Origin: Acidobacteriota bacterium
Lineage (GTDB): Bacteria > Acidobacteriota > Thermoanaerobaculia > Thermoanaerobaculales > Thermoanaerobaculaceae
Direction of reading: 5' to 3'
Assembly (NCBI GenBank): GCA_003158745.1
Contig: PMLC01000049.1
Coordinates: 738-34,601, forward strand
Length of the DNA stretch: 33,864 nucleotides
How positions within the stretch are numbered: the first letter of the stretch is position 1; each line of letters begins with the position of its first letter. The position numbers and the translations under genes were made by a program. The notes beneath the pieces were generated by a model. That model saw only the letters and a program-made list of their open reading frames with translations, was not told the origin of the DNA and did no database searches. Positions 1 to 33,864 of the stretch are shown piece after piece.

Positions 1-115
1 AGCCGAGCAAGCCGAAGACCTCACGAGCGTTGACCGATAGGGTCAGAGAATCGACGGCCGCAAATGCGCCGAAGCGACGACTAAGAGCCTTGAGTTCCAG
101 AACGACGTCGCTCAT
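1..115 (-). CDS. ABC transporter ATP-binding protein, N-terminal fragment (runs off the left edge)
   Basis: Reading the minus strand from the ATG at 115 gives 38 codons up to the window edge. They begin MSDVVLELKALSRRFGAF, continue with AAVDSLTLSVNAREVFGLLG, and stop inside what should be the Walker A loop (GLLGxNGAGKST). This is the usual start of an ABC-type ATPase: a first beta strand, an aromatic residue near FGAFAAVD for the adenine ring, then the GLLG entry to the P-loop. ATPases starting this way often drive ABC-2 type exporters, but the partner permease lies outside the window. The start is 32 bp downstream of the oxidoreductase stop on the same strand, so the two may be co-transcribed. 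No clear Shine-Dalgarno is visible before the ATG. Confidence 0.8.
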   Translation of the reverse strand, partial: MSDVVLELKALSRRFGAFAAVDSLTLSVNAREVFGLLG

Positions 116-147
116 ATCGAAAGCGTAGCACGCTTATGGCTTGGAGA

Positions 148-1248
148 TCACGAAAGAACGCCAAGATCATCCTTGCTGAAACCAATCAGTTCGGAGGAAC
201 GCCCTTCGCGGATTTTCTGAGCCCATCCCGCGTCGGCGAGCAGGGGGCGGCCTACTGCCACCAAGTCAAAATCTCCCCGGTCGAAACGTCGGAGGAGTTC
301 ATCCAGAGAACTTGGCGTGGAGGTTTCTCCCTGAAAGGCCGCCAAGAAATCTCCTGAAAGCCCGATCGAGCCCACCGTGATGGTCGCTTTGCCAGTCAGT
401 TTCTTGGCCCACCCGGCAAAGTTCAAATCAGAGCCGATAAACTCGGCCTCCCAGAACCGCCGCTGCGAACAGTGGAAGATGTCAACACCCGCCTCCGCCA
501 GCGGAACCAGCCACGTCTCCATCTCGTGGGGCGTAGTGGCGAGCTTCGCGGCAAAGTCCTGAAGTTTCCACTGCGAGATGCGAAGACTGATCGGAAAGCC
601 CGGGCCAACGGCGTTGCGAACGGCCCGAATGAGTTCCACAGCGAATCGGGAGCGCTCCGCCAGACTCTGGCCTCCGTAACCATCTGTGCGTTGATTGGTG
701 GGGTGCCAAAAGAACTGGTCGATCAAATAGCCATGCGCTCCATGGATCTCGACCGCGTTAAATCCAAGTGCTTGTGCATCCGCCGCCGCTTGCGCGAACG
801 CACGGATCGTTTGCGCAATATCCTGTTGGGTCATTGCAACGCCGCCGATTGTTCCGGGCGTGACATAGCCCGAAGGGCCCTCAAACCCAGCGGGCGGCAG
901 CCAACCGGAATTGCCGGGAGTCACGACACCCACATGCCAGAGTTGCGGGGCCATGACGCCGCCCACGGCATGCACCTTGTCAATCACGGCCTTCCATCCA
1001 CGGAGTGACTTCTCGCCATAGAAATGGGGAATGTTCGGGTCGTGGGAAGAAGCTGGCCGATTGACCACAGTTCCCTCTGAAATAATCAGGCCGACGTCCC
1101 GTTCCGCGCGGCGAGCGTAGTAGTCCGCCACATCCGAAGTTGGCACGCCTCCAAGAGAAAACGAGCGTGTCATGGGAGCCATGACAATTCGGTTCTCGAG
1201 TTCGAGGGACTTCAAGCGGAATGGCTGAAAGAGCTGATAAGCAGTCAT
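148..1248 (-). CDS. Old Yellow Enzyme family NADH:flavin oxidoreductase (366 aa, complete)
   Basis: FMN-dependent TIM-barrel ene-reductase expected to reduce activated C=C bonds (enones, nitroesters, maleimides) with NAD(P)H in the cytoplasm; the physiological substrate cannot be read from sequence. The N-terminus has the family start LFQPFRLKSLELENRIVMAP followed by MTRS. Near residue 166 is the signature HGAHGYLIDQFFWHPTNQRT followed by DGYGG, carrying the substrate-anion-binding His. The C-terminal VAVGRPLLAD matches the FMN-phosphate-binding end of the barrel. Length matches NemA/XenB-type members. The ATG at 1248 follows a GGAG five bases upstream, which supports this start. It reads toward the ABC ATPase at the left edge. 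Its upstream flank is the degraded 1249-2440 stretch. Confidence 0.93.
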   Translation of the reverse strand: MTAYQLFQPFRLKSLELENRIVMAPMTRSFSLGGVPTSDVADYYARRAERDVGLIISEGTVVNRPASSHDPNIPHFYGEKSLRGWKAVIDKVHAVGGVMAPQLWHVGVVTPGNSGWLPPAGFEGPSGYVTPGTIGGVAMTQQDIAQTIRAFAQAAADAQALGFNAVEIHGAHGYLIDQFFWHPTNQRTDGYGGQSLAERSRFAVELIRAVRNAVGPGFPISLRISQWKLQDFAAKLATTPHEMETWLVPLAEAGVDIFHCSQRRFWEAEFIGSDLNFAGWAKKLTGKATITVGSIGLSGDFLAAFQGETSTPSSLDELLRRFDRGDFDLVAVGRPLLADAGWAQKIREGRSSELIGFSKDDLGVLS

Positions 1249-2443
1249 AGTTCTCCTACGCTGAGAATCGCGGCGAGCGCGTGAGGGAATGGAGCGAGAT
1301 GTCGTTTTGCCTTCATAGATTGCGGGAGTCTCCGAACCTGGGCCGACTCTACTACCGTCTTGCCGGCGTTGTGCCCTCGGAAAACGCTGATGAAGACGCC
1401 AAGCGCTTTGTGGAGAGGAACTCCCCTTTTCACCGTGGTCGATGATACGCCTGGAGAGAGGCGAGTCAAGGACCTTGTCGGGTAGAAATGCGGTGGTGGA
1501 GTGGGAAACTGCGCCGGAGACGTCGTGCTGAAGGAAGCCGACAGGCCCGCAAAGGCCTGCCCTGAATGTCTGCCAGGAAGGGTGCTAGCGAAGTTCCGTG
1601 GTCCGAAAATGTCAGGCGGCGCGCCGATTCGACGGGAGCACGCGATAGGCAGGCGGGCCTCGGCCTTCGGCGCCATTGGGCGTGAGAAGAGCGATGGTCC
1701 TGAGGATGACTTTGGGCTCGATGATGAAGGCGGCGATGCACAGCGTCTCGCTGCATCCGGGAAAGAGGAGGGGATTCAGCGCGTCGATGGGGCGGAGAAG
1801 CCCGGCGCAGCGTCGGCTCAGCGCTCGGCACTCTGGGTCGCTAACGGCTCGATGCTGAGTCTGATCGAGCCTTGATCGAGGTCGCCTATGTCGAGGTCGC
1901 GAGGCTTCGTAAGCGGGCGAATCGCAGGGGCCACGCACTCGTATGGCCTCTTGCGTTGCAGGGGGTGGATTTGTTTCCCCGTAGTCGGTCCGTCGGGCGA
2001 GAAGTGCAAGGATACCGTTGGTGGGCTGGACTCGGCGCCGCGGTGCCCGCGTCGGAGTTCGTGCGTCGCGATGAAAGGAAGCCGAGCCTGCCGATGCGCG
2101 CATGTCACGATGGCTCTTCCGAACCTCGGGTGTTCGGGTTCGGTGACCACAACTCGATCGCGATCGGAGCACCGGACCGAAGGCCGGAGGAGCGGGCCAT
2201 GACCGGTGCGGTAGTACACTCTCAAAAAGGTCGAGATGAGAGGTGAGAGCCGTGCATCGCCTCAAGTCGGGTCCGACGCAGACACCAAAGCAGGGCCATC
2301 GCGACGCAGGGGCGAGCCGGGGTCGGCGAGCGAAGCGAGCTCCGCGTCGAGGCGGCCGGGGCCCTCGAACGACGAGGGCGAATACAATCGTTGAAAAGTG
2401 CTGACGAGACGCTTCGCCCACGGCACCAAGGAAGAGATGGACA
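1249..2443. other. Gene-poor stretch between the OYE gene and the Cys-rich secreted protein
   Basis: No intact gene is supported here. Open frames exist on both strands, as is normal at this GC content, but their translations are rich in Arg, Pro and Ser and lack recognisable domains. The one recognisable relic is a transposase tail near 1612-1800 on the minus strand, listed separately. I saw no rRNA, tRNA or clear terminator. Confidence 0.5.
1612..1800 (-). pseudogene. Degenerate C-terminal fragment of an IS91/IS801-type transposase
   Basis: Minus-strand translation ending at the TGA at 1612 contains LLRPIDALNPLLFPGC, then SETLCIAAFIIEPKVILRTI. This follows the C-terminal pattern of IS91-type transposases, roughly RVFxxDPLxCPxCGGxMRxxAFIxdPxVIxrIL. 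The CPxCGG zinc-knuckle-like stretch is altered to FPGCSE, so a metal ligand is lost. The same frame stays open upstream to 2637 but is not recognisable there, and no catalytic HUH or tyrosine region was found. I read it as a decayed remnant, in keeping with the broken transporter nearby. The match is short and made by eye. Confidence 0.45.
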
Positions 2444-2458
2444 TTGCGGGGGTGCGAA

Positions 2459-2791
2459 ATGAGCGATAACCGGCGAATTGTTGTGAGATGGCTCGCACCC
2501 GGCGCCGCCTTGCTGATTGTTGCTGGGGTCGGCCGCACGGCCGACGCGCCGAAGCCGTGCTGCTTCGCGAACGACCGCTTCGCGGGGGTGTGCGAGGTTG
2601 TGCCGGAACAGGAGGAGACGTGCTCGGATGTTCTCAACTACCTGAACAACCCGGCCAGCACGGGGAGGACGTACTGCGGCTCCACGACCGTCCGTGGGGG
2701 ATGGTCGATGGTGAAGTGCTCCGAGGGGACCCCAACACCCACGACCGAGCCTTCGGGCGGCAAGACGACGGCCGTTGCGGATCGATGGTGA
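2459..2791 (+). CDS. Small secreted cysteine-rich protein of unknown function (110 aa)
   Basis: The protein starts with a basic n-region (SDNRRIVVRW) and a hydrophobic core (LAPGAALLIVAGVG) ending at an Ala-rich cleavage region (TADA), so it is probably exported. The mature part has six cysteines: a CC pair, then VCE, TCS, YCG and VKC, an even number suited to disulfides in the periplasm or outside the cell. The tail is Thr/Pro/Gly-rich. I do not recognise a family. Start choice is uncertain. ATG 2459 has GGGGGTG four bases upstream. A TTG at 2444 in the same frame has a better Shine-Dalgarno (AAGGAAGAG, seven-base spacing) and would add five residues. Confidence 0.6.
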   Translation: MSDNRRIVVRWLAPGAALLIVAGVGRTADAPKPCCFANDRFAGVCEVVPEQEETCSDVLNYLNNPASTGRTYCGSTTVRGGWSMVKCSEGTPTPTTEPSGGKTTAVADRW

Positions 2792-2937
2792 ACGGCGCGT
2801 CATCGAGGGTTCGCTGACGCGGCCCTTCTTGCCGATACGTATTGGTCCTCGTGCCGTCTTGAATGGGTCGTCGTCAGTCGTCGGAGCTGCTCGCAGGTGC
2901 TAGGATATGTTGAGAAGTCCGTTTTCTCGGAGGTCCG

Positions 2938-3402
2938 GTGTTGAGCCTTCGAACGCCAGCCGTAGGGTGCGGGTTCGTCGTGTTGTTGGTTGCGTGCGCC
3001 TTCACGCGCCATGGCACGCTCACGAAGACCCCATCGGAGATGGTCATCCCCATCTCGGTTGTGGTCAGGGAGGACTCCGCGACAATCCGCGGAACCAACC
3101 CCGAGAACGGCGAAAGCCTGGAGGGCCTCTTTCACATCGATCGCGAGGAACGTCCGCGAGCTCCGATCGGGTTGCCGGGTCCCCCTCCGCCGGTTGGGGG
3201 AGCGGTGAGCCCCGGCGTCGGACCCCGTCCAGCCACGGGCAGGCAGGCGATCCTCGAGATGGCGGGCCGCCTCGAGGGCGACAAGGGCACCAGTCTGCGA
3301 TGCGCCCTGGAGGTCAGGAAGGGTCTGAGGCTCCGGGGGGAGGGCGTGTGTCGGACTCTCGAAGGTCAAGAGGAGATCACGCTCTACAGAATTCGTTTCT
3401 AG
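2938..3402 (+). CDS. Putative small lipoprotein of unknown function (154 aa)
   Basis: The N-terminus (MLSLRTPAVGCGFVVLLVAC) is a short hydrophobic signal ending in a lipobox-like LVAC, predicting lipid attachment at that Cys and export to the periplasm. The mature part has a Pro/Gly-rich linker (LPGPPPPVGG) near the middle and ends with a beta-rich segment (RCALEVRKGLRLRGEGVC, then RTLEGQEEITLYRIRF). Two late cysteines could pair. No family was recognised. A GGAGG at 2929-2933 lies four bases before the GTG at 2938 and seven before an in-frame TTG at 2941; either could be used. It ends facing the broken transporter with only 73 bp between them. Confidence 0.55.
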   Translation: MLSLRTPAVGCGFVVLLVACAFTRHGTLTKTPSEMVIPISVVVREDSATIRGTNPENGESLEGLFHIDREERPRAPIGLPGPPPPVGGAVSPGVGPRPATGRQAILEMAGRLEGDKGTSLRCALEVRKGLRLRGEGVCRTLEGQEEITLYRIRF

Positions 3403-3475
3403 GCTGCGACTCTCTCTCCTGCACAGCGAGGCGGGATCAACACCGAGAAGAGCGCCGGGGCACGAGACAGGTCCG

Positions 3476-4589
3476 TCACGACTGACCGACCGGTTCCGGC
3501 GATGTGTCACTCGCCGCACGTCGCATCGCCCCGAGCAGCGTGGCGGCGAGCGCGAGCGCGACGGGCCCGATGAAGATGCCGAGCAGGCCGAAGGCGGCGA
3601 GGCCCCCGAAGACGCCGAGGAAGACGACGAGCGTCGAGAGCTCCTCGGCGCCCCGGATCAGCATCGGACGCAGCACGTTGTCGGCGAGGATCGAGGTGAC
3701 GACCATGCCCCAGGCGAACAGAAACACGGCCGAGCCCAGGTGGTCCGTCGAGAAGAGGTAGATCGGAGAAGAGGTAGATCGCCCCCGGGAAGCTACGCGA
3801 TCGCGGTCCCCCCGACCGGCAGCAACGACAGGACCGCCATCCCGGCTCCTGCCAGGGCGGGCGACGGAAGGCCGGCTATCCACCATCCGACGGCGCCGGT
3901 CAGGCCCTGGGCGAGCGCACACAGCAGGGACCCGCGAAAGATCGCCGCCAGCAGCGACTGCAGCGAGCCAGCGAACCGCTTTCGCCCCAGAATGTCCGTC
4001 GGCAGCAGGTCGAAGAGACCGTTGGCCATCTCGTGCCCGTCCTTCAGGAAGAAGAACAGCAGGAAGATCACCAGCACGAAGGTGAGCACGGCGTCAAACA
4101 CTCCCAGGACCAGCTTGCCGCTCACTCCGGCGGCGGCTGTGGAGGTTTTGGCTACGAAGCCGGCCGCCATCTTCTGGAAGTCTTCGGGCGAGATCCCGAG
4201 GCGGTTCTTGACCCCGTCGAGTGCCTCGGCCACCTTGGGGAGCGTGACGACGTCGGAGAACGACCTGACATGGAGATACGACAGCTTCGTCTCGACTCGA
4301 TTAGCGACATCGATCGCCTGGCTCGCCAGGACCCCGACGAACAGCCCCACCGGCAGGATCACGATGAGCGCGATGCCGATTGCGAACAGCGCTGCAGCGA
4401 GGCCTCTTCGCCGCGGTATCCTGCGCTCGATCGCCTGCCACGGCCCCTGGAACGCGACCGCCAGGATGATGCCCACGCGATCGCTGCCAGGAACGGCATC
4501 AACACGCGGTAGCAAAGGTAGCCGACCCCAAGCGTCGCGAGCAGGAAGAAAATGAACGTGTATACGCCAGAATGCTCGTTTCGATCCAT
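3476..4589 (-). pseudogene. AI-2E family transporter (PerM/YdiK-like), disrupted
   Basis: Three pieces of one AI-2E-family membrane protein lie in three minus-strand frames. The N-terminus starts at the ATG at 4589, behind a strong GGAGGG Shine-Dalgarno, and reads MDRNEHSGVYTFIFFLLATL to FLAAIAWA. The frame breaks near 4471, where one base appears missing, and resumes as IILAVAFQGPWQAIERRIPR through DAVLTFVLVIFLLFFFLKDG to LPVGGTAIA. There a TAG stands where this family usually has Trp. Just beyond, an extra G and a 16-bp tandem duplication (3750-3781) shift the frame again. The last piece reads IYLFSTDHLGSAVFLFAWG to FGLLGIFIGPVALALAATLL and stops at 3476. Several independent lesions argue for a real pseudogene rather than one sequencing error. 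Substrate in this family is often unknown despite the name. Confidence 0.85.
3750..3781. repeat. 16-bp perfect tandem duplication inside the AI-2E pseudogene
   Basis: The unit GAGAAGAGGTAGATCG occurs twice back to back at 3750-3765 and 3766-3781. Each copy encodes, on the minus strand, the IYLFS segment of the transporter. Because 16 is not a multiple of three, the duplication shifts the frame. Confidence 0.95.
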
Positions 4590-4730
4590 GACAGCCCTCC
4601 GGTGACGACGCGAAGTCCTATCACAGTGAACGGATGACGCCCGCGGAGGAACCGCGCCCACCGGGACGAGGCGCGTTGGTGCGCCGCCGGCTTGCGCGTC
4701 GAGCCCACCCGGCGGTCCGCGCGGGCCGGG

Positions 4731-7700
4731 CTACGGGGCGGCCTGGAACGCTTCGGCGACGAGACGGTCTTGCTCGGCCTGAAACACGCGGTGTGAACCG
4801 GTTGCGGGGCTCGGGTTTTCCGGTCGGCCGACGTAGGTGAGCGGCAGGCCCGGCGCGAGCTCGCGCAGGCGCGGCGCCGCGAAACTCCACGCACCCATGT
4901 TGGCCGGCTCCTCCTGGACCCAGCGGATCTCCCGCACGGAGGGAAGCGAGCGCAACAGGGCGCCGAGTTCCTCGGCGGGGAACGGGGCGAGGCGTTCCAC
5001 CCGCGCGATCGCGGTGCGGTCGTCCAGGTTCTTCGCGCGGTGTGCGAGGAGGTCGAACGCGACCTTTCCGCTGCACAGGAGGAGGCGTTCGGGGGCGGCC
5101 GGACCATCCGGGCCAGGCAGGACGGGCTGGAAGGACCCTTCGAATTCATCGGCGTGGCTCTTGGCGGCATCGGCGCGCAGCAGGCTCTTGGGGGTCATGA
5201 CCACCAGGGGAACGATGTGCGGCGCGTGCGCCTGCGCCCGCAAGAGGTGGAAGTACTGCGCCGAGGTGCTCGGCACCGCCACACGGATGTTGCCGCCGGC
5301 CGCGAGCTGGAGGAACCGTTCGAGCCGCGCGCTGGAGTGCTCGGGGCCCTGGCCTTCTGAGCCGTGCGGGAGGAGCAGCACCAGCTTGCTGCGCTGCTTC
5401 CACTTTTCCTCCGCCGACGCGACGAACTGATCGATGATGATCTGGGCACCGTTGGAGAAGTCGCCGAACTGAGCCTCCCACAGCACGAGGGCGTCGGCTC
5501 GGGCCACCGAGTAGCCGTACTCGAATCCGAGCACCGCGTACTCGGAGAGCAGGCTGTCGTAGACCAGGAACGGAGCCTGGGCGGGGTTGACGTGCTGCAG
5601 GGGCGTGTACTCCGCGCCGCTGTCCTGATCCACCAGCACGGCGTGGCGCTGCGAGAAGGTGCCCCTGCGGGAATCCTGACCGGACAACCGCACGGGGATC
5701 CCCTCGACGAGGAGGGAACCGAACGCGAGAAGCTCGGCGGTCCCCCAGTCCACTTCCGACTGCGCGAGCATCTGCCGTCGCTGGGCGAGTTGTCGCGCGA
5801 GCTTCGGGTGGACGTGGAACCCTTCCGGCACCGAAGTGGCGCGCTGCAGGATGCGATCGAGCGTCGGCAGCGGCACCGGCGGGGGCGGCGGCTCGGAGGG
5901 CGGTGCCGCGGGCGTCTTGGGCGCCAAAGAAATCGGCGGGAGGCTGCTCTCGTGTGTGGCCGCGAACGCGGCCTCCATGCGGTCCTGGAAGTCCTTCAAG
6001 GCCGCTTCGGCCTCCTGCAGGGAGAAGTCGCCGTGGTTGACGAGCCGCTCGGTGTAGAGTTTTCGCACGGAGCGGCGGTCGCGGATCTTGGCGTACATGA
6101 TCGGTTGCGTGTACGCGGGCTCGTCCGCTTCGTTGTGGCCCCACCGACGGTAGCCGACGACGTCCACCACGACGTCCTTCCTGAACTCGCGCCGGAACGC
6201 GAGCGCGAGGTCCATGACGTGGACGCACGCTTCCGGGTCCTCGCCGTTCACGTGGAAGACCGGGGCCTGGACCATCTTGGCGACATCGGTTGCGTACACC
6301 GAGGATCGCGCGTCGGCGGGAGAGGTCGTGAAGCCGATGCCGTTGTTGACCACGATGTGGACGGTCCCCCCCGTGCGGTAGCCCGACAGCGCGCTCATGT
6401 TGAGGGTCTCGGCGACGACGCCTTGACCGGCGAAAGCTGCATCGCCGTGCACGAGGACCGGCAGCACCTGCTCGTGCCCGGTATCGTTTCGCATGTCCTG
6501 CAGCGCTCGCGCCATTCCCTCGACGACCGGGTCCACCGCTTCGAGGTGGCTGGGGTTGGAGGCCAGCGTGATGTGCAGCTGCCCACCGGCGGGACTCGAG
6601 TACGTGCCGGTCGCGCCCAAGTGGTACTTGACGTCGCCGGTCCCCTCACGGGAGAGCGGGTCGATGTTCCCTTCGAACTCCCGGAAGATCTTCTCGTAGC
6701 TCTTGCCGAGAATGTTGGCCAGAACGTTGAGGCGGCCGCGGTGGGCCGTTCCGAGCACGACCTCTGCGATGCGGGCCTCCACCGAAGCGGAGAGTACGCG
6801 ATCGAGCATCGGTATCAGGGACTCGAGCCCTTCAAGGGAGAAGCGCTTGTGGCCGACGTACTTGGTGTGAAGAAAACGCTCGAACGCCTCGGCGGCGTTG
6901 AGCATCGCGAGCGTACGGCGCTTGCCGGCGGCGTCCAGCCACCCGGCCGGGTCCGCGCCCTCGACCCGCCTCTGGATCCACGCCTTCTGGTCCGGCTCCT
7001 GGATGAACATGTACTCGACGCCGAGCGTGCCGCAGTACGCCTCGCGGAGGATGCGCAAGATCTCGCGCAGCGTGGCGCGCTCGTGGCGGCCGACATTGAG
7101 GGTGTAGAACTCCCGGTCGAGGTCCCAGAGCGTGAGGCCGTGCCGTTCGAGCTCAAGCTCAGGGTGGGTCGGGATCTCGGTCGAAAGGGGGTTGACGTGG
7201 GCCACCAGGTGGCCGCGGACCCGGTACATGTTGATGAGCGCCAACACGCCGGCCTGCTTTCGCACCAGCGCGTCCACCCCGCGGTCGGAGAAGTACGGGT
7301 TGACGTCGGTCGCGAGGCGGACAGGCTCGTGGGGCACGGCGAGGGACTCGAAGACTTCCTCGTAGTAGCGCTGCTGGCCGGCGAGCAGCGCCGCGACCCG
7401 GCCCAGGAATTCGGCGCTCTCGGCGCCCTGGATCACGCGGTGGTCGTAGGTGCAGGTCAGGCTCAGCACCTTGCTGACTCCGAGGTGGGCGAGAGTCGCG
7501 GGGTCCGCGAGCTGGTACTCGGCCGGGTAGCCGATGCTGCCGGCTGCCACGATCAGACTCTGGCCGGCCATCAGTCGAGGAACGGACTGCGTGGTGCCCA
7601 ACATCCCCGGGTTGGTGAGAGTCACGGTGGTGTCGGCGAAGTCCTCGGGCGTAAGCTGGCCTGCCTGCGAGCGCCGGATCAGCTCGTTGTACGCGGCGAA

Positions 7701-8312
7701 GAACGTCGCGAACTCGAGCGTCTCGGCGTGCTTGATGCTCGGCACCACGAGACCGCGCGTGCCGTCGCGCCGCTCGATGTCCACCGCGATGCCGAAGTTG
7801 ACGTGCTCGGCCGTGTAGCGGTGGGGTGCGCCCTCGATCTCCACGAAGAGCGACCTCATGCCCGGCATCCCGCGGAGCGCCTTCACGAGTGCCCACGCCA
7901 GCAGGTGCGTGAAGCTCACCTTGCCGCCGGTGAGCTCGGCAAGGTGCTGGTTCATGAGCGACCGGTTCTCCTCCAATAGCCGGACGGAGATCGTCCGGAC
8001 CGAGGTGGCGGTGGGCACCGATAGGCTGGCCTGCATGTTCTCAACCAGCCGTTTGGCGGGCCCGACGATCGGCACCGTGGTGCGCACCGGCGCGAGCGCC
8101 GGACGGCCCGGAGCCTCGACCGGGACGGCCGCGGGAGCCGCGAGCGCCGTCGGCGGTAGTGCGACGCGCCCGGCGGCGGGGCGGTAATCGGAGAAGAACT
8201 CGCGCCAGCTCTCGCTGACCGACTCGGGACGCTCCTTAAACTCGCGGAACATCTCGTCGATCAGCCAAACGTTGGGGCCAAACGACACCGAGCTGGTTTT
8301 CTCGTCGCTCAT
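4731..8312 (-). CDS. kgd: Multifunctional 2-oxoglutarate dehydrogenase E1/succinyltransferase E2 fusion (Kgd type, 1193 aa)
   Basis: TCA-cycle enzyme acting on 2-oxoglutarate with thiamine diphosphate. Domain order: an E1 N-terminal segment (NVWLIDEMFREFKERPESVS, residues ~14-33); a Pro/Ala linker; an E2 acyltransferase catalytic domain (~80-320) with the active-site motif TYDHRVIQG (His ~291); then the full E1 part with the diphosphate-binding GDAAFAGQGVVAE near 622, NNGIGFTT near 658 and a transketolase-like C-terminal half. There is no lipoyl domain, as in actinobacterial Kgd, where the lipoyl group comes from a separate protein. Length fits that family (about 1200 aa). The ATG at 8312 gives a natural N-terminus, though no clear Shine-Dalgarno precedes it. 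It lies 63 bp downstream of the GH94 gene on the same strand, so read-through is possible, but function ties it to core metabolism. Confidence 0.95.
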   Translation of the reverse strand: MSDEKTSSVSFGPNVWLIDEMFREFKERPESVSESWREFFSDYRPAAGRVALPPTALAAPAAVPVEAPGRPALAPVRTTVPIVGPAKRLVENMQASLSVPTATSVRTISVRLLEENRSLMNQHLAELTGGKVSFTHLLAWALVKALRGMPGMRSLFVEIEGAPHRYTAEHVNFGIAVDIERRDGTRGLVVPSIKHAETLEFATFFAAYNELIRRSQAGQLTPEDFADTTVTLTNPGMLGTTQSVPRLMAGQSLIVAAGSIGYPAEYQLADPATLAHLGVSKVLSLTCTYDHRVIQGAESAEFLGRVAALLAGQQRYYEEVFESLAVPHEPVRLATDVNPYFSDRGVDALVRKQAGVLALINMYRVRGHLVAHVNPLSTEIPTHPELELERHGLTLWDLDREFYTLNVGRHERATLREILRILREAYCGTLGVEYMFIQEPDQKAWIQRRVEGADPAGWLDAAGKRRTLAMLNAAEAFERFLHTKYVGHKRFSLEGLESLIPMLDRVLSASVEARIAEVVLGTAHRGRLNVLANILGKSYEKIFREFEGNIDPLSREGTGDVKYHLGATGTYSSPAGGQLHITLASNPSHLEAVDPVVEGMARALQDMRNDTGHEQVLPVLVHGDAAFAGQGVVAETLNMSALSGYRTGGTVHIVVNNGIGFTTSPADARSSVYATDVAKMVQAPVFHVNGEDPEACVHVMDLALAFRREFRKDVVVDVVGYRRWGHNEADEPAYTQPIMYAKIRDRRSVRKLYTERLVNHGDFSLQEAEAALKDFQDRMEAAFAATHESSLPPISLAPKTPAAPPSEPPPPPVPLPTLDRILQRATSVPEGFHVHPKLARQLAQRRQMLAQSEVDWGTAELLAFGSLLVEGIPVRLSGQDSRRGTFSQRHAVLVDQDSGAEYTPLQHVNPAQAPFLVYDSLLSEYAVLGFEYGYSVARADALVLWEAQFGDFSNGAQIIIDQFVASAEEKWKQRSKLVLLLPHGSEGQGPEHSSARLERFLQLAAGGNIRVAVPSTSAQYFHLLRAQAHAPHIVPLVVMTPKSLLRADAAKSHADEFEGSFQPVLPGPDGPAAPERLLLCSGKVAFDLLAHRAKNLDDRTAIARVERLAPFPAEELGALLRSLPSVREIRWVQEEPANMGAWSFAAPRLRELAPGLPLTYVGRPENPSPATGSHRVFQAEQDRLVAEAFQAAP

Positions 8313-8375
8313 GGCGCTATGGTAAATCCTACAGGTCCAGAAAGATTCCCGACTGAGACAGCAATCGAGGTCAAG

Positions 8376-10796
8376 CTACCTGCATCGCACGCCGACCTCG
8401 TGACAGCTGCCGGGGACAAGCGGCGGTGCGAGGAGGTTCCCGTCGACCGGCGCTCCATCCAAGCAAACCGAAGCGCTTGAGCCTTCCGGCAGGTCGGCAT
8501 CGCGCTCGATGGCGATGTGATAGATCGAGCCCCGGTACGGCCGGGTCATCTCCGCGCTGTTCCAGTCCGGGGGCAGACAGGGATCGAGGCGCAGCCCGTC
8601 CCACTCGGGGCGCACGCCGAGCACCCACTCCGCGACGATTCGGTGCAGCCACGCCGCCGAACCGGTGTACCAGGTCCAACCGGCGCGCCCGTGGTGGGGC
8701 GAGGCGGGTCCGTCCACATTGCCGGGCAAAACGTACGGCTCCGCCCAGTAGCGGTCGGGATCCTTGATCGCGGGGTTGATGGCCGCGAGGAGGCGGCCGG
8801 CGAGCTCGTGGTCCCGGACCTTGCAGGCTGCCGCGATGGCCCACGTCGCAGCGTGGGTGTAGACGCCGCCGTTCTCTCGCAGCCCTGGGGCGTAGCGAGT
8901 GATATAGCCGATCTCGGGGATCGCCTCGTCGAACGCTGGGGACAGCAGCAGCGCACCCGCATCGGTCACCAGGTGCTCGCGCAAGGCGGCCATGCACCGC
9001 GCGGCGCGTTCCGGGGGCGCGACGTCGGCCAGGATGGCCCACGTCTGAGAGTTGAGGAAGATACGGGCCCGTCGGTTGGACGCGCTGCCGAGAAGCGAAC
9101 CGTCGTCGAGTGTCGCGCGGAGGTACCACTCGCCATCCCACGCGTGCTCGTTGATCGCAGCGACCAATGCCTCTCGGCGCGCGGCGAGCTTTACCGCGAC
9201 CGGGCCCCGCCCTGTGCGTTCGCAGACGACCGTCCAGTCGGCCAGCAGCCCAGCCAGGAAATGGGCGAGCCAGACCGATTCGCCGCGCTCCTCGAGCCCC
9301 ACCGCGGACAGGCCGTCGTTCCAGTCGCCGGCGCCGATGTACGGAAGCCCGCGTGCGCTGGTCCGCACGAAGACCCTCTCGAACGCCCGCATGATGTGGT
9401 CGAAGAGCGACTTCGCATCCTCGTCGAGGAACGGGGCCTGGTCTTGGAGGATGTCGAGGCGGCCGGTCTCGCGGATGTAGCTTCCGGTCACGAAGGCGAG
9501 CCACAGGAGATCGTCGGTCATCTTCGTGACGTGACCCTGCTCGGAGAGAGGGTGCCACCAGTGGTACACCGAGCCGTCGGCGAACTGGTGGGCCGCATGG
9601 AGGTCGATCTGAGCGCGGCACTGCTGGGGGTCGATGGTAAGCCAGACCTGGGAGTCCTGGAGCTGGTCGCGGAAACCGTACGCGCCGCTCTGCTGGTAGT
9701 AGCCGCAGCGCCCCCAGAGACGGCTCGAGATCGCCTGGTACCGGAACCAGTCGTTGGTCAGAAAGTTCACGGTCGGATCCGGTGTCCGTACCCGGTGGCC
9801 GTTGAGCCTGTCGCGCCAGCCGGCCTGCACCGCCTGGATTGCGCTGTCGATGGCTGCAACCGTGGCTGTGCGTTCCAGTAGCGCCTCGGTGCCGGTGCGG
9901 GAGGAGGCGATCGCCAGAGCGTATCCGATGGTGCGGCGCTCACCCGGGCCAAACGCGAGCAACGAGCGGAGCGCCGCGATCGCATCGCCATGCCGCCCGA
10001 ACTCCGGCGTCCAGACTTCCTGGGTGAGCGCCTGAGGGGCGCGCAGATCACCGTACCGACCCAGGAAGGCAAGCTTGTCTCCGTGGGCCGCGACGACCGG
10101 CTCCGTGCAGCCCAGCGCAGAGACGTAGGGGAAATCGGTGTTCCAGTGGCCGAAGCGCTTCGAGGGCACCTCCCACATGTGGCTCGCGGCGAAAACCGCC
10201 CGCCGGGAGGCGTCGTAGTGGGTCTCCAGGAAGAGCCGCGTGAACTCCCGGCGCGGCGAGGGGGCGACGCCGCAGTTCCACTCCACGTACGCGCAGATCT
10301 CGAGCCTCCGGGGACGCTTCGTGAGGTTGGCGATCTCGACGCGCCAGAGTTCCACCGTCTCCTCGGCGTGGCACGCGAGCGTCCAACGCGCCGCGATCCC
10401 TTCGAACTCGGTCTCGAACGAGGTCGTCCCGATGCCGTGCCGGCACGCGAAGCGCGCGAAAGGTGCCCACACGGGCGCGGGCGAGAGCGACCACACGGTG
10501 CCCATGTCGACGTCCCGCAGGTAGAGGAACTTGCCGGAGGCGTCCTGGGTCAGGTCCTGCTGCCAGCGGGTGATTACGCCGAGCTGGGAGTTGTCGATCC
10601 AGGTGAAGCCGCTGCCGGTCTGGCTCACGACGAGACCCAGACGCGGGCTGGCGATTACGTTGACCCACGGTCGCGGGGTCTTCGGGTCGGTGATGACGTA
10701 CTCGGTTCCGTCTTCCGAGAAGTGACCGTAGCGGTTCGGGGGACCGGCCGGGTGGGGCGTCTCGGGGGAGTGCCCGGTCCATTTCGTGGCGTTCAT
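8376..10796 (-). CDS. GH94 family glycoside phosphorylase (806 aa)
   Basis: Inverting phosphorolysis of a beta-linked glucoside to alpha-glucose 1-phosphate plus a shortened acceptor, in the cytoplasm (no signal peptide). The N-terminal beta-sandwich start (YVITDPKTPRPWVNVIAS) is typical of GH94. The (alpha/alpha)6 core has GAYGFRDQLQD, HAAHQFADGSVYHWWHP, TDDLLWLAFV and GDWNDG near residue 492, whose Asp is the expected general acid. The core motifs resemble the NdvB C-terminal and cellobionate-phosphorylase-like branch more than classical cellobiose phosphorylase (which has ADWNDC). Chain length suits disaccharide phosphorylases rather than the roughly 1100-aa sophorooligosaccharide enzymes, so the substrate is open. 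The ATG at 10796 follows GGAGGA at about ten bases; an ATG at 10829 would add 11 residues. It is divergent from the GH1 gene, with a LacI-type operator between. Confidence 0.9.
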   Translation of the reverse strand: MNATKWTGHSPETPHPAGPPNRYGHFSEDGTEYVITDPKTPRPWVNVIASPRLGLVVSQTGSGFTWIDNSQLGVITRWQQDLTQDASGKFLYLRDVDMGTVWSLSPAPVWAPFARFACRHGIGTTSFETEFEGIAARWTLACHAEETVELWRVEIANLTKRPRRLEICAYVEWNCGVAPSPRREFTRLFLETHYDASRRAVFAASHMWEVPSKRFGHWNTDFPYVSALGCTEPVVAAHGDKLAFLGRYGDLRAPQALTQEVWTPEFGRHGDAIAALRSLLAFGPGERRTIGYALAIASSRTGTEALLERTATVAAIDSAIQAVQAGWRDRLNGHRVRTPDPTVNFLTNDWFRYQAISSRLWGRCGYYQQSGAYGFRDQLQDSQVWLTIDPQQCRAQIDLHAAHQFADGSVYHWWHPLSEQGHVTKMTDDLLWLAFVTGSYIRETGRLDILQDQAPFLDEDAKSLFDHIMRAFERVFVRTSARGLPYIGAGDWNDGLSAVGLEERGESVWLAHFLAGLLADWTVVCERTGRGPVAVKLAARREALVAAINEHAWDGEWYLRATLDDGSLLGSASNRRARIFLNSQTWAILADVAPPERAARCMAALREHLVTDAGALLLSPAFDEAIPEIGYITRYAPGLRENGGVYTHAATWAIAAACKVRDHELAGRLLAAINPAIKDPDRYWAEPYVLPGNVDGPASPHHGRAGWTWYTGSAAWLHRIVAEWVLGVRPEWDGLRLDPCLPPDWNSAEMTRPYRGSIYHIAIERDADLPEGSSASVCLDGAPVDGNLLAPPLVPGSCHEVGVRCR

Positions 10797-10850
10797 GCCG
10801 CGGTGTCCTCCACGCGTTGGCACGACCATCGAGCCTCGGCGTCGGGTCGG

Positions 10851-10864
10851 TGTAAACGGTTACA
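10851..10864. promoter_or_regulatory. LacI-family operator in the GH94/GH1 divergent region
   Basis: TGTAAACGGTTACA is a 14-bp near-palindrome with one mismatched pair around a central CG, the hallmark of LacI/GalR-family sites. It differs by one base from the perfect site at 25561-25574 in front of lacI. It abuts the -10 box of the GH94 promoter, so bound repressor would block transcription start. Confidence 0.8.
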
Positions 10865-10893
10865 TTACAGCGCATGTGGCCCGCGAAAGTCAA
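10864..10893 (-). promoter_or_regulatory. Sigma70-type promoter for the GH94 gene
   Basis: On the minus strand, TTGACT (10893-10888) is followed after 18 bases by TGTAAT (10869-10864), giving 5/6 matches to each consensus box. The predicted start falls within the operator at 10851-10864, about 55-60 bases before the GH94 ATG at 10796. Confidence 0.65.
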
Positions 10894-10929
10894 CTGCTGA
10901 AGCCTTTTGCGCTGGAGGAATCGGCCCGT

Positions 10930-10937
10930 GCTATGGT
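10930..10937 (+). promoter_or_regulatory. Possible extended -10 element for the GH1 gene
   Basis: TGCTATGG then T resembles an extended -10 (TGnTATnnT). The best -35 candidate, TTGCGC at 10907, sits 19 bases upstream and is weak. If this is the promoter, the transcript would start near 10944, which excludes the upstream ATG at 10933 and favours ATG 10987. Confidence 0.3.
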
Positions 10938-10986
10938 GACCGCGGACGCCTCGCCCGAACCACCTTTTTTTGGGGGTGCCTTCGAC

Positions 10987-12381
10987 ATGACTTCGTTCTC
11001 CGGCCCGGCCGATTCGCACCCCTTCCCGGATGGTTTCGTGTGGGGCGCGGCCACCTCGGCGTACCAGATCGAGGGCTCTCCGCTGGCCGACGGCGCCGGC
11101 CCTTCGACCTGGCACCGCTTCACCCACACGCCGGGACGCGTCCTCACCGGCGAAACCGGCGACGTCGCGTGCGATCACTACCGGAGATGGCGCACCGACA
11201 TCGCCTTGATGCGAGAGTTAGGACTCGGCGCTTATCGTCTCAGCATCTCATGGAGTCGTGTGCTTCCCGAGGGGACCGGGCGAATCAACGCCAAAGGGCT
11301 GGACTTCTATAAGCGTCTGGTGGACGGGCTGCGCGAGGCCGGCATCGCCCCGATGGTGACGCTTTTCCACTGGGACCTGCCGGCGGCGCTCGACGATCGC
11401 GGAGGGTGGCTCAACCGCGACATTGCCGGGTGGTTTGCGGAGTACGCCGAGGTGCTCTTTCGTGCCCTCGACGACCGCGTCGCGTGGTGGGCGACACTCA
11501 ACGAACCGTGGGTGGTCTCGGACGGAGGCTACCTCCACGGCACGCTCGCGCCTGGGCACGCGAGCCCGTTCGAGGCGCCGATCGCAGCCCACAACCTGCT
11601 CCGCGCCCACGCAGCCGCGGTCCAGGCGTACCGCACGGTCGGGAGACGCGAGATCGGCCTCGTGGTGAACCTCGAACCGAAGTTCCCGGCGTCACAGAGC
11701 AGCGACGACGTCACAGCGACGGCCCGCTCCGACGCCTACATGAACCGCCAGTTCCTCGACCCAGTGTTCCTGGCGTCGTACCCGCCGGAGCTCCCGGGGA
11801 TGTTCGGCGAGGCGTGGCCGGTGTTCCCGGCCTCGGACCTCGACGCAATCAGGCAAAGAGTCGACTTCGTGGGTGTCAACTACTACTCGCGCGGCGTCAT
11901 GCAGCTCGATCCGTCCGTGCCTCCGGAGTGCGCCGTGCGGGTGCCGCAGCCCGGCTCCGTCTACACCGAGATGAACTGGGAGGTGTATCCACGTGGGCTT
12001 TCGGACACGCTGCTCTGGATCAAGGAACGCTACGGCGACGTCCCGCTCTTCATCACGGAGAACGGCGCCGCAGTCGCGGACCAGGCGTTGCCGGGGGGCG
12101 GGTTCAGTGACCCGCTGCGAGTTGCGTACCTGCGCGACCACCTGCGGGCCGCGCGGAGTGCCATCGCGGCAGGAGTGGATCTCCGCGGCTATTTCGTGTG
12201 GTCGCTGCTCGACAACCTGGAGTGGAATCACGGGACCTCCAAGCGCTTCGGTATCGTGCACGTGAACTTCACGACGCAGCGCCGCACGCTCAAGGACAGC
12301 GCGCACTTTTACGCTGAGGTGATTCGAACGAACGGCGCCGTCCTCGCGGACGATGTCGCTCGGCCCGAAGGGGCGTGCTGA
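10987..12381 (+). CDS. GH1 family beta-glucosidase (464 aa)
   Basis: Retaining beta-glucosidase expected to release glucose from cellobiose-, sophorose- or similar-linked oligosaccharides in the cytoplasm (no signal peptide). The family start FPDGFVWGAATSAYQIEG lies close to the N-terminus. The acid/base Glu is in TLNEPWV (about residue 172), the nucleophile Glu in FITENG (about 357), and the aglycone-site stretch YFVWSLLDNLEWNHG precedes the C-terminus. Length is normal for GH1. ATG 10987 has GGGGGTG eight bases upstream; an in-frame ATG at 10933 would add 18 residues with no family resemblance. It is transcribed away from the GH94 gene and converges on the esterase. The LacI-type operator about 120 bases upstream probably affects it too. 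Confidence 0.95.
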   Translation: MTSFSGPADSHPFPDGFVWGAATSAYQIEGSPLADGAGPSTWHRFTHTPGRVLTGETGDVACDHYRRWRTDIALMRELGLGAYRLSISWSRVLPEGTGRINAKGLDFYKRLVDGLREAGIAPMVTLFHWDLPAALDDRGGWLNRDIAGWFAEYAEVLFRALDDRVAWWATLNEPWVVSDGGYLHGTLAPGHASPFEAPIAAHNLLRAHAAAVQAYRTVGRREIGLVVNLEPKFPASQSSDDVTATARSDAYMNRQFLDPVFLASYPPELPGMFGEAWPVFPASDLDAIRQRVDFVGVNYYSRGVMQLDPSVPPECAVRVPQPGSVYTEMNWEVYPRGLSDTLLWIKERYGDVPLFITENGAAVADQALPGGGFSDPLRVAYLRDHLRAARSAIAAGVDLRGYFVWSLLDNLEWNHGTSKRFGIVHVNFTTQRRTLKDSAHFYAEVIRTNGAVLADDVARPEGAC

Positions 12382-12385
12382 ACGC

Positions 12386-12423
12386 AACCAGCGGGGACGG
12401 GAAATCGCCGAGCCGCCCTGGTT
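12386..12423. terminator. Possible bidirectional terminator between GH1 and the esterase
   Basis: AACCAG plus GGG on the left pairs with CCCTGGTT on the right, with one bulged C and a loop of roughly 20 bases. It lies in the 59-bp gap between two convergent genes. No clear T-tract follows on either strand, so intrinsic termination is only suggested. Confidence 0.35.
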
Positions 12424-12440
12424 GAGGCGTCGCCGAGCGA

Positions 12441-13241
12441 TCAGTGGGCGCCGCTCGAGGGTGGCGGTCCCTTGCGCTGGGCAAGGAGCCAGCCGGGCAG
12501 CTCCGTGTCGCCGTATGCACGCTCCCAGCAGCCGTGCCCGACGCCGGGGTAGAACGTCGCGCGCGGTTTCGACCCTGCCGCCTTCAACGCCTCGACCATG
12601 GCACGGGTCTCTTCGACGGGCACGACGTCGTCGGCCTCGCCGTGAAACGCCCACACGGGAAGGGCCTTGATTTTGCCCGCCAGCTCCGCGTGCGTGCCGT
12701 TGAAGACACCTGGTTGGTTCTGGCGCGCGGGACCGTACCCGCAGACCGACACGACCGCGGCCCACAGCTCCGGGTGGCGGGCGCCCAGCACCCACGCGCC
12801 GTGCCCGCCCTGGGAGAGCCCGGTGAGCACGAGGCGCGCCGGATCGACCGAGTACTCCTGCCTCACCTGCGCGAGGATCGTCATCAGCTCGGGCTCGTAC
12901 TGTTCCCATTCCGCGTCCTGGGAGGGCTTCTGCGGGATGATCACGATGAACGGCCACAAGTCGGAGTTCCACACAAGCTCATGCGGCAGGCCCTGAGCGA
13001 GCTGACGGCTGCCGTCGGTGCCGCTTTCGCCGCTGCCGTGGAGGAACAGGATGAGTGGCCACGCTCGTGAGGGATCGTACGCACGCGGCACGTAGACCGT
13101 GTACTTGATCTCGCGGCCATCGAGCTTCAGCGAGGAGAAGAGAAACCCTGTAGACACCTGCGGTCCTCCCGTTGCAGCCCAACCCGACAATCCGCCGGTC
13201 ACCACCAACGAGGCCAGAGCCGCCGTCGTCTTTCCTATCAT
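12441..13241 (-). CDS. Exported alpha/beta-hydrolase, predicted esterase/peptidase (266 aa)
   Basis: Serine hydrolase with an N-terminal signal peptide (MIGKTTAALASLVVTGGLSG), so probably periplasmic. Catalytic elements are visible: oxyanion region LILFLHGSGESG, nucleophile elbow GLSQGG (Ser ~142), acid in FHGEADDVVP and His in GVGHGCW. The pattern is that of the predicted-peptidase/PHB-depolymerase-like group (COG4099 type), many of which act as carbohydrate esterases. Its ATG overlaps the stop of the upstream glycosidase gene as ATGA, with AAGGAG just before, indicating translational coupling. As the last gene of the glucan operon it may remove acyl groups from decorated glycan, which is inference from context. 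Confidence 0.85.
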   Translation of the reverse strand: MIGKTTAALASLVVTGGLSGWAATGGPQVSTGFLFSSLKLDGREIKYTVYVPRAYDPSRAWPLILFLHGSGESGTDGSRQLAQGLPHELVWNSDLWPFIVIIPQKPSQDAEWEQYEPELMTILAQVRQEYSVDPARLVLTGLSQGGHGAWVLGARHPELWAAVVSVCGYGPARQNQPGVFNGTHAELAGKIKALPVWAFHGEADDVVPVEETRAMVEALKAAGSKPRATFYPGVGHGCWERAYGDTELPGWLLAQRKGPPPSSGAH

Positions 13242-16200
13242 CGTCTCTCCTTGCCGTCGCGGTCTTTGCCGCCGTCATGCGAACCGGCGCTTCCCGTAGG
13301 CTTGGCGTCCTCCGGCGCGATCAGGACGTCGGCGGGGAGTGACCGCACCACGACCTCTCCGGTCGGGGAAACCTCGACTGGCGCTTCGTTCACAGTCACC
13401 ACGAGCCGGCCGGGAGGCAATGGCGGCCGCAGCACGATGCCTCCCGGCGGCACACGCGGTCCCGATTCGACTCGAACGTGAACGGCGCAGGCTTCGTTTT
13501 GCATCGTGAACGAGAGGGCTCCGTACTGCGTGCGCAGGCCGCGGACCGCGATGCCGTCGCCCGCGAGCCACTCGAGCGGCACTCCGGCACCGAGCACGAG
13601 CGCTCCGTCGGCCGGACGCTCGTACGCGAGCATATCGAGGAACGAGCGGATGAAGTCCGATCCGACCCACGCGTGCGGCAGGTCGCCGAGGTACGCGGCC
13701 TTCGTCGGGTTCTCGTGGACCACCTCGGGCCACTGGTTCCACCCGATCGGCATTCTGTCGGCCATCAGCCAACGCGCGAGCGCGACCGCCCGCTCCCGGT
13801 GGGCGAGGCGCACGAGCGAGGAAACGCTGCGCCACTCGTACGGCGTGTACCCCTCCCATGCGGCCCGCCCCGAGAAGCGCGCCTCGGCCTCGCGCCAGTA
13901 CCGCTCCCAGGTGGCCTCGACCGCCGCGCGGGGGAGCTTTGCGTCGGCGCCCGCGGGCCAGAGCGCGACGGTGGAAGAGGTCGCGTCGAAGTCGCCCATC
14001 TCCGCGCACCCCGGGAGCCAAGCGATCCCCTTCTCGGCGCGCACCCGTGCGATCGAGGCCAGGACGTCGCGCTCGAACTCGGCGCGCGCCGCGCTCCAGC
14101 GCGAGGCGTCGGCGACGTGCCCGAGCGTTGCCGCCATCCAGGCGGCGTCCTCGAGCCCCTTGAGCGCCCAGAAGTCGTCCCAGTACGAGTGCATCGGCTT
14201 CGCGGAGTACCCCTCGTGCGAGATCGACTCGGGGAGCAGACCGAAGAACGCGAGCGTGTCCGGCGCGCGGTACGCGTCGGTGCGCCGTTTCTGCCGCAGC
14301 TCCTCGATGTACCCGGCCGCGGCGGCGAGGTGCGGCCACACCTCCCGCACGGTGGCGGCGTCCCCGGTGTAGCGCAGGTACTCCGCGGCGAGGAACAGCA
14401 ACTCGCCGTGCGAGTCGTTCTCCGGGACAGGGTCGGCGCCGCGGAGGTCGACGACGCAGGGGACCTGGCCGCTGGCGAACTGGTGCGGCGCGTACCAGCG
14501 CAGGTACTCGCGCACCTCCTCGGGGTGGCCGAGCCGGAGGAGAGCGGCCGCCATCATCGTGCCGTCGCGGATCCACGAACGCGCATAGTTGCGCGTCCCC
14601 GGCTGCAGCGCGGCCCGGTCGCGGCTGGCGAGGATGTACGCGAGGTTGGACCTCGCCGCGGCCGCGAACGCCTCCACCTCCGGCCCGCCGGCGATGCCGG
14701 CGCGCCGGACCGCCTGCGCCCACGCACCCGCCTCGGCGGCGCGACGCTCCTCGGGGAGCGGTGTCGCGGCGCTCGCGGCGAGGGAGGCGCCGTCCTGCCG
14801 CGCCACCCGCACCCACGCCTCGGCGGACGGCGCCGCCGCGAGGCCGATCGCGAGCGCGCCGGAGGCCCACCCGGACGGATCGCGCGCGTCGCCGCCCTCG
14901 GGCAGCTCCCCTCGCGCGAGCCACGACACCACGTCGCCGTCGTCGAACGGGGCGGCGCCCGCCGACGCGTCGGCGGCCAGAGCCTCGACGGCGAAACCGG
15001 CAGCCACGAGCGTACGGCCGCTCGCCCGCACGAGTGCGAGCTGCGCCGCGCCGCCGGCGAGGTTGAGGAACTGCGCAGGCGGGTTGACCTGCAGCGGGCG
15101 CACCGCGAGGAACAGGCGCGGCGCGCGGGAGCGCCCGGTCCGGTCCGTGAGCCGGTAGCGCAGCAACGTGGCGTCGCCGCCGGACAGGTCGCGCGACGCC
15201 GCGATTTCAAGGTCGAACGACGGGTGGCACCACGTTACTGACGGGAGCGGGAGGTCGCCGCCGGCGAGCGCCTGACCGCTCGCGACGTCCGCCCAGGTGA
15301 CGAGCTTGCCATCGAGCCAGACGAACGGCTCGACCGTGAACGTCCGCGGCGCGGGCTCGAATGCGCCGTCCGCGCCCAGCAGGGCGGAGGGCCGGCTCGG
15401 GGCGAGGTCCCCGACTAGCGTCCACGACGTCATCTCGCCCAGGAAAGCGCGCGGGTACAGCCCACGCCGCGAGACCTCCGCGACCGAGGCGATGAACGCG
15501 TTCGGAATCGCGCCGAACTCCGGCGGCTCGACCGTCAGCCTCGCGACGGCGACGCCGTCGGGCGCGGCGCCGGAGGCGAGGACCCGAACGAAGCGGCACG
15601 CCGCCTCGGGGAGCCGCACGAACGAGCGGCTGCCGTGGACCGCCCTCTTCGGCCACCCGGTCGCCCATGCCGCACCGTCGTCCGAGGTGAGCACCTCGAA
15701 CGCGGGGGCGCTCCGGTTCCACTCAATCGCGAGGCCGCCGAGCTCGCGGCGCTCGCCGAAGTCGAGCTGCAGCCAGGCGTCGCCCGCCGCGCCGGGGTCG
15801 CTGTGCCAGCCGCCGTTCTGACCCGAGAGCGCCTGCGCCGGCCCGCGGCCGGGAAGCGAGGACGACGCGCTTGCGACCGGGGTGCCGGCGTAGGGACGGT
15901 CGGGCGGGAGCGGCGTCAGCGCGAAGTCGGAGATCCACACCGAGCCGCGCCCTCCGGAGCCCGCGGTGACCGCGATCTCGATCGACGCCGCCCGCTTGAG
16001 CTCGCCGCCGCCGGCAGGCCCCCAGGCGAACGAGACCTGACGCTTCCGGACCCGCAGCGTGGTCCACTCGTGCGGGAACGAAAAGTCGCGCCGCGGCGAC
16101 CACCACACGTTGTCGCCGCTCGCGTCCACGAGCTTGAACTCGAGGTTCTCGGTCGGGGCCTCGCCGCGGATGCGGAAGGTGAACTCGTAGTTGTCGGGCA

Positions 16201-16468
16201 GCTCGAGGTCGACGGTCTTGCGCACGGCCGCCCAACCGCCGTGTCCCTGGAAGTCGAAGTCGAGACGCATCGCCGGACCGCCCGGCCCGGCCTCGCCCGC
16301 GACCGCGAGCGTCACCCCTTCCGATGGCGCGGCCTTCCACCCCGCGACGTTCGCAAAGTCGTCCAGCACCCTCGTCTGCGCCCCGCCACCCGCAGCAACG
16401 GCGAAGCTGAATAGGCAGAGTGCGGCTTTTCGGACCACGGACCACGGACCACGGACCGCGTCTCTCAT
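13238..16468 (-). CDS. Putative (alpha/alpha)6 glycoside hydrolase with N-terminal discoidin/carbohydrate-binding domains (1076 aa)
   Basis: Large exported protein. An unusual n-region (RDAVRGPWSVVRK) leads into a hydrophobic signal core (AALCLFSFAVAAGGGAQ). Residues ~30-185 look like a beta-sandwich carbohydrate-binding module (VLDDFANVAGWKA; YEFTFRIRGEA). Residues ~190-310 resemble an F5/8-type C (discoidin) domain (WLQLDFGERRELGGLAIEW). The C-terminal half looks like a six-hairpin glycosidase: NYARSWIRDGTMMAAALLRL near 629, NDSHGELLFLAAEYLRYTGD near 683, YWDDFWALKG near 763 and a final GDLPHAWVGSDFIRSF. I cannot place it in a numbered GH family and do not assign catalytic residues; the Asp of WIRDG and Glu of SHGEL are only candidates. 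Its ATG overlaps the permease stop (ATGA). A heptamer repeat encodes the first residues. Confidence 0.8.
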   Translation of the reverse strand: MRDAVRGPWSVVRKAALCLFSFAVAAGGGAQTRVLDDFANVAGWKAAPSEGVTLAVAGEAGPGGPAMRLDFDFQGHGGWAAVRKTVDLELPDNYEFTFRIRGEAPTENLEFKLVDASGDNVWWSPRRDFSFPHEWTTLRVRKRQVSFAWGPAGGGELKRAASIEIAVTAGSGGRGSVWISDFALTPLPPDRPYAGTPVASASSSLPGRGPAQALSGQNGGWHSDPGAAGDAWLQLDFGERRELGGLAIEWNRSAPAFEVLTSDDGAAWATGWPKRAVHGSRSFVRLPEAACRFVRVLASGAAPDGVAVARLTVEPPEFGAIPNAFIASVAEVSRRGLYPRAFLGEMTSWTLVGDLAPSRPSALLGADGAFEPAPRTFTVEPFVWLDGKLVTWADVASGQALAGGDLPLPSVTWCHPSFDLEIAASRDLSGGDATLLRYRLTDRTGRSRAPRLFLAVRPLQVNPPAQFLNLAGGAAQLALVRASGRTLVAAGFAVEALAADASAGAAPFDDGDVVSWLARGELPEGGDARDPSGWASGALAIGLAAAPSAEAWVRVARQDGASLAASAATPLPEERRAAEAGAWAQAVRRAGIAGGPEVEAFAAAARSNLAYILASRDRAALQPGTRNYARSWIRDGTMMAAALLRLGHPEEVREYLRWYAPHQFASGQVPCVVDLRGADPVPENDSHGELLFLAAEYLRYTGDAATVREVWPHLAAAAGYIEELRQKRRTDAYRAPDTLAFFGLLPESISHEGYSAKPMHSYWDDFWALKGLEDAAWMAATLGHVADASRWSAARAEFERDVLASIARVRAEKGIAWLPGCAEMGDFDATSSTVALWPAGADAKLPRAAVEATWERYWREAEARFSGRAAWEGYTPYEWRSVSSLVRLAHRERAVALARWLMADRMPIGWNQWPEVVHENPTKAAYLGDLPHAWVGSDFIRSFLDMLAYERPADGALVLGAGVPLEWLAGDGIAVRGLRTQYGALSFTMQNEACAVHVRVESGPRVPPGGIVLRPPLPPGRLVVTVNEAPVEVSPTGEVVVRSLPADVLIAPEDAKPTGSAGSHDGGKDRDGKERR
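16432..16459. repeat. Four-unit 7-bp tandem repeat (GTCCGTG/GGACCAC type) at a gene start
   Basis: GGACCAC occurs three times in tandem at 16432-16452, followed by the variant GGACCGC at 16453-16459. On the minus strand this is GTCCGTG-type and lies inside the first 13 codons of the discoidin glycosidase, encoding VRGPWSVVR. Confidence 0.9.
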
Positions 16469-17286
16469 TCTTTGAGTCCCCCCATCGTGATCCCCTCGAC
16501 GTACGTGCGCTGCAGCACGAGGAAGAGCAGCAGCACCGGCAGGACGGTGAGAACGGAGCCGGCCATCATCAGCTCGATATCCTCGGCGTGCTCGCCGATG
16601 AGGTTGGCGAGTGCCACCGGCAGGGTGTACCGGCGCTCGTCGGTGAGCACGATCAGGGGCCACATGAAGTCGTTCCAGGCGCCGATGAAGCTGAACACCC
16701 CGAAGGTAACCAGGATCGGCCTCAGCATCGGGAAGATGAGCTTCCGGTAGATTGCGAATTCGCCTGCGCCATCTACGCGCGCGGCGTCGATCAATTCGTC
16801 CGGGAGCGAGAGCGCGTACTGGCGCACCATGAAGATGCCGAAGACCGGCGCCAGGGCCGGGATGATCACGCCCCAGTATGTGTTCACCAGGCCGAAGGTC
16901 CGCAACAGCAGGAACATCGGCAGCATCGCGACCTGGGCCGGGATCACCATCGCGGTGAGGAGCACGCGGTATACCTGCGATCGCCCGGGGAAGCGGAGCT
17001 TCGCGAACGCATACCCGGCCAGCGAGACGATAAGAAGCGCCCCGACGGTGGACACGGTCGCCACGAAGGCGCTGTTGAGGAAGCAGCGCCCGAGATCGAG
17101 CCGCTCGAAGAGCGCACGGTAGTTGGCGAGCGTTGCCTGGCTCGGCAGGAACCTCGGCGGCCACTTGCTCGCCTCGCCTGCCTGCATGAGGGACGCGGAG
17201 AGCATCCACGCGAACGGCAGCAGCGTCGCGACAGCCCCGATCGCGAGGACCAGATAGAGCGCGGTGGCGACGGCGAGCTTCCTCAC
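16465..17286 (-). CDS. Sugar ABC transporter permease, MalG/UgpE type (273 aa)
   Basis: Inner-membrane subunit of a CUT1-type carbohydrate importer. Six hydrophobic spans are visible, beginning VATALYLVLAIGAVATLLPF. The cytoplasmic EAA loop, which docks the ATPase, reads ELIDAARVDGAGEFAIYRKL, and the C-terminus QRTYVEGITMGGLKE is the typical MalG-type ending. The GTG at 17286 overlaps the stop of the previous permease as GTGA, and its own stop overlaps the next gene's ATG, so translation is probably coupled through the operon. No ATP-binding subunit is encoded in the window; CUT1 systems often share one encoded elsewhere. Confidence 0.93.
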   Translation of the reverse strand: MRKLAVATALYLVLAIGAVATLLPFAWMLSASLMQAGEASKWPPRFLPSQATLANYRALFERLDLGRCFLNSAFVATVSTVGALLIVSLAGYAFAKLRFPGRSQVYRVLLTAMVIPAQVAMLPMFLLLRTFGLVNTYWGVIIPALAPVFGIFMVRQYALSLPDELIDAARVDGAGEFAIYRKLIFPMLRPILVTFGVFSFIGAWNDFMWPLIVLTDERRYTLPVALANLIGEHAEDIELMMAGSVLTVLPVLLLFLVLQRTYVEGITMGGLKE

Positions 17287-18185
17287 TCGCGCTCCCGCTG
17301 GAACCTGAGCTGCACCAGCGTGCCGGCGAGGATGATCAGGAAGAGCACGAACGCGACGGCGGCGCCGAACCCGATGTTCCACCAGCGGAATCCCTGTTTG
17401 TACATGTACATCACCAGCGACAGTGTGGCGTTGAGGGGGCCGCCGGTGCCGCCGGTCAGAACGTAGGGCTCGGTGAAGAGTTGGAAGTAGCCGATCATCG
17501 TGATGATGCCGACGAACACCAGCATCGGACGCAGCGCCGGCAGCGTGATGTGCCGGAACTGCTGCCATGGCCCGGCGCCGTCCACTCGGGCGGCCTCGTA
17601 AAGCGTCCCCGGGATGCTCTGCAGCCCGGCGACGAAGATGATCATGTTGTAGCCGAAGTTCTTCCACACCGACATCAGGATGATCGCCGGCATTGCCCAG
17701 CGCGGGTCGCCGAGCCAGTTGACCCCTCCGATCCCCACCGCACCCAGCAACTGGTTCAGAAGGCCGAAACGGGGGTGGTACAGGTAGCGCCACACCGTGG
17801 CGACCGCCACCATGGTTGTCACGACGGGCGCGAAGTAGACGGTCCGGAAGAGCCCCTTGAAGCGCACCACGCGGACGTTGAGGAGCATGGCGGCGCCGAG
17901 CGACACCGCGACCGAGAGCGGGCCTCCGACGAGGACGAAGTAGAACGTGTTGAGGAGCGCTTTCCAGAACACCGGGTCGCGGAGGAGGGCCGCGAAGTTG
18001 GCAAGACCTACGAAGCGAGCCGTTGCGAGGTCGCCGATCGCGTAAATGTCGAAGTCAGTGGCGGCGAGCAGGAAGCCCGCCGCTACGGGGACCACGAAGA
18101 ACACGACGATGAGCCCGAGGGCGGGGGCGACGAACGCCAGGCCGGCACGGCCCTCGCGGCGAGCGCGCCCGGTGCGGGCGCTCAC
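17283..18185 (-). CDS. Sugar ABC transporter permease, MalF/UgpA type (300 aa)
   Basis: Partner permease of the CUT1 importer in the inner membrane. It opens with a basic stretch (VSARTGRARREGRAG) and a first transmembrane span (LAFVAPALGLIVVFFVVPVA). The EAA loop reads TLYEAARVDGAGPWQQFRHI and is followed by TLPALRPML, and the segment LTGGTGGPLNATLSLVMYMY is typical of MalF-type permeases. The GTG at 18185 overlaps the stop of the binding-protein gene as GTGA. Length is normal for short MalF-type subunits without the large periplasmic P2 loop. Confidence 0.93.
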   Translation of the reverse strand: MSARTGRARREGRAGLAFVAPALGLIVVFFVVPVAAGFLLAATDFDIYAIGDLATARFVGLANFAALLRDPVFWKALLNTFYFVLVGGPLSVAVSLGAAMLLNVRVVRFKGLFRTVYFAPVVTTMVAVATVWRYLYHPRFGLLNQLLGAVGIGGVNWLGDPRWAMPAIILMSVWKNFGYNMIIFVAGLQSIPGTLYEAARVDGAGPWQQFRHITLPALRPMLVFVGIITMIGYFQLFTEPYVLTGGTGGPLNATLSLVMYMYKQGFRWWNIGFGAAVAFVLFLIILAGTLVQLRFQRERE

Positions 18186-19522
18186 GGGTTCGCTCCCCTC
18201 GCGCGCCTGTCGAGGAGGAAGCGCCGTTTCTCGAGCATGCGGTCGACCTCGGTCTGGAGCCGGTCGAGCGACTGGTCCTCCGTCTGCTGGCCGAGGATGA
18301 CGCGCTCGGTCGCCTCTGCGATCGCCCAGGCGATGTGCTCCCACTCCGGCACGCGAGGCATCGGCGTCACGTGGTGGAGTTGCTCCCGAAACGCCAGCAG
18401 GTGTGATTCGCCGGTCAGCACCGGGTCGTTCCACGCCGCCAACCGAGCCGGAAGGTCGCCGGTGAGCCGGTAGAACGCGAGCTGCTGCTTCGGCTCGGCC
18501 AGAAACTCGATCAGGCGGAAGGCCGAATCCTTCTTCTTCGAAGGGCTGAAGATCACGATGCTCGATCCGCCCGCGAGCGAGACGCCCGGGTAGTCGGCCT
18601 CCTCAACCGCCGCGAGCGGCGCGGTCGCCCAGTCGCCCTGCCGCTCGGGGGGGAGACGCAGGTGGAACTTCTCCAGGTTCCACGGTCCCGTGATCACGGA
18701 CGCGAAGTACCCGTCGGCAAACTGCTGGTAGAGGTTGGCGACCTGCGCGTTGCCAAGCGGGGGAGCGAGGCGCTCCGCGAACAGCGACACGTAGAACTGG
18801 AACGCCTGGCGGAAGCGCGGCTCCTTGAAGTCGGCGCGCCGCCCGCCATCGCGCAACAGGTCGGCGCCGGCCTGGAGGGCGAGGATGACCGGCTGTGCCC
18901 ACTCGTCGGTCGGCATCAGCATTGCGTAGTGGTCCCCGCCCGGCAGCGCCTTGATCCGGCGCATGTCGTCGCGCCACTCCTCCCAGCTTCGTGGGGGCCG
19001 GGCGACGCCTGCGCGGGCGAACAGGTCGCTGCGGTAGAAGAGCACGCGCGTGTCAACGTACCAGGGCACGCCGTACGGCTCACCGCCGATCTCATTCGTG
19101 GCCCAGATCCCCGGGAAGAACTCGGCCGGGGCGAGCGCGGACACGCGGACGCGCGCGCCCAGCGGCTCGAGCGCACCCAGCGCGACCAGCTCCGGGATCC
19201 AGGTGTTGCCGAGCTGAGCGAGGTCCGGGGTGGAGCCGCCGACGAAGGCGGTGAGCAGCTTCTCGTGCGCGGCGGTCCACGGGATCTGCTGGACCTGGAC
19301 GTGCACGCCCGGGTTCGCGCGCTCGAACTCCGGGAGCAGCAACTGCACCACCTCGCCCTCACGGCCGAGCGCCCAGAATCGCAGCGTCGAGCCGCTCCCC
19401 GAGCCGCTGCAGGCCGCCAGGAGCATGGTAGCCAACGCCAGCAACGCGCCGCCGACCCCTGCGTGGCCGGCCATCGACAGGCCATTGGTTTCGAGGCGGG
19501 TGGAGTGTGTTCTGAGGGTCAT
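18182..19522 (-). CDS. Sugar ABC transporter substrate-binding lipoprotein (446 aa)
   Basis: Extracytoplasmic sugar-binding protein of the CUT1 importer. The signal peptide ends in a lipobox LLAAC followed by a Ser/Gly linker, so the mature protein is anchored by its lipidated Cys. The fold-family features are clear: LRFWALGREGEVVQLLLPEF, then VQVQQIPWTAAHEKLLTAF, LAQLGNTWIPELVALGALEP, YGVPWYVDTRVLFYRSDLF and SIVIFSPSKKKDSAFRLIEF. The start is ATG 19522, two bases after the glucanase stop; an internal Met at MAGHAGVGG, 16 residues on, would give a more usual signal length. The bound sugar cannot be deduced from sequence. Confidence 0.92.
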   Translation of the reverse strand: MTLRTHSTRLETNGLSMAGHAGVGGALLALATMLLAACSGSGSGSTLRFWALGREGEVVQLLLPEFERANPGVHVQVQQIPWTAAHEKLLTAFVGGSTPDLAQLGNTWIPELVALGALEPLGARVRVSALAPAEFFPGIWATNEIGGEPYGVPWYVDTRVLFYRSDLFARAGVARPPRSWEEWRDDMRRIKALPGGDHYAMLMPTDEWAQPVILALQAGADLLRDGGRRADFKEPRFRQAFQFYVSLFAERLAPPLGNAQVANLYQQFADGYFASVITGPWNLEKFHLRLPPERQGDWATAPLAAVEEADYPGVSLAGGSSIVIFSPSKKKDSAFRLIEFLAEPKQQLAFYRLTGDLPARLAAWNDPVLTGESHLLAFREQLHHVTPMPRVPEWEHIAWAIAEATERVILGQQTEDQSLDRLQTEVDRMLEKRRFLLDRRARGANP

Positions 19523-19524
19523 GC

Positions 19525-21069
19525 TCAGGGCGCGCTGTCGAGCCAGCCGCCCGCAAACCCGGCGCGCCGGAGCCCGGCCACGATGTAGGGGTTCTTCCTC
19601 ATGAGCGTCCAGACGAATCCGTTGCGGTAGTTCTCGATCATGGCCACGATCGGTCCCTGGTCGAGGCCCAGGTAGTCGGTGTCGAACCAGCCCTTGCCAG
19701 GGACAACGCGTCCCGCGGTCGCTCTGCCTGTGAACGTGAAGCTCGGGTTGAACGCATCGAGGAAGCCGTACGTCGAGTAGAGGTCATCGCCCCAGCGGTC
19801 GCGCATCGCCTTGACGGCGGTCACCGCGATCTCCGGCGCGAACGCGATCGATGCGGCCGCCCCGGTCGGCGCGATCGTGCCGTCGTCGAGCGTGAACGTC
19901 GCGCCGGCCCCGCGTCCGGCGTACGTCCAGAACCTCGTGGGCGTGCCGTTGTACGTGAGCGTCACATCAGCCGGCCCGTCGCAGGCCGTGACGCCCCAGG
20001 TGTCGGCGCCGTACCCGGCCCATCCTTCGGGGTTGGCGATGGAGTACGCGCGTTGGGCGTACGCGGCGCGGCGGGTGTTCTCGAAGTAGTCGATCCCCTT
20101 GCCCCGCATGTACGCGTCCTGGATCCCGCGGCAGTCGAGCCACACCTGCGTGTACTGGTGCCCAAACAGCGGGGAGAACGCGACGTACTCCTGGCCGTAC
20201 CAGCTCGCCCAGACGTACGTCTTCGTGAACTCGCTCCACGCCGAGGCGTCCGGGCTCGGCGGGTGGGTCGGGGAGCCGAGCGCCAGGATGTAGAGGATCA
20301 TCGCCTCGTCGTACCCGCGCCAGTCGAGAGGGTGGAGCCCGCGGTCGGGGTACCACCCCATGCATACCAGGGGCGGGCGCGGCTGGAGGAAGTTCCAGTC
20401 GGCGGCGCGGTAGAGCGCGTCGGCCAGGGTCCGGATCTCCACCTCGCCGGGATCGGCGCCGTCGAAGTAGCTCTGGCACGCGAGCGCGCCCGCCAATAGG
20501 AGCGCGGTGTCGATGCTGGAGAGCTCGACGTCGCTCCCGTAGCGCGTCCCCGTGCTCGAGTTCAGGAAGTGGTAGTAGAACCCCTTGTACCCGGCCCGCC
20601 CGCTCGCCTCGGGCCCCTGCGGCGCGCTCGCGAAGAAGCGCAGCGTGGCGAGCACGCGGTCGCGAGCGTCGGCGCGCGACACGAGGCCGCGCTCGACACC
20701 GATCGGATACGCGGTGAGGCCGAACCCGACGGCGGCGATCGACGCGAAGTCCGGAAGTGCGCCGTCCGGCCAACGGTCCGGCACGAGCCCGTTCGCGGGG
20801 TTCGCGAGGTCCCAGAAGTACCGGAACGTGCGCGCCTGGAGCTCATCGAAAAACGGGTCGAAGCGCTCGGTGAGGAGCTTCCGGCGCACCTTGTGCGACT
20901 GCGAGTCGGCTGCTTCGGCGGCTCCCCACGATCGGGACGAACTCGCGTCGCCGTGCGGCGAGGCAGCACAGGAGACAAGCGCGACGGCTGCGAGAATGGC
21001 GCTCAGCGCGAAGCGAATCAGATGCGGCGCGCGATCTTGCGGCAGGATGCGAACGTACGGTCCCAACAT
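19525..21069 (-). CDS. GH144-type (glycoamylase domain) glucanase, exported (514 aa)
   Basis: The conserved pattern follows the family whose characterised members are beta-1,2-glucanases releasing sophorose or sophorooligosaccharides: LQARTFRYFWDLANPANGLV, SIAAVGFGLTAYPIGVERG, GYKGFYYHFLN, SSIDTALLLAGALACQSYF, DEAMILYILALGSPTHP, FGHQYTQVWLDCRGIQDAYM and LGLDQGPIVAMIENYRNGF. The domain spans roughly residues 70-505, essentially the whole mature protein. The N-terminal hydrophobic segment ends ALVSCAAS, compatible with a lipoprotein signal, so it likely acts in the periplasm or at the outer membrane. The ATG at 21069 follows GAAGG. It begins the coupled run to the binding protein, permeases and glycosidase, downstream of a strong hairpin after the TonB receptor. 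Older annotations of this domain as glucoamylase are misleading. Confidence 0.88.
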   Translation of the reverse strand: MLGPYVRILPQDRAPHLIRFALSAILAAVALVSCAASPHGDASSSRSWGAAEAADSQSHKVRRKLLTERFDPFFDELQARTFRYFWDLANPANGLVPDRWPDGALPDFASIAAVGFGLTAYPIGVERGLVSRADARDRVLATLRFFASAPQGPEASGRAGYKGFYYHFLNSSTGTRYGSDVELSSIDTALLLAGALACQSYFDGADPGEVEIRTLADALYRAADWNFLQPRPPLVCMGWYPDRGLHPLDWRGYDEAMILYILALGSPTHPPSPDASAWSEFTKTYVWASWYGQEYVAFSPLFGHQYTQVWLDCRGIQDAYMRGKGIDYFENTRRAAYAQRAYSIANPEGWAGYGADTWGVTACDGPADVTLTYNGTPTRFWTYAGRGAGATFTLDDGTIAPTGAAASIAFAPEIAVTAVKAMRDRWGDDLYSTYGFLDAFNPSFTFTGRATAGRVVPGKGWFDTDYLGLDQGPIVAMIENYRNGFVWTLMRKNPYIVAGLRRAGFAGGWLDSAP

Positions 21070-21132
21070 CGGTGACCTTCGCCCTTTCGTGCTCCAGCCT
21101 ACACCGCCGGCGGGCGGCGAGGCGGAACAAGA

Positions 21133-21169
21133 GGCGCGGCACGGGTCGTACCGTTCCCCGTGCCGCGCC
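21133..21169 (-). terminator. Strong hairpin between the TonB receptor and glucanase genes
   Basis: GGCGCGGCACGGG (21133-21145) pairs perfectly with CCCGTGCCGCGCC (21157-21169), a 13-bp GC-rich stem with an 11-base loop. It starts about 30 bases after the receptor stop on the minus strand. The following bases (TCTTGTT) are only partly T-rich, so it could be a partial terminator or an mRNA-stabilising 3' end. Confidence 0.7.
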
Positions 21170-21198
21170 GATCGATGCGATATGTCGGTCGAACCTCC

Positions 21199-24168
21199 CT
21201 AGAAGTTGACCTTGGCGCCCACCTGGAAGCGCCGCGTGTTGTACTGGCAGCCCGGATTGCCGAAGTTGGCGTTGAGGCTTCCGGGTCCTCCCGTGTTGCT
21301 GTCGAAGCAGCTGTTGTTGGCGAAGTTGAAGACGTTAAACGCCTCACCGATGAGGCCGAGGTGGAAGTCACCACCCACCTTGGCGTCCCACTCGGCGCGT
21401 AGGTCCACGCTGCGGTAAGCGAACTGCTTGATGCCGAGGAAGCTCTGCTTCTGAGGATCCATCGCCGCGGTAAAGCACTTGTCATAGCCGGCCCTGCAGT
21501 CGTTGTAGTAGAAGGGCAGGCCCGAGGTGAGGGTGATGATGCTGGAGAGCTTGAACCCCGCCGGCAGGCCGACTGTGCCGCTCATGACGAGCTTCTGCTT
21601 CTCGATGAAGATGGATTGGAACGTCGCGAAGTTGGGCGGCAGGGAGTCGAACGCGAAAGCGACGCCATCGTCGGTCGAAGCCTGCTGTTTGGCATCCGAG
21701 TAGGTGTAGGCCAGGTTGAAACCCCAGTTCGAGTCGTTGGTGTAAGGCTTGTCGAGGGTGAGGATGTACCCGTCGTACCAGCTCTTGCGTGTGTCGTAGC
21801 TGCGCATGACGAAGCCGTACCCCGGGATCGAAATCGAGTCGCCCCAGCGGTCGTTGAACGGTGTCCCGGGCGGCAGGGTGCCGAAGCTCCACACCATCCC
21901 GTTGTAACCGCGCGAGTTCGCATAGGTGAGCCCGGCGAGCCAGTTGCCCAGTTGCTGCCGCACGCCGAGATTCCACTGGGTGGAGCGTGGCGGGTGCGTG
22001 TTGTTGTCGAGGAGGAAGACCTGCGGGCCCGGCGCAACGCCGCTCGCAATCAAGCCCTTGAGCCCCGCGGCGGACTGATACGAGGGGTTCCAGAGGACCG
22101 CCGGGGCGCTGCAGTTTGGGATGTAGGTTCCGACCTTGGTCGGGTCGTTCGTGAAGCAGAAGTCGTAAATCTGCCAGGTGTGTCGGAACTCTTCGTCCAT
22201 GATGTCGTTGAGCGGGATGCGGTCGTAGTAGAGGCCCCAGCCGCCGATAACGACCGTCTTCCCGTTGCCGTTGGGATCCCAGCTGAAGCCCAGGCGGGGT
22301 TGGATCATGCCTTTGTAGGACTTCCGGTTGCTGCCGGTCGAGATGTAGTCGGAGGGGTTGAAGATCTGCGGGATGCACCACGTGGTCTGGCCGCCGATCG
22401 GCTGTCCGTACGTGCGGCAGGAGGACTCGAGGCCCGAAACCACGTTGGCGGGCGTGACCCAGTTGTTGTTCAGCATGTTGGTCTCGTAGTCCCAGCGAAC
22501 GCCCGCGTTGATCGTGATGTTGTTGGCGAGTTTCCAATCGTCCTGTGCGTAGAGCCCGTACTGGTTGTTGTCGTAGGCGAGCGCTGGATTTCCGTAGCCG
22601 ATGACGGCATGGTACGGGTACTGCCAGTTCTGGTCTCCGCTGAAATCGAACTCCGGATTCCCGCTCTGGTCCTTGACCATGTCGTACTTCATGAAATTGA
22701 CCGTGAAGCCGGCCTTCATCGTGTGACTGCCGTGCCACTCGGCGAAGTAGCTCAGATCGTCGCGGAGCCCGATCTTCTTCTGCGTCAGGTCCTGGGTAGT
22801 GGTCGAACCGCCGACTTGGAGCAACCCGTAGTAGTTCAGCTCTGGCGCAGCTGAGGCAGCCGCACCCTGGATCCACTCCATCTTCTGCCATGTGAGGCTG
22901 CCCTCGTTAAGGGTGTCGTTGCCGGCCATCCACTGATGCCGCAGGACGGCAGCGTCGGTTTTGACGCCGAAGTCTTGAGCCCCATCCTTGGTGGTCTGTC
23001 CGCCAAATCCGCGGACATCGCTCTCATCGCGGCTATTGTAGGAAAAATCCATCGTCTGGGACGTGGACGGCTGCCATGAGAGCTTTCCGAAGTACAGCTT
23101 CGAAGTGAACGGAGATGACAGGGCGCCGGTCGGATACGGCTCGAGGATGGCAAGGACGTTTGCTGGCGCTTGGGCCCAGTTTCCGCCGTGGTAGACGGAG
23201 CTGACAACGTCGCGGTTGTTCTGCTCGGCCGAGACGAAGAAGTTCAGCGTGTCCTTCATAATCGGGCCGCCCAGCGAGAGGGCATACTGATTTCGCGTAT
23301 ACGGCGGCTTGGTGTCGCCGCGCGCCTTGGCGAAGTCGTCCTGCTCGACCATGTTCTTGTTCTGGTAGAGGTACGTGAAGTCACCGTGGAAGTCGTTGCC
23401 GCCCGACTTGGTGACGGCCGTGATCACCGCCGCCGTCGCCTGTTCGTACTCGGCCTTGTAGTTCTGCGTCATCACCTGGTACTCCTGCACCGCGTTCTGC
23501 GGGAACGGGTTGCCACGGACGGAGTCCTGCATGAAGGCGCCACCCTTGATGAGATCGTTCTTGTATGAAAGGCCGTCGATGAAGACGTTGACCTGCTCGG
23601 GCTTGGCGCCTGCGCTGCCGAAGTACTGCCCCTCGGCGTCCGTGTCCTGCGTGAACGTGATTCCGGGGGCGAGGCCGGCAAACGCGAGGAAGTTGCGGTT
23701 GTTGAGCGGCAGACTGTCCATCTGCTGCGGCGTGATGTTGGTGGCCACGACCGACGAGCGGGTGTCGACGAGCACCTTGGTCGTCTCGCCGACCACCGTC
23801 GTCTCGCCGACGAAGACCTTTTCCGGGGAAAGCTCGAAGTTGACCTTGTTGGCCTGCCCGAGCAGCACCGTTACGGTTTCGGTCTTCGCCTTGTAGGCTT
23901 CGGAGTAGACCGTGATCTCGTATGTGCCGGGGGGGAGGCCGCCCAACAGGAACGTCCCGTCGTCGCCGGCGGTCACTTTGTAGACGAACGCGGTCTGGGT
24001 ATTCTTCGCGGCAATTGTGGCTCCAGGGAGCGGTCCCCTCTTGTCGCTGACCGTGCCGCCGATGCTTGCCGTCGTGCCCTGCGCGCCGGCCTGGTTGCAG
24101 ACCAAGAGCGTGAGCAGCAGGAGCGCCGGCAACACCACGAGCCAGTGCTTCTTCACGTTGCGTTGCAT
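21199..24168 (-). CDS. TonB-dependent outer-membrane receptor, Oar-like (989 aa)
   Basis: Predicted TonB-driven importer of large ligands through the outer membrane. Order: signal peptide (KKHWLVVLPALLLLTLLVCN to QAGAQ, ~1-29); a carboxypeptidase-regulatory-like domain (~33-115, TASIGGTVSDKRGPLPGATI and GLPPGTYEITVYSEAYKA); a plug domain (~130-260, with NNRNFLAFAGLAPGI and VNVFIDGLSYKNDL); then a long beta-barrel rich in Asn, Tyr and Trp, ending in Phe (FQVGAKVNF), the usual barrel C-terminus. This Oar-like layout is common in Acidobacteriota and Myxococcota; no SusD-like partner is present. The ATG at 24168 follows AAGGAGGAAGGGGAA. An upstream in-frame Met is not needed. It lies 119 bp after lacI with no clear promoter between, so co-transcription with lacI is likely. 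Its ligand is presumed to be the glucan of this locus. Confidence 0.92.
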   Translation of the reverse strand: MQRNVKKHWLVVLPALLLLTLLVCNQAGAQGTTASIGGTVSDKRGPLPGATIAAKNTQTAFVYKVTAGDDGTFLLGGLPPGTYEITVYSEAYKAKTETVTVLLGQANKVNFELSPEKVFVGETTVVGETTKVLVDTRSSVVATNITPQQMDSLPLNNRNFLAFAGLAPGITFTQDTDAEGQYFGSAGAKPEQVNVFIDGLSYKNDLIKGGAFMQDSVRGNPFPQNAVQEYQVMTQNYKAEYEQATAAVITAVTKSGGNDFHGDFTYLYQNKNMVEQDDFAKARGDTKPPYTRNQYALSLGGPIMKDTLNFFVSAEQNNRDVVSSVYHGGNWAQAPANVLAILEPYPTGALSSPFTSKLYFGKLSWQPSTSQTMDFSYNSRDESDVRGFGGQTTKDGAQDFGVKTDAAVLRHQWMAGNDTLNEGSLTWQKMEWIQGAAASAAPELNYYGLLQVGGSTTTQDLTQKKIGLRDDLSYFAEWHGSHTMKAGFTVNFMKYDMVKDQSGNPEFDFSGDQNWQYPYHAVIGYGNPALAYDNNQYGLYAQDDWKLANNITINAGVRWDYETNMLNNNWVTPANVVSGLESSCRTYGQPIGGQTTWCIPQIFNPSDYISTGSNRKSYKGMIQPRLGFSWDPNGNGKTVVIGGWGLYYDRIPLNDIMDEEFRHTWQIYDFCFTNDPTKVGTYIPNCSAPAVLWNPSYQSAAGLKGLIASGVAPGPQVFLLDNNTHPPRSTQWNLGVRQQLGNWLAGLTYANSRGYNGMVWSFGTLPPGTPFNDRWGDSISIPGYGFVMRSYDTRKSWYDGYILTLDKPYTNDSNWGFNLAYTYSDAKQQASTDDGVAFAFDSLPPNFATFQSIFIEKQKLVMSGTVGLPAGFKLSSIITLTSGLPFYYNDCRAGYDKCFTAAMDPQKQSFLGIKQFAYRSVDLRAEWDAKVGGDFHLGLIGEAFNVFNFANNSCFDSNTGGPGSLNANFGNPGCQYNTRRFQVGAKVNF

Positions 24169-24287
24169 TTCCCCTTCCTCCTTTCGAGAGATGGTTCGAG
24201 TTTGGGATTCCTCAAAGGTCTCTTCTCGCGTGGCGCCTCTCGCCGCCGCGAGGCCAAGCGTGCGGGTCCGGCTCCGGGCAATGGTGC

Positions 24288-25538
24288 TCACGACGCCCTC
24301 CGGGAAGGGCCGCTAGGGCGCCCGGTCCCTCTGCCGTTCCGCTTTGGACCCCCTTCGGTCGGTTCGTCTGCCGTTCGGGGTTTTCCTGTTGTCGCCGGTT
24401 TTCGATCGTTTCCGTGCAGGCTGGCTGCAAATGGGCGCTCGTCGTCGGGAGCGGCCGCGATCTTGCGGTTCGGGCCGACGCGTGGCGAGGCGCACGACTG
24501 CCGGAGCACCGGCGTCGTGGCCAGCGTCACGTGCAGACGGTCGTGCCGGTTCTGCATGTCGATGGTGTGCAACAAGCGCGCGATCGCGTGGGCGCCCAGG
24601 TCTGCAATCGGGACCCGCACCGATGACAGCGTGGGTGCGGTGAAGCGGCTGATTGGGATGTCATCAAACCCGGCGAGGGAGATGTCCTCGGGCACGTGGA
24701 GGCCTGCGTCGCGCAGTGCCGAGAGCACACCAATCGCCATCCCGTCGTTGGCGGCGAAGACCGCCGTGGGCCGGCCCTTCAGCTCGAGGATCAAGGTCCC
24801 TGCGAGGTACCCCGCCTCCTCGCTGAAGTCGCCGTCGAACTCGAGGTCCTCCGACCAACCGCCTGGCAGCTCGTGCAGCGCGTCGCGGTAACCGCGCTGC
24901 CGCTCGCTGGCATCGAAGTTCCCGGCCGGGCCCTTGACGAGCGCGATGCGCCGGTGGCCGAGCTCGGCGAGATACCTCACCATCGCGTAGGCCCCGCCGT
25001 GGTTGTCGATGGTGATCGAGTCGAACCACGCCCCGTCGTTGCGGCAGTTCAGCAACACGATTGGCAGCGTCTCGGGGAGGTTGGCCTGGAGCGTCTGGGT
25101 GTCGAGATCGGGGGACATGACGATGAGGCCGTCCACCCGCCCCCGCGTCGCGCGCAGCACGGCCTCGAGCTCGCGGCGGTCGCCGTGCGAGCTCGAGACG
25201 ACGAGGTGATAGCCGCATCTCCGCGAGGCAAGGTCGATACCACGGATGAGTTCGGAGAAGAACTCGCCGTAGATGTCCGGGAGCAGCACCCCGATCGCGG
25301 CAGTCTTGTTCGTGATCAGGCTGCGCGCGGCGCCGTGGGGCGAGTAGCGGAGGCGCTCGGCTACCTCTCGGATCCGGTTACGGGTCGCCTCGCTGACAGG
25401 CCCCTTCTCATTGAAAACCCGGGATACCGTTGCCACCGAGACGCCGGCCTCGTGCGCAACGTGCTTGATCGTGATGTTCGCGGGACGCGTACCCCGGGGA
25501 CCGGCAGGGGGGAGAGGCTTTGGGGGGCGCGGTGGCAC
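24288..25538 (-). CDS. LacI-family transcriptional regulator with long C-terminal tail (416 aa)
   Basis: DNA-binding repressor. The helix-turn-helix is at residues ~22-45 (ITIKHVAHEAGVSVATVSRV), then the hinge (VAERLRYSPHGAARSLITNK) and the periplasmic-binding-protein-like effector domain (IGVLLPDIYGEFFSELIRGI; FAANDGMAIGVLSALRDAGL; ISLAGFDDIPISRF), where a sugar inducer would bind. The family normally ends near residue 345; here about 70 extra residues follow, rich in Arg, Pro, Gly and Asp (ASPRVGPNRKIAAAPDDERP onward). GTG 25538 is supported by GGAGG seven bases upstream. A perfect operator lies 22 bp upstream, indicating autoregulation, and a near-copy controls the GH94/GH1 pair. It heads the receptor gene. 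Confidence 0.95.
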   Translation of the reverse strand: MPPRPPKPLPPAGPRGTRPANITIKHVAHEAGVSVATVSRVFNEKGPVSEATRNRIREVAERLRYSPHGAARSLITNKTAAIGVLLPDIYGEFFSELIRGIDLASRRCGYHLVVSSSHGDRRELEAVLRATRGRVDGLIVMSPDLDTQTLQANLPETLPIVLLNCRNDGAWFDSITIDNHGGAYAMVRYLAELGHRRIALVKGPAGNFDASERQRGYRDALHELPGGWSEDLEFDGDFSEEAGYLAGTLILELKGRPTAVFAANDGMAIGVLSALRDAGLHVPEDISLAGFDDIPISRFTAPTLSSVRVPIADLGAHAIARLLHTIDMQNRHDRLHVTLATTPVLRQSCASPRVGPNRKIAAAPDDERPFAASLHGNDRKPATTGKPRTADEPTEGGPKRNGRGTGRPSGPSRRAS

Positions 25539-25560
25539 GGACGAACCTCCACGGGACGAT

Positions 25561-25574
25561 GTAAACGTTTACAC
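25561..25574. promoter_or_regulatory. Perfect LacI-family operator in front of lacI
   Basis: TGTAAACGTTTACA is a perfect 14-bp palindrome centred on CG. It sits seven bases downstream of the lacI -10 box, over the predicted transcription start, so repressor binding there would shut off lacI and probably the receptor gene behind it. Confidence 0.88.
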
Positions 25575-25581
25575 TCAACCA

Positions 25582-25610
25582 ATCTAAGTTGGTCCGGGCT
25601 CGATGTCAAG
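25582..25610 (-). promoter_or_regulatory. Sigma70-type promoter of lacI
   Basis: On the minus strand a perfect -35 TTGACA (25610-25605) is followed by exactly 17 bases and the -10 TAGATT (25587-25582, 4/6). The operator begins seven bases further on, and the GTG start is at 25538. Confidence 0.75.
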
Positions 25611-25763
25611 AAGGTGTAACGAGAAGCCTCGGCCAGCCTCGGCAAACCGTAACGGCAATGCGAAGATAATGATGGTCAGGACCTTAGCAGAACATCCTTC
25701 TCTTGAGTGTAGGCACGACGGCCGTCTCCGGAAGCCCGTTCGTCTTCAAAGCAGCAGACGCCG

Positions 25764-25769
25764 TACAAT
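25764..25769 (+). promoter_or_regulatory. -10 element right before the MscS-type gene (possible leaderless transcript)
   Basis: TACAAT (5/6 to consensus) ends nine bases before the ATG at 25779. Transcription would start at or within a few bases of the start codon, and no Shine-Dalgarno is present. No good -35 was found at 16-18 bases spacing, so this is tentative. Confidence 0.4.
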
Positions 25770-25778
25770 AACGGGCCA

Positions 25779-27221
25779 ATGAGCGACATATTCATCGTCC
25801 TGGTTGGGGCAGTGGCGGTGGGGACCCTGGCGATTGGCAGGCTCTTGCGCTCCCAGGTTGTGCGGCGTGTGGCCGGCGGCCTCGCTTTCCTGGCGGTCGC
25901 CGCGGCGGCACAGTGGGTCGTGCGGACGGCGCGTGCCGGGGGGCACTGGGATGAGTGGGCAGCCGCCATCGTACTTCTCGCCCTCGGTTACCTGGTGATG
26001 CGGCTGGTGCTGCTCCTGGTCTTCGAATGGCTGCTCATCCGCCGCTTCGACCTCAAGGTACCCCGTCTCGCCCGCGACCTCGTCGGGCTTGTCCTGTACC
26101 TCCTGCTCGCTGCGGCGATCCTGCGAGCCGCCCTCGGCCTGGAGGTCGGCACCCTCCTCAACTCCGCCGCCCTGCTGACGGTCGTCGTCGGCTTCGCCCT
26201 GCAGGAGACGCTCGGGACGCTGCTTTCGGGGCTTGCCCTTACCTGGGAGCAGAAGCTGGTCGCCGGCTCTTGGATCGAGATCGACGGAATCGTCGGCGAG
26301 GTGCAGGAGCTGGGGTGGCGCTCGCTCGTGCTGCGCACGACGCTGGGAGAGCGGGTGATGTTCTCGAACTCCCAGGTGGCGCGGACGCGCGTTCGCATCC
26401 TCGGGGAGGGGGACCTTGCCGTAGCGGTCCCGGTGCGCATCGGGGTCACGCACGAGGCCGCCCCGCACGCCGTTAAGGAAGTCCTCGGCCAGGTGGCCGC
26501 CGACCTGCCGCTGGTCCTCGCGCACCCGGCCCCCAGGATCCTCGTGCACGAGTTCGCTGACAGCGCCGTCGTCTACGAGTGCCGGCTGTGGACGAGGGAG
26601 CCGTGGCGCGCGGCCGACGTGACCGACGAGTTTCTGACCCGCGCGCACGCCGCTCTCGCTCGTGCGGACATGGAGATCCCGTTCCCGCAGCGGAATATTC
26701 GCATGGTCGAAGCGAAGGCCGGCGAGGACCGTGTCGCGATGGGTCTGGAGGCACTGGAAAGTTGCGATCTATTCGCGGGATTGCCCGAAAGTGCGCTGAA
26801 GCTGCTGGCGGGAACCGCGCGCTGGCAGGAGTTCGCACCGGGCGAGGCCGTGGTGCGCGAGGGCGACGCATCGCGCGCCCTGTTCGTGATCGCTCGCGGC
26901 GGGGCCGTGGTCCAGCGGGGGGGCCAGGAGATCGCACGCGTTGGAGCGGGAGAGGTCTTCGGAGAGATGGCGTTCCTCTCGGGCGAGCCGCGCACCGCGA
27001 CGGTTCGCGCCGACTCCGCTCTCGCTGTGGTCGAGGTGGACAGCCAGGCCCTGGGCGCGCTGCTGTTTCACCAGAACGAGCTCGCTGTGGAGCTCGCCGA
27101 CCGGATGGCCGTGCGCCAGCAGGAGCTCGCGGCCCATGAGGCTCGCGCCGGCGGAGCCTCGGAGCGCAAGAGCCTCACCGGTTTCCTGCTGGAGCGCCTC
27201 CAGCGTCTCGTGGTCGGGTAG
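25779..27221 (+). CDS. MscS-family mechanosensitive channel with C-terminal cyclic-nucleotide-binding domain (480 aa)
   Basis: Inner-membrane channel predicted to open on membrane tension, with gating possibly tuned by cAMP or cGMP. Four to five hydrophobic spans occupy residues 1-150. The pore-lining helix and beta-domain entry read LTVVVGFALQETLGTLLSGL, then KLVAGSWIEIDGIVGEVQEL, the classic MscS signature. After the beta and C-terminal alpha/beta domains, residues ~330-450 form a CNMP-binding domain (LFAGLPESALKLLAG; FAPGEAVVREGDASRALFVI). Its phosphate-binding cassette, GEMAFLSGEPRTATVRA, keeps the Arg-Thr pair that holds the nucleotide phosphate. Such fusions are a known MscS subclass. 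It is divergent from lacI, with 240 bp between the two start codons. Confidence 0.93.
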   Translation: MSDIFIVLVGAVAVGTLAIGRLLRSQVVRRVAGGLAFLAVAAAAQWVVRTARAGGHWDEWAAAIVLLALGYLVMRLVLLLVFEWLLIRRFDLKVPRLARDLVGLVLYLLLAAAILRAALGLEVGTLLNSAALLTVVVGFALQETLGTLLSGLALTWEQKLVAGSWIEIDGIVGEVQELGWRSLVLRTTLGERVMFSNSQVARTRVRILGEGDLAVAVPVRIGVTHEAAPHAVKEVLGQVAADLPLVLAHPAPRILVHEFADSAVVYECRLWTREPWRAADVTDEFLTRAHAALARADMEIPFPQRNIRMVEAKAGEDRVAMGLEALESCDLFAGLPESALKLLAGTARWQEFAPGEAVVREGDASRALFVIARGGAVVQRGGQEIARVGAGEVFGEMAFLSGEPRTATVRADSALAVVEVDSQALGALLFHQNELAVELADRMAVRQQELAAHEARAGGASERKSLTGFLLERLQRLVVG

Positions 27222-27319
27222 CGAGCTCTTGCCGCCTCTGGCCCGTCACGTCCAGCATGGTGGCTGTGCGTAGCGCTCGGGGATGAAGACCTCGGCGCCG
27301 TTGGTTACACTGCACGACG

Positions 27320-28141
27320 ATGGATGCCGTTGACCGCCTGATCGCTCACCTGAAGCCGCTCGAAAGCGCGCTCGTCGCCTTCTCGGGCGGTGCCGACTCC
27401 ACGCTGGTGGCGTGGGCCGCGCGCTCGGCGCTGGGTGGCCGCGCGCTCGCGGTGACGGCTCGCTCGGAGAGCCTATTGGAGGCCGACGCGAAGGCGGCAC
27501 GGGAGTTGGCGCGCCAAATCGGGATCCGCTACGAGGAGGTCGCGTACTCCGAGTTGGCGATTCCAGGGTATGCGGACAACACCCCGGAGCGTTGCTACCT
27601 GTGCAAGGGGGAGCTGTTCCGGCGGTTGGCCGCGATCGCCCAAGAGAAGTGTCTGGCCGCGGTGCTCGACGGGACCAACGCCGACGACCTCACTGACTAC
27701 CGCCCCGGTCGCCGCGCGGCCGAGCAGCTCGCGGTGCGATCGCCGCTCGTCGAGCTGGGGTGGGGCAAGGCCGCTATTCGCGAGACTCTGAAGGCGCTCG
27801 ATCTGCCGGTGTGGGACAAGCCGTCGAGCCCGTGCCTCTCCTCCCGGGTACCGTACGGCGAGCCAATCACGCGCGAGAAGCTGGAGCAGATCGGGCGCGC
27901 CGAAGCCGCGCTCAGGGATCTCGGGTTTCGGGAGCTGCGGGTGCGCCACCACGGCAGCACGGCGCGGATCGAGCTGCCGAAAGCTGAGATCCCGCGGGTG
28001 CTCTCCGCCGGCGTCGCGGATGAGATCGTGGCGCGGGTGCGAAGCGCCGGGTTCGCGTTCGTCGCGCTCGACCTCGAAGGGCTCCGCTCCGGTTCGCTGA
28101 ACCGGCTGCTGCCCACCGCAAAGTCGACAGTTGACAGTTGA
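27320..28141 (+). CDS. larE: ATP-dependent sacrificial sulfur transferase LarE (273 aa)
   Basis: LarE adenylates the pyridinium-dicarboxylate mononucleotide precursor and donates sulfur, in the founding member from its own Cys, to build the nickel-pincer cofactor of lactate racemase and related LarA enzymes. The PP-loop is AFSGGADSTLVAWAA (SGG near residue 22). ERCYLCKGELF near 91 and DGTNADDLTDYRPGRRAA are family motifs, and the Cys in PSSPCLSSRVPYGEPIT (~172) matches the sacrificial position. No larA, larB or larC is in the window. The last residues STVDS and the TGA come from the AGTTGAC-type repeat array, so the native C-terminus may have been altered. No clear Shine-Dalgarno precedes the ATG. 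Confidence 0.92.
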   Translation: MDAVDRLIAHLKPLESALVAFSGGADSTLVAWAARSALGGRALAVTARSESLLEADAKAARELARQIGIRYEEVAYSELAIPGYADNTPERCYLCKGELFRRLAAIAQEKCLAAVLDGTNADDLTDYRPGRRAAEQLAVRSPLVELGWGKAAIRETLKALDLPVWDKPSSPCLSSRVPYGEPITREKLEQIGRAEAALRDLGFRELRVRHHGSTARIELPKAEIPRVLSAGVADEIVARVRSAGFAFVALDLEGLRSGSLNRLLPTAKSTVDS

Positions 28142-28237
28142 CAGTTCACAGTCAGAAGCTGAAAGCTACCAGTCAACAGCATCCATCCCTGATGCGGCTT
28201 CTTTTGGGTGGGTGGGGGAACTGTCAACTGTGAACTG
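28126..28237. repeat. AGTTGAC-type heptamer array with inverted copy, larE-nuoA gap
   Basis: GACAGTT occurs three times in tandem (28126-28146), followed by CACAGTC (28147-28153). About 65 bases further, 28219-28237 holds the inverted copy, whose complement is CAGTTCACAGTTGACAGTT. The two arms share ACAGTTGACAGTT and could pair as a long-loop hairpin. The array overlaps the last codons of larE. Confidence 0.85.
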
Positions 28238-28296
28238 GGTGGTTGGGTGGGGGAGAGCTGTCGCGAGAGACTGATGCTCAAAGTTCCTTGAGTTGG

Positions 28297-28324
28297 TTGA
28301 CTTTGTGAAGCATGACGCTATCAT
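28297..28324 (+). promoter_or_regulatory. Sigma70-type promoter of the nuo operon
   Basis: TTGACT (28297-28302) and TATCAT (28319-28324) are separated by 16 bases, each matching the consensus in five of six positions. The predicted start near 28331 leaves a short leader containing the GGGGAGGGGGGA Shine-Dalgarno of nuoA. Confidence 0.6.
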
Positions 28325-28344
28325 GACGGACCGGGGAGGGGGGA

Positions 28345-28701
28345 GTGAACCAGTACATACCCGTCCTGCTTTTCGCCGTCATCGCCATCGCATTTCCGAT
28401 CGTGACGCTCGCCATCGCCAAGCTGGTCAGCGCTGGGCGGTACGACCCTGTCAAGCTCGAGCCGTACGAGTGCGGGAACCCTGTCACGAGCGAGGCCCGT
28501 GACCACCGTTTCTCGGTTCGCTTCTACCTGATCGCGGTGCTGTTCGTGGTGTTCGACGTGGAGACCGTGTTCCTGTTCCCGTGGGCGGTGATGTTCCGGA
28601 AGCTCGCGCTCTTCGGGTTCGTGGAGATGCTGGTTTTCCTGGGCATCCTCGTGGTTGGGTATGTCTACGCCTGGCGGCGGGGAGCGTTGCAATGGGTCTG
28701 A
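28345..28701 (+). CDS. nuoA: NADH-quinone oxidoreductase subunit A (118 aa)
   Basis: Small membrane subunit of respiratory complex I with three transmembrane helices. The family motif [20 protein letters not shown] lies in the loop after helix 1, followed by [20 protein letters not shown], whose acidic residues are conserved near the quinone chamber. The GTG at 28345 is preceded by a G-rich Shine-Dalgarno. It is the first gene of the nuo run and overlaps nuoB by 10 bases. Confidence 0.95.
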
Positions 28702-29177
28702 TTGAGAACCGCTTCGAACCCAACATCCTGGTCACAGGCTACGACACCGTAATCAACTGGGCACGGCGCGGCTCGGTGTGGCCGCTGCAGTTCGGCCTCG
28801 CGTGCTGCGCGATTGAGATGATGGCGGCGATGGACCCGCGGTTTGACCTGGCCCGATTCGGGATGGAGGTCTTCCGCGGCACGCCCCGTCAGGCCGACCT
28901 GATGCTCGTCGCGGGCACCGTGACCGAGAAGATGGCGCCGATTGTCACCCGCCTCTATCACCAGATGGCGGAACCCAAATGGGTCCTTGCCATGGGATCG
29001 TGCGCGACCTGCGGCGGCCCGTATAAGACCTATGCGGTGACCCAGGGCGTTGACAGGCTCATTCCCGTGGACGTGTACGTGCCGGGGTGCCCGCCACGGC
29101 CCGAGGCCCTCATCTACGGTCTGATGCAGCTCCAGCGCAAGATCGACCGCATGACCATCGCCAAGAAGGCGGTCTGA
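28692..29177 (+). CDS. nuoB: NADH-quinone oxidoreductase subunit B (161 aa)
   Basis: Peripheral-arm subunit that holds cluster N2, the last 4Fe-4S cluster, which hands electrons to quinone. All four ligands are visible: the tandem Cys in [13 protein letters not shown], one in MGSCATCGG and one in [17 protein letters not shown]. Length is normal for the family. The ATG overlaps the end of nuoA. A 175-bp repeat-bearing gap separates it from nuoC, which is unusual inside an operon whose other genes overlap or nearly touch. Confidence 0.96.
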
Positions 29178-29224
29178 GCGCGATGCGCCGGGTGGGGTCG
29201 CGGATCTCTGAGCACCTAGCGGGG

Positions 29225-29335
29225 CAAGTTGACAGTCAACAGTTGGCAGTTGACAGTCAACTACTCTCATTTGAGCGGCTCCCCGATCGGGTTCTGGTCT
29301 TTCCTGTCAACTGTGGACTGTTAACTGTCGACTTG
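29225..29335. repeat. Heptamer-built inverted repeat between nuoB and nuoC
   Basis: The left arm 29225-29256 and right arm 29304-29335 are 32 bases each and complementary with about five mismatches, some of which would be G-U pairs in RNA. The 47-base loop is 29257-29303. The left arm and its edge are five 7-bp units of AGTTGAC/AGTCAAC type (29227-29261). The right arm holds GTYRACA-type units in the opposite direction. The unit is the same as in the larE-nuoA gap. Confidence 0.88.
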
Positions 29336-29352
29336 CACTTCAGGAGGCGGCT

Positions 29353-29985
29353 TTGACTGAACAGGACAATCCGACGGCCCCGGCGGAAACCCCGCCCCAG
29401 GCCCCCGCAGCGCCCAAAGCGCCCTGGGAGGAGAAGCCCGTCACGCCCGTCCTGCGGGACGCGCGCGACCACGCCCTCGTGAAGGAGATTGCCGCAGTTC
29501 TTCCTGGCGTCGTTCTCGAGGCGGTCGAGTTCGCCGGCCAAGTCACAGCGACCGTCGCGTGCGCGCGGATCGCCGAGGTGTGCCGCACATGCAAGGAGCG
29601 TCTCGGATACTCGTTCCTCGTCGACCTCACGGCCGTCGACTGGCAGGAGCGGCCCCAGGGTCGTTTCGACGTCATCTACTGGATGCACCGGTTCTCGGAC
29701 TCAAGGCGCCTCCGGCTCAAGGTAAACGTCGCCGATGGGGTGGAAGTCCCCTCCGTCACGGGTGTGTGGAAGGTCGCCAATTGGATGGAGCGCGAGGTGT
29801 TCGACATGTTCGGCATCTACTTCTCGGGCCACCCGAACCTCGAGCGCATCCTGACCTGGGAGGGGTTCAACGGCCACCCGCTGCGGAAGGACTTTCCCAT
29901 CGAGGGGATCGACACCGGCGCCGCGGTCTACCCGGACGTCTACCCGCCCGGCGGCGGTCCGGTGGCCGGCGGGGAGGGGGAGTGA
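29353..29985 (+). CDS. nuoC: NADH-quinone oxidoreductase subunit C (210 aa)
   Basis: Peripheral-arm subunit of complex I (30-kDa type) bound to NuoD. The C-terminal signature reads [20 protein letters not shown], then [20 protein letters not shown]. The first ~35 residues are a Pro/Ala/Glu-rich extension ([17 protein letters not shown]) not needed for the fold. The TTG at 29353 is supported by AGGAGG five bases upstream, directly after the repeat element. Its TGA overlaps the nuoD ATG by one base. NuoC and NuoD are separate proteins here, not fused. Confidence 0.94.
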
Positions 29986-31109
29986 TGGGCGACATTGAGG
30001 CGGTCAAGCCCTTTCCCGACAGCGAGGAGATGGAAATTTCGTTCGGCCCTCAGCACCCCGCCACCCACGGTGTGCTGCGGGTGATGGTCAAGCTCGACGG
30101 CGAGCGGATCGTCGACGCCAAGCCGATCATCGGGTACCTGCACCGCGGGACCGAGAAGATCTTCGAGCGCGAGACGTACAACGGCGCCATCCCGCACACC
30201 GACCGCATGGACTACACCGCAGCCGCCACGAACAACCAGGGACTCGTGGGCGCTGTGGAGAGGATGATGGGGATCACTGTGCCGCCGCGCGCGTCGTACA
30301 TCCGGATGATCCTGGCGGAGCTGCAACGCATCGCGTCCCACATCATCTGGCTCGGCACCCACGCGCTCGACATCGGAGCGCAGTCGCCGTTCTTCTACAC
30401 CTTCGAGGAGCGCGAGAAGATCCTCGACCTCTACGAGGAGTACTGCGGCGCGCGCCTGACGCTGAACGCGATGAGGGTCGGCGGTCAGCCGTACGATCTC
30501 CCGGAGGGGTGGGCCGCGCGCTGCAAGACGTTCGTGGACCAGTTCCCAGCGCGCATCGCCGAGTGGGAACGCCTGCTCACCACCAACCGCATCTGGAAGC
30601 TGCGCACGGTCGGCGTCGGCGTGATCTCCGCCGAGAGCGCGATCGAGTGGGGGCTGACCGGGCCGCCGTTGCGCGGTTCGGGCGTCAACTGGGATATCCG
30701 CAAGGTATTCCCCTACGATCACTACGACGAGGTCGAGTTCGAGATCCCGATCGGCGCCCACGGCGACACGTACGACCGCTACCTCGTGCGCATGGAGGAG
30801 ATGCGCCAGTCGGTGCGGATCGTCCAGCAATGCCTGGCCAGGCTGCCCGAGGGCCCGGTCATGGCCAAGGTCCCGAAGGTCATCAAGCCGCCCAAGGGCG
30901 AGATCTACTTCTCGGTCGAGGGCCCCAAGGGTGAGCTCGGCTACTACGTCGTGTCCGACGGCGGCGCCAACCCGTACCGCCTGCACGTGCGTCCGTCCTG
31001 TTTCATCAACCTGCAGGCTCTCCCCGAGATGGTGCGAGGGCAGCTCGTGGCCGACCTGATCGCGGTAATCGGCACCCTCGACATCGTCCTCGGCGAGATC
31101 GATCGGTAG
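29985..31109 (+). CDS. nuoD: NADH-quinone oxidoreductase subunit D (374 aa)
   Basis: The 49-kDa-type subunit forming the quinone pocket with NuoB, related to the large subunit of NiFe hydrogenases. The N-terminus has FGPQHPATHGVLRVMVKLDG, with the quinone-head-group His in PATHG. HTDRMDYTAAATNNQG holds the conserved Tyr region, and the C-terminus VIGTLDIVLGEIDR is canonical. The ATG at 29985 overlaps the nuoC stop and follows a G-rich Shine-Dalgarno. Much longer open frames overlapping it are shadows. Confidence 0.96.
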   Translation: MGDIEAVKPFPDSEEMEISFGPQHPATHGVLRVMVKLDGERIVDAKPIIGYLHRGTEKIFERETYNGAIPHTDRMDYTAAATNNQGLVGAVERMMGITVPPRASYIRMILAELQRIASHIIWLGTHALDIGAQSPFFYTFEEREKILDLYEEYCGARLTLNAMRVGGQPYDLPEGWAARCKTFVDQFPARIAEWERLLTTNRIWKLRTVGVGVISAESAIEWGLTGPPLRGSGVNWDIRKVFPYDHYDEVEFEIPIGAHGDTYDRYLVRMEEMRQSVRIVQQCLARLPEGPVMAKVPKVIKPPKGEIYFSVEGPKGELGYYVVSDGGANPYRLHVRPSCFINLQALPEMVRGQLVADLIAVIGTLDIVLGEIDR

Positions 31110-31118
31110 GGAGCGGCG

Positions 31119-32186
31119 ATGGCGAATCCCTGGGTTCTCTTCCTGCTCGTGCCGCTGGTGAAAATCGTCGTCATCCTTGGCGTGGTCATCCTGCTCGCGG
31201 CCTACTTGAGCTTCTTCGAGCGTAAGATCCTCGCCTATATGCAGATCCGCATTGGCCCCAACCGCGTGGGACCGCGCGGGTGGCTGCAGCCGATCGCCGA
31301 CGCCCTCAAACTGTTCGTGAAGGAGGACATCCTTCCATCTCGCGCCGAGAAGTTCGTCTACATGCTCGGTCCAGTGCTGGTCACCGCCCCGGCGCTCGTG
31401 GTGTTCTCGGTGATCCCGTTCGGGACAGGGTTTAAGTTGTTCGGCGCCGAGGTGACGCCATACCTCACCGACGTCAACATCGGGATCCTGTTCATCCTGG
31501 GCGTCTCCTCGGTTGGGGTGTACGGCATCATCCTGGGCGGCTGGGCGTCCAACAACAAGTTCTCGCTCATGGGCGGCCTTCGGTCGGCCGCGCAGCTCGT
31601 GTCGTACGAGGTTCCGATGGGGTTGTCGGTGGTGACCGTGCTTCTGATGGCGAGCTCGCTCTCGCTCGTGAAGATCGTCGAGGCACAAAGGAACAGCGGG
31701 GTGTGGTTCGTCTTTCCGGGGTTCATCGCGTTCTTCATCTACTTCGTGTGCGGCGTCGCGGAGACCAACCGCAACCCGTTCGATCTCCCGGAGGCCGAGT
31801 CGGAGCTGGTCGCAGGGTTCCATACCGAGTACTCCGGGATGAAGTTCGCCTTCTACTTCCTGGCCGAGTACGCCAATATGGTCGTGATCTCCTCGATCGC
31901 GACCGTGCTGTTCCTCGGAGGATGGCTGCCGCCCTTCCCAAACTGGCTCGCCGGCGTGTGGGCGGCGCCGGTTTTCACCTGGATTCCCACTGTCATCTGG
32001 AATGCGGGCTGGTTCCTGGTCAAGATGTTCGCCTTCCTTTTCGTGTACATCTGGTTTCGCGGTACGTTCCCGCGCTACCGCTTCGACCAACTCATGGCGC
32101 TCGGCTGGAAGGTGTTCATCCCGGTGAGCCTGGTCAACCTCATGGCGGTGGCCTTCGGCGTTCTGCTGATCGGAGGCTCGCGATGA
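31119..32186 (+). CDS. nuoH: NADH-quinone oxidoreductase subunit H (355 aa)
   Basis: Membrane subunit with about eight helices that joins the quinone chamber to the proton-pumping arm. Diagnostic stretches are [40 protein letters not shown] and [20 protein letters not shown] followed by [17 protein letters not shown]. The ATG at 31119 has GGGAG upstream, nine bases after the nuoD stop. nuoE, nuoF and nuoG, often found between nuoD and nuoH, are missing at this junction. Its TGA overlaps the nuoI ATG. Confidence 0.96.
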
Positions 32187-32719
32187 GCTTCTGGGGTTTT
32201 CTCGCGTCGGTCGTGCCCGTCGAGCTCGCCCAGGGGTTGGGCGTCACGGGGCGGTTCTTTTTCAAGCGCAAGGCGACGATCCAGTACCCCGAGGTGAAGC
32301 TGCTCCCCAAGGAACGCTTCCGCGGGATGTTCGGCTTCTCTGAGGAGCGCTGCATCGTCTGCCACTCGTGCGCAAAGGCGTGCCCGATCGACATCATCCA
32401 CATCGCGGATCACTTCGAGGAGGTCGAGGTCGAGGGCAAGAAGCGGAAGAAGAAGGTCCTCGACCGGTACGACATCGATGTGAAGCGCTGCATGTTCTGC
32501 GGCCTATGCGAGGAGGCGTGTCCGACCAAGCCCGTCGCGATCTGGCTCACGACCAGGAGCTACGAGACGGCCGCCTACGAACGCAACGAGCATCTGTACT
32601 TCAACAAGGAGCGGCTGCAGAGCTGGGACGGCGTGCGCGCCTATCCGGGTGTCGTGACCCCGGCAAAGGGGCAGATGCCCAACGACCCCACCGGGGGGTC
32701 GGGGGAGCCCGAGCGATGA
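32183..32719 (+). CDS. nuoI: NADH-quinone oxidoreductase subunit I (178 aa)
   Basis: 8Fe ferredoxin-type subunit carrying clusters N6a and N6b. Two complete CxxCxxCxxxCP motifs are visible: ERCIVCHSCAKACPIDIIHI and KRCMFCGLCEEACPTKPVAI. Between them lies a highly basic segment (EGKKRKKKVLDRYDID). The C-terminal tail after RLQSWDGVRAYPG is Pro/Gly-rich. The ATG overlaps the nuoH stop by four bases, and its stop overlaps the nuoJ ATG in the same way. Confidence 0.95.
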   Translation: MSFWGFLASVVPVELAQGLGVTGRFFFKRKATIQYPEVKLLPKERFRGMFGFSEERCIVCHSCAKACPIDIIHIADHFEEVEVEGKKRKKKVLDRYDIDVKRCMFCGLCEEACPTKPVAIWLTTRSYETAAYERNEHLYFNKERLQSWDGVRAYPGVVTPAKGQMPNDPTGGSGEPER

Positions 32720-33270
32720 CCTGGTTTCTTGTTCACTTCGCGCAAGTTGTCTTCTACTGCCTAGCCGCGTGCGCCGTCGCCGGTGCCGTCGGGGTCATTG
32801 CGTTCCGGAGCCCCGTCCACGCGGCGCTGTCGCTCCTCGCAACGTTCCTCGCGGTGGCCGGTCTGTTCGTGCTGATGGAGGCCGAGTTCCTCGCCGCGGT
32901 CCAGATCCTCGTCTACGCGGGCGGCGTGATGGTGCTCTTCCTCTTCGTGATCATGCTGGTGAATGCCCGGACGATCCCGCAGGAGCCGCAGTACCTCGGC
33001 CGGCTGGCTCCTGCCGCGGTGGGCCTCGGCGCCCTCCTCGCGGTGCTGGTGGGGGTTGGGCTCTGGGCGGCGGCTCACGGTAATCCTGGTGACGCCTCGT
33101 CACTGCGGCAGGTGCAAGGCGTTCCCCTCGGCAACACTGAGGCGGTCGGGTGGAGCCTCTACCGCGACTACCTGCTGCCGTTCGAGGTGGTCTCCATCGT
33201 GCTCCTCGTCGCGATGATCGGCGCGATCGTGATGGGCCGCAAGGAGACGGGAAAGGAGGGTGGCGCGTGA
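32716..33270 (+). CDS. nuoJ: NADH-quinone oxidoreductase subunit J (184 aa)
   Basis: Five-helix membrane subunit. The family core FRSPVHAALSLLATFLAVAG, then FLAAVQILVYAGGVMVLFLF, includes the pi-bulge helix 3 region that rearranges during turnover. The C-terminal helix reads EVVSIVLLVAMIGAIVMGRK. The start is the ATG at 32716, overlapping the nuoI stop by four bases; longer upstream frames run through nuoI and are shadows. It overlaps nuoK by four bases. Confidence 0.95.
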   Translation: MTWFLVHFAQVVFYCLAACAVAGAVGVIAFRSPVHAALSLLATFLAVAGLFVLMEAEFLAAVQILVYAGGVMVLFLFVIMLVNARTIPQEPQYLGRLAPAAVGLGALLAVLVGVGLWAAAHGNPGDASSLRQVQGVPLGNTEAVGWSLYRDYLLPFEVVSIVLLVAMIGAIVMGRKETGKEGGA

Positions 33271-33569
33271 TCACCACCACGCATTACCTCATGCTCTCGC
33301 TCGTGCTCTTCACGCTCGGCGTAATCGGGATGGCGGTCCGCCGCAACTTCATTACGGTCTTGATGTGCGTGGAGCTGATCCTCAACGCCACCAACATCAA
33401 CCTCGTCGCGTTCTCCCGCCAGCTCGGTGACCTCACCGGGCAGGTGTTCGCCGTGTTCGTGATCACGATCGCCGCGGCGGAGGCCGCCATCGGCCTCGGC
33501 ATCATCATCGCACTCGTGCGCCTGAAGCAGACGACCAACCTCGACCAGGTCAACGTGATGGAGGGTTAG
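33267..33569 (+). CDS. nuoK: NADH-quinone oxidoreductase subunit K (100 aa)
   Basis: Three-helix membrane subunit of the proton path. Both conserved membrane glutamates are present, in LMCVELILNATNINLVAF (helix 2) and in ITIAAAEAAIGLGIIIALVR (helix 3). Length of about 100 residues is standard. The GTG at 33267 overlaps the nuoJ stop and follows AAAGGAGGG. nuoL starts six bases after its stop. Confidence 0.96.
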   Translation: MITTTHYLMLSLVLFTLGVIGMAVRRNFITVLMCVELILNATNINLVAFSRQLGDLTGQVFAVFVITIAAAEAAIGLGIIIALVRLKQTTNLDQVNVMEG

Positions 33570-33574
33570 CCGAT

Positions 33575-33864
33575 ATGAAGGACCTGCTCTGGCTGATCCC
33601 TCTCTTCCCGCTGCTGGGCGCGGTCGCCAACGGCCTTATCGGGAACCGGCGCGGTTGGGGGCACAAGGCCACTTCGGTGGTCGCCCTGTTGGGATCCGGG
33701 CTCGCGATGCTCGCCGCCTTCGCGGCAATCTACGACTGGGCCACTTCGGTGGGCCCCCACGCGGTGCATATCAACCGTGTCTTCACCTGGATCCCGGCCG
33801 GACTGGGGCTCACCTCGAACGGCCTCCTCGCGAAACTGAACATCGATTTCTCGTTCCGTCTGGA
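33575..33864 (+). CDS. nuoL: NADH-quinone oxidoreductase subunit L, N-terminal part (runs off the right edge)
   Basis: The 96 complete codons begin MKDLLWLIPLFPLLGAVANG, the usual first helix of the Mrp-type antiporter-like subunit L. A second hydrophobic helix (VVALLGSGLAMLAAFAAIYD) follows, then FTWIPAGLGLTSNGLLAKLN and IDFSFRL, which leads into the conserved quinone-oxidoreductase N-terminal domain. The gene order K-L supports the call. The start is the ATG at 33575, six bases after the nuoK stop; GAGGG at 33561-33565 gives a suitable Shine-Dalgarno. Confidence 0.92.
   Translation, partial: MKDLLWLIPLFPLLGAVANGLIGNRRGWGHKATSVVALLGSGLAMLAAFAAIYDWATSVGPHAVHINRVFTWIPAGLGLTSNGLLAKLNIDFSFRL

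Follow-up and report, generated by a model that had tools for sequence, protein, structure and literature searches.

β-1,2-Glucans are factors in virulence, symbiosis and osmoregulation, and a number of the degrading families have received their names only recently. One of the degrading enzymes is the GH144 protein XcSGL, which hydrolyses β-1,2-glucan (PMC12102758). In the available portions of two reports, the β-1,2-glucan clusters of Listeria, Ignavibacterium and Streptomyces combine an importer with a GH94, GH1 or GH3 enzyme and a glucanase, and no GH15-like enzyme is described there (PMC8861115, PMC12369401); the accessible part of the second gives Lin1841 as a sophoro-oligosaccharide-binding subunit (PMC12369401). 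Some of these glucans are rings: α-1,6-cyclised β-1,2-glucans (CβGα) are recorded, in what is available of the source, for Ralstonia solanacearum (DP13), Xanthomonas campestris (DP16) and Cereibacter sphaeroides (DP18) (PMC11842490). The CβGα of X. campestris is made by an anomer-inverting GH186 transglycosylase, and the accessible sections of the two reports in question name no enzyme that removes the α-1,6 link (PMC11228985, PMC11842490).

The analysis described here concerns a 33,864-nucleotide stretch of DNA from an Acidobacteriota bacterium, referred to in its entirety as the window, and within it the gene of a discoidin-bearing protein, DSH. The family to which this protein belongs is the most consistent uncharacterised GH144 neighbour in one large operon class, which extends from the Acidobacteriota to Xanthomonas and Stenotrophomonas.

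The DSH gene and its operon

The DSH gene is an intact open reading frame at 13238..16468 on the minus strand, starting with an ATG at 16468 and encoding 1076 residues (P0001), while the plus strand of the same interval contains stop codons. A 4-nt ATGA overlap couples its ATG to the stop of the permease upstream, and a second 4-nt ATGA overlap couples its TGA to the start of the esterase downstream. A preliminary description of this DNA had proposed a reading frame here, translationally coupled between an ABC permease and an esterase; the frame is real and the overlaps at both ends bear out the coupling, but the strand had been left out.

Upstream of DSH, and all on the minus strand, are ABC permease 2 (16465..17793) and ABC permease 1 (17283..18434), both matching BPD_transp_1 and both given as open frames whose true starts lie further downstream, then the sugar-binding protein of the importer (18182..19522, SBP_bac_1), a GH144 endo-β-1,2-glucanase (19525..21069), an outer-membrane receptor (21199..24291, OMP_b-brl_4 with a carboxypeptidase-regulatory domain) and a LacI-family regulator (24288..25538, LacI and Peripla_BP_3). 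Downstream are an exported-looking α/β-hydrolase esterase (12441..13241, minus strand; Abhydrolase_2, Esterase), a divergent GH1 β-glucosidase (10786..12381, plus strand; Pfam and TIGR03356 above cut-off, an open frame whose true start is probably further downstream) and a GH94 phosphorylase (8376..10829, minus strand; Pfam). The GH144 enzyme is the orthologue of XcSGL (XCC2207), with a phmmer value of 2.8e-173 to 8xul; the best PDB matches of the sugar-binding protein are 3uor and Lin1841 (5ysb); and the GH94 enzyme scores 448 bits against the phosphorylase domain of cyclic β-1,2-glucan synthase (CGS) versus 368 against cellobiose phosphorylase. An orthologue of a proven β-1,2-glucanase and an oligosaccharide importer therefore share one operon, and since the GH144 is XcSGL-like, the GH94 CGS-like and the binding protein related to Lin1841, the assignment of the locus to a β-1,2-glucan pathway is well supported, in agreement with the glucan operon first suggested for it.

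The receptor gave no plug domain match in the domain scan, and XCC2208, its likely Xanthomonas counterpart, has been described without a canonical plug (PMC1790865). Two further genes of the window were read by eye. One (4731-8312, minus strand) looks like a Kgd-type protein in which a succinyltransferase-like domain is fused to the N-terminus of a 2-oxoglutarate dehydrogenase E1, and the other, beside the glucan operon (25779-27221, plus strand), resembles a mechanosensitive channel with a C-terminal cyclic-nucleotide-binding-like domain.

Domain plan and kinship with GH15

The DSH chain opens with a signal-like N-terminal helix, followed by a CBM11-like and an F5/8 type C module, a β-supersandwich and an (α/α)6 barrel, and closes with a small β domain; the sampled relatives have similar N-termini. 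This plan is drawn from sequence matches and from AlphaFold2 models, one of the full-length protein with a 64-sequence input (pLDDT 91.6, pTM 0.91) and one of the catalytic half, residues 330-1060 (pLDDT 93.8, pTM 0.95). The CBM11-like β-sandwich (residues ~32-190; 15899..16375, minus strand) is seen as strands in the model and through CBM_11 (PF03425), which matches 10 of 45 homologues within an E limit of 0.01 (lowest value 5e-6) and leaves the window protein itself unmatched. The CBM32-like F5/8 type C domain (residues ~195-325; 15494..15886, minus strand) has a Pfam match at 199-298 that passes the cut-off (38.9 bits versus 28.2) and recurs in 45 of 45 homologues. Together, these two domains would keep DSH on the glucan. 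The β-supersandwich (residues ~330-570; 14759..15481, minus strand) is defined by model strands and by an hhalign match to the same region of GH15, and the catalytic barrel (residues ~595-951; 13616..14686, minus strand) by the model, Foldseek and hhalign to GH15. Both of the N-terminal β-sandwich modules proposed earlier are thus present, although the supersandwich had been overlooked as a third β domain, and the six-hairpin glycosidase that had been postulated corresponds to an (α/α)6 barrel predicted at high confidence behind an exported-looking N-terminus.

Pfam, NCBIfam and PDB sequences were searched with DSH, and Pfam and NCBIfam were scanned again with 64 relatives. F5/8 type C is the only Pfam family over cut-off in DSH, the NCBIfam scan returned no model at threshold, and searches of PDB sequences with the catalytic half, using profiles of 8 or 64 sequences, gave nothing significant. 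Below threshold, the matches lean towards GH15: the GH15 family PF00723 reaches 10.4 bits in DSH against a cut-off of 22, with 4 of 64 relatives at E 0.001, and the oligosac_amyl model, an oligosaccharide amylase of GH15 type, matches 63 of the 64 (best 7e-14). The GH78 model Bac_rhamnosid6H likewise falls short in DSH (17.5 bits versus 24.5) and is found in 35 of 64 relatives at E 0.001 (best 6e-8), while GDE_C is matched weakly by 18 of 64. Neither DSH nor any of the 64 relatives matched the GH94 families PF17167 and PF06165 at E 0.001, and none of them gave a Pfam match to GH144 (PF10091).

Profiles for GH15, GH65, GH125, GH94, GH78, GDE_C, GH63, GH116 and GH144 were compared with that of the DSH family by hhalign. 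GH15 is the best match (P 4e-16 over 542 columns), followed by GH116 (5e-9), GH78 (8e-9), GH94 (2e-7) and GDE_C (4e-7), a ranking that is provisional against the shallow profiles because profile depths differ; the weak scores of GH65 and GH125 mean little, as those profiles were built from 1 and 5 sequences. Against GH144 the probability is 0.5%, which indicates no relation. As a yardstick, GH15 itself gives 1e-10 against GDE_C and 4e-8 against GH94. Comparisons between GH15 subgroups give values of 7e-15 to 3e-25, those of the subgroups with the DSH family 1.3e-8, 2e-6 and 1.3e-10, and since DSH lies farther from these subgroups than they lie from one another, the profiles give good support to its position as a sister family of GH15 and not a member. 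Placement in GH144/SGL, GH78, GH94, GH63, GH65, GH116, GH125 or GDE_C was set aside, the profile match being absent or below that of GH15. In Foldseek the top fold match is a GH15 dextran dextrinase (1e-15, TMq 0.59), with the exo-β-D-arabinanase ExoMA2, a GH94 cellobiose phosphorylase and a GH15 glucodextranase close behind; as these include both kinds, fold alone cannot tell α-acting from β-acting families.

The catalytic half had been described at the outset as impossible to place in a known GH family, to be checked against family HMMs and structure databases. It is right that Pfam, NCBIfam and the PDB sequences offer no established catalytic family at threshold, but profile comparison does place the protein, with GH15 as its nearest neighbour. 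The DSH family is unnamed in Pfam, NCBIfam and the open literature, where no open-access paper on the protein was found, and the examined records of its relatives, where annotated at all, read 'discoidin domain-containing protein'; a CAZy number may already exist.

The motifs first picked out by eye are all found in DSH, as SWIRDG (631-636), ENDSHGEL (683-690) and GDLPHAWVGSDF (928-939), and are mostly invariant across the 64 homologues. In the hhalign comparison SWIRDG falls on CWLRDA of GH15, WPEVV on the GH15 base motif LSEQY and GDLPHAWVGSDF on GNFPQLYSHVGLI. The pooled GH15 profile leaves the acid loop unaligned and the two-sequence subgroup s2 could not be aligned globally, while alignment with subgroup s0 sets SISHEGY on EGIWEVRG and so places E752 on the GH15 acid. 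The residues W632, R634, D635, D674, E683, D685, H751, E752, D764, D826, D828, E915, D929 and H932 are invariant in 64 of 64 sequences. By alignment and invariance DSH therefore has both the WxRD motif and the glutamate acid and glutamate base pair of GH15. The first of these, W632-I-R634-D635 (14564..14575, minus strand; W, R and D invariant), is the putative subsite -1 motif. E752 in SISHEGY (14213..14215, minus strand), on the glutamate of GIWE, is the candidate general acid and lies in the model in the loop preceding helix α6, and E915 in WPEVV (13724..13726, minus strand), on the glutamate of LSEQ, is the candidate general base, in the loop joining the last two barrel helices. D764, in the invariant HSYWD, was weighed as an alternative acid. 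The choice fell on E752, since SHE falls on GIWE in s0 with matching spacing to helix α6.

Relatives and their neighbourhoods

One genome scan gave at least 592 confirmed relatives; a scan of viral contigs found none. Neighbourhoods were compared for the best 80 of these 592 or more, 62 of which have at least 5.5 kb of upstream DNA. GH144, the binding protein and the permeases are kept in 55 of the 62, the LacI regulator and the receptor are also present in 47, and GH144 is missing in 7, counts that are not independent events because the best-scoring 80 are rich in Xanthomonadaceae. Among the loci with the conserved set are those of Xanthomonas, Stenotrophomonas, Lysobacter, Pseudoxanthomonas, Luteimonas, Duganella, Gemmatimonadota, Acidobacteriota, Eisenbacteria and Rokuibacteriota. 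The DSH family is a standard partner of GH144 in several phyla and not a one-off. The esterase does not belong to this conserved system: it appears in 1 of the 80 wider loci and is confined to close relatives of the DSH operon. In a sample of 199 genomes from the window's own phylum, the Acidobacteriota, the family occurs in 6; the four strong cases have GH144 on the same contig within ~7 kb, and no GH144 was seen in the two divergent ones.

Several Competibacteraceae and one Methylocaldum have relatives without GH144 and with a large GH94 nearby. In three loci of this kind (L022:13199-17044, L042:13173-16652 and L052:7010-10531) the large GH94 adjoins the relative or is near it, with no GH144 or transporter, and the large GH94 scanned among these loci contains a pair of supersandwich domains, as does the C-terminal half of cyclic glucan synthase. 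Two divergent relatives from AT-rich genomes (L178:3742-6513, minus strand, and L179:8529-11318, plus strand) have an N-terminal GH2-type sugar-binding domain in place of F5/8 type C and no GH144 nearby, which makes the family part of a broader superfamily that has other substrates as well. In the plasmid record of Xanthomonas sacchari R1 (L010:11791-15243) the copy is interrupted, its parts lying in different frames with no listed gene, through a frameshift or a sequencing error.

Candidate activity and comparison with known systems

GH15 enzymes act on α-glucosidic bonds, and for this reason a β-1,2-glucan carrying an α-bond is proposed as the substrate. Kinship with GH15, the export-like N-terminus and the operon together indicate that DSH is probably an inverting glycosidase of the periplasm, with material derived from β-1,2-glucan as its substrate. 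DSH would be exported to the periplasm and work there alongside the GH144 endo-β-1,2-glucanase and the β-1,2-glucooligosaccharide ABC importer, with E752 giving a proton to the leaving oxygen, E915 activating water, and W632, R634 and D635 holding glucose in subsite -1. Its target would be an α-linked glucosyl junction beyond the reach of GH144, GH94 and GH1, and the most plausible candidate is the single α-1,6 link of CβGα; GH144 would probably open the ring first, after which DSH would cut the α-1,6 link. That DSH cuts an α-linked glucosyl junction in β-1,2-glucan material, taking every form of the α-bond reading together, has in our judgement a somewhat less than even chance. The specific proposal of a new GH family that hydrolyses the α-1,6 closure of cyclic β-1,2-glucans, linearising or trimming CβGα as the degradative counterpart of the OpgD-type CβGα synthase of Xanthomonas, is tentative and slightly less likely still.

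Several observations weigh against these readings. Kinship is the one source from which α-specificity is taken, and by structure (Foldseek) GH94 and GH116, which act on β-bonds, are near-equal. A ring has no free end, so that a GH15-like exo pocket would need a prior cut by GH144, or else a cleft; GH144 is absent in the 7 relatives noted above from the best 80 of at least 592; and searches of the open-access literature gave nothing linking the DSH family to CβGα. The strongest rival is an exo-acting, inverting β-1,2-glucan hydrolase that removes terminal glucose or sophorose from GH144 products in the periplasm before import, because the fold is also used by the β-acting GH94 and GH116 and because many Xanthomonadaceae loci have no relative of the window GH94 or GH1 in the flank (GH3 being outside this comparison). 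We consider it unlikely on balance, as GH15 is nearest by profile and far ahead of GH94, the window locus already has GH94 and GH1 for β-1,2 oligosaccharides, and ABC import of oligosaccharides makes periplasmic trimming to glucose less needed.

The same β-specificity would be required of a debranching enzyme that takes β-1,6-linked glucose off linear osmoregulated periplasmic glucans of the E. coli or Pseudomonas type, yet the nearest family is α-acting, and we hold this to be improbable even though such branches would also block GH144 products and branched glucans of this type are, in the accessible part of the source, β-1,2-glucans with β-1,6 glucose branches (PMC11842490). An invariant candidate base, E915, fits hydrolysis, and an uptake operon has no obvious need for remodelling; a transglycosylase that remodels β-1,2-glucan oligosaccharides before import is for these reasons very improbable. 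It would draw on the top structural match, dextran dextrinase being a GH15 transglucosylase, and on the inverting transglycosylation that GH186 carries out in the β-1,2-glucan pathway, according to the available portion of the report (PMC11228985). Least credible of all is a glucan-binding protein whose barrel has decayed and no longer catalyses, which would suit the two carbohydrate-binding-like domains and is hard to reconcile with both candidate glutamates, along with some twelve further polar residues, being invariant in 64 of 64 sequences. If the preferred reading, cleavage of the α-1,6 closure, is true, it would account for the bacterial consumption of cyclic glucans from plant pathogens, and DSH would serve as a tool enzyme for work on CβGα.

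Set against the systems already described, DSH shares its fold and pathway with the GH94 phosphorylases, including the C-terminal domain of CGS, and differs from them in having a candidate general base, E915; to our knowledge, phosphorylases have no general base. With GH144 XcSGL and the SGL clan it shares the operon, the glucan and an (α/α)6 barrel (PMC12102758), without a profile relation. The closest likeness is to the GH15 glucoamylases, glucodextranases, dextran dextrinases and oligosaccharide amylases, which have the same supersandwich and (α/α)6 barrel, the WxRD motif and acid and base glutamates at aligned places; unlike them, DSH carries CBM11-like and CBM32-like modules and sits in β-1,2-glucan operons.
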